DNA of 64,000 bases. Source: Fusarium oxysporum f. sp. lycopersici 4287 (taxonomy: Eukaryota; Ascomycota; Sordariomycetes; Hypocreales; Nectriaceae). The position numbers were made by a program, and so were the translations under genes. This document shows positions 1 to 64,000 of this stretch, piece by piece. The notes below the pieces were generated by a model. That model searched no databases, was not told the DNA's origin, and was given only the letters and a program-made list of their open reading frames with translations. Each line of letters opens with the position of its first letter. Position 1 is the stretch's first letter. The stretch is taken from the NCBI RefSeq assembly GCF_000149955.1, contig NC_030995.1, positions 2,373,453 to 2,437,452 of the forward strand. The letters run 5' to 3'.

Positions 1-606
1 CTTTTCACCACCTGCATCAACAAGCACATCTCCAGCATTGGCATACTTAGCGCCAATGATCTGGTCAACGCCCAGTCCATACTTGGTAGACAAAGGACTG
101 TAACTTCCGAGTGTTGCCCAACCGACATACCCAACTGAAGCATTCGGCGCCTTAGCCTCTCATCAGTCAACATTAGTCCACACAGTGGTGTTGACTCACG
201 TTGTTGTAATTAGCTCCTCGGCATCCAAAGCCTTCGCCAACTCCCGTGTAATGATCCCACCCCCAATATTAGCAGTCTTCTTATCCTCCGAAATATTGAC
301 ATAGTTGATATTGCGCATATCGAAAGTCAAAGCACCATTGACTTGGCTTCTGCCAGTGCAATTATGTCCGCCTGAGCGAACCACAAAGTCGATATTGTGC
401 GAAACGCAGAATCGAACTAGATCCTGAACGTCTGATGCATTTTGCGGCCTGGCGACGATGCTCGGAGAGCTGGAAGTCTTGATGAAGGATTTCGTAATAT
501 CGGTCCACTCTGCATCGCCAGGCAGGATGACTTTGATGTTTGGATATTCGGCGGTGAAGGCTTGGAAGACACTGGGGAGGGAGTCTGAATTGCTAATGGT
601 GGTCAT
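1..606 (-). CDS. FAD-linked oxidoreductase (BBE/6-hydroxynicotine oxidase-like), partial
   Basis: The N-terminal half of a flavoprotein oxidase runs off the left edge. Exon 1 (606-200) carries the FAD_binding_4 (PF01565) signature RSGGHNCTGRS near residue 78; the His is the usual covalent FAD-attachment site in this family. After an intron-like stretch beginning gtgagt (199-157), the sequence 156-1 encodes VGYVGWATLGSY and a following STKYGLGVDQI-type segment, which is the second half of the FAD-binding fold. Family members oxidise alcohols, amines or lactams with O2 in secondary or xenobiotic metabolism; the substrate is unknown. Oddity: exon 1 ends in phase 2, but neither nearby AG acceptor (159 or 157) continues in the frame of exon 2, so the gene may be broken or use a junction I cannot see. 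A minus-strand TATA-like box at 676-682 supports the start at 606. Confidence 0.72.
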
Positions 607-675
607 GGTGAGATGAGCTTGGTGATGCTGTGAGAGCAGGAGTGTAGATGGATGAGCAAGAAAGGCCCGGTGGCT

Positions 676-682
676 CTTTATA
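676..682 (-). promoter_or_regulatory. TATA-like box of the FAD oxidase gene
   Basis: The minus strand reads TATAAAG about 70 nt upstream of the ATG at 606, a usual distance for a fungal core promoter with a short leader. Assigned by motif and position only. Confidence 0.35.
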
Positions 683-1651
683 TTCCATTAGACCCGAGGG
701 TAATCATCGAGATCCCCGCTTCAAATCACCCGGGTCTTGTCAGTCTCATGTGGATTTACTCCGCCTTGGTAACTTAGCTGGTCTTCGTGGCATGGCTTTG
801 CCAAGGTTTGGCATAACTTGATAATACCATGGCAGACAAAGTTCAGCAGTGACTGTATCACATTCGCTAAACTCTCGGTATTCGGTACTTGTTCGAATCA
901 TCCGTCTTATGCTAAACATCGAAGGCGTTTCCCAGATCGAGAGCCCTACCGTGAAAAAGACATCATGATGTGATAGTAGAACTGCATCAGTTACACCGCC
1001 TCCACCAATTCAGTATGATGCTTATCCGGAATCAATGCTATAAGGCGCCACTTACGTAATTGTATTTCCTGATATGGGTTTTCGTATTTCCTTCGCTGTT
1101 TGTCCCCTGCTTAAAAGTCCGACGAAGGCCGCAATCAGGCTATAGCGGAATTCTGCGCTGACTCGGCGCAGAATGGACTGATCCATATCCCTGATGTCTT
1201 GAGATGAGCGTGACTGAACGCTTGTTTATGAAAGGATAGCGTTGATTCAAATTCCTCAAGACCTAGAGTTTGAACCGTACCAGTTGAAATCTACATATAC
1301 ACCCAGTAAAGACCAGTCTGCCTATCTCCAATGATTTCAATCCCCAAGCACGGCGGAGACCTAACCCGTCTGTGCAAGGTCTCAGCGTGCGTTAAAGGCT
1401 TAAAGCTTAAGTGAATGAATCTAGTAGTGTGTAACCTATAAGTGCTAAGACTTATGCGAGGGCCATCAGGCGTGTTTACTTTCCTGTGAAAAAGAGAGAG
1501 AATGGGCCAGGGAAAGAATAAGAGACAGGATTTACACAAGAAGTTCGGTGCAAGAGGTCATTCCATATATAGAACAAGAACCGGTCTATTTAATCTCTCC
1601 CTAAATTTATCCACTAAAACAACATCTCCCCATGTTGACTATAATAGAGCC
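683..1651. other. intergenic, no gene seen
   Basis: Between the FAD oxidase promoter and the 3' end of the NmrA-like gene I see only short open frames without recognisable motifs or codon bias. It probably holds the upstream region of the oxidase and the 3' UTR of the reductase. Confidence 0.5.
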
Positions 1652-2851
1652 TTAGTTGCTGGTCGTCATATACTCAGCCAAATTGTGGACAGCCATGAAA
1701 TCCTCCCACTTCATCAGATCAAGGCCAGGAAGCTAGATAGAATATGAGAAAGACAAATTTTCAGATACATAGTCCTCTTGGAATAGCTTACCTCATTAGC
1801 TTGCAAGAATTCAGGACGAGCATAGATCATGCCAAAGTCTCGAAAGATCAGCAACTGCTCTGTGAAGTCCAAAGCACATGTGTCGTCCATCTTGCTCTTT
1901 AGAATGGATTGGAACTCCTCGGAAGAGAGCTCATTGTAGCGTATGTCGATTCCGTAGGCTTTGGATAGTCAGCGACCCAACGTTCTCGCTCCTGGTCATC
2001 CATGATCGGAGTGAGTACTCACCAGATGCCATAGACTTGATCTTGTCTCCTTCCGAAATAGCCTCAGAATAGAAGGCAATTGTCTTTTCCAGGCATTCAT
2101 CGGGATGGTCGAGGATATACTGGACCAGCTTGCCGGTATCCGAGATAGCAACGTTTGGAAGAGGAGTTGTCTCAGGAAGAACAAAGGACCTCAAATAAGT
2201 CCCATCATCTTGCTGATCCCCATGTCAGCTTATCCACCACTACATTTATGCGACAACGGACCTTGATAGGAAGATAAGTACGCAGCTGCGTGACACAATT
2301 CTCAAAGTAATTCGGAAACAGCACCGCAGTTGTCTTCTTCCACAGAGCAGGTTTCTCGGTCCGAATGTAATCTGCCACAGCTGCTTTACTCTGCCAATGA
2401 TAAACATGAGGATATTTTCCATTCGAGATAGTTTTAGCGTCAGGCAAGCTCGCCCAAATGATGTGCTCGAGATTAGGGAGATCAGCGGCTATATCCATGA
2501 TACGCTTGCCCTGCTCTTCCTCTTTGGTAGCGGACATGTGTTGCCAAAAGTCAGTCATGGCGAAGATGATGTTAGCACCCTCAAAGGCCCTTCGTAGGCT
2601 GGTTGAATTGTCGACGTCTGCTTGATGCATTTCGATGCCAAGTTTCTTCAACGCTTCGGCCTTGGGAGAAGAGGTATTTCGGGTTAGACCGCGGATAGTG
2701 TATCTGTCCCGGGATTTGGCGAGCGTCTGAACGACTGAGCCACCCTAAGCGAAGAATAGTTAACCTGAATGCTCTGCACAAGGTGACTCGGGAATCATAC
2801 CTGAAGGCCGGTCGCACCAATAACAACCACAGTCTTCTTGTCTTGAGTCAT
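1652..2851 (-). CDS. NmrA-like NAD(P)-binding protein
   Basis: Five exons (2851-2801, 2744-2262, 2212-2023, 1958-1792, 1732-1652) join in frame to 323 aa. The N-terminus has a beta strand followed by GATGLQGGSV, the Gly-rich dinucleotide loop typical of NmrA/HSCARG atypical short-chain dehydrogenases, with the first intron falling between Q and GG of this motif. A later DFW/E...IWASLPDA segment and a NYFENCV segment fit the NmrA fold (PF05368). Family members bind NAD(P) and act either as redox-sensing regulators (NmrA of AreA) or as reductases acting on small molecules; which applies here cannot be read from the sequence. All junctions keep frame and no active-site lesion is visible. A TATA-like box at 2958-2965 lies about 107 nt upstream, which argues for the ATG at 2851 although the same frame stays open further upstream to 3112. 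Confidence 0.85.
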
Positions 2852-2957
2852 AGTGAAATGGTGTTGAAGGTAGGATTCCAAGCCGGGTTTCTCAACAACT
2901 CTGATGATAGATTCTGTGCTACAGAAACTCATGAGGAGTTCCAGTGGGAAATGAGCC

Positions 2958-2965
2958 CTTTTATA
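2958..2965 (-). promoter_or_regulatory. TATA-like box of the NmrA-like gene
   Basis: The minus strand reads TATAAAAG about 107 nt before the ATG at 2851. It helps decide the start: an upstream in-frame ATG at 3112 would put the box inside the coding region. Confidence 0.42.
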
Positions 2966-3364
2966 GAGCATGTTAGAAATATAAGTGATTCCACAGGCAG
3001 TGGAGTTCTGTAACAACTCCTCGAGCTTCAATTGGAACTTTGCGACATTGATGTCATAGACCCTTCTAATTTCCCGCTGATTCAGCGGGTTCGTGATGCT
3101 CAGGTTCCACAAGTGCCGGACTCATGAGAATGCCGGGGACCGGCAGTCAGGGGCAAGAATTATTGCCAGACTTATGAACATCATCAATTCTCGTGTAACA
3201 ATGTTTAAAATGTCCGCATTTGGATTGAACCGGTTCTGAAATGCGCTGTTGCAGAATATCTCGGATCGGTAAAGGCGGCCCATGTCGATTAGCGCCGATT
3301 TGTCCAGCTGCCGGCTCGGAAAACCCGAGGCGCGACAGTAGCCAGAAATTTTCCTGGCTTAATA

Positions 3365-3412
3365 CAATCACGTGCCAAAAGTCTGGAATCACCCCGCTCG
3401 ACCCTCGCTTTC
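3365..3412. repeat. left terminal inverted repeat of the Tc1-type element
   Basis: Contains GCCAAAAGTCTGGAATC at 3374-3390 followed by a C-rich stretch. The reverse complement of the same core is at 4721-4737. Confidence 0.7.
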
Positions 3413-3468
3413 TCACCAAGGTAGCTCAACCATCTCATCAACTTTAACACGCAGTATCTCGATGAAAG

Positions 3469-4603
3469 ATGGCTTCTAAAGAGCGCTCTTTTGGCTCAGA
3501 AATAAGCGGAAATCGCCAATTCAATCATGAATTTACTCCGGTCCAAAGAGCTGCAATAATGGCGGAGTTACGGGCCGGCAAATCTCAACGTATAGTTGCG
3601 GCTAACTTCAACACCACGCAAGGTACAATATCAAAGACCAAAAAACGCTGGGAAGAAGAGGAAATACTGCAATCTAGGGCACGAAAATGGCGTCCTAAGA
3701 AACTTACGGCGCTGCAGATTGTAAGAATCAATTCATTTATTAATCGGCATCGTAAGATCACTTGGAATGACGTTCTTGAGCTTGGTTTAGATGTCTCAAT
3801 CCGTACCTTAAAACGACGTCTACAGAGCCATTGGCGCCGTAAATGGCGGTCAAAAGACGGATTAAACTGTCAGAAGAAGATGCAAAAGCCAGGCTTAAAT
3901 ACTGTGAGTTTTGGCTCCGTCATCTTGACGATTACATACAGGTAAGTCAGTTGAAAGTGAAGCTATCACCACTGACTTTGCCGTACAGATTTGCTTCAGT
4001 GACGAAGTTACTGTACAGAATGCACCGAACAATCCCGACGGCTGGGTCTTTCGCCGACCTGATGAGAGATATAGGAAGGACCTAGTTAACATTCAGTCAC
4101 ACGGAAAGGCTTGTCAGTCGGTCATGTTCTGGGGAGCCATTGCTGGAACTAATAGGTCATATATTATCCCTATGATAAGGGATCCGGCGGCCAAAAAAGG
4201 AGGTTATTCCAGCTGGTCATATAGGAAAGCTCTTACAGAAGGTCTCCTCCCTTTCCTCGATAAATTTGAGCTATTTCAGCAAGACAACGCCCGTGTGCAC
4301 ATCGCCAAAGCTACAATAGATTGGTTGCTTTTACACGGCATTATTCCAATTAATTGGCCGGCACATTCCCCTGATTTAAACCCAATTGAACATATCTGGA
4401 AGGCTTTAAAAGCTAAATTACGAAGGATTCATCCAGAATATATCAAATTAGGCAAAAGCGAGGCTCACAGGAAATTGCTGATTAAATGGATCCAAGAAGC
4501 GTGGGAGGCCTTGCCGGACTACCTGATTTTGAAGCTCACGAAGTCTGCCGAAAACAGGCTTCGCGCTTGCATGCGCGCGCGTGGTTGGTATACAAAATAT
4601 TGA
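3469..4603 (+). pseudogene. Tc1-type transposase, frameshifted
   Basis: The first part (ATG 3469) has a helix-turn-helix DNA-binding region (residues about 20-60, RAAIMAELRAGKSQ). Coding then moves to another frame near 3843-3848, where a single missing base best explains the jump, and continues through LSEEDAKARLKYCEFWL. A 47-nt intron (3942-3988, gtaagt..acag) leads to CFSDEVTVQNAP, giving the first catalytic Asp. QQDNARVH gives the second, and SPDLNPIEHIW gives the Glu, with exactly 34 residues between the last two. It ends at 4603. Apart from the one-base lesion the protein is complete, so the damage looks young. Sequencing error at this base cannot be excluded. Confidence 0.8.
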
Positions 4604-4692
4604 TCTCCTGATTCAGGGCTTTAAAATGATATATAAATGAAGCTATCACGATAATTCCCTCTATTTCAATTGCAATGTGAAGTCAGGCGGTG

Positions 4693-4747
4693 AGATCGGG
4701 GGTGCTGTTGGGGTGCGGGGCGATTCCAGACTTTTGGCCTGACATTT
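4693..4747. repeat. right terminal inverted repeat of the Tc1-type element
   Basis: Its reverse complement reads GCCAAAAGTCTGGAATC, then CCCCGC and a C-rich stretch ending CTCACC, parallel to the left repeat with small gaps and substitutions. Confidence 0.7.
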
Positions 4748-4810
4748 TAACACCACTTATTATCCCTCTCCATAGATGGCATGCGGATAAACAGCAAACA
4801 GCCAATCGTA

Positions 4811-6948
4811 ATGCCGAAATCGACAAGAGGTCGAAAACCGCGGGCTTGCGACTCATGTCGCAGGAAGAAGGTAGGGTTTTTGCTCCGCTGCCTCTGGCCG
4901 AGCTTGAGTAGTGAGGCACCGCGCTGCAACGCGCAGCGGTCGTTAGTCGTTGAATCGCTTCATCTTATACCAATGCTCAAGTTTGTTATTGGGGTAATTC
5001 GCTAACTCACGTCTAGATCCAGTGTGACCGAGCTGTACCGCAGTGCGACTACTGCCAACATCATGGGTTGACGTGTACCTACAACGAAGCTGCAAAGACA
5101 GAGGGATCCGCACTTCGGTATACCGAGTCCTCGACCGATATATTCCGGCTCTTTCAACTGAATTAATACAACAGATCTAAGCTTTCAAGGCTTCCGAAAA
5201 CCGCATTACCGAGTCGACAGCTTAGTCTTTTTGAACAAGATGATAGGGAGCTTATTCCTCGTGGTGAGAGTCTTTCTTACCATATTACGTCTTCCTTTCG
5301 CTAATGCAAGATTTCTTTTTAGCGAGCGATGCTCATGATTGTAATCCAACTTATTTAGAGGGCTTGCGTTTGTTGAATGGTAATTCGCTCTTCAGCCCGC
5401 AAGGTCAACAGTGGATCAAAAGCAGGACAGGCTCAACCATTTCATCAAATATCGTCGACAAGTACCGTCTTCCTTACCTGTGTTCCATCGGGCCCCCTCT
5501 TGCAAATGATAATCACAAGCTTCTAAAGCTTCCCAACAGTAGGATTGTCGAGGAGCTAGCAGCGCGATTTTATTCATCTGCGCAGTCTCTTGTCTTCCCA
5601 CTGCTAAGTCTTCACCGCTTCATGACGACAACCCTGCCTCTTGCTTATTCAGAAGGCGCCGGGAGCAAACTCCATACGATTAGTGCCAAGGCTTGTGCTT
5701 ATGGAGTGCTGCTTATGAGCGACATCTTTGGTCTTGACACAGGCGATGATATGGCTGACATTGGTTGCTGGTGCCAAAGATATGCTTTGGAAATCGAAGG
5801 GTCAATACCTCTGATCTTACGCGAGATGAAGATCGATGGACTTGAGTCGTTGATGATGCTCGTAAGTTCCATTTCTTCAACCTAACAATGCGGGATCTGA
5901 CTAGCGACTGTATAGATGATCTTCAAATACTTCATGGGAGATTTAGAATCCGCATCTTTCCTCGTCTCAGTCACTTCGCGCTTCCTGTTCCAGCTCGGAG
6001 CCCACATATTTCCTTCCCCCCCAGACCACTACGATAAGCGCAATGAAGCTCACCATATACGTGACCTCTTTTGGGTCTGCTACTGCATCGACAAAGACCT
6101 GTCTCACAGGACTGGTCAACCGCCTGCCATCAACGACGATCACTGCGACCTCACGCTGCCTCCTAACTACGTCCAGATGCAGAGCTCCAATATCCTAAGT
6201 TCCGGCCCATGTTCAAGTCGCAACTCCTCCACTGTGCCGCTCTATCCATGGGACATTCGACTCTCGGTAATGAAGTCAAAGATCTATAACGACCTCCACT
6301 CGATAAGTGCCTCCAGACTATCAGAGACCGAAATATTGAGAAAGATCCGGCATTTGGATAAAGAGTTGGAAGCTTGGAGAGTGACTCTTCCACCTGACCA
6401 TCGACCGACCTTGTCGTTCCTGGAGCAAACACCTGTTGATGCCCAGACAAATACACAGGCAATCATGCTCCGGCTGTCATATCACCACTGCATTATTCTC
6501 ATTCACCAAGCTCGATGCAGGATCTTCCAGTCAGATCAGCCTATCGACAACTTGATAGACGACGGCCATAGGATAAACTTCCAGATTTTAGTCGACGCCT
6601 CAAGATCTATCTTGATCTACCTGGAAAAGGCACTCCCCGTCCTGGCCCATGAGTGCTTCTGGTACCTGTTACCGTCACACTGTTCTATCATTCTGTCTCA
6701 ATAAGACTAACATTGTATTTAGGGTCATCATCTTCTATCCAATGATTGCAATCTCAACTATCTTCTCCGTCGCGCTTCTTGATAACCGATCAGACCCAGA
6801 GAACGAAAGACTTAAGCTGCTGCAAGGCTTTACACGATTGATCAGGCAAATACCTATCAAAAGGCTTACTGTCGCGGAGATATCGCACTTGGAGTTTATC
6901 GAGGAGCTCGTGGAGGAAATGGGCAGATTAGTACTGGTTACTCATTGA
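4811..6948 (+). CDS. Zn2Cys6 fungal transcription factor
   Basis: Six exons (4811-4870, 5017-5117, 5190-5263, 5323-5861, 5916-6661, 6723-6948) give 581 aa in one frame. The zinc cluster is at the N-terminus: Cys13, 16, 23, 30, 33 and 40 with C-x2-C-x6-C-x6-C-x2-C-x6-C spacing, split by intron 1 as is common. The middle holds a fungal_trans (PF04082) domain with DLFWVCYCIDKDLSHRTGQP. Nuclear, DNA-binding; target unknown. The 5118-5189 segment is read here as an intron with a weak donor (gtatac) because it contains an in-frame TAA at 5164. If it is not spliced the protein stops after about 69 residues. It lies just downstream of the Tc1-type element, whose right end is about 60 nt before the ATG, so its promoter may have been altered by that insertion. 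Confidence 0.78.
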
Positions 6949-7332
6949 GCGGTTATTCCAGGCCGCCAAGTCACGAAGTTGCCCAAACCAGCCTAAAGCT
7001 TACTGATCACGATGAAAAAAGTACATTCCGTACAAAAGTACCAATAGCCTCAACACGCGCAGATTAATAAGACCAACGGCCTTAACATGCTACCTCCGCA
7101 TATTTAACCGCGTTAACTCCCAATTGAAGTTTAGGTTAAGCGGGGCGAATGCGAAAAATAAGCACGCCTGCAGATTCCGTCAGCAAAAAACGGAGAAATA
7201 GCATTGTCCGATCAAAGACCGCTAAAACCCAGCAAATCAGAGAGCTTTGAAGCACACTAAACTCAATTTGGAAAGGGATCTCTGATTGGTCAAGATACTA
7301 TCATCGTCATGTTGGAAGAGGTGCATGTTGGA

Positions 7333-7340
7333 TATATAAG
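7333..7340 (+). promoter_or_regulatory. TATA box of the alpha/beta hydrolase gene
   Basis: TATATAAG about 100 nt before the ATG at 7442. The remainder of 6949-7441 holds no gene; it is the promoter of the hydrolase and the 3' end of the regulator. Confidence 0.45.
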
Positions 7341-7441
7341 ACGCGGGATTCTCTGACAATGGATGAGAATATTTACAGACCAGTTCATTATACAAAGACA
7401 CTTATATCTCGATCAATCTTGACATCCAAAACTTTTCCACA

Positions 7442-8410
7442 ATGGAGTTTCCTAACCCTTCTCTCATCGGCGGCGCAGCTGACATCCCGGTTAACTCTGC
7501 TTCACCCATCTTCACCTTCACACCAGTCACTCTCCCCTCCAAAGACCGCAGAGTCGATCTCGACCTGAAGGTCACAGCTCCCATCAATGGAGATAATCTC
7601 CCCATTATAGTTCTCTCCCACGGCCACGGCCCAAGCAACTATCTCTCCTCGCTCAAGGGCTACGGCCCTGTTGCCGATTGGTGGGCTAGCCATGGCTTTG
7701 TCGTCATTCAACCTACACACTTGAGCTCTCGACAACTAGGCTTCGAGCTGAACGCTGAGAGTATTAGTGAGCTCTTTATGGAGTCTCGCGCTAAGGATTT
7801 GGTTCAGATTGTCGATAGTCTTGATAACATTGAGACTACTGTCCCTCTTCTCAAGGGCAGACTTGACAAGTCCAAGATTGCTGTTGTTGGACATTCCCTC
7901 GGCTCTTTGTCCTCTGCTCTCCTGCTCGGCGCCGTCAACACCGACCCTCGTGATGGAAAAACCTTCAAGGTCGCTGATCCCCGCATCAAAGCAGGCGTCC
8001 TCTTCGGTGCCATCGGCGCAAGCGACGATCCCTCTGAAAACGGGAAATCCATGCTTCCCTTCCTCGACCTCAACTTCTCCAACATGACGACTCCCTGTCT
8101 CGTATTCTGGGGCGACAGTGACGTCAGTCCACATCTCACAAACCGAGGAGCAGACTGGCATAATGATCCCTACAAGCTCTCACCAGGACCTAAGGCTTCC
8201 TTTGAGGTTAAGGATGGAAAGCATGGGTTTGGTGGTATTAGTGGATGGGATGCTGAGGAGTGTCAGGATGAGGGTGTTGAGAGGTTGGCGGCGATGCAGA
8301 GGGTTACGTGGGCTTATCTGAGGAGTCAGTTGTATGGCGATGATCCATGGGAGGAGGCGAAGAAGGCTATTGGGCAGCATCCTCAAATTGGAAAGATTGA
8401 GGAGAAGTAG
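7442..8410 (+). CDS. alpha/beta hydrolase (PAF-acetylhydrolase/chlorophyllase-like)
   Basis: Single exon, 322 aa. A strand followed by LSHGHGPSNY (oxyanion-hole region, residue about 59) precedes the nucleophile elbow GHSLG with Ser152. The acid is likely in VFWGDSDVSP and the His in DGKHGFGG, so the triad looks complete. The fold resembles serine esterases of the chlorophyllase/dienelactone/PAF-AH group; substrate unknown, probably a small ester or lipid. No signal peptide is seen (the N-terminus is MEFPNPSLIGG), so it is probably cytosolic. The start is the first ATG after a TATA box. Confidence 0.82.
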   Translation: MEFPNPSLIGGAADIPVNSASPIFTFTPVTLPSKDRRVDLDLKVTAPINGDNLPIIVLSHGHGPSNYLSSLKGYGPVADWWASHGFVVIQPTHLSSRQLGFELNAESISELFMESRAKDLVQIVDSLDNIETTVPLLKGRLDKSKIAVVGHSLGSLSSALLLGAVNTDPRDGKTFKVADPRIKAGVLFGAIGASDDPSENGKSMLPFLDLNFSNMTTPCLVFWGDSDVSPHLTNRGADWHNDPYKLSPGPKASFEVKDGKHGFGGISGWDAEECQDEGVERLAAMQRVTWAYLRSQLYGDDPWEEAKKAIGQHPQIGKIEEK

Positions 8411-8533
8411 TGGACACAGGAGCTTGTTGAATTTCTAGTTAAGGATAGTCACTCGCATACATACTAAGTTTCATACCCACACGTTTGCCTTGCCGCTTTA
8501 CCAACCAAAGGTGGCACACTTTTCATGTAGCAT

Positions 8534-8589
8534 ATGAAGACTTTGGCACCCTCTTCGGCGAAGTGTTCAGCGATGCCTTAGCCAAAGCT
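8534..8589 (-). pseudogene. relic of a short-chain dehydrogenase (nucleotide-binding segment)
   Basis: On the minus strand this stretch encodes GIAEHFAEEGAKVFIC, the segment after the Gly-rich loop of an SDR. It matches the intact SDR gene of this window (44687-44742) at 48 of 56 positions by eye. All eight differences are transitions, and most leave the amino acid unchanged except one that turns a Gln codon into TAA. Weaker similarity continues a little on the 8520 side. No further exons are recognisable between 8411 and 8865, so this is a fragment of a lost gene or of an old duplication. Confidence 0.6.
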
Positions 8590-8865
8590 ATGTTGTATAG
8601 TAGCTGTAATGTTTGTCTGTTCACTAATTCTGGCTGTCAGACTTGGACACTTCTCAATTTTATCAACGCAAGGGTCCTGTCAGCTACACTCGACTTGCTT
8701 GTTTTATATTGGTCACGAGTATAGTGCCTTGCGTCTTTCAGAGGGGTTGGCTGCGCCCCGGGAATCCACAGGGCGCAGCGAATCCTCTTGAAGGTCAATA
8801 TGGTAGATAAGGCAGGTAAGTCAGCCAAGTGATAATCTGCCAGGCATCTTTAACTTTTCACCTGC

Positions 8866-9144
8866 ATGGAGGCGTCTCGAGCTCTTCTATCTTCAAAAAT
8901 GCCGCACCGCCATTCACACCACCACCATACTGACCATTCCTCAACGTTCGCCGGGCCAATATTGCCTGATACTGAGCCTCTCCTCCCGCCTCCTACAACC
9001 TTCGAAAATGACACCAAGGTTGACATCATAACGATGGAGCGTATAATCTCCATGGTGATATTTTTTGCAGTCGTCATTTTTGGATTTTTGACTATCTGGA
9101 ACTGGAGCCAAGAGCCGTCCCGACCGCCGTACCCGGACCCATGA
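8866..9144 (+). CDS. hypothetical small membrane protein
   Basis: A 92-aa frame starting at ATG 8866 with a His-rich patch (HRHSHHHH, residues 14-21), an acidic Pro-rich stretch and one strong hydrophobic helix (IISMVIFFAVVIFGFLTIW, residues about 60-78), ending in a short Pro-rich tail. The layout suggests a single-pass membrane protein with its N-terminus in the cytoplasm. I do not recognise the family. Degenerate similarity to a second stretch at about 9499-9718 hints at a tandem duplicate. It could also be chance. Confidence 0.35.
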   Translation: MEASRALLSSKMPHRHSHHHHTDHSSTFAGPILPDTEPLLPPPTTFENDTKVDIITMERIISMVIFFAVVIFGFLTIWNWSQEPSRPPYPDP

Positions 9145-10206
9145 GTCTGCGTTTCGTACACTATCCGAACAATGCTACGAGCCGCGCGTGGGGCATCCTG
9201 CAAGGCAAGCGATAGAAGAATAGCTTGGAAGATTGGAGTACGAAGGCGAGAAGGATGCTACATGCTTTGAATGGCGCGCGGGGTCGGTCCAATGCCGATA
9301 TGAAAGACAGTGGCTGCACCAGACATATACCAGAGCGGGAAATCAATGTCAGCGAAATTATGATTTGCATCTGTTTCTCTCCCCTCCATACAAAAGTCTC
9401 TGGCACTTCTATCTTCTCGGTGTTCAAAACCTAGGATTGCGTCCTTCTCGCCATCATATCTAACTCGGAATCCCACTGAGCAACCTTTGGCTAAAACTGA
9501 GCCTCTCATACCGCGCGCTCTGGCCTCACAAACCGGCATCACAAGAGTGCAAATTCTTCACCTTTGTCTTTGGATTTTTGGTCTTCGGGGTTTCAACCTT
9601 CTGTCGGGCGATTGGCCAAATCTCAGATCCGCTTGACGCATCGCCACCTCTGCCACCGACTTTCAACATGAACACATTTCGAGGGCTGCCTGGCTATGGT
9701 TTTATCCCGAGTCATTAATTCGGCCTAGCTCTTCAGATCTCAGGTCTTCAGAGCTCAAAACCACTGCTCCATTCATCCACATTCTGGTCAATTGTCAGAC
9801 CATATCTACACAGGAGTGAAGTTGCAGCCATCACTCACGGCAAACATTTTAACTCAGATGATCTGCACGTAAAACCTCCGATGATGCCGAGATTACAGGG
9901 TTATCAATTCAAGGTTTCATCGGCAAGTCAAAGCTTGAGTGGTGCTTTGACAACTGCCGACTTGCAGTCGCATCTGCATAGTCATAATTAACGCATTAAA
10001 CTCAATTTCCCCTGTTGATCTGCTCAATTCAGGAACAATTGTAACAATGCTATATGATGATAAACATGCGGTAATTACATCTGCGACATTCCAAAAAAAA
10101 AAGTAAATTTGAGCATCGGCACATGCAAATGCATTGCTCTTTGGGTTAAAATGCGGTGCTGCCCAGTCGGTTGTTTCTGAGCATATGGCATTCACTCATT
10201 CAGGCC
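9145..10206. other. intergenic, possible decayed copy of the small membrane protein
   Basis: Positions 9499-9510 repeat the 12-mer actgagcctctc found at 8972-8983. The later frame at about 9570-9718 encodes FVFGFLVFGVSTF followed by a Pro-rich tail, echoing the helix and tail of the upstream small protein. The frames between are broken. The rest is the promoter of the GH47 gene, including an A-tract near 10093. Confidence 0.35.
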
Positions 10207-11838
10207 ATGATGTTGTTTTCATTCGTTCTTTGCACTTTTGTGCTATCAGCAATCGCTTCACCTTCTACGCCCATCTCTGAGCAGAAGCTTGGGGGGTTAC
10301 GGTATCCCAAACAGCGCGGTAAGCATTATGACTACACCGGGTTTGAGCCCAACCAGAAGAAGCGCGCGGATGATATTATTGATATGTTTCGCTTTGCTTG
10401 GAATGGATACTACGAGCATGCGTTCCCTCATGATTCTTTGAGACCAAAGTATAACAACTACACGGATGATCGTAATGGATGGGGCGTCACTGCTGTTGAT
10501 GGTCTTGATACTGCGATTTTGATGGAGCAGACGGACATTGTCGAGATTATTCTGGACTTTATCCCGACTATCAACTTTACTAAGACTAACACTCCTGAAC
10601 CTACTACCGTCAGTTTGTTTGAGACAAACATTCGATATCTGGGTGGATTGCTAAGTGCCTATGATCTTCTCAAAGGACCGTTCAAGCATCTCAAAGTCAA
10701 CAAGGATAACGTTGATGCTCTGCTCAAGCAAGCTACTACACTGGCCGACACACTGAAGTTTGCTTTTGATACGCCATCCGGAATTCCGTTCGGTTCACTG
10801 TGGATCGAGAACCAGACATCCACCGACGAGAACAGCCTTGAGGATGGAACTGCCTACGCGGGTTTGGCGGCTATGGGCACTCTTGTTCTTGAATGGCAGC
10901 ACCTTTCGGATCTCACTGGAGATCCTCAGTACGGCAAGCTGGCCAATCGCGCTGAGTCATATTGGCTTTCTCCATCGTCTGAGGTCTGGCCTGGTCTCAC
11001 TGGAGGTCGCTTCAGTCTCAAGACGGGTGAGATTCTCGATGAGTATGGTGGATGGACGTCGGGTAATGACTCAGCTTATGAGTACCTCATTAAGATGTAT
11101 GTCTATGATCCAGACAGGTTCAGCCATTACGGTGAACGTTTCACTCTGGCGGCCGACTCTACCATCAAGCATCTGATCTCTCATCCATCGTCGCGACCCG
11201 ACTTGACCATGGCAGCCGCATTCACCGGTAGGCAGCAAGTCAATTATACCGAATTCCTCGCATGTTTCATCGGCGGATCATTCATTCTCGGAAGTTCAGC
11301 CCTAGACCGCCCAGACTGGCTCGACTACGGCCTCTCCTTCAGCGAATACTGCGCCAACGGCTACCGCTACACAGCATCCGGCATTGGTCCAACCCTCTAC
11401 AGCTGGGATCTCAACGAACTAGCACAGCCCGAGAACAAAAACCAGACCGCCTTCTACAACCGCGCGGGCTTCTTCATCCAGGAGGGAATCTTCCAGGGCG
11501 GCCAGGCACCCGAGGCCGTGGAGAGCTGGTACTACGCCTACCAGAAGACGCACGACCAGTACTGGCGCGACGTGGCGTGGGCGTACACCCTAGCGCAGAA
11601 CAGGACGATGCGCGTTGGCGGGGGGTTCGCTAGCATCAACAACGTGCTGTCTCCGTCTGGGGACGGAGTGCGCGGCGGCATCATGGCTAGCTTCATGCTC
11701 GCTGAGACGCTCAAGTACATGTGGCTAATCCAGACGGAGAACAAGGGCGAATGGGACGTCTTGGAGGGAGGGGAGAATCTGTTTGTTTACAATACTGAGG
11801 CTCACCCGCTACGGGTTGCTGCGAAGAAACCTGTTTAA
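10207..11838 (+). CDS. class I alpha-1,2-mannosidase (GH47), secreted
   Basis: Single exon, 543 aa. The N-terminus MMLFSFVLCTFVLSAIA is a signal peptide, so the ATG at 10207 is preferred; the frame is open further upstream but without an ATG giving a better start. GH47 signatures: GWGVTAVDGLDTAILM, SLFETNIRYLGGLLSAYDLL, FDTPSGIPFG, LACFIGGSFILG, GIMASFMLAETLKYMWL and the closing FVYNTEAHPL, whose Thr binds the catalytic Ca2+ in this family. These enzymes remove alpha-1,2-linked mannose from N-glycans; family members without a membrane anchor are typically secreted. Several N-glycosylation sequons are present. Third-position composition shifts from A/T- to G/C-rich in the last third (about 11250 on), which is odd within one gene. 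Confidence 0.92.
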   Translation: MMLFSFVLCTFVLSAIASPSTPISEQKLGGLRYPKQRGKHYDYTGFEPNQKKRADDIIDMFRFAWNGYYEHAFPHDSLRPKYNNYTDDRNGWGVTAVDGLDTAILMEQTDIVEIILDFIPTINFTKTNTPEPTTVSLFETNIRYLGGLLSAYDLLKGPFKHLKVNKDNVDALLKQATTLADTLKFAFDTPSGIPFGSLWIENQTSTDENSLEDGTAYAGLAAMGTLVLEWQHLSDLTGDPQYGKLANRAESYWLSPSSEVWPGLTGGRFSLKTGEILDEYGGWTSGNDSAYEYLIKMYVYDPDRFSHYGERFTLAADSTIKHLISHPSSRPDLTMAAAFTGRQQVNYTEFLACFIGGSFILGSSALDRPDWLDYGLSFSEYCANGYRYTASGIGPTLYSWDLNELAQPENKNQTAFYNRAGFFIQEGIFQGGQAPEAVESWYYAYQKTHDQYWRDVAWAYTLAQNRTMRVGGGFASINNVLSPSGDGVRGGIMASFMLAETLKYMWLIQTENKGEWDVLEGGENLFVYNTEAHPLRVAAKKPV

Positions 11839-12267
11839 CCTTGTTTTTAGAGATTCAGCCTAGCATTGAGCGTGGCGCTTTTTGGCGTCTCACTGCCTCC
11901 GCTGGTAGATTCAGTCTCCGAAGGTGGCGGAGGCAAGTTAAAACATTGTTTTGTGACAATAGAAAATGTTTAATTGCAGGCTTTGCCAATACTAGCTGAA
12001 CCAAACTCTTTTCCGTCACTTTTTGGGTGATTATGTGTCAGAAGACGGTGAGGTGGCTTTCCTGTTTCGCTTAAAAACACCCAATATTGTCTGGTTGGCG
12101 CTGCCAAGAGCCCCATAAGGCTGATGTGCCTCAAAGCATATTGGGCGATGGGAATGTGCATTTTCAGCTTTGGCTACTAGCGCATAACAAGCTCAATGGA
12201 GGTCCCTACTGCCGGGTCTAGATTCTGGGAGGGGAAGAGGGAGCTTGCCGAGCTGAGAGGATGCATG

Positions 12268-12273
12268 TATAAG
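12268..12273 (+). promoter_or_regulatory. TATA-like box of the acidic secreted protein gene
   Basis: TATAAG about 126 nt upstream of the ATG at 12399. The rest of 11839-12398 shows no gene. Confidence 0.38.
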
Positions 12274-12398
12274 AGGCAATGGCCACATCTTGTGTTACGG
12301 AATCAGCAGAATAGAGCATCACAAGAGATCTTGACAATTTCCCTCTGTACTCTACTTACTTTTCTCCTAGCCAATCCATTAGACCTTCCAGTGCAACC

Positions 12399-14224
12399 AT
12401 GCGCCTGCTCAAAGGCCTCGTACTAGGTCTACTCCTTGAGAGAGGTCTAGGCCAGACAGACACTCAGCCAGAGGGTGACAGTATTGCAACTGTTGCCGAC
12501 CCTGTCGAGACAGATCCCGCAGATGTGCCTGCTCCTGACCCGAGTGCTCCATCAGATGGCGGTGCGCTTGATTGAAGCATTTATTTAACTCCCGCTGACA
12601 GCAACCAGACATTCCTTCAGATCCCCCAGACCCAGCAGATGATGGACCGACAATCACAATAGATGACCCTCAGCCCACCGATGACGGATCCGATGCCAGA
12701 ATCCCCGCCCCAGATCCCACTGATGAACCTACCGATGTCGAAGACCCCTCAGCCATTCCTGATGATCCCGCCGAAACAAATACAGACGATGAACAGCTAG
12801 CTCCCACTGACCAGCCCGCGCCAACCGACACTGAGCCCGAGCCCACCGCAACAGACGTCGATGCTACGCCGACCAATGATGAGGAGACTCCCCAAGAGAC
12901 AGATACCAATGGTGAGGAAGCTACGCAGACAGATGGTGACACCGATGCGGCACCCGTCGTTCCAACAGAAGCCTTGAACTCCGCGGCCGAAGAGACCCCA
13001 GAGGCAACCCCTCTGGCGTCCGACACCGCAGACGACCAAGTTCCACAGACGACCGAAGAGCCATCGGATGAAGAGACCGAAGAACCGAAAGCTGACTCTG
13101 AACCAGAAGAGTCTACCCAGCAGGAATCCAGAGGAATTGTAGCGCCGACAAAGACTGAGAAGAGCGAGGCGAAGCCGACTGATGGCGATGGTAAATATTC
13201 ACCTGCTCCTTATGCTAGTCCGACTGGAGGGGATGAGACGGAGCCGACGGGATCGAAGAATGAACAGACCGCTGATGGAACAACCCGCAAAGCTGCAGCT
13301 ACAGGTAGTGGAGGCAAGGAGGAGAAGACTACACTTGCTACTTCCAAGGGAGCTGCGCCGACATCGCCTGCTCAGGATTATGCCATTGATCTGGAAGAAG
13401 CTGACCTGGGCGACTATGCCGAGTTCCAAGGCGCCGGCGACAAGACCGTCGTGTAAGTTTCCCCAAACCCTCCCATACCCTCCCATACCCTCAATAAATA
13501 CTGACTCCATTAGCATTCTCAAACCACCTCCCAACACCGAAGCAAAGTGCGATCTCCCCCCAACAAGCGACGAAGACGTCCCCGAGGGTGAAGACGTGCG
13601 CGTCATCCTTTCCGTGAAAATCGCAGACCTCAAGAAAGGCGTCAAGTCTGGTAATCGCTTGCAAATGCTCATTGACGGTTCGACTATTTACGATAAAGAG
13701 CTTTTGGGCACTGGTGATGAAGAGGAGAGTATTTCGAGCGATAAGTTCAAGGCTGCGCTGGATCAGAAGGTTAATGTTGTTCAAAAGGCGGGTGATAAGC
13801 CGGTGCAGGTAACTATTCAGGATGCGAATATCAGGAGTGCTATTAGCGGGGGCAGTAGAGGGGGCAGTGGAGGAGGTGGAGGTTCTGGTGGTGGCTCTGG
13901 TGGTGGTTCTGGGGATGATGGTGATAACTCTGGTGATGGTGGCGGTGGAGGCGGAAGTGGCAGCGGAAGTGGCAGCGGAAGTGGCAGCGGAAGTGGCAGC
14001 GGAAGTGGCAGCGGAAAGTGGCAGCGGAAGCGGTTCAGGCGATGGTAATGGCGACAGCTCAGGCGGAGGTGCTTCTGAGAGTGCCTCAGGAACCCGGCGG
14101 CGAGGGCGCATCACCATCAAGTGTTTCCGGCAGCGATGGTCAAACCAACGTTGCTGGCAAGAACTTCATGGTCGGCGAGGTCCTCATCTATGCCCTCCCT
14201 CTTGCCGTCGCTCTCGTGGGATGA
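12399..14224 (+). CDS. acidic Asp/Glu/Pro/Thr-rich secreted protein with Gly-Ser tail, 3' end out of frame
   Basis: Three exons (12399-12561, 12609-13452, 13514 on). The signal peptide is MRLLKGLVLGLLLERGLG. Residues about 20-300 are low-complexity and acidic, rich in DP, EPT and TD repeats, as in cell-wall or extracellular proteins. A folded-looking segment follows (VRVILSVKIADLKKG... to VQVTIQDANI), which I do not recognise. Then comes a Gly/Ser tail built on a 12-bp repeat. In the expected layout the protein would end in a hydrophobic C-terminus (MVGEVLIYALPLAVALVG, stop 14222-14224) like a GPI-anchor signal. As read, that end is out of frame twice: one extra A in a repeat unit at about 14013-14018, then one extra C in a CCC run at about 14092-14094. 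Translation would instead stop at 14046. The breaks may be real or errors in a repeat. Confidence 0.7.
13953..14037 (+). repeat. 12-bp Gly-Ser minisatellite
   Basis: Five perfect copies of GGAAGTGGCAGC (13953-14012), a sixth with one extra A (14013-14025) and a degenerate seventh. Each unit encodes Gly-Ser-Gly-Ser. The extra base moves the reading frame of the gene that contains it. Confidence 0.9.
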
Positions 14225-14776
14225 GCCCATGTAAAATTGGACATTCTTGTATCTAGTTCTTGGTGGTTGAGTTGGAGTTGTACAGATCGCCGAGCTATCG
14301 GGTTAATAATGTTGATGCATTGCTCCAGTTAATGAGAATTTGATGACGGTTTAATGACTGCATAGTTTACCAACGTAGAGCTTTGTCTGCTATCGCTGCC
14401 CACTCTATTTCTCATAAATTTCATTTTTTAAAAGCATACTGCTAACATTAGCCGTGATAACACTTGTGCTGTTGTCCTGCGAATGTGCCGTCGAAGGGAG
14501 CTGTCATAGGGGCTGTCACAGATGCTAGCAAAGCCTGAGGCTTGAAAGCGGCAGCAGGGGAAGGCATTTCTCAATCCCTCAGATCTGTAAATAATCCATG
14601 AACAGATCTTCTGTTATTTACATGCTAATTATAGATATGTCCTTAAATAGCCTCTTTTATTCCAAGAGTTGGATCCACGGTCTCTCCTCAAAGACTCCTT
14701 ATTAACCTCCTCCATCCGGAGTTATCCAAAGTCAGTACCATCATTCAACAAAACACATCTACAGTCCTTTTGGTGA
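14225..14776. other. intergenic, no gene seen
   Basis: 3' flank of the acidic protein gene. A purine/pyrimidine-mixed stretch with A/T-rich patches; no frame with motifs. Confidence 0.5.
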
Positions 14777-14953
14777 CTATTTCTTTGGGCTATAGTTAGT
14801 AGAATAAATGCAACTGGAAGAGTCACAATCCTGAATCTTCTTGCGATACGTGGTCCCGTCTTTTCTCGTGAACGTTCTCCACTCGCAACAATCAACTAGG
14901 ACGCGATCTGAGCCTGCCCTGGGCTGGACTTCAGTGGTCTCCATTTCGCACAT
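14777..14953 (-). CDS. hypothetical small Cys-containing protein (58 aa)
   Basis: ATG 14953 to stop 14777. The frame is polar and well mixed, with five Cys (MCEMETTEV..., VDCCEW, DCDSSSC) and a basic middle (RKDGTTYRKK). No signal peptide or membrane helix. I do not recognise it. It lies in an otherwise empty 1.4-kb stretch with an A/T-rich upstream region on its own strand. Small size makes chance coding possible. Confidence 0.35.
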   Translation of the reverse strand: MCEMETTEVQPRAGSDRVLVDCCEWRTFTRKDGTTYRKKIQDCDSSSCIYSTNYSPKK

Positions 14954-15656
14954 CTTGAGGGTTTTAAGATTAGTAAATTAATATTGTTGATAGTATTGTT
15001 TTTGAAACTCAGAGGTCTTGAAAATAATTAAGGGTCAAGTTGTATGCTACAGTAGGAGAGAATCGCTATTTATACTTTCTGGCTGTTTGTGATCTAGCAT
15101 CTACAATAAGAGTACAAGCTCCCCCGTGGTCTTTGAAATGGGACATGAGTAAGAAGCATCTTGAGTCTGTGCACTATATGTTTGCCATTTGGGTGTATTA
15201 GTAGCATCTTCACGAACCATGCCATAGTAATTTCATTGGCTATAGTCAGAAGAGCAAGGCACCTGGGCAGGACAGCTTTAGTTTTAGGAGTCATGAACAG
15301 CCACGCGATATTGTCGTAAACATACATTCACATTTAAACGTGGTAATACTGATATCCTGTGCCTTTCCAGAATATGGCTGCATTGTACGACCCAGGCGCC
15401 CATGTTCATCACGTCACGATTAGTTCATTTATCTTCGTGACAGGGGATTCATCGCTTCTCGAACTGTTCCACCGGCTACTTCCGTCTGCTGAGCTTTCTG
15501 GTTAATCTATTCAGACAGGTCATTTGATCAAGTGTAGTAAAAAGCCAACCAAAAGCCTAGGGCTTCTCGTCAGAGATCGCAATGCATGTAGTAAGGCGAT
15601 TCACCGGCCTGATAACAATACTAATTCAGGTTTTCTCTGATTTTTATTGAAATATG
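14954..15656. other. intergenic, no gene seen
   Basis: A/T-rich; a 77-codon minus-strand frame at 15094-15327 has no motif and is not called. The end holds the 3' flank of the Old Yellow Enzyme gene. Confidence 0.45.
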
Positions 15657-16833
15657 TTACACCTTTGCAGTATTCCTGCTCAAGAACTCCTGACTAAACG
15701 CATAGTCAGTATACCCCCTCGCTATCTTGGGAGTATAAAAGTACGTCCTATCATATCCTTCCAATCCAATACCCGTCTTCAAACGAAACACAAGATCCGG
15801 ATTCGCAACAAAATATCTCCCAAAAGCAATCAGAACATCATATCCCTTGTACATCTCATCAACAGCGGTTCTAGCTGAGTCACTCTTGAAGCCGCCCGAG
15901 AGGACCACAGGACTTGTGTTGTTCCACAGCTCAACAATCCACCGAACTGTCCGTTGACCACCGCAATCAGCATCATCGTTACCGCGTATACGAGCTTCGA
16001 TGAGATGCAGGTATGCTAGGCCAAGTGGTTTGAGTTGCTCGATGAGGTACTGGAACTGAGGATCGGGGTCGTCCATGAGCATGCCTAGAAAGTCGCTGTA
16101 GGGACTGAGACGCATTCCAGTCTTATCGGCTCCGACGGCTGCGATGACGGCTTTTGTGACTTCGATGTGGAATCTAGCGCGATTCTCAATACTTCCTCCC
16201 CAACGATCTGTGCGTTTGTTGCAAGTATCCTGTAAGAACTGATCAGGTAGATACCCATTCGCACCATGGATCTCAACGCCGTCAAAACCCGCCGCGATAG
16301 CGTTTCTCGCAGCAGAGACATAGTTCTCTATAGTAGTCTGGATATCGTCCTCTGTCATTTCTTGAGGAGTTGGCATTGATGGCTCGGCCGGAACAACACT
16401 ACTGGAAAGAAGAGGGTAGCCCTTCCTCCGCAGAACATCAGGGTTGCCAGCTCGTCCTTGATGCCAGAGCTGACAAAAGACTTTACAGCCCTTTGCGTGA
16501 ATGGCGTCGGTTATACTGCGCCACGCTGTGACTTGAGCATCGGACCAAATTCCAGGTGCATTGTCGGAACCGGCTGTGCTTTCGGATATGAAGGTTGCTT
16601 CACTGATGATGAGAGTACCAGGTGTTGATGCACGTTGTTCGTAGTATTCTATTCTCTCCAGTTAGTTTTGTTTATTCATCAGCGTTTAATGGATTGATTT
16701 GTTACCACTGACCTCTTGTCATTGAAGTTGGGCAATGATCATCGTCGCAGCGGTATCTGGTCAGAGGCGCCATAACAATTCGGTGCTCCAGAGAAGTTGA
16801 CCCAACGGCCAGTGGCTCAAAGAGTCGTGACAT
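15657..16833 (-). CDS. Old Yellow Enzyme family NADH:flavin oxidoreductase
   Basis: Two exons (16833-16713 and 16648-15657) give 370 aa, the normal length for OYE (PF00724). The N-terminus runs FEPLAVGSTSLEHRIVMAPL, the FMN-barrel start. The substrate-anion pair is in EIHGANGYLPDQFLQ (His about 168, Asn about 171), followed by KRTDRWGGSIENRARF. The C-terminus has the FMN-phosphate segments VVLSGGF and LIAFGRYFVANPDLV. Such enzymes reduce activated C=C bonds of enones, nitro-compounds or cyclic imines in the cytosol. It is divergently transcribed from the DHA2 pump at 17404 across 570 bp, suggesting a joint detoxification or metabolite role. No lesion is visible. Confidence 0.92.
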
Positions 16834-17403
16834 GATGTCTCTGTCCGCCAACAATTCAGTTTTCAGATAAAACCAGCTTGCGAACCAAGTATCGAAATAA
16901 TCGCAGCATTAAGAAAAGTCCTGTATCAAAGCCCCTTCAATAAATATGCATTTCCAATACCCATCCTTCCATCATCCCCACCACTAACTGAGGTACTCGG
17001 TGGGTAAATGGTATTGAAACCCACCAAGATCCACCCTTATCGCAATCATCCGGAAAACTTATCCAGACGTCGGAACAGAAGATGCCGACAGAGAACCAGC
17101 ACTACACCAGCCGCTTTATTCCCGACGGGGACATTCTTGGCCGACGGGGACCTTTGCGAATGTGCTCGTGTCTCGTCGAATGAACACAAGGTGGGGGATT
17201 CGGGAATAAGGGTTCCTGACGGGAAATATGTGAGCTGAAGAATTTGATGATGACATTGCAAAATTGATCATCGTTTCTTGTCTGGGTGGAGGCTGTTGCG
17301 TGTCAGAAATACAAGGACTTTGGCGAAGCTGGTCATCTTCTTCCTCTCTCTTGTACTCCCTCTGTCTTGTCGCAAGCAAGATACTTCGCAAGTGATCGTC
17401 AAC
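16834..17403. promoter_or_regulatory. bidirectional promoter region, OYE / DHA2 pump
   Basis: 570 bp between divergent starts. It contains a short direct repeat of CGACGGGGAC near 17126 and 17143, a possible regulator-binding repeat. No other gene seen. Confidence 0.4.
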
Positions 17404-19239
17404 ATGAGTCCCGATTCTAAGAATTTCGACACATCACAAGCATGCTCCGAACAGATCACAAAGGACGAGTCACCGTCTCAGCTTGCCAGCGATGAGAAAA
17501 TACGAATCGCCAACATCGACAGCGGTTCCAGAACACAAATAGCAGAACAAAACAGCACAGACCAAAGCGACGCCGAAAGCATAGGCGGCCAACGCAACAG
17601 CGACCTCCCCCGAAAACGCCTTCTTATCTCCATAACCGCCCTATCAGTATGCCTTTTCGTATCTTTCCTCGACCAAACGAGCGTGTCAACGGCTACACCC
17701 GCCGTAGCTGGCGAGCTCGAAACAGGAACTTCAACGTCATGGATCGGAACTTCGTTTTTAATAGCGTCTACGGCATTTCAGCTGATCAACGGCCGACTTT
17801 CGGATATTTTCGGGCGGAAGAATATGCTATTGTTATGCCTGTTTCTCATGGGTGTTGGTGATCTTGCGTGCGGTTTTGCAAAGACGCCGGTGCAGTTGTA
17901 CGTTTTCCGGTCGATTGCTGGTGTTGGTGGTGGGGGGATTAATAGCTTGGTCATGATTATCGTGAGTGATATCACATCACTACAAAATCGAGGCTACTAT
18001 CAAGGTGAGTTGTCATATACATGCTTAGCGAGCCTGGATTGACAAAGATTAGGTATGTTAGGAGCCATCATTGCCCTTGCAAACGGCGTCGGACCCTTCC
18101 TAGGCGGTGCGATCGTTCAATCTGCGACTTGGCGATGGGTCTTTTGGATGATACCCATCATCACTCTGCCTACAACAGCGATTATCTGGTTCTACCTCCC
18201 TCTAAAGCATCGATCCGGAGGGTACATGGAGAAGATAAAAAAGATCGACTACGGAGGCATCGTTCTCAACATTGCATCAACACTACTACTTCTGATCCCC
18301 ATATCTGGAGGAGGCGTCACATATGCCTGGACGTCAGCTTTCTTCATCGCCACCGTCATCATCAGTATCTTGCTAGCCGTCCTCTTCGTTCTGTTTGAAT
18401 GGAAATTGGCAAAACTACCGATTATGCCTCTTCGACTATATCGTGCACCTCATTGCTGGGCGCTATACCTGCAGTCTTTTTTGACGGGTTTGGCTTACTT
18501 TGGCAACTTCTTCTATCTACCGCTGTACTTCCAATCGGTCCTTGGATACGACGCACTAGTTGCCGGTGCTCTCATCTTAGCAGTGGTCATTCCAACATCA
18601 CTCACGTCTATCCTTTCAGGGCAGTACATGAGTCGCGTGGGAAGTTATATGCACTGCATCCTAGCTGGTTTCGCTCTATGGACGCTTGGAAATGGCCTTA
18701 CGCTTATCTTTGATCGTGAGACGAAGCTGGGCCCGCTAATCGCCATTCTCATCGTTGAGGGCGCGGGTATTGGGTTCACTCTGCAGCCTACACTCGTTGG
18801 GATGTATGCAAACGGTCGCAGTGAGGACAGAGCAGTGACGACTGGTTTGCGAAACTTTATCCGCACAATTGGCGGAGCGTTTGGAGTAGTCATCTCGGGT
18901 GTTATCCTCTCTAACACGTTGAACAAAGAGCTTGGTGGTAAAGGCATCGTGTCCAACGACACAATTGCTCAATTGACATCATCAACATACTCTTTGAGCA
19001 GTATGGGCTTGTCGCAACAGGATCAGGATATCATTCTAGATGCATACATGAAGGGTCTGTACTACACATTTGTCTTCTTTACGGTATGCTCGGGATTAAG
19101 TCTGGTTCTGACGTTCTGGGTTGGAAACACGAGCCTCAAATCGCCTGCAAAAACTGAGGACGCGTCAGGTTCAACAGATCAGGAGATGACGGAGGATGAG
19201 AGACCTGGGCAGGTCGATCTCGAAAAGGCACAGCGATAG
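17404..19239 (+). CDS. MFS drug:H+ antiporter, DHA2 (14-TMS) type
   Basis: Two exons (17404-18004, 18053-19239), 595 aa. A polar N-terminal tail of about 80 residues precedes the first helix. LDQTSVSTATPAVAGEL is the DHA2 motif C-like first-helix region, GRLSDIFGRKN is MFS motif A, and FRSIAGVGGGGI matches motif B. About 14 hydrophobic segments follow, ending in an acidic tail. Plasma-membrane efflux of toxins, drugs or a pathway product is the known role of the family; substrate unknown. The ATG at 17404 is the first ATG in frame. Confidence 0.9.
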
Positions 19240-19860
19240 AGATAGAGCTTTTTGAGTTATCACAAGGAATAAAAGTTTTTGACAATTGTTCTTGACTATT
19301 GCCCACAAGGAATTGTTGGTGATGGAGGGAAAACGCACCGATTGGAGGCGGCTGGAAACCCTGTTCATCGATCGCGCACCAGACGCGAAACGTGACGAGG
19401 AAGAAGAGAGGTACTAAGAGACTACCGACAGTACTTTATCTCACGCGCGAAGAGCATTCGAGTTCAAGTCAATCTGTTAGTGCAATAACTTAGAGACCCC
19501 TGCTAGTTGGGTATTTAGATCTAGGCGACTTTTTCCCTGAAGCCAAAGTGGCTTTTTTAAGGATGTAGGCTCAGTGCACTCTCACCATCTGAGTTTAATT
19601 TCTTAGGCCTTGAGCAACAGACTTGTGTATTGACGGACACATCCGCCTTTCTCTTGTGCAATTAAGAGAACGACTGTAATAGGTAGTAAATAATAGCTAT
19701 AGCTTTGGTCAGAAAGATAAATCGTCTAAGCACTCTGTATTACGACTATACTTTGCTGCTTGTCCCATTCATTGAGCGTTCTGTCGCTCTTACCCTACAG
19801 ATCCTGAGAGAGATCTTCAGGTCCTGATCCGGGTCAGGAAAACGCCCCTAGCGCGGGGTC
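19240..19860. other. intergenic, no gene seen
   Basis: 3' flank of the DHA2 gene and distal upstream region of the next gene. No motif-bearing frame. Confidence 0.45.
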
Positions 19861-19875
19861 ATGAATCGTGTCTGT

Positions 19876-20074
19876 GATAAGAAACGCGGGGAAGATAACG
19901 GACGTTGCATCTTGACTGGGGACGATAAGCTCTTGGTTGACCCCGTTTATTCCCGCTTATCACTCAACGCTTTGTACGATAATGCTATACCGGTTGGGTA
20001 TAGGAAGGTCGTAGGAGACATCGGGCCAGAATTCGCCGAAGGGTTCGCAATAAGTTGGCCGGCATCGAGATAAG
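19876..20074 (+). promoter_or_regulatory. GATA-site cluster upstream of the PuuE-like gene
   Basis: GATAAG at 19876, 19924 and 20069 and its complement CTTATC at 19956: four core AreA/NIT2-type sites within 200 bp, about 110-310 nt before the ATG at 20183. In ascomycetes such sites mediate nitrogen-catabolite control. Function here is inferred. Confidence 0.5.
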
Positions 20075-20182
20075 GCACTGATACAGCTTGTTTATAGCCC
20101 AGCCATCAGCCCATAGTTCAACAATTGTCTAACTGTGTTGATACAAAAGTTTCATTCTCAGAGTCTAGTGTTATTGCCTATC

Positions 20183-21236
20183 ATGCCTACAACTTACGCC
20201 TCACACCCCGATTACGGCTATGACCGCGACTTTAAGGGATATGGAGAGAAGGGTCTAGCAGGGTTGAAGTGGCCCAACAACGCCAAGATCGCTGTATCAT
20301 TCGTCATCAATTACGAAGAGGTAAATCCAACTGCACAGAAGAAAACCGGCAATTACATCTTCATAGCTAAAACTCGTGGCATTTTAGGGCGGCGAGCGCT
20401 GTGTTCAAAGTGGCGATGGCGTCTCAGAGACAAACCTCCGCGAACACCCTACAACACCACGCATGAACGAGCGCGACCTCAACGGTGAATCAGAGTACGA
20501 ATATGGCTCTCGCGTTGGTTTCTGGAGATTGTTCAAGCTCTTCAACCAGCATAAGATGAAGTTCACGCTTTACGCTGTTGCCCAAGCTGTTGAGCAGCAG
20601 CCTGAAGTAGCTACCCGCTGTGTCGAAGAGGGCCATGATGTAGCTTCCCATGCTTACCGCTGGGTAGATCATCATGATTGGTCTGTTGAGAAGGAGAAGG
20701 AATACATCAAAAAGGGCATCACAAGTTTGAAGAACTTGACTGGATATGCGCCTAAGGGATGGTACTACGGCCGTCCTTCGCCGCACAGCCGCACTCTGAT
20801 TCCTCAGGTTTACGAAGAAATGGGTGAAGAGCTCGTTTGGGCAAGTGATACATACGCCGACGACGTACCATACTGGATTGATCTCCCCACCGAGCGAGAA
20901 AAGCCAAACCCCAAGGGCTGTCTGATGGTTCCGTACAGCTACGACTGCAATGATTTCAAGTTCCACGTCGTCACTGGCTTTCGCGACTCTACCAGTTTCT
21001 ACACTCATCTCAAGAATGCATTCGATGTGCTGTATGAAGAGGGAGAGGCGGGTGAGCCCAAGATGATGACTATTGGCTTGCATTGTCGTATTATTGGACG
21101 GCCGGGACGGTTTAAGGCTTTGAAGGATTTCGTGGAGTATATTGCACAGAAGGAGGGTGTTTGGGTTGCGACGAGGACGGAGATTGCTGAGGCTTTTAGG
21201 GAGCAGTTTCCTTACAAGAAGGGTGAGTTGGCTTAA
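20183..21236 (+). CDS. PuuE-like cyclic amide/allantoin hydrolase (polysaccharide-deacetylase fold)
   Basis: Two exons (20183-20320, 20388-21236), 328 aa. The NodB/polysaccharide deacetylase fold (PF01522) is shown by SFVINYEEGGERCV across the intron, DVASHAYRWVDHHDW, GWYYGRPSPHSRTL and IGLHCRIIGRPGRF. These are features of the PuuE branch (bacterial allantoinase) and related cyclic imide hydrolases, not of chitin deacetylases. There is no signal peptide, so it is cytosolic. The expected reaction is hydrolytic opening of a cyclic ureide or imide. Neighbours (NCS1 permease, amidase, regulator) and GATA sites in the promoter fit nitrogen scavenging. His in DVASHAYRW replaces nothing catalytic that I can see. 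Confidence 0.85.
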
Positions 21237-21409
21237 TAGAAATATTTAAATAGATGACTCAATAATCGGTTGTATTCCCACGATCTGCTTTGTCCTATCC
21301 ATAAAGACCGAGGAGAAGCCAATAGTTTCGAGGACGACAACAAAAATTCATTTAACACATGTTTCATAGTTCTTCGATGATTTAGATAATGCAAGACCAT
21401 TCACATCAC

Positions 21410-23837
21410 TCATTGTCCGCTATAGTCCCAACCTCTACTCAGATCCAAGTCTCCCTGCGACAAGTTCCAAACATCTTTACAACCCTTCGCCGCTCCAGAA
21501 AACACATTAGAAGTGGACAGATCCGCAGCGCTAGGATCTTCACCAAGCATCTCATTCCACATGTGCCAGCCATGCCAACCACCAGGTGCTTCCTCATCAA
21601 CCTCCATGAAAGCCTCTTTAACAGCGTCGGAGACAAGATCGCGCATTGTGATATCGTCTGCCTCATTGCTGTTCTGTAAGTTGGAGTGAGGCTGATAAGA
21701 TGATAACCCTGGGCTGGCACTGAAGCTTGGTCGGTCGAACTTGGCCTGCAAAGGCGGATTCTGATGTGCACCCATTCCAGTATCACCAGACAGTCCACCG
21801 GGGCTTATGAGAGTCTTTAGAAGACTGCCAGATAGTGCATCAAAGATGTCGCGATACTTGACGGCACCTGCCCATTTCTCGCCAAACACAGTGAGACTCT
21901 GAGAACATGCTTGTGTAGCTTCGACAACATGATAGCTGAATAGGCTCTTGTCCTTCCAGATACAGTACATTAAAGTAAGTCCTGCGACGAAACAGCTATG
22001 CAGTGAGATCATAGTGTATGTAAGCGTCCGTTGCTGATTCAGTCGCTTGTATGCTACGCAGACACATGCAGCTGATCGCGCTGTTGTGATGAACCGAGGA
22101 TCAGTCGTGGCTAGAGATGGAAGCAAGACTGTGAAGAGGGCTAAGACCGCTTTATGATATTGACTACTATCATCAGTCTTTGTTCGCCAAGATGACATGA
22201 AGGGATACTTACAGACTGTAAAAGTCTCCGGCATCTTGGTTAGTACTCTCAGGATCATAGAGCCACGTAATCTTGCCATTGTCTTTGGGTGACTGGGGTG
22301 TTGTTTGGATCCATCTGTCGAGGTCTGCTCGTATAGACGCCATCTTCTGATCCAGCTTGACTCGTTCCTCAACTGGACCGGAGAAGATATCTTTGTCGAC
22401 CCTGAAAACAGTCCGGTGAATACGTGACTGGATCTTTTCCAGCTTGATGATATGGATGAAGGGTTCGATGTTACACCACTCAACAGCGTGTTCATCATTG
22501 AGAGATACATGGGTCAGATCCCAGTATTCTCGGCCAGGGTTGGGCATCTAACTTCAGTCAGAATGTTATTCTAACGGTAGGTGAGGGTGACTTACCGAAA
22601 CATTGATATCTCTATCAGATATCGCAAAGGCCCTACCAAGAACAACGCTTGTTCCTCGGTCAAGACAATAGCACGACCAGAAAGCCCTTCGCCGGATCTC
22701 CAGATCTCTTGCGACGTCTGCAGTTGGGGCTGGTCCTTGTCGCTCACGATGCAAACCAAGCTCAATACATAACGAAACCGCATAGCGGACCTGACTCCAA
22801 GCACCAGCTCCATAAGGCGACCTCTGGCCATGAACAGCAAGTAATAAGAGAAACTGAACGGTAGCAAGATTGTGCTGCTCTAGGATATAATCCATTGGTT
22901 CAATCGCAGCTAGCAAGTGTTTTTCAGGATCGACTTGTGATGATTTGCGTGTAAGTTGTTCGAAACGTGCGGCGATGGCGTAGATCAGGTGCATGATGCT
23001 TCGTTGGGTCATGGACAGAGCACCCTGTTGATACTGGACTTCGAAAAGCTCAGAGTATTTCTTCCTGTCTAGGATTGGCCATCGGGTGTGCATTCGGTCA
23101 AAAAATATGTCGAAGAGATGGCGAGCTTCGTCCGGGAAAGGAAAGCCGTGAGATGGTTCATCCGGATGGAGGTGAAGGGTTGGAGCTAGACTCTCGAGGT
23201 ATGGATCAACGGAAGGATTTGATTGTCTTGGAAAATTGCTCGGACGAGTAATGTCATTTCTAGAGTTATGAAAGATGGAGCGCTGTATCATTCGAGCGAT
23301 AGCAGCACCTGAACTTGAACCAAGGTATGATGGATCTGGAGTTGCTTCAGCTGTACCAGAGGCGCAGAGTGAAAGGTAGGCGACGCCATCAATGATAGAG
23401 TTGCGCTCATAGCCATCGAGATCTTCAGATACAGACCCACGGTGAGATGATGAGGACTCAGGATAAGCCTGTGTGTTGACAGCGTCATTGTCTTGGCCAT
23501 CAACAACAGAAGACGGCGCGAGGGTCTCAAAATGATCTTGCGCATGATCTGGTAGTCTGGCCTCGAGGAATGCGATACGTTCTTCGAGGGCATTGATATA
23601 TAAGGTCTTGCCTCCTGGGTATTGCGGTCGGATTGTTCTCTCGTAGATACACGGAGTACCGACTCTTTCACAGGACTTACATGTTGGATGTGAGCCATCG
23701 CACTAGGGTCTCTTGTAAGTATAACTGCTAGGGAGTGTGTAAGGCTGACTCACCCGTTGTTTACGTCTCTTGCATCGCTTACAGGCCAGTGCAACGCGAC
23801 CCTTGCGACCTGCTGTAGCATCGGACTGCCTTCCCAT
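21410..23837 (-). CDS. Zn2Cys6 fungal transcription factor
   Basis: Four exons (23837-23754, 23702-22596, 22547-22213, 22166-21410) give 760 aa in frame. The zinc cluster is ACKRCKRRKQR / CDGSHPTCKSC with Cys19, 22, 29, 36, 39 and 46, split by intron 1. A coiled dimerisation stretch follows (LEERIAFLEARL). The fungal_trans domain has RRRAFWSCYCLDRGTSVVLGR. The start is set at 23837 because an apparent upstream exon with an ATG at 23970 joins out of frame. It is divergent from the NCS1 permease across 923 bp and convergent with the PuuE-like gene, so it is the likely pathway regulator. Nuclear. Confidence 0.87.
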
Positions 23838-24760
23838 GGACCCCTAGGGAGTGTCAGCGACATTGGTCTACAAGACACAGCCCTTTACCCGAATAATTAC
23901 TTACGATTCGATCTTGAAGCATTGGATACCTACCTTCAGTGGTCCGAGGATCAGTTCCGTTGTCGTCCATAGTTCTCATGTTTTTTATCCTAAGTCATGA
24001 TATGTTAACGCCCATTCTAAACTCTCCATGATAGTGCGTGATTTCTCGAATGATGAGCTGCTAGACAAGATGAACAGCGACTAACTTGGTGAATCGCTAC
24101 TTCATGAACCAGCCACTTGGGATCTCTCCATTGGCTGTATGACGTTCTTGGTGACTGCAAAACCCTGGCATTGACTCACATGCAAATTAACGTGTTCACT
24201 CATACAAACTTTCGGTTCATTGAAGCCGGTCAGAATGAACAATCACAAACTCCAGATAAGATCCAAGAAAACAGAATATTTCCCCAGACCCCAGAAACCG
24301 CACACGTTGTCTGCCTGTCAACCCAGTGGGTCCGTTATCTTCGGGCAACCTTATCTATGCCCAGACCAAACTAGCCCCCTGTAGCGTTACATAGTGAACA
24401 TCACCATTGATAGAGACATGCTATCGAGCATGATTGGCTTCATTCCTTATCAGACTCTCCAATCGGACGGTTAAACCCCGCCTTTTATCAAGGTGCTATA
24501 TCCGGTGCGACTCAGGGACCGCGCCACTGGAACTGGAACGTGAGTAATCGTCGGGAGAAAAGTACCCGATAGAGTACTGATAGACATTGCGACTCTAAGG
24601 CAGCTAAGGTCTGGAGAATAGATTGGAGATTATGATGTAAGGTTGGCTATTAGATATCAAGCAAGAAGATCCCAATTTTGCGCATGCCGATTATTGAGAC
24701 ATTGTTCAAGAGCTTGAGAGACTGAGGCATAACGAACAAAGAAACGAAGGTATCTCAACC
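23838..24760. promoter_or_regulatory. bidirectional promoter, regulator / NCS1 permease, with GATA sites
   Basis: 923 bp without a gene. GATA-type sites: GATAAG at 24255, TTATCT at 24335, CTTATC at 24350 and 24446. This is consistent with nitrogen control of the permease at 24761. Confidence 0.48.
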
Positions 24761-26778
24761 ATGGTAAACATCCCATCTAGGAGCGAGCTCACGGCTCCCT
24801 TTCGATCGAAGGAAGCTTTTGTCAACTTTGTCAAGACATCTGAAACGGCAGATGGTCAGACTCGAGTCGGTAATGAGCGATGGTCTAATAAAGATCTTGA
24901 ACCTACGCCACCAGAGCATCGTAACTGGACATGGTAAGTCAATTGTTCACCGGCGAGAGTATTTGTGGTTGTACTGATTGATGAAGGTACAATTTGCCGC
25001 TGTACTGGTTCTCCAACCAGTTTAGTCTAACGGGATGGAACACTGGCTCATCGCTCATTGCTGTTGGTTTGGTAAGTTTTACTCGTCTATTGACGCCCCG
25101 ATCCGCGGAAAACTGACTTGAAGGCAATAGACCTGGCAGCAATCATTCGTCTCGTGTGTTCTAGGTGCATTGCTCGCATCTCTAGTTGTCATCTGCATGG
25201 CCAGGCCCGGTGTCCAGTACCATATTGGTTTGTAAGTGACCGACAATCCTACAGCTTCTACACATATACTAATCCAACACCTAGTCCTGTGCTCGCTCGA
25301 TCCAGCATGGGAATGTACGGCGCATACTTCTTCATCTTCATCCGAGCCATCGTCTGCATCGTTTGGTACGGGTAAGTATCTCACCCTCGTTGACGTCTCT
25401 CCCACCGTCAATGTTAACAGTTGTACAGTATCCAGACCTTCTACGGCGGATCGATCCTTTCAGTAATGCTCCGCTGCATCTTTGGCAGCTCATGGCAAAA
25501 CTTCACCAATACCCTTAGCGAAAGCGCCGATATCTCATCAAAGGTCCTTCTGGCTTTCTTCCTCGTTTGGCTCATGCAGTTCCCATTCGTACGTATCCCC
25601 ACAACCCCTTCACTAATAAACACTGCTAATGTTTGCAGATGTGGGTTCATCCAAGAAACATCCACTACGTCTTCACAGTGAAAGGCTTCACCATGCCCAT
25701 CGCCGCATTCGCCATCTTCGGATGGTGCATGGCCAACGGTGGTGGCTTGAACGGCATGAACATGGCGTCCAAAGAAGCTGAGGCAGCTGCTTCCACGACT
25801 CCTCTTGGCTGGAGTATCATGTCTGGCATCAACGTCATCATGGGTGGATTATCGCCCATGTTGGTTAATCAGCCTGATCTAGCGAGATATTGCCAAAAGA
25901 CTCGTGATGCAGGTCCTCTCCAGGGCGTTAGCGTCTTTGTGTCATCTGTCATTGTCTTTTTCCTTGGTCTTGCGTCGACGGCATCTATGCAGACTGTTTA
26001 TGGGGAGGCGTACTGGAATATTTGGGATTTGCTTGACTCTATTCTTGACCATCATTGGAATGCGGGCGCTCGTGCGGGAGTCTTCTTCCTGGCGCTGGCT
26101 TTCCTGTTGGGTGTCTTTGCGACCAACTTTGGCGCAAACTCGATTCCTTTTGGGTCTGATATGACTGGTCTCTTCCCACGATGGCTCACCATCCGAAGAG
26201 GGCAGATTGTCTGTGCTATTCTGGGAATTTGCGTTGTTCCTTGGAAGCTTATGGCGAATGCTCAAGCTTTCTTGTCGTTCCTGGGTAGTTACAACATCTT
26301 TATGGCGCCTCTGTGCGCTGTCATTATTGTTGACTACGTCTACGTCCGGAAAGGCAACATCCACGTCCCATCATGCTACGACGGAAGCAAGCATGGTCTC
26401 TACCACTTCTGGTCTGGCGTCAACTGGGTTGGCTGTCTTGCCTGGATCGGAGGAACTACCATGGGCCTGCCCGGTCTCGTTGGACAGTACCAGCCTCATC
26501 TTCTTTCCGATGCTTCACGCTATATGTACATGATGGGTTGGCTTCTGACGTTCGTTACTGCCGGAGTTGTATATACTATTGGTGTTCAGTTTGTCAACAT
26601 TCGTGTCTTCCCTGCTGGTCGTGCAACGGCCAAGTCTTGGGAGTGGCTGGCTAAGGATGGCAGAGAAGGTTTCTATGAAGACGAGAGAGAGGGACAAGTC
26701 ATCTATGCTCAGGCATCACCTTCTGCGGATAAGACTGAGGGCGAGGTGAATGCAAAGGCAGATGATTCGTCGCTTTAA
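24761..26778 (+). CDS. NCS1 nucleobase:cation symporter (FUR/allantoin-uracil type)
   Basis: Six exons (24761-24933, 24987-25071, 25131-25231, 25285-25371, 25429-25588, 25639-26778), 581 aa, all in frame. The N-terminus ends RNWTWYNLPLYWFSNQF, and the first helices carry LTGWNTGSSLIAVGLTW and GVQYHIGFPVLARSSMGMYG, the fungal Fur-family pattern (PF02133). Later NGGGLNGM, LVNQPDLARYC and FGANSIPFGSDMTGLFP are typical NCS1 helices. These plasma-membrane symporters import uracil, allantoin, uric acid, thiamine or similar heterocycles. The adjacent PuuE-like hydrolase and amidase suggest that the imported compound is opened and hydrolysed for nitrogen. GATA sites lie in the shared promoter. Confidence 0.92.
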
Positions 26779-26947
26779 GCAATGGAATTGACATAGATTG
26801 TAAATGCCGTATATAGCCACATGGCTTCGTTGTCCTTCCCCGATAGCTAGTAATAATATTGATCCTTGCACTCTTTCCAGCAGCTTGTCCCCAATGCTGA
26901 GCTGACCTGGTGAATCATCTAACTAAGGGAAAGTATCTAAGACTTGT

Positions 26948-27168
26948 CTTATCTTCCGGACCAGACTCTGTGTCCGCCACGAAGACTTATCATGGATCTT
27001 CCCTTGACCGAAGCCTCAAATTGTTTCATTGAAAGTGCAGTTCCCGCCTCCAAAAGCGCTAGGAAGTGTTTCCGTCCTGCCAAGCTTATCTCCGTCAGCC
27101 AAATTCGTTCGCCGGACCCACCTCTCCGCATCGGATGCAAATATACCGACCGATGATAAGCTGATAAG
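26948..27168 (+). promoter_or_regulatory. GATA-site cluster upstream of the amidase
   Basis: Five core sites in 221 bp: CTTATC at 26948, 26986 and 27085 and two adjacent GATAAG at 27155 and 27163, ending about 175 nt before the ATG at 27343. This is the densest GATA cluster I found in the window. The rest of 26779-27342 contains no gene. Confidence 0.55.
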
Positions 27169-27342
27169 ATCAGTAAGCCCATCGGAGGCCGGTCCCGGGA
27201 ATAATTACCCGTCAGGTCTTTGAGGCATTATGTCATCCTCCATAAGAACACAAGCCTCGACGATCTAGTGAATAGGAGAGATCGTTATATGCAAGCCTCT
27301 GACCCATCTTCTAGCCTATAGAACTGTTCAAGGATTGTCACT

Positions 27343-28790
27343 ATGCTGGTACAGCCCTACCAACTCTCGGCAACTGATGTCGCTGCCAAGATCCGAGATG
27401 GCCAGCTCTCAGTTGAGGAGTATGCACAGTCACTCCTGGCACGTATCAAAGAGCGAGATCCAGTTGTGAAAGCGTGGGCTTATATCAATCCTGATCAAGT
27501 ACTTCAAGAAGCTCGGAAACTAGATGCTGTCCCCAAGGAAGACCGAGGACCTTTGCATGGTGTTGCGATTGCGGTCAAGGATGTCATCTACACGAAGGGT
27601 AAGTCAACTAAAGGAGACGAGGCAGAAAATTAATTGGTTAACGGCGAGAACTCAGATATGCCAACGCAGTTTAACTCACCCATCTACAAAGATGATGCTC
27701 CCCAAGTCGACGCAGCTAGCATCATCATCCTCCGCAAAGCAGGTGCGCTCATACTAGGCAAGACGACCACCACCGAATTCGCAGCCACTACCCAAGGACC
27801 TCAAACAACAAACCCTCACGATAGTTCTCGTACACCTGGAGGTTCATCATCAGGATCTGGGGCAGTTGTAGCAGACTTCCAAGTTCCCCTCAGTCTTGGA
27901 ACACAGACCGGAGGAAGCACCATCCGCCCAGCCTCTTTCAACGGTATCTATGGATTCAAACCAACATGGAACTCAATCTCAAGGGAAGGGCAGAAAGTAT
28001 TCTCGCTTATTCTTGATACATTGGGCATTTACGCTCGGACCGTGGAGGATCTGAACTTACTCGCTGATGTATTTGCCTTGCAAGACGACGAGCCACCTAA
28101 CCAAGAATACTCTATCAAAAAAGGGAAATTCGCCATCTGCAAAACAATGGTTTGGCCCCAAGCTGGCCCCGGTCTAGTCAAAGCAACGGATAAGGCCGTT
28201 GAACTCCTCCGATCAAGCGGTGCTACGGTAGAAGAGATTGAGTTTCCCGAACATCTGCAAGATCTACCAAAATGGCACTCCATCGTCTTCAACACTGATG
28301 GACGAACAGCCTTTCTACCAGAGTATAGGGTTGACAAGACCCAGATTGCAGATCAGCTGGTTGGACACGTTGAGAACCGCCTCAAGATCTCTAAAGCTGC
28401 GCAGGTTAAAGCTTTTGATGACATTGCAGCGGCAAGACCTGTCGTTGATGACATGTTGGCGGATTATGATGCTGTGTTGGTTCCGAGTGTGCCGGATGAG
28501 GCGCCCAAGGGCATTGAGGCTACTGGAAGTGCTGCATTCAATCTGATATGGACGGTAAGTGACCAGTACCCATGGAGATCGCTGAGAAGTGAGAATCACA
28601 ACTAACTTGGCTCTTCTAGGCGCTGCATACTCCTGTCATCAACATTCCGGGGTTCGCTGGTGAGAACGGGATGCCGATTGGCTTGTCCCTCGTTGCACCT
28701 AGGTATCACGACAGAAAGCTTCTGGTAGTGAGTGAAGCTGTAGGAAGGCTCTTCGAGACATCAGGAGGATGGAAATCACAGATAGTCTAG
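27343..28790 (+). CDS. amidase signature family hydrolase
   Basis: Three exons (27343-27598, 27656-28554, 28620-28790), 441 aa. The Ser-cisSer-Lys triad is visible: Lys79 in GVAIAVKDVIY, the cis-Ser in TPGGSSSGSGAVVAD (about 150) and the nucleophile Ser173 in SLGTQTGGSTIRPASF. The family (PF01425) cleaves C-N bonds of amides, carbamoyl compounds or ureido acids. The substrate cannot be read. Its place next to the NCS1 permease and its GATA-rich promoter suggest it acts on the ring-opened product of the PuuE-like enzyme. Convergent with the PrpF-like gene, with only 86 bp between. Confidence 0.9.
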
Positions 28791-28876
28791 ATGTAGCAAT
28801 GAATTATGGTTCAAATCGTAACTCAATTGACGTGATATCATACATGCTCTAAACAAATGCTAATACTATTAATATC

Positions 28877-30115
28877 TTACAAGTAGTAACAAACCCGTCC
28901 CTCGAAAAGCCTTCTCGCCGTTCGCGAAACAGCACAGCTCTCAATCCCATCCTCCCCATTCTTCTTAACAAGAACAGGAATGGTACCCTTACTATGCTCG
29001 ATAACAATCTGTCTCGTATTGGCGGTATCATTCCTCTCTCCCTGCATATCAGGCGATGGTGTACGCTCAGGCGTTGGGGGTCCGTCGGTAATAGGTGTAG
29101 CTGATAGGTCTGCGGCGATAGTACCCTGAATGCTAACTGCTGATCCTAGGCAGACTGCGCCAGTGAGTTGGAGTGTTGGGTGGGGAAGACCCATGGAGTA
29201 GGACTGCACGTAAATATCGGGAGTCTTGTTGTTGGCGCGGTGTGTTGGTGATGAGAGGAGTGCGATCTTGGGTGTACCGCGGGTTAGGCCAGCAACTTTT
29301 GTGCTTGTTGCTAAACCCATGTCTACAGCGCCTTGGCATCGGATTGCTTCAACGAGAGCGTGTTGTGTCTCTGGTGCAGCATTAGCGCCAAGGATGGTCG
29401 TGAAGTCTGTTGCGCTGATCATGACGAAGGGGTTGGCAGCGTCGACCAAAGTAGCGCGGATCTGAAAAGGTGCCATCTCTGGTAATAATGAAGAAGGGTC
29501 GACGTGAAGCCACTGCTGCTTCTGACCAGAAGGGAACAAGCTTCCCGCCATGCTACCGGCGGGATCAACGAAAGAGCACTTGACTTCACTGCCAGGTGAT
29601 TTAACACCAGGAATGATAAAGTCGCCATCCTCCTTGAAGTCACCATTACGATCCAACTCAACAGTCTCGACGATGATTCTGCTCGTGTTGGTGTTGAAGA
29701 TCCTAACATCAATCTCCGTCTGTCCCGGCTTGGGCGTGACAAGTCTCTCCTGAACAGCGAAAGGTCCAACACCCGAACTCATATTTCCACAGTTTCCTGA
29801 GAAATCCACCGACTCCTTCCCAACAGCGACTTGGACAAAAGTAAAGTCGACGTCGGCATCTTCACGGTTCGACAGTGAAATCACAGCAACCTTTGACGTA
29901 GTAGATGAACCACCGCCGACGCCGTCGACCTGTTTAGCATCGTTGTTTCGCGAGCCCAATGCTGAGATGAGATGTGGACCCCATTCCGATTCCTTCTCGG
30001 GGAGGTCTTTCCGGTGGATGAAGAGGCCCTTTGAGGTTCCGGCGCGCATTAGCACGCAGGACAGGGCGTGGCGGGTAGGATAGTGCTCCTGGGGAGTCTC
30101 GATCTCGATAGCCAT
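28877..30115 (-). CDS. PrpF-family isomerase (aconitate/methylaconitate isomerase-like)
   Basis: Single exon, 412 aa. PrpF (PF04303) features: ALSCVLMRAGTSKGLFI at the start of domain 1, QVDGVGGGSSTTSKVAVI, and SGNCGNMSSGVGPFAV, where the Cys in NCGN is the family's catalytic position. Domain 2 has EIDVRIFNTNTSRIIVE and VDAANPFVMI. The family isomerises or tautomerises double bonds of unsaturated tricarboxylates and dicarboxylates: methylaconitate (PrpF), oxalomesaconate, and cis- to trans-aconitate for Ustilago Adi1. No targeting peptide is seen, so it is probably cytosolic. It sits next to a regulator and a mitochondrial tricarboxylate carrier, which favours an aconitate-type substrate. Confidence 0.88.
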   Translation of the reverse strand: MAIEIETPQEHYPTRHALSCVLMRAGTSKGLFIHRKDLPEKESEWGPHLISALGSRNNDAKQVDGVGGGSSTTSKVAVISLSNREDADVDFTFVQVAVGKESVDFSGNCGNMSSGVGPFAVQERLVTPKPGQTEIDVRIFNTNTSRIIVETVELDRNGDFKEDGDFIIPGVKSPGSEVKCSFVDPAGSMAGSLFPSGQKQQWLHVDPSSLLPEMAPFQIRATLVDAANPFVMISATDFTTILGANAAPETQHALVEAIRCQGAVDMGLATSTKVAGLTRGTPKIALLSSPTHRANNKTPDIYVQSYSMGLPHPTLQLTGAVCLGSAVSIQGTIAADLSATPITDGPPTPERTPSPDMQGERNDTANTRQIVIEHSKGTIPVLVKKNGEDGIESCAVSRTARRLFEGRVCYYL

Positions 30116-30399
30116 TGTGATTGTGAATTGATTGTGAATTACGTACTCAAGACTCGGAGGGTAACGAAATGGAAAGAGTTAAATAACTCGTGGTTTCGCC
30201 ATGGAATTGCCATTTTGTTCGTAATGTAATTGAGCTCGGCATTGGCGATGCAGGGGAATAACACTCCGAGTGATTCTAGCAGGGAAGAAAAACTGGAGAT
30301 GCCGTGGGAGACAAGCTCTTGGCTTCCCGTCTGCCCCATAGAATATGTCCCGTCTCAAAGTAAGTGTCCCGCGGGAACGGGAAAAATAGTGGCGAATTT

Positions 30400-33080
30400 T
30401 CATCTCCCAATGTACTGAAACTCACCCGTACTCGACCCATTAAACCCGAAAATCGGATCCTCCAAAAACGCAGCATCCTGATTCGCCGGCCAGAAACTCG
30501 TCTGTTGCCATGAATTCCCACCCTCAATGTCCCCAGCCCCGGCCACGGGAGTAGCGAAACTGTTCAGTCCTCCCGCGGGAAACCCTTGGGGGAAGTAAAC
30601 TGGCTGTTGACCTGTCGATGTGTGGAGATAGTGCTCCCCGTCGACTTGAGGTATTTTCTGGGGGTATGAAGCGGCTTGGCCGTACATGGTTGGCTCGTTG
30701 CTGTTGAAGTCGCCCTCGCGGAGGAAGCTCTGTATGATGCCATCGATGTTGATCCAGTCTGAACCAGGTGACGGCACCGCGCTACCGCTGAGTTCGACTG
30801 GTTGCATTTCCTGATTCGGCGATGATTCCGTCTGTGCGTTCCCCGTATTCTCCAACCCTTCGTACCCAATTTGCGCTTGTACTCGCTGTTGCTGCTGCTG
30901 AGGCTGTTGATCACGCGACTTGGTAGCCGGTTCAGCCTCAAGCGCGTCATCGGGCAAATCATCAACGACAACGCCGTACTTGCTCATGAGTCTGTGAATA
31001 ATAACCGCTGCTTTTTGAACTGCAGAATTGGTCTCTTGGTTTTCTTTGAACACGGCGAGACATGTCATTAGGTTAACGTAGGCTGCTGAGCCTTTGCCGT
31101 TTTTGGCGGCGATGCGACAGTGGATTGTAGCGGCGACGTAAGTTGCGTAGGAGATTAGGTAGGGGGCGCGACGGACGGAGAATGCGCGGTGGTAGGCGCG
31201 TAGAAGACTGCAGATGCTGGAGGCGGCTGCTGAGCATTTTATGACGGAGTCGACGGATATGGAGCGGAATGTGTTGTAGAGATGACCGTCGGCGACGAAG
31301 GGGCGGTGGAGGAGAATGACGAGGACGTGATACATAGCGCTGAGATATTAGCGTTAAACGAAACACAATTGTCAAGGAGACTCACTGGAGACTGAGAACG
31401 TGAGGCGGAGGAACAGTGGCATCAGGTGCGTTCGCAACCTCAGGCTTGAGATGATCCGGTAAAGCCGTATGCCAATCCTTCAACTTCTTCTGAAGCTTAT
31501 CCAACACTTTCGACAGCTCAGCAGGGCTTTGGTCTGTTGTCCGAACGGTGTATATGGTGCTCATGACATCGCTCATGACGATAGACAACTTGCAGAGTGC
31601 AGTGAAGGTCGAGATACTGTATGCTGGCGAACCAACGTAGTCGTTCTTTGACGTCGAGTACGCAAAAGGCTGCCAGAATTCGAGCTCAGAATATGTATCG
31701 ATGAACTTTATCGGAACCATGGCGTCGTTTTCTTTGAGGGTGACGGGACGGCCTTGATACAGACTCTGAATCTTATCGACCACTGTCCATGTTAGTATTT
31801 GTTGATACTCCTGCTGGAGGTACATACCAAAAGCTCCCCAGAACACACGACGTCGTATCTCAAGATCCTCATCAGAGAATTGATGCGAATTCGTCAAGTC
31901 AACATGCAACCCCAAATCAATAAGCATACGAAACGCCAACCCAGCATACAACCACGCCGCACTCCTCTCATCACCCAGCGCAAACAACGAATTCGTCATG
32001 ACAAGCAACGCCTGAATCGTCGTAATATCGCTCCTGTCCAACGACCCTCCCACCAACTCCCTAACCCTCTCACGATACCGCCATCCCGCAGTCCTGACAT
32101 CGTTAACGTCCTTTCGAACCTCAAGTCTCGGACTAAACTTTGATGAACCAAAGTATATAGCGTTGAGTAGCAGTTTCGAAAAGTATGGTCCGCCGCATGC
32201 CATGTCCCGCATGAACGCGGGACGGTACGTGATGAGGAATGAGTGGTGTTGACGGTTCCAGTGTAGGGAGAGGAGATGCATCCCCAGGTCCGGATCAACG
32301 CCGTCAAAGTCAAGCTGCCCCTTAGCGAAATGGATCTCCTCCAGTTGCCCTATCTCACACACACAATGTTAGTTACGCCGCTTAACAAACTACAAGTATA
32401 AGTAAAAGATGGTACCCACGCTGCTTAGCTGCCTCAGCGATAAGACCACGCTCTACCCAATGATCCGGCATCCGCGGCTGCACCTCCTGCTCAACAGGTC
32501 TTTCCTGCGCATTATCCTCAAACAGGGCACTCGTGCGCCCATGATACGTTGATTCACCGTTCGCTAGGACAACGACTCTCGCGACGCCTGAATCCATGGG
32601 CCGCGGTGAAGGATCCCACGATTGATGGCGAGGTGCTGCTCCATCTCGTGTTACTGCTTGCTGACTACTGCGCTCACTCGCTGCTTCACTGTCGCCAATT
32701 GACGAGGCTGCCTCATTGGCGGGGGCGCTGGCCTGACGAGCAGGTGATTCAGTGCGCGCCTTGACACTACGGGCCTTTGTGCGCTGATGGCGCTGCCGGC
32801 CAGCTGCTTTGGTGACATCGGGGACGGGCTCGTAAACGCAGTCTTTCTCGTATGTCTGGCAGTTGATACACTTTGGCTTCTGACCGTTACACTTGATCTA
32901 GGGTTGTACCGTAATTAGTCCCGCGGGAACTCGTTACCTGCTTCGGGGACGCCTGGGCTCTGGGGTATGGGAGGGGAAACTGGGGTATTGGGGTAGTAGT
33001 CTCACTTTTCTTTTGCGGCAGAATGTGCATGCTTCTGTGGCACGCCTGCGGACGCGGGTAGGCGTGGGCTCTACGGGCAT
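30400..33080 (-). CDS. Zn2Cys6 fungal transcription factor (nit-4-like layout)
   Basis: Multi-exon. Exon 1 (ATG 33080) encodes RRRATEACTFCRKRK. After an intron the zinc cluster finishes with IKCNGQKPKCINC, giving Cys18, 21, 28, 35, 38 and 45. The long middle has the fungal_trans domain (HLLSLHWNRQHHSFLIT, DLEIRRRVFWGAFG, VILLHRPFV). A Gln tract (QQPQQQQQ) and a Gly/Asn/Gln-rich C-terminus look like an activation domain, ending QYIGR at 30400. Layout and cluster sequence resemble NIT4/NirA-type regulators. Divergent from the mitochondrial carrier across 372 bp and upstream of the PrpF-like gene on the same strand, so it probably controls both. An ATG-less upstream extension of the frame was not used. 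Confidence 0.86.
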
Positions 33081-33452
33081 TGTTTCCTCTGTGCTTTTGC
33101 GTGGGAAGAAAAAGGGAAGATTGTGAGGGACGGGAAGAGACGGGAAGAAAGCTGAGCTGATCAATTCCACTCGGATCCACTGTTGATCCGCGGGTCGTAG
33201 TCCTCAAGGGGCAAAGCGTTGAATTTTCTCCGTTTTCTTCCCTTCACTTCAGTTATGTTTACCCGTGAGCCTCATCCCGTGGCTGCAAGTTTTGGCAGGC
33301 CTACTATTATTAAACTGCGACTATCCTTTAAATGTTAGTAGATGCTGTTTTTTACTTGCTAGTTTATTATTTATTTATTTCTCCCCGTTTGTCATCATTT
33401 GCCAAGTCTTGACCGTTTCTCTTCACCTTGCATTCACCGAATTACCCCAAAA
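33081..33452. promoter_or_regulatory. bidirectional promoter, regulator / mitochondrial carrier
   Basis: 372 bp between the divergent starts. No gene; T-rich stretch near 33340-33380 on the carrier side. Confidence 0.4.
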
Positions 33453-34547
33453 ATGGACGCCATCGCTACAACACAACCTATTGCTAAGCCCGCACTACCT
33501 AAGCAGGCCGTAGCGCAAACAACGCCTGCACAGAAGAAGAAGATTACTCCTGGTATTTCTCTGGCTGCTGGTGCTGTTGCCGGTGGTGTTGAGGCCACAA
33601 TCACAGTGAGTGTTCTGTGCTATAGGTTGAAAAGCACCAAATGTTAACAGGCTTAGTACCCCTTTGAGTGGGCAAAGACAGTAGCGCAGCTCAGCGCCCG
33701 CCAAGCACCCGCTGGAGCAGTCGTCTCCAAATCCCCATTTGCCGTCATCGGCCAAACAGTTCGTTCAGATGGTATCCGCGCAATTTACACTGGATGCTCC
33801 TCATTAATCGCTGTGAGTATCCTTTTTCCCAATCAATTGACAATTTGGTCTAATAATATCAGGGAACTGCTGCCAAGGCTGGTGTTCGCTTCCTCTCTTT
33901 TGATGCTGTAAAGGCTCAATTAGCAGATGCCAATGGAAAGCACTCTGCGGGATCAAACATTCTCGCTGGTATGATTGCTGGTGCTGTTGAGAGTGTGACT
34001 GTCGTTACGCCTACGGAACGAATCAAGACTGCTCTGTAAGTTACTCGTCAGGATTGCGCGGCGAAGTTGTATACTAACATGAAATAGCATTGATGATGCT
34101 CGCTCAGGGAACAAACGTCTCAACGGCGGATTCCACGCCCTGCGCACAATCGCAGTTGAGCGCGGCGTCCGTGAAATCTACCGCGGTCTCATGTCCACCA
34201 CCCTCAAGCAATCAGCCACATCCGGAGTCCGAATGGGTTCCTACAACATCCTAAAAGACACCTTTAAGTCCGACGGAAAGAACCCCTTCATGACATTCGG
34301 TATCGGCGCTATTGCCGGTGTCATCACAGTCTATGCTACACAACCGTTTGATACCATCAAGACAAGATCGCAGTCTGCAAAGGGTATTGGTATGGGCGAG
34401 GCTGTTCAGCAAGTTCTCCGTGATGGAGGCGTGAGAGCGTTCTGGAGTGGAAGTACTATGCGATTGGGACGGTTGATTCTTAGTGGTGGTATTGTTTTCA
34501 CGGCGTATGAGAATATTGCAGGCTTGTTGATGGGGATGAAGAAGTAG
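33453..34547 (+). CDS. mitochondrial tricarboxylate (citrate) carrier
   Basis: Four exons (33453-33605, 33657-33812, 33863-34035, 34088-34547), 313 aa. Three mitochondrial-carrier repeats, each with the PxExxK or PxDxxK signature: PFEWAK (after AGGVEATIT), PTERIK (after GMIAGAVESVTVVT) and PFDTIK (after YATQ). The repeats and the motifs SGVRMGSYNILKD and GAVESVTVVTPTERIK resemble the citrate transport protein CTP1/SLC25A1 branch, which exchanges citrate, isocitrate, cis-aconitate and malate across the inner membrane. Beside a PrpF isomerase it would deliver cis-aconitate or citrate to the cytosol, as Mtt1/MttA do in itaconate producers. A second copy outside this window for housekeeping use would be expected. 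Confidence 0.9.
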
Positions 34548-35554
34548 AGTGCATATTGGGAGTATTTTGTGTTTTGGATCTCATTTACAGGAAGTTTGGG
34601 TCGGAGTATTAGCTTATGGCATTAAAACGATTTCATGTATTATTCATAGACGAATTTCCAATATTCTATATCCATTTCATACAATAATTTCTGTACATGT
34701 TCTGTGAATGTGACTCTTGACTTGGAGATGTTGACAAGGCCACAAACTGAATCAAACTGAGACGACTTCACTCTGCAATCTTTCTCAGTATCTTATCGTA
34801 TAACCGTAATCTATGCTTATCAGATCCATCGTACAAGCTTAAACATAACCGTAAACTCATGCCGATTTCACCGAGGCATTTCTGGGTCCTCAACGGCGAT
34901 CGTCACAAACATGTCATGTCAGACCGTGTCTACCCCAGACCTACAGCCAAGATCCATCCTACCCTCGGACTTCCCCGCATTACATTCGCCTACCGAAAAC
35001 TTGGTCCGTTGGAAACTGGAGTCACTTGACTGCAACGTCCAGGGTTCAGAGCCGGAGAGCAGCATCGGCCTTCCCCAACTTCAGCCCAAACCCGAGCATC
35101 CTCCGCTATCCTTAACCGATAATTCTCTCCTCCATTCCCCCGTGGGGGAGGAGAGAGTCATCGGGAAGGCCTTGGCAAATCAATTCCCGCGGGAACAAAC
35201 GACATACTCTGTTGTCCCCCGCAAAGCAGATTCGAGACCGCACGTTACTGGGGTTCTCCACGTCTTGCCAAGACTAAGTTAAGGTTATGCGTAACCTTAA
35301 TGGGGATAACGCTACTAGGAGCGATGAATTTTCCAGTTCCGCACTGCGGCTGACTCGCCATTCAGCCAGATCCAGATTGCTACAACGAGCAAACAACATG
35401 ACGAGAATCCTGCCAAGCTGTGTATAAAAGTCTTGGTAGATCCTACCCCAGATTTCTCTTCTTGCCCAGACTCATCATCACTTCTTAGTTCTCCAGTCCA
35501 GTTCCACATCAGCTACCCACCCAAGTCTTGGAACCCCAAGAGAGTTCGCCCAGC
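34548..35554. other. intergenic, promoter of the ACS permease
   Basis: An ATG-started frame of 123 codons at 34911-35282 has no motif and a random look, so it is not called. A TATA box TATAAAAG lies at 35423-35430, about 125 nt before the ATG at 35555. Confidence 0.45.
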
Positions 35555-37183
35555 ATGACTGTTTCGCAGAATAACGAGACCGCCTCTCACAATGAGGACC
35601 GCTTCGATGAGAAGGCAGAGGTCGCGGCCGTTGAGAATGCCATCTCTTCGCCTGTCGGACACATTCCTCCCATTGAGATCCAAGCTCGCTTTCCGCTCCT
35701 GCGCGATCTCTCGCAGACGCAGATGGATGCACTGAACAAGAAGGTTCGCAGCAAGGTTGATTGGCATATGATGCCTTGTGTCACCCTCATGTTCTTGATG
35801 AAGTAAGTCAAACAATACCAAGCGACTACCAAGATAGCCAAGACTAACAATGAGCTTAGCTACCTCGATCGCATCAACGTCTCCAACGCTCGACTCGCCG
35901 GTCTGCAGGAAGATCTTGGCATGACTGATACCGTTTGGAACGCGGGTATCTCGACTTTCTACGTCGGTTACCTCATTGGTCAATTGCCCGGTAATCTCCT
36001 CATGGCCAAGACGAACCCCAAGCTCTTCCTGCCTACCATCATGCTCATGTGGAGTGCGGGTACAATCTGCATGCCCGCTATGACCAATGGTGTTGGATTC
36101 TGTGTCGTTCGCTTCTTCATTGGTTTGATGGAAGCTCCTTTCTTCCCTGGTCTGACGCTCATGACTTCATCTTGGTACACCAAAGAGGAATCGCCTTTCC
36201 GCATGGCTATCTGGCACGCTGGTAACACCATCTCCAACATCATCTCTGGTTTCTTGGCTGCTGGTATTCTTGAGCACATGGACGGTATTGCTGGTATGCA
36301 CGCTTGGCAATGGTTCTTCCTCATTGAGGGTATTGTCTCCATCATCGTTGCTGTCATCTCTTTCTTCGTTCTCCCCTCTTGGCCCAATGACACCAAGTTC
36401 CTCGATGAGCAGGAGCGCGAGATGGCCCAGTACCGAATCCTGGTTTCCAACGGTGGTATTGATGAGAAGGTTGGTGGTACTTGGGACGGTGTTCGTGATG
36501 CCGTCAAGGATCCCTTCACCTGGTACTTCTGCCTCATGCACTTTGCCCTCGTCACTGCCCAGAGCTTCAAGGATTTCCTGCCTTCTGTAAGTACACCCTA
36601 GCCACTACTTCTGCAACTTGACTAACATCTTCAGATCATGAACACCTTTGGCTTCAACAAGATGACCACCTACCTCATCCAGGCCCCTCCCTACGCCCTC
36701 GCTTACATCTCCGCCTGTATCATCGCCTGGTCCTGTGGTCACTTCATGGAATCAACTTACCACGTCGTCATCCCCATCATCCTATCTGCAGCTGGTTGCG
36801 GTATCCTCATCGGCACCATCAACGTCGCAGCTCGATACGTCGGTATCATCCTCCTCGTCTGCGGTACCTACAACGGTCTCAACTTGCAGCTCTCCTGGGA
36901 AACCACTGTCGTCCCCGCTCCTCGCGCCAAGAAGGCCGCTCTTATCGCCATCGCCAACTGTATCAGCCAGGTCAGCCATTGGTTCAGCCCTTATTTCTAC
37001 CCTCGAAGCCAGGAGCCTTTCTACCGCATGGCTGGTGGTCTTCTCCTTCTCGGCTGTGCTTTGACTGTTCTCTCGGCCTTCCTTGTTCGATGGAGGGCTC
37101 AGAAGCTTAACAAGAAGCTTGATGAGCAGGAGGGATGGACTCCTAACTCTGGTGTTGAGCGTGGCTGGCGATACAAGTACTAA
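35555..37183 (+). CDS. MFS permease, anion:cation symporter (Dal5/Tna1-type)
   Basis: Three exons (35555-35802, 35860-36586, 36635-37183), 507 aa. After a polar tail, KVDWHMMPCVTLMFLMNYLDRINVSNARLAG is the ACS-family first helix and LDR motif, split by intron 1. Later GLMEAPFFPGLTLMTSSWY and WHAGNTISNIISGFLAAG match allantoate/nicotinate/carboxylate permeases. About 12 helices. Plasma membrane; family substrates are allantoate, nicotinate, pantothenate, tartrate and other organic anions, with H+ or Na+. In this position it could export or import the tricarboxylate product, or an anionic nitrogen source linked to the 20-29 kb genes. Confidence 0.9.
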
Positions 37184-37423
37184 GTGTGGTCTGAAGGATT
37201 TGGCGATTATGGACTGGAGTGATGAACTGATATCTGGACTGAGAAGCGTTTTGGGTAGCTTGAGTTGTCGTTTATCCTTATGATTCATCGTCACGAGTAA
37301 TGAATATGTTAGCGCTTCATTTTACACTGGTATCCAACTGTGACTCCACGGTGTTCATCATTCGCATTGACTTCGCAGGCATCGGTAAGGCGGATATGAT
37401 TGAGTGAACTACGATACATACAA

Positions 37424-38840
37424 TTAATGCTCTTCATACTGACGCACCTCAACTGTTCGAAGAATATGCGAATTATCCAGGCTTGTTCCGTGTCCTCCAT
37501 TCCCGTCGCCGATGCTATTGGTACTACCCTCAGCAGTATCATCTCCCGCACGAACCTTGGTGGTAACGTACGACTTGCCATTCGGTATGAGAATATTCTC
37601 GTCACTTCCCATATCCTCGTTATAGTGAATGCTTTCTGGTGTATGCCCAGTGTTTCGCGATCGCTGTTTGGACGAACTCATCATCTCAAACTGTGACCTT
37701 GAGTAATTGGACGAATAGCCTGGCTTGTCTTTGTGAAGAATGGATTTCCATAACATTGGCATGAACGGGAAGCACGCGCAGACGACTCCAATGCCGCACT
37801 CAGCGATTCTGACTTCGGTTAGCGGTGTTCAAAAGCATGACTCTAGGTGACTGACCCAGTCAGGTTGATTTGCAGAAAGACGTAGGTCTGATCTGGACTT
37901 TCCCCATTATGGATAATGAATACTAGCCGAACAAGGCTAAAGATGCAGGCGATTCCTCCAACTCCAAAGATAGCGACGATCTTGAGCTTTGCGATAAGTC
38001 CGACTTGGAGTTTCTTGGTGAGAGGACAGGGTAGAAGAAGGACAACGATGTCGCTGAGAAGACTGATGATGTTATCAACAAGAATGAGAACTCGCTGATT
38101 GAAGCATTCGCCATCGGTTGTAGCACCCCAGAACATTGAGATTGGACGACAGATGAACATCTTGAGGAATAACATGGCGACGTAGTAGACGCCCATAACT
38201 CCGAGGAAGCCATATATCCATTTGACGTAGGTCTTGTAAGGAGAGAAGATGCTGGCGAGGAAGAGAAGAATGGCAGCTTTGATGGCAAAGACTGTTGGGC
38301 CGTAGTTGACCATGGTCGCATAGACCGTCTGCGACAAGCTTAGCCCAGGTTCGGGTTGGGGCATAAGGAAGAGACGTACCTGGTTATACTGTGTTATGAG
38401 ATGATCTGGGACATCCCATTGGTGAAGGCCACCACCGTATCTCAACACTATCGTTGTTAGCTTCAAGTGTTGAGTCTGGGCGACAAGTACTTACTCAGCA
38501 GGCACATAGTGCAGTATCCCATGAAGCCAATCTGGCGGACGGTTAGGACTTGACACAAGACTAGGGTACGCCGAACAAATAACATACATATCCAATGACA
38601 CAAGCAACTAGGTATCCACGTTAGCAAGGGAATCGAAGTTGTAATGGGTATGGACATACTGTCATCTAGCCGAAGCCTCATCGCCAGCCTGTAACGGGCC
38701 CACAGACGTAAAAAGACGAATATCGAACAGACAGACATTGCGATTGCATTAGAAGCAATGCAGATGTAGTACAACTCTCGGTTCGGATTGTCAAAGTTGG
38801 ACTCCTTCCCCGGAGGCGGTTCCATCGCTGGTTTGGTCAT
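37424..38840 (-). CDS. Fung_rhodopsin (PTH11-like) seven-helix membrane protein
   Basis: Several short exons from ATG 38840 to stop 37424. Typical elements of the fungal rhodopsin-like domain (PF20684) in order: ASNAIAMSVCSIFVFLRLWARY in helix 1-2, a YGGGLHQWDVP loop, KAAILLFLASIFSP, RPISMFWGATTDGECFNQ, LPCPLTKKLQVGLIAKLKI, and a final helix GIGVVCACFPFMP followed by a Ser/Asn-rich cytoplasmic tail. Related proteins are orphan PTH11-type receptors in sensing surfaces or nutrients; many copies occur per genome. The internal junctions around 38450-38650 involve very small exons and I am less sure of them. Ligand unknown. Confidence 0.78.
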
Positions 38841-39900
38841 GTTGACTTTGAGTTGCTAGTTGGAGTGAATCCAGAATAGTCAAGGTGCAGAACCAAGAGG
38901 AAAACTCAAAGACAAGCGATGGTAGGACACAGCATGTCAGGCACATATGTACCCACTGAAGACACCAGATGCAGGTAATAGGAGCTACGACATGGCGGCG
39001 AATCCTTTGTTCAGTGATCAACCGTAGTTGATAGTGGGACCAGTCAAGTTTCTCAGGCCTAGGATTTTGAGGTAATGAATGTAATAGTCACAGATAATAT
39101 GATCATTTACTGATTTCACATGGACTCGGACGAGTGATGGACCGGTATGAGCAAAACCCCTGAGAATGGCCCATTGTTCCTGTCGCATGCATACTCTGAG
39201 GTCATAAAGAAAAGTTCCTCACCTGCTACCGAGATCAATACCCGTCTAGGTTCGAACAACAGTATTAGATTTGTCGAGGGAGTCATGGATGTCAAATTCG
39301 AGGAACTGCGTTCCGCGTGGGTAGGATACGATTGGCTTGCCACGATCATAACATCAGATATTAATCTTCAGCACTCGGTGGGGGTTTCATTGTGAGACAA
39401 GGTCCCTTTGACAAGCGAAGTTGCATTTCAACCGCCAATCCTTTCAAACGCTCCAGAGAGAAGAGTCAACAACGCTGCATAAAATTATGAATGTATTCCA
39501 GAAGAGCTACCGAAATTAGACCACTCAAACTGACGGCCCCCAACCTCGGCACATAGCAAGATCTCAAGATAGAAAAGATCGCCAGATCATATGCATGTTG
39601 GTCGTCCCGTCGTTACATCGCTTCCGTACTCGGCCCATTTATTGTCGATCACCGTTTAAAATACCCCCGCCGGTTTAATTCCCCGGGCCGTCTTCTCTTT
39701 TTCGGTTACGAGAGAATTTGGTGATATGATGTGAAGGATCCTTGTGTTCACATGTAATTACTGATTGAGTGGCTGTCGCGTAAAGAAAATTTCAAGGAAG
39801 GGCATAAAAAGCATTGTTAATGATACGATTTTGTTACTCTGCTTGAGGGTATGCTGAGCTGTCATCTAGCGCTTGTGGCATGTGAAGGTAGACGAAGTAC
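38841..39900. other. intergenic, no gene seen
   Basis: About 1.06 kb. Overlapping frames of 77-82 codons on both strands at 39116-39395 carry no motif. The remainder is upstream region of the rhodopsin-like gene and 3' flank of the cyclase gene. Confidence 0.45.
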
Positions 39901-41061
39901 CTAGAAGATAGCTTGTGCATTTGGTGGCGAGGAAATACCTCCTTTCATGTTAAACGGCGAAGATGACATGAAGAACGTCCAGCGGTTCAATTGCTTGCAT
40001 GTCTCTGCCAATCTCTCCAGATCAAACAATTCACCTAAATCATTAGCACTTATTCCCTCTGCAAGTAGTGAAAACTTACCAATTGGCATCCCCCATCCAG
40101 CCAACATATACTCATGCATCAAAACACCACCCTCACTTGGCGGGTATACCTGTACCCATCAGTCTCTGACATAACACTGCTCGCACAAGCTTACCTCCCA
40201 ACTAATAGCATCGCCCGCCACAGCTGCAAAACCCGTGTTCCATATCCACTTGAGCACATCCATTGTTCCTTCAACGCCTGCATGTTGAGGACTTGTAGTA
40301 GCAGCATATGCCTTCTTGGCGTCTACATCCATAACATGCTCCCATTCTTTGATCACGCCAATGCGGACAAGAAGAATGTCGCCGCGTCGGAAGGTGATGT
40401 TGCATTCTTTGGCAATCTGGAGGATCTCGTTGAGCTTGATAGTGTGTAAGGAGAAGTTTGAGTAGGCGATGCCGTTCTTTTCAGCCCAAGATGCGTAGTC
40501 GATTAGAACTCCACGGCCTGCAATACGGTATCAGACATGAAACGAGGGTCGGGGGTTTCTGACCGACCTGTTATTCCTTCTTGAGCCCAGTGGTGAATAC
40601 CAATACGGTCATTCGTCCTATCCAAAATCTCCTCCTTCGTCGTCCCTCCATAAAACACCCTCTCTTTACTCCCCTCCTCCCTCGGCATAGAAAAGTGTCT
40701 CAATCCGTCCCACTGACTACTCTGCTCTACCAAAGGTCAACACGATCCCAAAACCATAATAATAATACTAACGGGGATTCATAACGTAAATATCATCAAA
40801 CGCAACACCATCCAGCAGCGGCACCATCTTGAGCTCACACGGCTGCCGGTTAAAGCACGCAAACTCAAGCTTATTCAGATCCCAACCGAGATTGACGCGG
40901 ATCCCAGTCTTGATCTGTGTCTGTGCGGCTGAAGCCACCCGCGCTGGCGTCAGCAGGACGAGACGGCCTAGACCTTCTTCTCGGCTGCCTGGTTGGCCTA
41001 TCCAGATGCGTTTGGGATCGGGGAGTTCATCCCATTGCTTTTCCATAAATGAGGGGTCCAT
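39901..41061 (-). CDS. putative cyclase family protein (PF04199-like)
   Basis: Four exons from ATG 41061 to stop 39901. Conserved blocks of the fungal cyclase/kynurenine-formamidase-like family: DPKRIWIGQPGSREEGLGRL, NPRVEQSSQWDGLRHF, EKNGIAYSNFSLHTI, ITFRRGDILLVRIG, AAVAGDAISWEV and LMHEYMLAGWGMPIG. In characterised relatives a metal-binding His-rich motif opens amide or lactone rings; the fungal branch keeps WDGLRH instead of the bacterial HxGTHxD motif, so the reaction is uncertain. Cytosolic. Divergent from a sugar-type MFS across 468 bp, so likely co-regulated with it. Confidence 0.82.
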
Positions 41062-41529
41062 TGTGAATAAGGTGAGTGATCGATGCAGGAAATATGCAAT
41101 GAGGGAGCTTGTTTATAGCATCGCGATGGTGAACCCCTCATGCATGTGAGGTTCGTTCCACAAATACCGTCATGATCCGAGGTTTTCGAGACAAGGATCG
41201 GTTAACGGATTGCTTGTTGTCTCAATTACATGTTTCTCAGTTACATCCGAGTGGGTAATAATATGCAGACCTGTCACAACAGGTAAACCACGCTGTCAAT
41301 CCCTGTAGGCGGCAGGCCAGCCGAAACCGGCACGTCTCTTCCATCTCCCGGTGATCTACATGGGCTGAGGTTACAGTAGGAATGTGACTGTCAAAAGACC
41401 CGAGACAACCACGCCGATCATAGTTCTTCTCTCTCTTCTCTGCTTAATTGACTTTTTTTTCTTTTCTTTTCATTTCTTTTTTTCGCTCCCGTATCTTGTC
41501 GAATTGGTATATGCAACGTGTACACGAGA
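41062..41529. promoter_or_regulatory. bidirectional promoter, cyclase / MFS permease
   Basis: 468 bp. A CT-rich tract (41446-41490, mostly T with C) lies just upstream of the permease ATG, a common fungal core-promoter element. Confidence 0.42.
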
Positions 41530-43366
41530 ATGCCGCAAACTGGGAACCAGACGAGCTTGTACAACAAGCTCGTCATTACTTTTGTCGCAATCGGCGGAAC
41601 TGTGAGTTTGGCCCCTCGTATTCACGTTTAATTACAATTTAATCTCAGTAACTCTATTTGTGACTTGCTAACATCAACTCACAGACATATGGATATGCAG
41701 CGTCCATCATCGGAAGCACAATCGGCCAACCGGGCTGGTACCAGTTCTTCAATCTTCCTGCCGATGGTGAACCAGGCTACGATACTATAACGACACCGGC
41801 GATCGCGACGGCCAATGGACTCTTTTCCGCTGGCGGCGCGTTTGCGTGTCTGGTGCTTATGTGGGCTTGTGATTACTATGGACGGTTGAGGAGTATTCAG
41901 TTTGGATGCGCTTTGGGGATACTTGGTGGTGTTCTTCAGTGCGCGGCTCAGAACCTTGCGTGAGTACCCACTCCATTAAACGCTGTCGCAAGTCAAAGCT
42001 AATGGTGTTTTAGTATGTTCCAGGCTGGAAGATGGATCATGGGCATGTGCGTTGGTCTAATGGCTACCGTTACACCAATGTATCTCTCCGAAATGTCAAG
42101 TCCCCTGGCACGTGGCTGGCTCGTTGGTCATCACGCTATCTTTCTCGTCTTCGGCTACATGCTGTCCTCTTGGATTGGCTTCGCAGTTTACTTCTCCAAG
42201 AATCTCGAGTTCGGCTGGCGCTTCCCATTAGCCTTCCAAGTCTTCCCTCCGCTGGTCTTGCTTCTTGGCTCACCTTGGATCCCTCGCTCGCCGAGATGGC
42301 TCATGTCCAAGGGCCATCGTGAAGAAGCGTGGTCTGTTCTCGTTCGTCTTCGCAGGTCGGCCAATGATCCTGAGGATCTTGTTGCCAAAGAGGAGTACTA
42401 CCAGATTGAGAAGCAGCTTGAGCTTGATGCCAAGAAGCTTGAGGCTTATGGGGGAAGTCCATGGAGGGCTGTCTTCCAGAAGAAGAGTTATCGCAAGCGT
42501 ATGCTCATTGGGTTCATGACTCAATGGGGAGCAGAGTTTGGAGGTCCTCTCATTATCGTAAGTGCTAATCTCTCCACTCAGCATCATGACTAACAAGAGC
42601 AAGAACAACTATGCAGTCATCCTGTATACTAGTTTAGGCCAAACTGGATACATGCCGCTTCTGTTGTCGGCCTTATGGCTAACTACAGCCGGACTGATCT
42701 ACAACCCTGGTGGTGCTTGGCTACATGACAAGGTCAACTCTCGCCGTAAGATGTACATGACTGGCTTCATCGGTATTGTCATTACCACTTCGATCTACTG
42801 CGCCATGATCTCGCTGTATGCTGGTACAGATAATAAGGCTGGAAATGGCATCGGCGTACTGTTCATGTTCTTGTACCTCGCCTTTCAAGGCACCTTCTGT
42901 AACACAACCATGTACCTTTACGTCTCAGAGATCTTCCCAACTGAGATCCGATCCATTGGTATTGGTTGGTCTTTATTTGGACAATTTGCTGGTAAGTCCC
43001 CTCTTATCTCACTAAACGAGGACCATACTAACATGTCCAGCTACTATCATTCTTCTCCAGACAGCGCCTATCGGGTTTAATGCTGTCGGATGGAAATATT
43101 TCCTCCTCGTTATCTGCTGGAGTGTTCTATTCATCCCCGCCATTTACTTCTTTTGGCCTGAGACTGCTAGACTTTCTTTGGAAGAGATTGGTAAGCAGTT
43201 TGGCGATGAAGTCGCCGTGCATATCACAGATGCGACAGATGAAGAGCGCGCGGCGATTGATAGGCAATTGATGGGCGAGATACATGGTGACAACAAGGCA
43301 CCCGGTAACGCTACGAATGAGATTCCATCCAGCAACAGTAGCCAGTACATCGCGACCAAGCAGTAA
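41530..43366 (+). CDS. MFS sugar-porter family permease
   Basis: Multi-exon, about 540 aa, ATG 41530. Exon 1 ends NKLVITFVAIGGT and is followed by TYGYAASIIGSTIGQPGWYQFF, the sugar-porter first helix (PF00083). MWACDYYGRLRSIQFG is motif A, ITGRW/GRWIMGMCVGLMATVTPMYLSEM covers helix 4-5, and PRSPRWLMSKG and VSEIFPTEIRSIGIGW are the PESPR- and PETK-region motifs in fungal form; WPETARLSLEEIG closes the transporter core. The C-terminal tail is polar. Plasma-membrane H+ symport of sugars, quinate or related polyols is the family role; substrate unknown. Paired with the cyclase gene. Confidence 0.88.
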
Positions 43367-43940
43367 GCTGGCGAATGTCTGTCACATGCCAAACGGGGTC
43401 TGAGGTCCTGTGAGGAATGGGTACCGTTGGGATAGTATTAAAAGGCCAGCAGGCCATTCATTACACATTTTTAGAGTTATGCACAGTGATTTTCATGATT
43501 GTAATTGAGTGAATGCATAAATTGAAACGCGACAGAAGAGCCAGGCGCAACGACAACTTCACATGAGGCTCTCATGCCAAGGCACAATCGAGCAACCCTT
43601 TCCTCTCCCCCGGAATTCCCAGCGCCGCATCGTCAAACCGAAAATGTCAGTGCTTAATCTCACCACATTGAGGATCAGCAGAACCACGTCAATCAGTTCA
43701 TCAGCAGCTTGCCCCCGCCCAATTTTTGGAGCCATACGCGGCAAATGTGACGAGCGCTGGGGTTACAGCACTAATGCCGAGCATTCACATGTTCACCAAC
43801 ATCCAAAGGAATCAGACCCTGGCAACTTGATCGACAAGCTGCATAGGGGCTCCCGGGGTCCTAAGTGTCTCTTGTCCCATTCAGCGCGGGATGTGCCGGA
43901 CAATTCACTGCATCGTTCTCTCAGTTAACGAGTAAGGTGA
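43367..43940. other. intergenic, no gene seen
   Basis: 3' ends of two convergent genes. An open frame at 43563-43928 shows no motif. Confidence 0.5.
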
Positions 43941-44837
43941 CTAGATTGCCCTCCCTCCATCAACATCCAGATTAACACCAGTGATAAACGAAGCCTCCTC
44001 ACTCGCCAAAAACACCGCTGCTTTAGTAACATCCCTGATCTCCCCCATCCTTCCAAGCGGAACATTCCCCAGCGCCTTCTGAACCTCTGGCGTGATCTCT
44101 TTCCCAATAAATGTTGGAAGAAGACCAGTCATAGTCGCCAAGGGACAAATGGAGTTGACGCGTATTCCATCCGGACCATATTCCGCTGCAAGACCCATGG
44201 TCGCCTGTACCTTGGCATTAGCTTTGCGTGATATGGGTCGATCTGACTTGATTTACGTTTGTGATTGCTCCTTTGGATGCGTTGTACCATACCAAGCCTG
44301 GGCGAGGTCGATGAGCGCCTACAGAGGCGATGTTGATCATTGAGCCTTTTGAGCCTTGCTTTTTGACCTGGGTTGTGAAGGCGTTGCTGCCGAGGAAGAC
44401 GCTCTTGACGTTGACGCTCATTACCTTGTCGAATTCTTCTTCAGTGACTAGGTTGGTGCTCTGCCAACTGTCAGTTTCACTTCCATAGTTGAGCCTCAAT
44501 CTACTTACCTTGTTCTCATAGCTTGTACCGGCATTATTGACCAGAATGTCAAGATGTCCCCAAAGCTGAACGGCTTTATCAACAGCGCTCTGCCAATCCG
44601 CTGCTTTGGTGACGTTCATGGTCTGAAACTCGAAGGATTCAGACGTCGCAGCTACTTTTTGGCCTACTGCTTCGTTGATGTCGCAGATGAGGACCTTGGC
44701 GCCCTCTTCAGCGAAGTGCTCAGCGATGCCTTGACCAAAGCCAGAAGCGGCGCCTGTTTCTGTCTCAGCAGTGGTCAGAGATGCGATGAGGGGTAAATAC
44801 CTGTAACAATAGCGACTTTACCATCTAAACGACCCAT
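43941..44837 (-). CDS. short-chain dehydrogenase/reductase (SDR)
   Basis: Four exons, ATG 44837 to stop 43941, about 260 aa. MGRLDGKVAIVT then an intron, then GAASGFGQGIAEHFAEEGAK gives the NAD(P)-binding Gly motif. ILVNNAGTSYENK, NIASVGAHRPRPG, the active-site WYNASKG and the DGIRVNSICP loop follow, and the end GVNLDVDGGRAI is typical of classical SDRs (PF13561). Intron 3 is read as gtaaat..gccaag ending at 44225, which keeps frame. It oxidises an alcohol or reduces a ketone with NAD(P). Divergent from an aldehyde dehydrogenase, so an alcohol-aldehyde-acid sequence is plausible. A 56-bp relic of a close relative lies at 8534-8589. Confidence 0.88.
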
Positions 44838-45289
44838 GATTGCTGTTTAGTAGCTGTAAACTCGTCTGAACATCGAGAAGCGACTGAAGCGACGTGATAC
44901 ATATACCTGCCCCTCACGTTCGTCGTTGTCTGGAGAATTGATTCCCTACCACGATGGGTAACCCAGAAAGGGTGCAGATCTTAACTATGTACGGCAGGTG
45001 GCTTGAACTCTAGGCATCTGCAGCGATGAGCCGACTCGCTGATTGTGTTGGTGGTCGAGAAGCGGGGAATTCTGCAATGACCATTACTAACCGGGTTCTT
45101 ACGTGCATACCCTGAAGACAAAGCATATGACGAGAATAACCAACAGCTTTCATAGAACTTGTCCCATTTTACTGAAGATCTCATTTCAATTTTGAGAACA
45201 CAAAGGAGACTGTTGCTCAGGCCGTTTGACTCATTCCTCTGCCACACCACTATCGCCCAAGATCGACAACTCATCAACCTGAGAGCAAA
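44838..45289. promoter_or_regulatory. bidirectional promoter, SDR / aldehyde dehydrogenase
   Basis: 452 bp between divergent starts. A TATA-like element on the SDR side lies near 44900. No gene. Confidence 0.4.
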
Positions 45290-46937
45290 ATGGCTTACTC
45301 GTTGCCTTTCAAGGTAAGCATGTGTAGTAAGACCAGATGAACTCAGCTAACTAGCACAAGCTCAATCGTTCTGACCTTCTCATCACCGACTCTTACATCC
45401 AAGGCCAAACCAAACCCGCCCTCTCCGGTTCAACCTTCGACGTAATCGGTATGCTCCCCCCATATCACAACATCTAACCGATCTTACACAGCATCTAGAT
45501 CCCGGAACCAATAAACCATGGACAAAAGTCACCAACAACTCAGCCGATGACGTCGACGCAACCGTCCGCGTCGCACACAATGCATTCCAATCTTTCAAGA
45601 AAACCTCCCCTCGAGCACGTGCCCAATGGCTTCTCAAATGGGACGCCCTCATCCGCGAGCACAAAGCCGATTTAGCCACGCTTTTGGTGTATGAGACGGG
45701 AAAACCATATGTCGAGGCAATCGGGGAGATGGATTATTCTTTGACGTTCGTATCATGGTTTGCGGGCGAGGCAGAGCGGATCCAAGGAACTTGTTTCGCC
45801 CCGTCTGCGCCAGATAGACGAGTAGTCACCATCAAGCAGCCACTCGGTGTCGCCGTCGCGTTGGTGCCGTGGAACTTTCCCGTTGCTATGGTTCTGAGAA
45901 AGGCTGCTGCTGCGTTGGCGGCTGGTTGTACGATGGTGGTTAAGCCATCGCCTGAAACGCCGGTTACTGCTATGGCTTTGGCCAAGTTGGCCAGTGAGGC
46001 TGGATTTCCAGACGGCGTTCTGAATGTCTTGCCGACAAGCTTGGAAAACACGCCTTCGCTTAGTCAAGCTCTTTGCAAGCATGATTTAGTTAAGAAGGTT
46101 ACCTTTACAGGATCAACACGCGTTGGGACTCTGGTTGCGAACCACTGCAGTTTGGGTCTCAAGAAAGTGGTTCTGGAGCTAGGCGGTAATTGCCCTTGTC
46201 TTATCTTCGATGATGCAGACATCGAAGCAGCTTTGCGCGAACTCGTCGGCCTCAAATGGCGTCATGCTGGTCAAGCTTGCGTTACAGTCAATCGCTTCCT
46301 TGTGCAGTCTGGGGTATATGACAAGTTCCTTCAGCGCTTCGTTGAAGAGACTGCCAAGTATGTCATCGGCCACGGCGCTGCTGAAGGAACTACCCTCGGA
46401 CCTGTCACGAAGCCCGAAAGTTTGGATCGAGCTGAGCGACTTATTAAAGATGCTGTTTCGAAAGGTGCTCGAATTGTCACTGGAGGCAATCGTGTTTCTC
46501 CCAAGGGAGGCGAAGGTGGTTATTTCTTCGAGCCGACGATTCTCGCTGATATGTCGCATGACACTCTGATCTCCTGCGAAGAGTGTTTTGCGCCGATCGC
46601 TGCTTTCTATAAATTCGAGACGGAAGAGGAGGCGGTTCAAGCGGCTAATGATACACCGATGGGTCTTGCTAGTTATGCTTTTACCAAGAACGCGGATCGG
46701 ATCTGGCGAATGCTTGAGAATCTTGAGGCTGGAATGATAGCTCTCAACACCGGTGATTATTCTGCTTGGATCTTGATGATGTGTGCTGACGAGATACTAG
46801 GCAATTCTTCTGCGGCCGAGTCACCATTTGGAGGGATCAAGATGTCAGGTTATGGAAAGGAAGCTGGGAAGGACGTGGCTGTGAGCGAATACATGATCTC
46901 CAAGACGGGTACTATTACAGTCGATGGACTTGTTTAG
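45290..46937 (+). CDS. NAD(P)-dependent aldehyde dehydrogenase (succinate-semialdehyde dehydrogenase-like)
   Basis: Four exons (45290-45313, 45355-45448, 45499-46752, 46801-46937), 502 aa. Catalytic Glu266 in VLELGGNCP and Cys300 in HAGQACVTVNRF, 34 residues apart as in the ALDH family (PF00171). ALVPWNFPVAMVLRKAA and VKPSPETPVTA bind NAD(P). The C-terminal SSAAESPFGGIKMSGYGKEAGKD pattern is that of succinate-semialdehyde dehydrogenases. The third intron (46753-46800, 48 nt) is a multiple of three without a stop, so an unspliced reading adds 16 residues in a normally invariant loop. Probably cytosolic or mitochondrial; the N-terminus is short and shows no clear presequence. Confidence 0.92.
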
Positions 46938-47311
46938 TTGATCAACTTTGGTCTTTCTAGTGAAGGCTGGCGATGTCTGACATCTGTTCACCTGGTGAGC
47001 AAGGTGGTGTCAATTGTGAGACCAAAGGATTTTCGAATATCTATTTACAACGTGCTACTCTCTGGGCCAATAGTAGTGGAATTTTGGTAACATCCTGACA
47101 TGGCTCAGGAGATGAGTGGTGACATTCTCTGGAGCTTTTGAGGCAGTGGGACTGGAGAGTAACTTGATATGGACTAGAGCTGACACGACACGGAAATCCG
47201 TTTGCTTCTCCAGCACAGACCGATTAATTTCTTATCTCAAATCCATCTTCTTCAATTACTTCAACTTCTTTTTCTACTATTGAGCAATTTTGTTTGACTT
47301 GGCTGTTCAAA

Positions 47312-48926
47312 ATGGAGATAATACCCGTTTCATGGAGTGACCAGCCCAACCCAATCCCTAATCTCCGCACCCGAACTTTCTTCATTACAGACCATCCTCT
47401 CGACGAGCAAATCCTCAAAAACGGTCTAAATAAACTGATCAGAAATCACTGGCGAAAACTAGGCGCGCGTCTTTTCCCATCGCATGGAGATACACGCCTA
47501 GAATACCGTCTACCGCATGCTTTCCCAGATGACTATGAGCTCTTCAAATGGTCCTCCGTTAGCGCTGGTTATTCCTATGGCGAGACTTATGAATTGTCGA
47601 AGATTCTGTATCCAGGCGATGGTGTAGCCTTTTTATCAAATATGGAGACAATTGACGCGCGGTTGAGGCCGCAGGACTGGCCATATGAACGAAAAGACGA
47701 GCCGCCTAATTCGCCGTTGTTGTATGTCCACTTAACCAAGTTTTCGGATGGAGCTGTTCTTGCTATGAGCGTTCCGCATGTCTTTGCTGATCAAGGTGGC
47801 TTGGCCAATATCGTCAAGGCGTGGCTTGCTGTTATCGAGGGCAAAACACCACCAGGAATGACAGGTTACAAGGATGATGTACTGGAAGGTGAAAAGCTCT
47901 CCAACGGTGATGTCAATCAGGATGAACGGATTGGACGGATGCGCATCCGCAGCAAGAAAGACCAGACGTTGGTGATTGGAAGAATTGCTCTGGACCTGGT
48001 GAAAGACAGGAAGGAGGAGTCTAGACTCGTTTTTCTACCAATACAAGTGGTACAAAGTTTGAGAGACAAGGCGAGAGAGCGCTTGGATGGAAAACACATT
48101 TTGGCGAATGAGATCAGCAACGGTGATATCATTACCGCAATCTTCACAAAGGTAGATTATCAACGACTCAAACTCAAGTCTGCCATGCTAAAGACGCCGA
48201 ATAGCTTGCCAGGATCAATTCCGAGTCCAAGTACGATGTTTCGCTTTCCTCAACCATCAACTGTAGGTCCATCTAGCCATCCAAGAAATCAGCTAACAAA
48301 TTAGTACGAGATCGCATTCCCGAACTTCAAGGCGAAAAGGGTGAAGGATTTGTTCATAACGCCGTACACTATGCAACAGCCAACTTCGCAATCAAGCCCT
48401 CAACAGGGCTAGACGACATTGCTCTCCAGAACCGAAGAGCCGTCAACAAAGCCCTAGAGGAATCGGATATCAAAGCTGGAGTTCGCACTCTCCGTGAGCT
48501 CGCTAAGGCGAACCAAGTCATGCTTATCTGCGAACCTCACCATAAGCTCTACAGCTCTTCAAACTGGAGTGGTTCATGGCATGGAATAGACTTTACAAAA
48601 GCAGCGCCTAAGTCATATGACTTGTCAAGCCATAGGAAAGAGATGGTTGTTCTTGGTCAGAGCAAGACGCTAAAAGCACCGATGAGATGTAAGTGCACTG
48701 TCATGTTGAGGTGTAAGATACTGACTGGTTGATAGACCGCGTTGTGATTATGTGTCGAACAAGTGAAGGATTCTGGTGCGACTTTGCTGCGCCAGTCGAG
48801 ACCATGGCCTTGGTCGATAAGTTTATTAGGTGGGATCCTTCGCTGGGAATTCTTTTAGAGGAGATGGAATCTTATGGCACTTCCAAGAGTCGAAGAGCGT
48901 TCAAGTCAAACTGCGGAGTCCCGTGA
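47312..48926 (+). CDS. BAHD-type acyltransferase family protein
   Basis: Three exons (47312-48266, 48305-48688, 48736-48926), 509 aa. The active-site HxxxD motif is His156-x3-Asp160 in MSVPHVFADQGG. RDRIPELQGEKGEGFVHNAV and the closing WCDFAAPVETMALV (where plant enzymes have DFGWG) place it in the fungal transferase family (PF02458). Such enzymes move acyl groups from acyl-CoA to hydroxyl or amino groups of metabolites in the cytosol. Intron 1 (48267-48304) is only 38 nt with a gtccat donor but has a good GCTAAC branch site and keeps frame; the intron model there is the weak point. Substrate unknown. Confidence 0.82.
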
Positions 48927-50606
48927 TCATTGTCATTTGCTTTTATGCTGCAAGCAAAAAGGGGTTCTCGGTCAGAACAATAGCTGATCTCTCAGTCAAA
49001 GGTTTCATCTCAAGTATCAGGGAAGATAAGCATGTATTGCCTATACAAATTACTTTTTGTTCTTTGCATTCATGTTGGGTTTAAAACTTCTTTTAACCCC
49101 CAGCCTTATGTTACTACCATAGGTACTTAATTCTATAGTATAGCGTTTAACTCGGAGACGAAACTCAAGCTCACTGGAATCCATTTCCGTTTCTAGAGCT
49201 GAGTTAGGCTGAGCTGTTGCTGAGTGAGGGCCGAGCATTCCGGAGCCTGAGCTCAGGCGAGCTGAGTGAGGGGTTTGGTGAGAGCTTGAGGTGTAAAGGG
49301 GCTACTTTTAGGTTTATAGATTATAACTATGTGTTAGATCTAAGGTAGAGCTCTACATTTCGGGCCCCTTTATAGCAGTACCTCGTCAATAGTATCTGAC
49401 TGCATTCCGTGTACAAGGCTCTCTGCTAGGAACGCGTCTCTACAGTTAAATCTCCCTTGACCCAAGTTCCAGGACCACAAATAACTTCACTTGCGGGCTA
49501 AGCTTGATCTGAGGTGCTCAATAAATAGGCTCATTTTTGGGATCGCATACTGCTGTAAGGACCTCCTGTGGGGACTAGATCTGGGACCACATCCCTGTTA
49601 TAAGCCCCAGTTGGGTTTTCCTACATCGAGGAATCTGACCTGCGTGAACCTATATACTGGGAGATCTTTGTATTTGACGCAGTCACTGCTTAGAACGTTT
49701 TTTTCTCTCTTTTTTCATCCTTTTTTTTATTTTTATAATAATCTGACTTAACGACAATTAGGCACTATATGCGAGGAAAGGCTCCTTTGAAAAGGATGGG
49801 TACGGCCTTTTGTTAATTTCTTTAACTAATTTTTAGTAGCTAGCCTGCCGCAACTGTAATGTGAGATAGTACTCCATGCTTGATGAATGAAGCAAGGTGC
49901 ATGGATATGCTCGCATGATTATTGGTCCTTGTGTCTTCTTCAACCGGCTCCGATACCTGCGTCTGCAGAGTAGCAGAGTAGCCATGCGCCATATCTCCTG
50001 TCATCCATTAGTACATATTTCATTGCATTCGTCGCTAAATCTCTGGTACGCATCCTAGTGCGGCAGATATCCGACTCGCCTTAGAGCTAGTCTGGGATAT
50101 AAAACCTTAAACCATAAAGGTGTAGCAGCCTTAGAAGGTAGTAGCGAGAAGGAATTAGCTGGTACTTTTAATGATTATCAACAGGAATTGAGTTTATATT
50201 TAAGAAGATAAAGCTTTTAACTAAGATATATCAAGAGTATCTCGAGAGGAATATTTAGGTAAACTCTAACGGCAAAGAAAGAAGTAGCGATAGGTTGCAT
50301 TACTTTCGGAGCGACTAGAGAGGGGAAAGATCGTATAATGCCTAAATATGGCCCTTACTAAAGTAAGAAGGCATAAATACATCATGTAAATCCTGACTAG
50401 TTGAGGAATTTGGATTTCACCACTGTGTCCTTGATTCGCTTCTAGCTTCCCCGAAGTCTGCCTCGCCTGGGCATGATGCATGAGCTTAGGGTTCATGTAT
50501 CTCTTCTATGTGGTCTACGGATCATAGTGTATCAGTAAGAAGTTGTCATAAAGAGTGACTTTGATTCCTTTTAGCCCGAGATGCTCCTAGAGGCCTATGT
50601 TAAACC
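48927..50606. other. gene-free, A/T-rich decayed sequence
   Basis: About 1.7 kb with no motif-bearing frame. 49195-49280 repeats short GAGCTGAG/GCTGAG units. 49680-49745 is a T-rich tract. 50090-50300 is rich in TA dinucleotides and stops in all frames. It looks like old, mutated repeat sequence, in contrast to the compact genes on its left. Confidence 0.45.
49195..49280. repeat. short GCTGAG-type imperfect repeats
   Basis: GAGCTGAG, GCTGAGCTG, GCTGAGTGAGG and GAGCTCAGGCGAGCTGAGTGAGG recur within 85 nt in direct and inverted order. Nature unknown. Confidence 0.4.
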
Positions 50607-53192
50607 CTATTCCAACCTATTTTGATAATTCTGCACCGGGGCAGACAACGGATCAGACACCACTTCTGGTTCCTGAACTGGAGCCCCGTTCTGTGAGAAT
50701 TCCGGAAAATCCGTGTTCTCATACAAATGGAGTGGCGGATCAACCGGCCGCCGTATTCCACTTCCATGCACCGGCACCGGCTGGGCTGGGGGTGCGACGC
50801 CATCTGTCATCTCGACCCTGTGGCTGAACAGTTGCTCTGTCTCAATGCCTTCCCACCCTGTGTAAATGGTTTCGTGACAAAGGACAAGCCCTCCGCGACG
50901 GCTCCTGGCAACAGCCTCACCAGCTGGAAGGTCACTGCCGCTACCAAACTTTTGCCTATATTCAGAGTACTTAGCCGGACCGAAGTCAGGCTCACACAAG
51001 TAGACGAACTTGCTGCGACCGGTCTGGCACTTATATTTGGCCACAACTATGAAGCCCAGAAACCAAAGCGTCGAAAATGCCAGTACGCACCACGAAATGA
51101 GCGGCACCACCCACCAGGCGAGGGATTTGTGGTTGAAAAGCTTTGATGGCGGGACCCAGCCCGTGATGATTGGGTAGAGATTCCCAACAAGATATAGGCA
51201 ACCGCAAGATATGCTTAACTTCGGATTCACCGACCCCTGAGTCATCTGGGCCCAGCTTCTTTTTACGGGCCCCTGATTCGGGACTTCATGGTATCGAAGC
51301 GTCAGAGCTGGTTGCGTTGTCGGGGGACCACGGAAATGCAGAATCAGGATGCCGAGGGCAAGCAAGAAGCCGAACCATGCCGATGTCAAATAAGCAATAA
51401 GTCCAGAAAGAACGGAGTAGGCATTGCTTGCCGAGGTGTTGTACGTGGCCAGGATGAGAACGATGCAGCTGGTAAGTGGAGGACGAGGGCGCCGACAGGC
51501 GTCTTCTCTCGATGGTTGGAAGGGTTGAGAAACTTGAAGAGGCGAACGCGTGGTTTTCGATTACCAACGACCTTCTGTGCATCATACCCCTGCGTCTCAA
51601 GGACGCCCCGGTGCCCGTTCTCCATGGGCTGGGTCTTCGATTTGCGCTCTCCTCCTTCAAGCCACATAAGGAATCTGCCAAAACTGACGTCTCTGTTCAT
51701 CGCGAAATAGCTCGTAAAAGGCAGGAAACCTTGCTTGGCAATCTCTTGCTTCATTCGTGCCGCCGTGTATGTCATGACAACAATATTGCCGAATGCTGAG
51801 ATGGCCAGGAATGCATTGATGGCGCGCTTGATTTCATAGCGCTTCGGGTTGGTACTGGTGTCTTCAGGATAAGCGTTGAATATGATATAAAAAAACTCCT
51901 GTGCCACGTTTTCCCTCTCCTGGACATCTGTCGGGACGATTATCATCTGTGATGGACATGAGTTAGTCTTGGATGCCATGGAGAATTCGGAGACAGCCAG
52001 TCCAGAGGTCTTACATAGCAGATGTTGACGGCCATGTACAATGCCGACACAAGGCCAACACCCCACCACATGGATCGAGGATAAGTCTTTCGCGGGTGCT
52101 TGATCTCTCCTAGAACCTTTCACCAGTGTCAGTCTTTTCTGGAATCTCTCGGGGCGAACGCAAGTTGTAATCCACTCACATAATTTGGCTGGTCGAACCC
52201 TGAAAAGGCGAAGACTAGTTCAATAAGTTAGGGATGCTCCTTACGGGGGGACAAACTCTACTACTTACTGATAGATAGGAGCTTCAGCGTAAGTCCTTTA
52301 TTGCGATTTATCTACAAACGCGCGTGACATTGTCTCAGTTTCCTCCAAGCAGGCGCATCAAAGGTCTTCATCTCATCCCGTAAGGCCCACCAGCAACCGC
52401 CCAAGTGGCAATGATCATGAAGATCAACATCAAGACCTTGATTAAGGCAAGGAGATTGTTGAGAAGGATGCCGCCACGACGAGAGAAGGCATGGATCCAA
52501 CATGGAAATATCGCAATGACGATGGCGATGCCGCGAATGGTGCCTTCGCTGAGATCACCAGCGTCTATTTCCGGATTCGCAGCCTCCACGAGGCGTAGAG
52601 CGCAATTGATACAATTGCCGGCCATATTTCCAATACAAATGAAGCTGATACCATACAGGACACCGCTGAGCATCACTATGCCTTTCTTGTACCGTGGCCA
52701 TGGGAAAACGTATTGGAGATAGTGGAGGTTGCCTCCCGATCGCGGGACCGACTGCTCGACACCGTCGATTACATATCGCGGGATATTCAGCCCATACTCT
52801 ATGTAAACGTGAGCTCCAGCGAGGGCATAGACGCAGCCGCAGAGCCAGAAGAGAATTGCGATGCCCGGGCTCCGGACACCTAGCATCACCGTCTTTGGGC
52901 TATCGAAGATTCCGGTCCCTGCTCAGCAGTCTGGGCTTAGCATTGTCCTTGAAAGCCACCTTCATATCCGCCAGAAACCATGTAGTAACATACCTATCAT
53001 ACGGTTTATCACTAGGCTCATGACGTCGACATATGTAAGTCGAAAGGGCTCCGTTGGAGCCCGCGTGACGAAGTGGTTTTTGTTGATTGGCATCTGTGTC
53101 AACCGCCATAGGAGACTTCCCTCGTTGGGATTGACCTCATTTAGCGGCTCACGGGAGTGGCCGCTATGCTCGGTAGGCTGTGTGTCATCCAT
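50607..53192 (-). CDS. APC amino-acid permease (MUP1/LAT-like)
   Basis: Multi-exon from ATG 53192 to stop 50607. A polar N-terminus leads to VMSLVINRMIG, then after an intron GTGIFDSPKTV, the APC superfamily helix 1 hallmark. VRSPGIAILFWLCGCVYALAG, SGGNLHYLQYVFPWPRYKKG, GNCINCALRL, FAFSGFDQPNYV and MTYTAARMKQEIAKQGFLP are later helices and loops of the methionine-permease-like branch. The C-terminal cytoplasmic tail is about 130 residues and Pro-rich, longer than usual for MUP1. Imports amino acids by H+ symport at the plasma membrane; specificity not readable. Exon boundaries around 51380-52330 are approximate. Confidence 0.82.
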
Positions 53193-53926
53193 GGTTGGTC
53201 AAATCGGGAGGACTTCAGCGAGTGCAAAGAACGAGAGGCGCGACTTGAGCATTCAAGCTGAATCTGACAGGACCAGGGAGACGATTCTTACAACCATTCA
53301 GGCTGGGAAAATGTGTAGGTTAGTTTTTCGAGGGGACGCGTCACATAATAAATACTTAACAATGAGTTGAACGGCCCAAATGAGGCGCGCACTACAAGGA
53401 TCTAGTCAGACTTGGCATCAGGCTCGGCATGTGTCTGAGTCCTGCCCGGCAAGGGAACGATCGAGGCTCTCAAGGGTGAAAGTCATCAGTCTTGGCAAAT
53501 GGAGAAAACGCCATCGGTTGCCTTGTTCCCACTGCGAGGCTTGCTGCGCCTGCAAGGAGTGGATAGTTTGCCTATTCGGTGAGTAAATGTTGCGTAGGAG
53601 CGAGGTGCACAGCCGGAGCGGCCGAACAGAGACATGCATATCAGGCTCTCAATAGCCTATCAAATACATCTTTGACCAGCCCTCATAGTAGCATTACAAA
53701 AGTACAACCTGAAGGGGCTTGCGTTCCAGTAATGCAGCCACCACTTCTGGTGGCTCACTCAGGGAGGCATCTGCTGTTTGCCTTGCCGCTGACCCCGCCC
53801 GCGGCTCTTATGAACTGTTAGTACATTAACAGGTACTCGACCACTCCCCGCCTCCTCGCTATCGATTTCCCCTGCAAACTCCCCCTGGATTGACTGCCCT
53901 GCCCCTCTTGTGACTACTGAGTCGTT
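53193..53926. other. intergenic, divergent promoter region
   Basis: 734 bp between the permease and the next gene on the plus strand. No gene or clear motif seen. Confidence 0.45.
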
Positions 53927-56145
53927 ATGGCTGGTGTTATTCAGCTTGGCGACGCGATCAAGTTTGCTGAGCTTGCCTGGACCGTCTGGGAATATGGATG
54001 GGCAAAGGAGCACAACGCAGGTATGTTCGTCATCGAGTTCTTCCCGTTTCCATATGGTCGAAGCAACGGACCTCGAGAAGGTGAAAACTATCGCGACTTT
54101 GGTTCCGATGTCCGCACACTTCACAGAAGCCTCGCAGAGCTCGAGAAAGCCGTCAGCAGAGCCCAGGAGTCGCTTCGTAATCATGGCGCATGGGACACTG
54201 ACAGGCTAGGGGGTGACCGGGATTCCTTATTGGAAATCATTGGAGATTACAATGCCACTCTGAGGGAATGTTATGAGCTCCTCGAAGACAATCGGCGTTA
54301 CGCCCAGACAACGGGTCCTATCAGGAACATTGATTGGAACCTTAACATTATGCCTCAGGTCGAACATCTGAGAAGTCGGATCCAGATGCACAACTCACGC
54401 ATCCAACATATTTTGAAGCCCTTCCAGATGTGAGACTACCCACTTGCTAATTCTCGTGATCCTATGATGATAATTTTGGTTCTTTTGCTAACTCACTCTG
54501 TTTCTACAGCGACTTGGTCACCAACATCCACAGAGACTTGGATCGGAGGTTCCGGGCCATGCACAGGGATGTACAAGACGTCAAGAGGACTATGAATTCT
54601 TTACTCAGACTCCAGAATCCCGGCCTCGCAAGTAAAATTGAGCAGGAACTTAAGGAAGAGCTTTACTCTGTCGAAATATCAGACTCGTTGTTGGGCAGGT
54701 TGGAGGCTATGCTAGAGCGGCGTCAGTCTCTGAGGTTGCCGGAGATGGCTGACTGTTTTCTCATACATCTAGGAAGGGCTACACTGCAACCTCAGCTCGA
54801 CTCAAACAGCTACGCCAGGCGTGAATCGGTGCCTAACTACTTACCATTTGCTAAATGCCAGCTACTAATGAATAGGATGAAGGGGCTCGATGAGCTGCAG
54901 AACCCTCGGAGGATGTCACATTGGCCTGGGTATATCAGCAGTCTTGAGGAAGTAAGATTCCTATACAATCTTGTGCATGCTCCAATAATTGATGCTAATA
55001 ACATTGAAGGAGTTGTCGGAAGAATACTCCCGGGCTCAGAATAAGATAATCGTACCTGGCACTTCAATGTTCGAGGATGAGATGCTCGCCTTTTGGCCAG
55101 AAGACGAACCCTGGACGATGGTGGAACCGATAGCGTCGGCGGTAGGAGATACCTGTTTGTTCCAAGGGTAAGCTCTCTCAATGATTTCGTCTCTGCACTG
55201 ATGCCGACCTGACGTCGCAGGTCTTTGGCGACTCTGTCGCCTGACATATCTCGGCGAGAGATACAACTAATGCGACACATGGACTCAGATCGCCACTTCA
55301 GAATCGTCGAGACTTTTGAATCAAACGCTCTGCCACCAAGAAAAGACTCAAAGGTGCTTGACTTCGATATTCGCTCCGCTGTCCTGATTCCATTGTATGC
55401 CGACCCGATGGGCCGCAGCAGGGCAACACGGCCACTGGAAATCATAATCGGAGAGAATAAATTACAGCACCGCTACGTCTTCCTTTGTTTGCAAGATGTT
55501 CTGGCATTCCAGGCGGCTGTGACAGGCTTCAAGGTTGTGGACGGCTACATGGAGTGAGTCTCATCTTTCCTATTGCCTAGGTGCTTAAGGCATGGATACT
55601 TTCAGACCTAGCTAATTCGCCCAGATCTCGCGCAATAGCAAAATTCATTATACATGGGCAAGAAGCCCCCGAGGACGTAACTATACAACTTTGGATACCA
55701 AGAGGGTGGACCGATACAGATGACTCGGCGATGAATATACCAGCCGAGGACCTGATAGGTCGGAGCCCTGGCTATGGGTCGTCTACGCCGTCACTTGTGG
55801 AGAGGAGTTGGGAGCGGAAAGGCTCGAATTTCGCCCCGGAAATATCGCAGACTATGCCTTTCCCTCACGTTCGAGCCTTTCATCTAACGAATGGTTCACC
55901 TAATACGACTCATTCCCCCACAGGGACAACTGTAACCACACCTGATCGACATCAAAGCCGCTCCTATAGCATTTCTTCGTATCGGTCCACCACCACAAAT
56001 TCCTCTGGTATGAGCTACAGAAGCCTAGGCTCTGAACACAGTGTCACCGTTAGGCTAGAGGGTAGTAGCATTGGCACGGGCTACGGCACAATCCGTAGAC
56101 CTCCTCGCAGCCCGCTTCTGGTGCTGTTCACTCGGCCTAAGGGCC

Positions 56146-56150
56146 ATGAG
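56146..56150. repeat. target-site duplication ATGAG (left)
   Basis: ATGAG immediately before the LTR; the same five bases follow the other LTR at 61049-61053. Five bp is the usual duplication of copia elements. Confidence 0.95.
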
Positions 56151-56347
56151 TGTTGTTTATATTGCGCAGTAGTGCTAGGTGAAAATATATATTTTTGTAT
56201 AACTTGATTGTTCATTAGTGAGATGAGAGTTCTTCTCAGGTTTATATCTCTAAATGATTTCATCTAGGACTTTAAACTTTAAATCTAGGACTTTCAGACT
56301 GTTAGTCTGAATCCTGAAGGGAAGGGGGATCCCCGGATTTTCCAACA
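56151..56347 (-). repeat. 3' LTR of the copia element
   Basis: 197 bp, TGTTG...CAACA, matching the copy at 60852-61048 throughout. Confidence 0.95.
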
Positions 56348-56361
56348 CGCCCCCATCCACC
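56348..56361 (-). promoter_or_regulatory. polypurine tract of the copia element
   Basis: GGTGGATGGGGGCG on the element strand, directly before the 3' LTR; the expected plus-strand primer site. Confidence 0.65.
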
Positions 56362-56367
56362 TTGTCT

Positions 56368-59300
56368 TCAGGGCACAGAGTCATCGTGGACTTCAGTACT
56401 CCAAATAATACGACCTGCTTCCTCGATCGGACATGCACTGACTCGAATTGCTTCTAGAAAGTGGCCATGGCTGACGGCGTTCAATGGTTTAGTGAGTCCG
56501 TCTGCTACCTGCTCATGTGTGCTGACGTATTGTACATCAATATTCCCGGCTTCAACTTCTTCTCGGATATGGTGCTCGGTTAACGGAATGTGCTTTGTCC
56601 GTTGGTGAAGCTCAGGGTTTCTGCATAGCTTTAGGGAACCCTGATTATCGCCGTTCAGTGGGATAGGCATATGTAGCGGAAGGAACAGTTCAGAGAAGAG
56701 GTTCCTAGTCCAGGCTAATTCTCTGGCACACTGGGAGAGTGCTGTATATTCAGCCTCGGTAGTCGATAGTGCCACTGTTTCGTGCCGTTTGGCCCTCCAT
56801 GAGACTGTAGATCCTTCAAGTTGAACAAGCCATCCAAACGTCGATCTTCCCGTAACAGTGTCGCCTTTCCAATCCGAGTCGGCCCAAGCTGTGATGCTCC
56901 AAGCGGATTCAGGATCTTTCTTGACGCCCCCAAGCACCAGGCCGTGGTCCCTTGTCTGCTGTAGATAGCGAAGACCTCTTTTGATCAATCGTGAATGTGC
57001 TGGTGATGGATTCGACATGTATCTTGAGAGTACCGAGAGTAGGAAAGCTAAATCGGGTCTGGTTTGGGTCATTCCATACATCAGCGAGCCGGTTTTCGAG
57101 CTATAGTCTTCTCGTTCTTCTGGAGAAGCCGAGTCGCCATTGTCTCTTGGTTGCAGTGTCGAGAGTGAATTTCGCTCCATCGGGGTCTTGACCGGTCGGC
57201 AATCTTCCAAGCCGAATTTCTTCAGTATTCTGGTAAAATATGCATCCTGGGAAAGGTAGATCAGCCTTGAGTTCCTGTCTCGGGTTATTCTTACTCCAAG
57301 AAAATGGCTGGCGGGACCGAGATCAGTCATCGTAAAGATCTCTCCCAGGCGGGCTTTGTACCCTTGGATTGCTTCCTTGTTGCTGCCCATGATGAGGAAG
57401 TCATCCACATATGTGATGATAATCACTCCCGTTGTGGGATTGTGATATACGGCCGTGTCAGACGTTGCTTGTCTGAAGTCAAGGGATTCTAAGGTCTTCT
57501 TCAGCTTCTTTTGCCATTGCCGAGGCGCCTGTTTGAGTCCGTAGAGGGATTTGATCAATTTGCAGATCTTCTCAGTTGAGAATCCTGCCGGACGGTCTTC
57601 TGGGTGTTGATCGAAATACTCGACAAGTCCTTCCGGCATTTCGATAAAGACTTGTTCATCGAGATCCCCTTCCAGGAACGCCGTCGACACGTCCATCTGC
57701 TCAATTTCCCAGTCAAGACAGGCAGCAACGGTGAGGAGGATTCTCCAAGTCGCCGCTTTGGCAACAGAGGCAAAAGTCTGGTTGTAGTCAAAGCCGAACT
57801 GTTGTTCAAAGCCTCTGACCACCAGCCGTGCCTTGAACTTGTCGAGGTTGCCGTCCTCGTTTTTCTTGACCTTGAATACCCACTTGACTGTAAGTGGCCT
57901 ATTGTGAGCTTGGGTGCGGTCCAGCATGCGCCAAGCTCCTTTCTTGAGGAGGCTGCGCAGCTCACTGTGTATTGCTCTGAGCCAATGCTCCCTTTGCGGA
58001 CCTTGAAGCGCTTCAGTCATTGTTTTGGGCTCAGTGATCACCTCTTTTCGGAGATCGGGCAGCTTAGCTGATGTCATGGATGTTGTCGTCTGTCCATGCT
58101 GAGGATTATGCACCTCAGCATGCTGAAGATTGTTCACTTCAGACCTTTGTGGGCTTGGAGTCTTTGTCTGCTCCGTGACGGACTGTGGCCGGCTTGAGAT
58201 GGGAGCTCCGTTCTTGCGGATTTCCGGCTCAACATCATGCTCAGTTTCGGTCAGGAGTTCTGTCTCCCCAACCTTTTCGTAGAATTGTACATTTGCAGAG
58301 CGGACGATCTGATGTCCCTTCCTGCGAGAGGGCACCCAGCAGGTGTAGATCTGTGAACCTTCCATGCATAGGTAGATTCCAGCCTCTCCTCTTGGGCCAA
58401 ACTTGTGTGATCTCAATCTTCGTTCCTGCGGTATGTGTATCGTGACTTGTGAGCCGCAGATTCGTTCTCCGGACAGATCCGGCTTGTTGTCTTGTCCGGG
58501 AAAGGCCTCGTTGAGAAAGCTTTCCATGGGAGTGAGGCCATCAATTGCCCTGGTGGCTGTCACGTTTGTCTTGCGCACCATATCTTCCAGGACCAATGGC
58601 CAGAGCTCTATCGGGATTCTTTCCGACTCCATGGTTGCTCTGACTTTGTCAAAGATGATGCGGTTAGAGCGCTCAGCAACTCCGTTAAATTCAGGAGTAT
58701 ATGGTATCGTCTTGATGATCTTGACGCCGTGAGTGTACTCGAGGTTCTTGAGAGACGCACCATAGAGCTCAGAGCCGCCATCCATCTGGATTGCGTACAC
58801 TCGGATGCCATACTGAGTTCGTATCTTGGAGATGAGCTGGCCTAGGAGTTCCGAAGCCATCCCCTTCCTCGTGAATGTGTAGGCCCATCTCATTCGATGC
58901 CTGTCATCTGTGGCAATCATTCCCCATCGTTCGCCTCTAATGCCCGGTGGATTGACTTTGAAGGTGTCAACATGAATGAACCCGGCCCTGGAGGCTCGTT
59001 TCCGTTTATTTCGCGGAGTCCATCGTAGGGCCTTTGCGATGTCGCAGGCGAGGCAGTAATTGAAAGGCTGATGGTCGTGGTGGCCGTCACAGTACATTCC
59101 TTTGGTCATTTTGGCAGTCTGTGACACCTGATATGCGTTAACATGGCCGAGTCTTCGGTGCCAAAGGTCGACATTCAGGCATTGATTTGATGAAGCAGTG
59201 TGGTGATTGCATGGTTCTGGCTGGAGTTCCCAGGCGGCCTGGTTTGAAACAGTAGTCTTTCCGACCTCAGTGTTCACGTACAGACCGTCCCTTCCTATGC

Positions 59301-60783
59301 GGAGGAGACCAAAGACATCTCCTGTTGGGTCATACATGTCGTTCCCGTCTATCCAGCCGCCGTTCTTGTATAGCCTGAGTCCTGACATGACATTTACCGG
59401 AAACTCAGGGATGAACAGCGTGTCTTTGAGGTTAATTGTGACCTGCTCACCCCATTTGTTTATGAAGCAAATTTTGACTGTCCCCCTACCGAATGGGTAC
59501 ACCTTCCCACCGCCCGTAACGAGGACCGTTCGGGTTGCAGGCTGCAGTTCTGTGAATAGGCTTTGGTCGTTGCAGATGTGGACTGACGAACCTGTGTCGA
59601 ACAGCCATTCTGCGGTTGAAGAGATGTTATCAAGGGAGACCTTACACGTCTCTGTATTGTCCATAGGTAGCTCGTCTGAGACGCTGTCTTCAAGGATCAG
59701 AAAAGATCGCTCGACTGTCATATGATTTGATTCCTTGATATGGAGATTCTTGGTGTTGTCCCGTTGAAGATCATGCTCCATGAGTTCCTTGGCGAGGCGG
59801 ACTGCCCAGTCAGGTCGCTTATCCTTATGGGCAAACCAACAATCATTTTCGTGATGTCCTCTCTTCTTGCAGTTCGTGCAGGTATGGTCCTTATGCTTGC
59901 CGACCCGATGATTGGTTTCCTGGCTGGATTTGTTCGTGGCTCGTAGGTTCTTTGAAGAGCCTCTCCTCCGGCCGCTTGCCTCTTGCTTTCTTGCGGTCAG
60001 GCCCTTCCTTCCGGTCTTTTTACTGTGAGCCCAGTACGTTGAGGCAGTGCCATGACTATCATCATCATCTGATGACCTGTTTTCATCAATGAGATCTTGC
60101 TGCATTGATCGTAGTGTTGGCGGATGCTCCGAGCGTAGGAGAGCGCGCTGTCTGGCAGTCCAGTCGGGGTACTCGTTCTCGCAGGCAGTCAGATAAACAA
60201 CCTTTTTGAGGGTATCTGAGATTGGTTCTTTCTGCTCGAGGAGAAGTTTGACGAGTCGTTCAAAGTCGACATTAAATTGTGGAATTGTCTCGTAAGAGCT
60301 TGTTTTGATCCGGATGAACTGGTAAAGTGTTGTCTGCAGAAGAACTGGGCCCGTGCCAATACAATAGGCCTGGAGAAGGTTGAACATCTCCTGGGGATTC
60401 TCAATCCCGACTAGTTGACTAAGTGCTTCTCCAGTGCAGTTACCTCGGATGGAGACGGCAGCTTTTGCCGCCCTGATCTTTTGATCCATAGTCTGCTGTT
60501 CCTCGGGAGGGTAATCACCAAAGACAGCATCTTCGAGACCATTGATTCGAAGAATGGCCTTCTGAGCTGGGCAATATTGCTCCCAATTGGAGGGTCCGCC
60601 TAGCTTGAGCTCTTGCGGAAGGAAAAGAGTATTCTTTTCAGAGATGACCGTGGTACTGTCATACATTGAGGATGGTGTGTGGTCTTGACCTGAAGCACCA
60701 GGTCGCGACGATTCGGATGCAGGCGATACTCTGATTGTGTTGCGGGTTCGCATGGTGGAACGTGGGGCTCGTCGTGACGTCAT
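56368..60783 (-). CDS. copia gag-pol polyprotein
   Basis: One uninterrupted frame of 1471 aa from ATG 60783. Order of domains: gag (about 60-230), CCHC zinc knuckle CTNCKKRGHHENDC (302-315), aspartic protease LFDTGSSVH (about 395), GAG-pre-integrase/HHCC zinc region starting WHRRLGHVN, integrase core with Asp in HVDTF, Asp in QMDGGSE and Glu in NGVAERSNR, reverse transcriptase with QMDVSTAFLEGDL and the active-site YVDDFLIMG, and RNase H with WADSDWKGD and ALSTTEAEYTALS. Protease before integrase before RT is the Ty1/copia order. All catalytic residues I looked for are present. Gag and Pol share one frame without a shift. Confidence 0.96.
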   Translation of the reverse strand: MTSRRAPRSTMRTRNTIRVSPASESSRPGASGQDHTPSSMYDSTTVISEKNTLFLPQELKLGGPSNWEQYCPAQKAILRINGLEDAVFGDYPPEEQQTMDQKIRAAKAAVSIRGNCTGEALSQLVGIENPQEMFNLLQAYCIGTGPVLLQTTLYQFIRIKTSSYETIPQFNVDFERLVKLLLEQKEPISDTLKKVVYLTACENEYPDWTARQRALLRSEHPPTLRSMQQDLIDENRSSDDDDSHGTASTYWAHSKKTGRKGLTARKQEASGRRRGSSKNLRATNKSSQETNHRVGKHKDHTCTNCKKRGHHENDCWFAHKDKRPDWAVRLAKELMEHDLQRDNTKNLHIKESNHMTVERSFLILEDSVSDELPMDNTETCKVSLDNISSTAEWLFDTGSSVHICNDQSLFTELQPATRTVLVTGGGKVYPFGRGTVKICFINKWGEQVTINLKDTLFIPEFPVNVMSGLRLYKNGGWIDGNDMYDPTGDVFGLLRIGRDGLYVNTEVGKTTVSNQAAWELQPEPCNHHTASSNQCLNVDLWHRRLGHVNAYQVSQTAKMTKGMYCDGHHDHQPFNYCLACDIAKALRWTPRNKRKRASRAGFIHVDTFKVNPPGIRGERWGMIATDDRHRMRWAYTFTRKGMASELLGQLISKIRTQYGIRVYAIQMDGGSELYGASLKNLEYTHGVKIIKTIPYTPEFNGVAERSNRIIFDKVRATMESERIPIELWPLVLEDMVRKTNVTATRAIDGLTPMESFLNEAFPGQDNKPDLSGERICGSQVTIHIPQERRLRSHKFGPRGEAGIYLCMEGSQIYTCWVPSRRKGHQIVRSANVQFYEKVGETELLTETEHDVEPEIRKNGAPISSRPQSVTEQTKTPSPQRSEVNNLQHAEVHNPQHGQTTTSMTSAKLPDLRKEVITEPKTMTEALQGPQREHWLRAIHSELRSLLKKGAWRMLDRTQAHNRPLTVKWVFKVKKNEDGNLDKFKARLVVRGFEQQFGFDYNQTFASVAKAATWRILLTVAACLDWEIEQMDVSTAFLEGDLDEQVFIEMPEGLVEYFDQHPEDRPAGFSTEKICKLIKSLYGLKQAPRQWQKKLKKTLESLDFRQATSDTAVYHNPTTGVIIITYVDDFLIMGSNKEAIQGYKARLGEIFTMTDLGPASHFLGVRITRDRNSRLIYLSQDAYFTRILKKFGLEDCRPVKTPMERNSLSTLQPRDNGDSASPEEREDYSSKTGSLMYGMTQTRPDLAFLLSVLSRYMSNPSPAHSRLIKRGLRYLQQTRDHGLVLGGVKKDPESAWSITAWADSDWKGDTVTGRSTFGWLVQLEGSTVSWRAKRHETVALSTTEAEYTALSQCARELAWTRNLFSELFLPLHMPIPLNGDNQGSLKLCRNPELHQRTKHIPLTEHHIREEVEAGNIDVQYVSTHEQVADGLTKPLNAVSHGHFLEAIRVSACPIEEAGRIIWSTEVHDDSVP

Positions 60784-60836
60784 CTTGAGTTGAAGTTTGG
60801 TTCTTTGATTCAGAAGAGAAACCCGGTGTTTGCTAA

Positions 60837-60851
60837 CCCGGGCTCATAACC
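60837..60851 (-). promoter_or_regulatory. primer-binding site, complementary to the initiator tRNA-Met anticodon arm
   Basis: Directly after the 5' LTR the element strand reads GGTTATGAGCCCGGG. The complement CCCGGGCTCATAACC contains the CAT anticodon in the setting of the initiator tRNA-Met anticodon stem-loop, not the tRNA 3' end. Drosophila copia and yeast Ty5 prime from such a half-tRNA, so the same mechanism is inferred here. Confidence 0.75.
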
Positions 60852-61048
60852 TGTTGTTTATATTGCGCAGTAGTGCTAGGTGAAAATATATATTTTTGTA
60901 TAACTTGATTGTTCATTAGTGAGATGAGAGTTCTTCTCAGGTTTATATCTCTAAATGATTTCATCTAGGACTTTAAACTTTAAATCTAGGACTTTCAGAC
61001 TGTTAGTCTGAATCCTGAAGGGAAGGGGGATCCCCGGATTTTCCAACA
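60852..61048 (-). repeat. 5' LTR of the copia element
   Basis: 197 bp, same sequence as 56151-56347. On the element's strand it precedes the primer-binding site. The U3/R/U5 borders cannot be read directly. Confidence 0.95.
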
Positions 61049-61053
61049 ATGAG
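61049..61053. repeat. target-site duplication ATGAG (right)
   Basis: Second copy of ATGAG, directly after the LTR that ends at 61048. Confidence 0.95.
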
Positions 61054-61488
61054 TCCAGGCGGTCCATCGTGGCCATCACGCTCGATGAGTGGATGGAGCC
61101 TCAAAGGGATAAATGCAAGTGCCTGCAGTCTCCAGAATGCCCTATCACGGCTATAGGAAGCGGCCGCGATCTGATACACGCTCGCAGGTTCGACGGCGAC
61201 AAGTGGGACCTTCTACGGCTAGCGGCGTCGCGAGGCGACGAGCAGTGTCGCTGGGATGGACTTATTCGCGTCAGTATCTGGTTCCCTGCTCCGGATCTGC
61301 GAAAAAGGTTTGGTGGCGAGCCTTGTGAGTGTTCCAAGGAGACAGAGGGCGAGCTCGAGTCTTGCCACCTGCGGGGGCACCAGGGTATCTTGGGGGTGGT
61401 GAGGGATTTCTACCGAAGGCTGCTGATACAATATTATGAGCAGACTAACAACCGCATGGACGTGGTGGATCGTCCCCCTCATGGGTGA

Positions 61489-63281
61489 TCAGTTTGAGTG
61501 GACTCCTCATATTGGGATGGCGTGGCATGGAACGGCCAAGTAGGCAATGGTTTTTTTGCCTCTCATGTCCTGAACTAGATCTTAGAGAGCTGATAGATTT
61601 CAACGTCTCGGAAAGTCTCGAATTCGTCGTCGGTTTCCATCGGGGGCAACTTAGGGACAAGCTGCACTAGGTCGGTTTTAGATGTTCCTAGCTAGATATG
61701 TTTTTAATTCATCGTCACGTTATAATTGCAAACTCGGGCAGGAGCAGAATTCCACTCCTTGCTTATAGACTCTATATGATCTAGAATTTGTTGTATCATC
61801 TTATATCTAGACATGCCGTATTCGAACGACAAGTCAAGGATCACATCAGGCTTTGACTTAGTCGGGCTAAGAGTGATATTCGAAGCAAGGCCATGTTTAA
61901 TTCTAGGTCGAGCACCTCGTACTACTTTCCGATCAGCGTGGATGGGAAGATTAGGTTATCCACGGCTGGTGTAGATGGTGTTCCGTGCTTTCATTATAGC
62001 TTGGCCCATCGATGGCAGCGAGATCGAATAAAATATTAGAGACCTAGGTTCCTAGCTTAAAATTAACTGGGATACTACTGGTAATGCGAGACAATAGCTA
62101 GCCGAGCTTTTATAGTGTGATTTCTCAAAAAGAATTACCAAGGTTCACCTTGACTCTTAATAAAATGCTTACTATGTGAAATGCTCTTATATTAGAGATT
62201 CAAACCGTTAAGGAAGCCCATAGGCATCACCATGATATGATCAATAATCCCAATTCTATCTCAGTCAAGGAGAGGCAACCCAGCGCGGGTATGAGGTGCT
62301 TACGTCTGCCAGCCTCTGCTCACCCTTGCCTTACACTTAGCGGTGCACAAGTGTGTCCTAGCCACTATCATCCCATACAGAATCACGTTCTATTTTTCCA
62401 ATTCATAAGACACTCTAGAGTATAAGCTATCAAATTCAGTTATCTCAGTTTCACAAATTAAGGAAACTGCCTTTTTGCCTTATGCTTCCTAGCAAGCCTC
62501 CTACTAGTATTATGGATAAAGCCCCTCCGGCTATGGGCTCAAATAGCAACAGCAGCCACGCCGGCGGCCTAAATAGCTGCGGCTAAGAGCTGCGGCTATC
62601 AGCTACAGCTCACTGGCTCCCCCAACTCCGAGGTATACCTTGTATCTCTGGCTGATTATGCAAAGCACTAGGCAATCCCAGGAGGCCGCACTATCTATAT
62701 TCTCTGCATGGTAGGCTTTGTTTTGTTATTTCAGGAGTGGGATAAAAGTAATAGGCATCGATAATAATAGCTCGCGAGGCCGAGGGTATACTGCGCCTTT
62801 CCGTTGCCTAGTCTCCTGTCAATTTAGACCGCAATTGCTTGTTCGTTTTCCCGCTTGTTTCCAGCAATCCTTGCTCTGAAATACAATAGCGACTACACAG
62901 TACATCGGAGGCTTCTAGGTAAAGTACGAGGCGGATAGTGCGGCAAAGGCACCAGAGGCCGTGACCAAGTGCCACCACAACTACGGCAGGAGGTAAGCAC
63001 CCAACGCAGCAGTAAACAATCGCCTCCAGTTCAAGCATCTGGCTATTTGGAATCAGAAGGTTTCAATTACAGCTAATTTCCAGGACTTTCATCAAATAAT
63101 AAAAAATTAGGATCCAGGTCCCAAAGAAGGCCTGAGGCTGTCTCCTTGTTTGGGGTTGCTATGACGTTCGTGAGAGATGGACGGGGCATCGGGAATGTTC
63201 CAGGGCCTGAGGCCATAAAAGCAGCCAGAGGTGCCGAGTTACGTGTCGCTTGCGTTTCGTCTCAGGATACTACTATGAACT
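61489..63281. other. gene-free, A/T-rich decayed sequence
   Basis: About 1.8 kb without a supportable gene. 62560-62610 has short inverted and direct repeats of AGCTGCGGCTA type, and many TA-rich segments carry stops in all frames. A stretch near 62610-62710 may be a mutated coding remnant but I cannot name it. Confidence 0.45.
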
Positions 63282-64000
63282 CTAAACTTGCCGAGGCCCG
63301 ACAGTTCGCTCCCTTGGCTTATTGCTTGCCTCGTAGTATCTACCCACAGCCCTCTCCCAAGACTCTTGAATAGTTCCCCAATATTTTTCTGGATTCTTTT
63401 TCATATGCCCAACGTGTCCACTTTCAAATAACTGCCCCTCGCTAGGGTATCCAGCCTCCTGCGAAACGGCCATATATCCTTCAATATGCTGCCACGGAAT
63501 AAGAAAGTCTCCCTTTCCATACAAGAATAGCCTTGTGCTCTTCTTGCTCTCCCACTGCTCATCGGTGAAGATCCTGTGGCTGAACTTAGGCGCAGATTCT
63601 CTTCCCGCGAGATAGTCGAATACATGAATCATGCAGAAGAACCAGGCGCATAGCACTTGTGTTACAATGAATGGCAAGGGGAGCTTTGCTGCTAGCCCGA
63701 TAGCCATGGCGTGAGAAAATCGCTTGAGGTTATCCCACGTAAGATATGGAGTTCCGGGCGTAGAGTCATAGACCGTCAGCGCATGGGGCATCGGCCGGTT
63801 GTAGGTCTCCTTGTAGGCATTCAAGGTGGCTGAGTAATTGATAGTTCCAGAATTAGACATCACGTGGAACAAGACTGAACCGTCTGGTGCATTGTTGGGA
63901 AAAACCTCGTGTATAACCGGAAGCATGGCCTCTGTGCGCTGAGCCACATGGTCGATGAAGCCTTTGTAAATAGGCGACAGGACCGCGACTTGCTTGGCAT
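63282..64000 (-). CDS. DUF829/TMEM53-like alpha/beta hydrolase, N-terminus outside the window
   Basis: The frame is open from the right edge to the stop at 63282 (about 239 residues visible). The DUF829 (PF05705) pattern is seen: VAVLSPIYKGFIDHVAQR near the edge, VLFHVMSNSGTINYSATL (the conserved Ser-containing turn), RLFLYGKGDFLIPWQHIE (the Asp) and FESGHVGHMKKNPEKYW (the His). Human TMEM53 and fungal homologues are predicted membrane-associated hydrolases of unknown substrate. A hydrophobic segment (FIVTQVLCAWFFCMIHVF) may contact membrane. No lesion is seen in the visible part. Confidence 0.85.
   Translation of the reverse strand, partial: AKQVAVLSPIYKGFIDHVAQRTEAMLPVIHEVFPNNAPDGSVLFHVMSNSGTINYSATLNAYKETYNRPMPHALTVYDSTPGTPYLTWDNLKRFSHAMAIGLAAKLPLPFIVTQVLCAWFFCMIHVFDYLAGRESAPKFSHRIFTDEQWESKKSTRLFLYGKGDFLIPWQHIEGYMAVSQEAGYPSEGQLFESGHVGHMKKNPEKYWGTIQESWERAVGRYYEASNKPRERTVGPRQV

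Follow-up and report, generated by a model that had tools for sequence, protein, structure and literature searches.

Four adjacent genes of Fusarium oxysporum f. sp. lycopersici 4287 combine a PrpF-family isomerase, a transcription factor, a mitochondrial carrier and a permease, and the locus raises the question of which acid they handle and in which direction it moves. The window that we analysed is the whole 64,000-nucleotide stretch containing these genes. Our gene models and Pfam domains confirmed the four genes of a preliminary description, and its parts list and tricarboxylate theme were upheld. With moderate confidence, we propose that together they serve to break down an unsaturated tricarboxylic acid from outside the cell, trans-aconitate being the likeliest candidate. 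The genes are as follows; exon borders of the regulator, carrier and permease genes are models from sequence.

28877..30115, minus strand: PrpF-family isomerase, single exon, 412 residues; PF04303 at 288.1 bits (cut-off in the Pfam profile scan, 27)
33080-30400, minus strand: Zn2Cys6/Fungal_trans transcription factor, 803 residues, five-exon spliced model (33006-33080, 32420-32897, 31828-32349, 31386-31782, 30400-31339); PF00172 and PF04082 above cut-off
33453..34547, plus strand: mitochondrial carrier of the tricarboxylate (CTP) group, 313 residues, four-exon model (33453-33605, 33657-33812, 33863-34035, 34088-34547); PF00153, three Mito_carr stretches
35555..37183, plus strand: MFS permease nearest to the D-galactonate transporter group, 507 residues, three-exon model (35555-35802, 35860-36586, 36635-37183); MFS_1

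The four genes form one unit

We identified 41 copies of the 10-bp palindrome TCCCGCGGGA in the 61.2-Mb genome, four of which fall within 4828 bp at the cluster, an arrangement matched by none of 20000 random placements. Outside the cluster, no pair of copies in the whole genome lies closer than 16 kb. The sites at the cluster, to which no strand is assigned, are listed here together with a weaker core.

30367..30376: palindrome TCCCGCGGGA, 252 bp upstream of the PrpF start
30571..30580: palindrome TCCCGCGGGA, 456 bp upstream of the PrpF start, within the last exon of the transcription factor gene
32919..32928: palindrome TCCCGCGGGA, in intron 1 of the transcription factor gene, 534 bp upstream of the carrier start
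35185..35194: palindrome TCCCGCGGGA, 370 bp upstream of the MFS start
33187..33194: weaker core TCCGCGGG, in the region that separates the divergently oriented transcription factor and carrier genes

The pattern YCCGCGGR had 6 matches in the window against 2.56 expected (3 of 100 shuffles reached 6), and CGGN6CCG, an alternative Zn2Cys6 pattern, showed no enrichment there (12 matches against 8.82 expected; 17 of 100 shuffles reached 12). Two of the four cluster palindromes lie within the body of the transcription factor gene, which counts against the catabolic reading. A reversed control pattern has 25 genomic copies against the 41 of TCCCGCGGGA, so the majority of isolated sites could be background. 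A larger palindrome regulon was considered and set aside: 18 TCCCGCGGGAA places among the 37 others, judged by eye on their longest open frames, had no obvious tricarboxylate genes, and with C8:172296, also inspected because of a nearby MFS paralogue, 19 of the 37 were viewed in all. On the flanks, no exact palindrome was found at the amidase and NCS1 permease genes (left) or at the rhodopsin-domain gene (right), and a weaker core, TCCGCGGA, lies at 25102 inside the NCS1 permease gene; judged by palindromes, these three genes were provisionally set aside as cluster members.

Relatives of the isomerase, carrier and permease are grouped in many Pezizomycotina, judging by locus tags and common contigs. 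Near-adjacent locus tags were found in Helicocarpus (AJ79_07424/07422/07421), Verticillium (ACHAQA_000747/748/749) and Pyricularia grisea (MCOR25_007938/936/935). Co-location was counted over the named-organism sequences among 120 listed for each family (77 PrpF, 77 carrier and 84 MFS), a scope that leaves out sequences lacking a named organism and with them nearly all MFS entries after P0332. Contigs of equal nucleotide total were taken as one (the Rhynchosporium pair bears two species names), and for contigs above 1 Mb the count denotes linkage and not adjacency. Among the matches listed, at least 23 of the 77 named PrpF sequences share a contig with a carrier, at least 20 with an MFS permease, at least 8 with both and at least 35 with either. 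Forty-two of the 77 have no contig partner among the matches listed, and this counts against the catabolic reading. Because 35 of 77 have a contig partner and four rare palindromes lie in the cluster, we consider the grouping to be more than chance. The cluster is not peculiar to this ascomycete, given that its relatives are grouped in other fungi; in the open-licence literature we found no description of such a fungal cluster.

The isomerase and its predicted substrate

The Pfam PrpF domain and an intact catalytic pair, K75 and C109 (the counterparts of K73 and C107 of Shewanella PrpF), place the isomerase in the PrpF superfamily, and an alignment shows this lysine and cysteine in all 38 fungal PrpF-family sequences. 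A protein of F. napiforme is 98% identical to it. Its best NCBIfam match, the 4-oxalomesaconate tautomerase NF033377, reaches 254.9 bits against a curated cut-off of 440, and the 2-methylaconitate isomerase model TIGR02334 (PrpF) reaches 205.7 bits against 440.55. We built a tree of 77 sequences (33 of 80 bacterial loci, 37 of 120 fungal matches, the paralogue on contig C9, the isomerase itself and five PDB segments, with L061 left out), in which the isomerase falls in a fungal-only clade separate from LigU, Mii and PrpF. Grouping with enzymes of aromatic degradation, earlier raised as an objection, is therefore not what was found. Aconitate is a predicted substrate.

The strongest competitor, which we regard as unlikely, is catabolism of a related acid (2-methylaconitate, methylitaconate or gallate-derived 4-oxalomesaconate) with its other enzymes encoded elsewhere. 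The PrpF family acts on all three compounds, the best NCBIfam match is itself a 4-oxalomesaconate tautomerase, though below its cut-off, and cis- and trans-aconitate were once proposed as products of gallate in Aspergillus niger (PMC10512348). Both curated cut-offs are missed widely, however, the tree sets the enzyme apart from the three reference groups, and no hydratase, aldolase, lyase or ring-cleavage enzyme is encoded by the four genes of the cluster.

PrpF-family enzymes take several acid substrates, and a fold search with the predicted structure ranked Mii, PrpF and LigU about equally as its nearest structures, which counts against the trans-aconitate reading. So does the presence of PrpF relatives in fungi associated with insects, Beauveria and Cordyceps among them. 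The neighbourhoods of 80 bacterial PrpF-family loci were also considered, with open frames mapped at 10 and 20 neighbouring frames from 8 loci scanned. Their neighbours include TctA/TctC, a GntR regulator and a PEP-mutase-type lyase (L013), CitMHS with LysR (L021 and L040), B12-binding, MutL and PEP-mutase genes (L046) and an aconitase (L081), and this variety singles out no one substrate. A table of genes that respond to cotton root exudates includes Verticillium dahliae VDAG_01341 ("methylitaconate isomerase"), a putative orthologue, at 0.9 to 2.2 FPKM, which is too low to be used as support.

The carrier, the permease and the direction of transport

The nearest other genomic copy of the carrier, at C4:3404338-3404991 (47% identity over 194 residues), looks Ctp1-like and was the only paralogue above 40% identity in a genome search. 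Because of this copy, the cluster carrier is a second, cluster-linked paralogue, which removes the objection that it might be the sole CTP1 of the genome. As to other tricarboxylates, tricarballylate esters are part of fumonisin.

The permease model matches FOQG_07543 of F. oxysporum at 100% identity. Its best match among solved proteins concerns D-galactonate transport, and by sequence it appears nearest to the D-galactonate symporter group, a group that imports acids. TIGR00893 is its best NCBIfam match, with a score under the curated cut-off; this counts against the catabolic reading, as does the fact that the sequence of an MFS permease does not disclose its direction.

It was earlier suggested that the cluster exports or uses its product; import and use now appear more likely than export. 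In a biosynthetic scheme, the carrier would export mitochondrial cis-aconitate, the isomerase would make trans-aconitate and the permease would secrete it. Several points favour such a scheme: the U. maydis pathway uses the same enzyme and carrier families, its Adi1 reaches an equilibrium of 88% trans (PMC4720413), and trans-aconitate production in Bacillus thuringiensis relies on an isomerase of the PrpF family together with an exporter. We nevertheless consider it improbable here: the nearest affinity of the permease is with D-galactonate symporters, and the published description of Itp1, by contrast, is of an EmrD-like protein (PMC4720413). An MFS paralogue elsewhere in the genome lies near an aldolase-like and a hydroxyacid-dehydrogenase-like gene (judged by eye), as in acid breakdown, and broad conservation would suit nutrient use better than a special product.

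Candidate decarboxylase genes elsewhere in the genome

In agreement with the preliminary description, the cluster contig (C10) has no match to a Tad1/CMLE-type protein (TIGR02426, 9 matches in the genome) or to a CadA/PrpD-type protein (PF03972, 5 matches in the genome). An itaconate pathway would thus call on an unlinked Tad1-like decarboxylase, for which two genes on other contigs are candidates.

C7:410695-411690: CMLE/Tad1-like gene, 348.6 bits (cut-off 355.75)
C13:66591-67430 with 66290-66550: CMLE/Tad1-like gene

The C13 gene has an MFS gene about 2 kb away and an AMP-binding-enzyme-like gene nearby, but the C7 gene is accompanied by genes resembling those for thiolase, CoA-transferase and homogentisate dioxygenase, as expected for the degradation of aromatic compounds (all judged by eye), and neither has a palindrome within 600 kb, so that we hold this pathway to be very unlikely. 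Least probable of all is a chance neighbourhood with no pathway, which the large sizes of the carrier and MFS families would allow but which is contradicted by co-location that recurs across several groups of fungi and by a palindrome cluster without equal in the genome.

A proposed route for trans-aconitate

We favour trans-aconitate catabolism because PrpF, carrier and MFS genes co-locate in other fungi, because the palindromes cluster at these genes, because the Lys/Cys pair is kept while the NF033377 and TIGR02334 cut-offs are missed, because the permease is nearest to the D-galactonate group whereas Itp1 is, by description, EmrD-like, and because Bacillus velezensis grows on trans-aconitate with analogous parts. 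To our knowledge, among known PrpF-family reactions only that of trans- to cis-aconitate joins the citric acid cycle with no further special enzymes.

In the proposed route, the permease would take up trans-aconitate with protons, and the acid or a product would activate the Zn2Cys6 regulator, which would bind the candidate TCCCGCGGGA sites beside its own gene and the other three. The PrpF-type enzyme would then shift the double bond in the cytosol, converting trans- to cis-aconitate via Lys75 and Cys109, and the dedicated carrier would bring cis-aconitate into mitochondria, where aconitase would pass it to the citric acid cycle. The pathway would also clear an aconitase-inhibiting acid.

Trans-aconitate is stored by grasses and other plants. 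It may contribute to wheat antifungal defence (PMC8871043). If correct, our proposal would provide a route by which many moulds, plant-associated ones included, could use this acid, and a function for a widespread gene family annotated in databases as "methylitaconate isomerase" or "YraM". It would also supply a candidate inducible regulator with a candidate site, as well as a mitochondrial carrier dedicated to aconitate, which could aid aconitate or itaconate production.

Comparison with known systems

The closest working analogue is probably the bacterial TarR-TarA-TarB system for trans-aconitate assimilation. To grow on trans-aconitate, Bacillus velezensis requires an aconitate isomerase of the PrpF superfamily and an importer of the MFS type, controlled by a positive regulator (PMC11495376). 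In both systems a PrpF-superfamily isomerase, an MFS permease and a regulator are encoded together (TarA and TarB being likened by description), and the linked permease corresponds here to the MFS_1 gene at 35555-37183. The regulator is described there as LysR-type whereas that of Fusarium is Zn2Cys6, and the mitochondrial carrier is an extra part of the Fusarium cluster. PrpF 2-methylaconitate isomerase, Mii and LigU share a common fold and the Lys/Cys pair with the isomerase, which lies in a separate clade.

The parallel with the itaconate cluster of Ustilago maydis (ria1, mtt1, adi1, tad1, itp1), drawn earlier, survives in the outline of its parts, namely a PrpF-family enzyme, a mitochondrial tricarboxylate carrier, an MFS permease and a regulator. 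It does not extend to the regulator, bHLH in Ria1 (PMC4720413) and Zn2Cys6 here, or to Tad1, which the cluster lacks, and probably not to the permease, described as EmrD-like for Itp1 (PMC4720413) and nearest to the D-galactonate transporters here; the earlier interpretation as a whole is thus partly supported.

The Aspergillus terreus itaconate cluster comprises a Zn2Cys6 regulator, mttA, cadA and mfsA (PMC6447509). It shares with the Fusarium cluster a plan in which a regulator of the Zn2Cys6 type is combined with a mitochondrial carrier and an MFS permease, with MttA and MfsA likened by description. Where A. terreus has the PrpD-family decarboxylase CadA, the Fusarium cluster has a PrpF-type isomerase instead. 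We tentatively suggest that the Fusarium cluster could be the first system for trans-aconitate assimilation in a eukaryote. It would then be an ancient set of four genes in Pezizomycotina whose Zn2Cys6 activator regulates itself; with it, moulds would eat and disarm an acid stored by grasses and other plants, and its carrier and regulator plan was perhaps a source of the Aspergillus itaconate cluster.

The gene cluster and its conservation

Four adjacent genes in the window form one unit on two independent lines of evidence, since related genes neighbour one another in other fungi and copies of the palindrome TCCCGCGGGA are concentrated among them. Gene models and Pfam domains bore out the positions assigned to all four in the preliminary description; the exon borders of the regulator, carrier and permease are predicted models.

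28877-30115 (-): PrpF-family isomerase, 412 aa, intronless; Pfam PrpF
33080 to 30400 (-): Zn2Cys6/Fungal_trans regulator, 803 aa, five exons (modelled splicing)
33453-34547 (+): mitochondrial carrier, 313 aa, four exons (modelled splicing); Pfam Mito_carr
35555-37183 (+): MFS permease, 507 aa, three exons (modelled splicing); Pfam MFS_1

Immediately left of the PrpF gene (~24760-28790, +), genes for an NCS1-type purine/allantoin permease (PF02133) and then an amidase (PF01425) look like a separate nitrogen-use pair, and a fungal rhodopsin-domain gene (PF20684) lies directly right of the MFS gene (37424-38840, -). Two further open frames in the window resemble, by eye, a Tc1/mariner-type transposase fragment (3929-4603, +) and a copia-type retrotransposon polyprotein (56368-60843, -, 1491 codons).

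To assess conservation, each of the PrpF, carrier and MFS sequences served as a protein query. Among the best 120 matches for each, judging shared contigs by equal length, 35 of the 77 named PrpF sequences had a carrier or MFS match on the same contig and eight had both, whereas 42 shared a contig with neither. The co-locating fungi include Sordariomycetes, Eurotiomycetes, Dothideomycetes and Leotiomycetes. Among the matches listed, locus tags for PrpF, carrier and MFS were closely numbered in Helicocarpus griseus (AJ79_07424, 07422, 07421), Verticillium albo-atrum (ACHAQA_000747, 000748, 000749) and Pyricularia grisea (MCOR25_007938, 007936, 007935), as were those for PrpF and carrier in Fusarium sarcochroum (FSARC_101, 103), Pyricularia pennisetigena (PpBr36_04211, 04213), Monosporascus (DL771_003389, 003387), Paraphaeosphaeria minitans (PMIN02_006727, 006730) and Fusarium lateritium (two sets of neighbouring tags). 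Judged by tag numbers alone, seven of nine PrpF-carrier pairs fit exactly one intervening gene; in the window, the regulator occupies this place.

All four copies of TCCCGCGGGA in the 64-kb window fall between 30367 and 35194. The genome (61.2 Mb, 71 contigs) contains 41 copies, compared with 25 of a reversed control pattern, and the closest pair elsewhere is 16,714 bp apart; none of 20000 random draws of 41 positions put four of them inside 4828 bp. Relative to the gene starts, two copies precede PrpF (by 252 and 456 bp), one precedes the MFS gene (by 370 bp) and one precedes the carrier gene (by 534 bp); this last copy falls within the regulator's first intron, 161 bp inside the regulator start. 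The core CCGCGG consists of two facing CGG triplets, a form expected of Zn2Cys6 sites, and we infer that the cluster's own regulator binds these putative sites. A purely promoter-based role is less well supported because two of the copies sit within the regulator gene itself.

Isomerase and carrier

Isomerase residues Lys75 and Cys109 correspond to K73 and C107 of Shewanella PrpF, whose replacement abolished growth on propionate when tested by complementation (excerpt of PMC5690661). The catalytic lysine and cysteine were retained in all 38 fungal sequences and, with one gap, in 32 of 33 bacterial ones. The predicted structure (mean pLDDT 81.4) matched Mii, PrpF and LigU about equally, and in profile searches the protein fell far short of the cut-offs of two curated models, those for 2-methylaconitate isomerase and 4-oxalomesaconate tautomerase. 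A tree of 76 rows placed the fungal isomerases in a single clade (SH-aLRT 100) separate from LigU and YbhH, Mii, Shewanella PrpF and a second PrpF protein encoded on contig C9; the grouping with aromatic-degradation enzymes that the preliminary description had raised as a counter-case was thus not observed. The tree came from a quick search with no bootstrapping, and its deep joins are unsure, C9, LigU and the bacterial locus L054 being long rows; the nearest join of the fungal clade, to the Shewanella PrpF group (support 82), was flagged as a long-branch meeting. The C9 gene (C9:1598476-1599702, -) lies outside the cluster clade; its product reaches at most 43% identity within the tree set, to a Methylobacterium sequence, and its N-terminal stretch resembles a mitochondrial leader by eye. 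The window isomerase also carries a low-confidence insert (residues 343-363, window 29027-29089) beside a TPERTPSP-like motif, possibly a phosphorylation or docking site; the TPxx(x)TP pattern occurs in 26 of 38 fungal and 0 bacterial sequences.

For the carrier, the genome contains one other close relative, a Ctp1-like sequence on contig C4 (47% identity over 194 residues), and remaining matches show 40% identity or less. By eye, the two proteins have arginines in common in presumed helices 4 and 6; in helix 2, the C4 paralogue shows the KAGxR stretch. Around the helix 4 arginine, the window carrier reads SGVRMGSYN and its relatives SAVRMGSYN, whereas C4 reads SATRFTAYN. Because the genome holds this distinct Ctp1-like paralogue, the window carrier is, on sequence grounds, a second, cluster-linked tricarboxylate-type carrier and not the only CTP1 orthologue, the case against which the preliminary description had cautioned.

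Proposed function

We give roughly even weight to the cluster being a putative trans-aconitate use pathway. The permease would take in trans-aconitate, the PrpF-type isomerase would convert it to cis-aconitate, and the tricarboxylate carrier would move cis-aconitate into mitochondria, to be taken by aconitase. Because mitochondrial aconitase takes cis-aconitate, the trans- to cis-aconitate conversion is the sole known reaction of the superfamily that requires no further special enzyme; use of trans-aconitate in a mitochondria-bearing cell would need a permease together with an isomerase and a tricarboxylate carrier of the mitochondria, as in the cluster.

The MFS model is 100% identical to a Fusarium oxysporum f. 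sp. raphani protein, which places the genome in or close to that species. Among curated models it scored best against TIGR00893, the D-galactonate transporter subfamily (200.6 bits, under the cut-off of 395), and among solved structures its strongest match was to D-galactonate transport (E 2e-9), ahead of sialin and others. This group carries carboxylic acids together with cations. An MFS paralogue at C8:176804-178272 (59% identity in the best exon, 48-54% in others) lies, by eye, near hydroxyacid-dehydrogenase-like and HpcH/HpaI-aldolase-like genes, which suggests a catabolic setting. A single TCCCGCGGGA at C8:172296 precedes the likely start of the dehydrogenase-like gene by ~140 bp; that gene is divergent from the aldolase-like one, and a regulator-like gene and the paralogue lie further on; C8:172159-178272 is perhaps a sister acid-use cluster.

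That the cluster uses another acid is a lesser but real possibility, and synthesis with export of a product is less likely still. Itp1 of Ustilago maydis is described as EmrD-like (excerpt of PMC4720413), whereas the window permease is nearest the D-galactonate group, which favours import, although sequence cannot prove direction. An itaconate route through one of two bacterial-CMLE (pcaB)/Tad1-like genes found by profile search of the genome (C7:410695-411690 and C13:66290-67430) is unlikely, its strongest case being the C13 gene, which by eye has an MFS gene nearby. The C7 gene lies amid thiolase-, CoA-transferase- and homogentisate-dioxygenase-like genes (by eye).

Comparison with known systems

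In the parts of the open-licence literature consulted, we found no description of such an ascomycete cluster or of a fungal trans-aconitate assimilation system. The window cluster falls outside the Ustilago itaconate type. With the Aspergillus terreus itaconate cluster it has in common the plan of a Zn2Cys6 regulator, carrier and MFS protein, and a common origin of the two carriers is possible because the best relatives of A. terreus MttA are low-scoring and scattered over other fungal classes (excerpt of PMC6447509). In Bacillus velezensis, growth on trans-aconitate depends on TarA, a PrpF-superfamily isomerase, and TarB, an MFS importer, both controlled by the positive regulator TarR (excerpt of PMC11495376). 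As proposed here, the fungal cluster would work like this bacterial system, with a mitochondrial carrier added.
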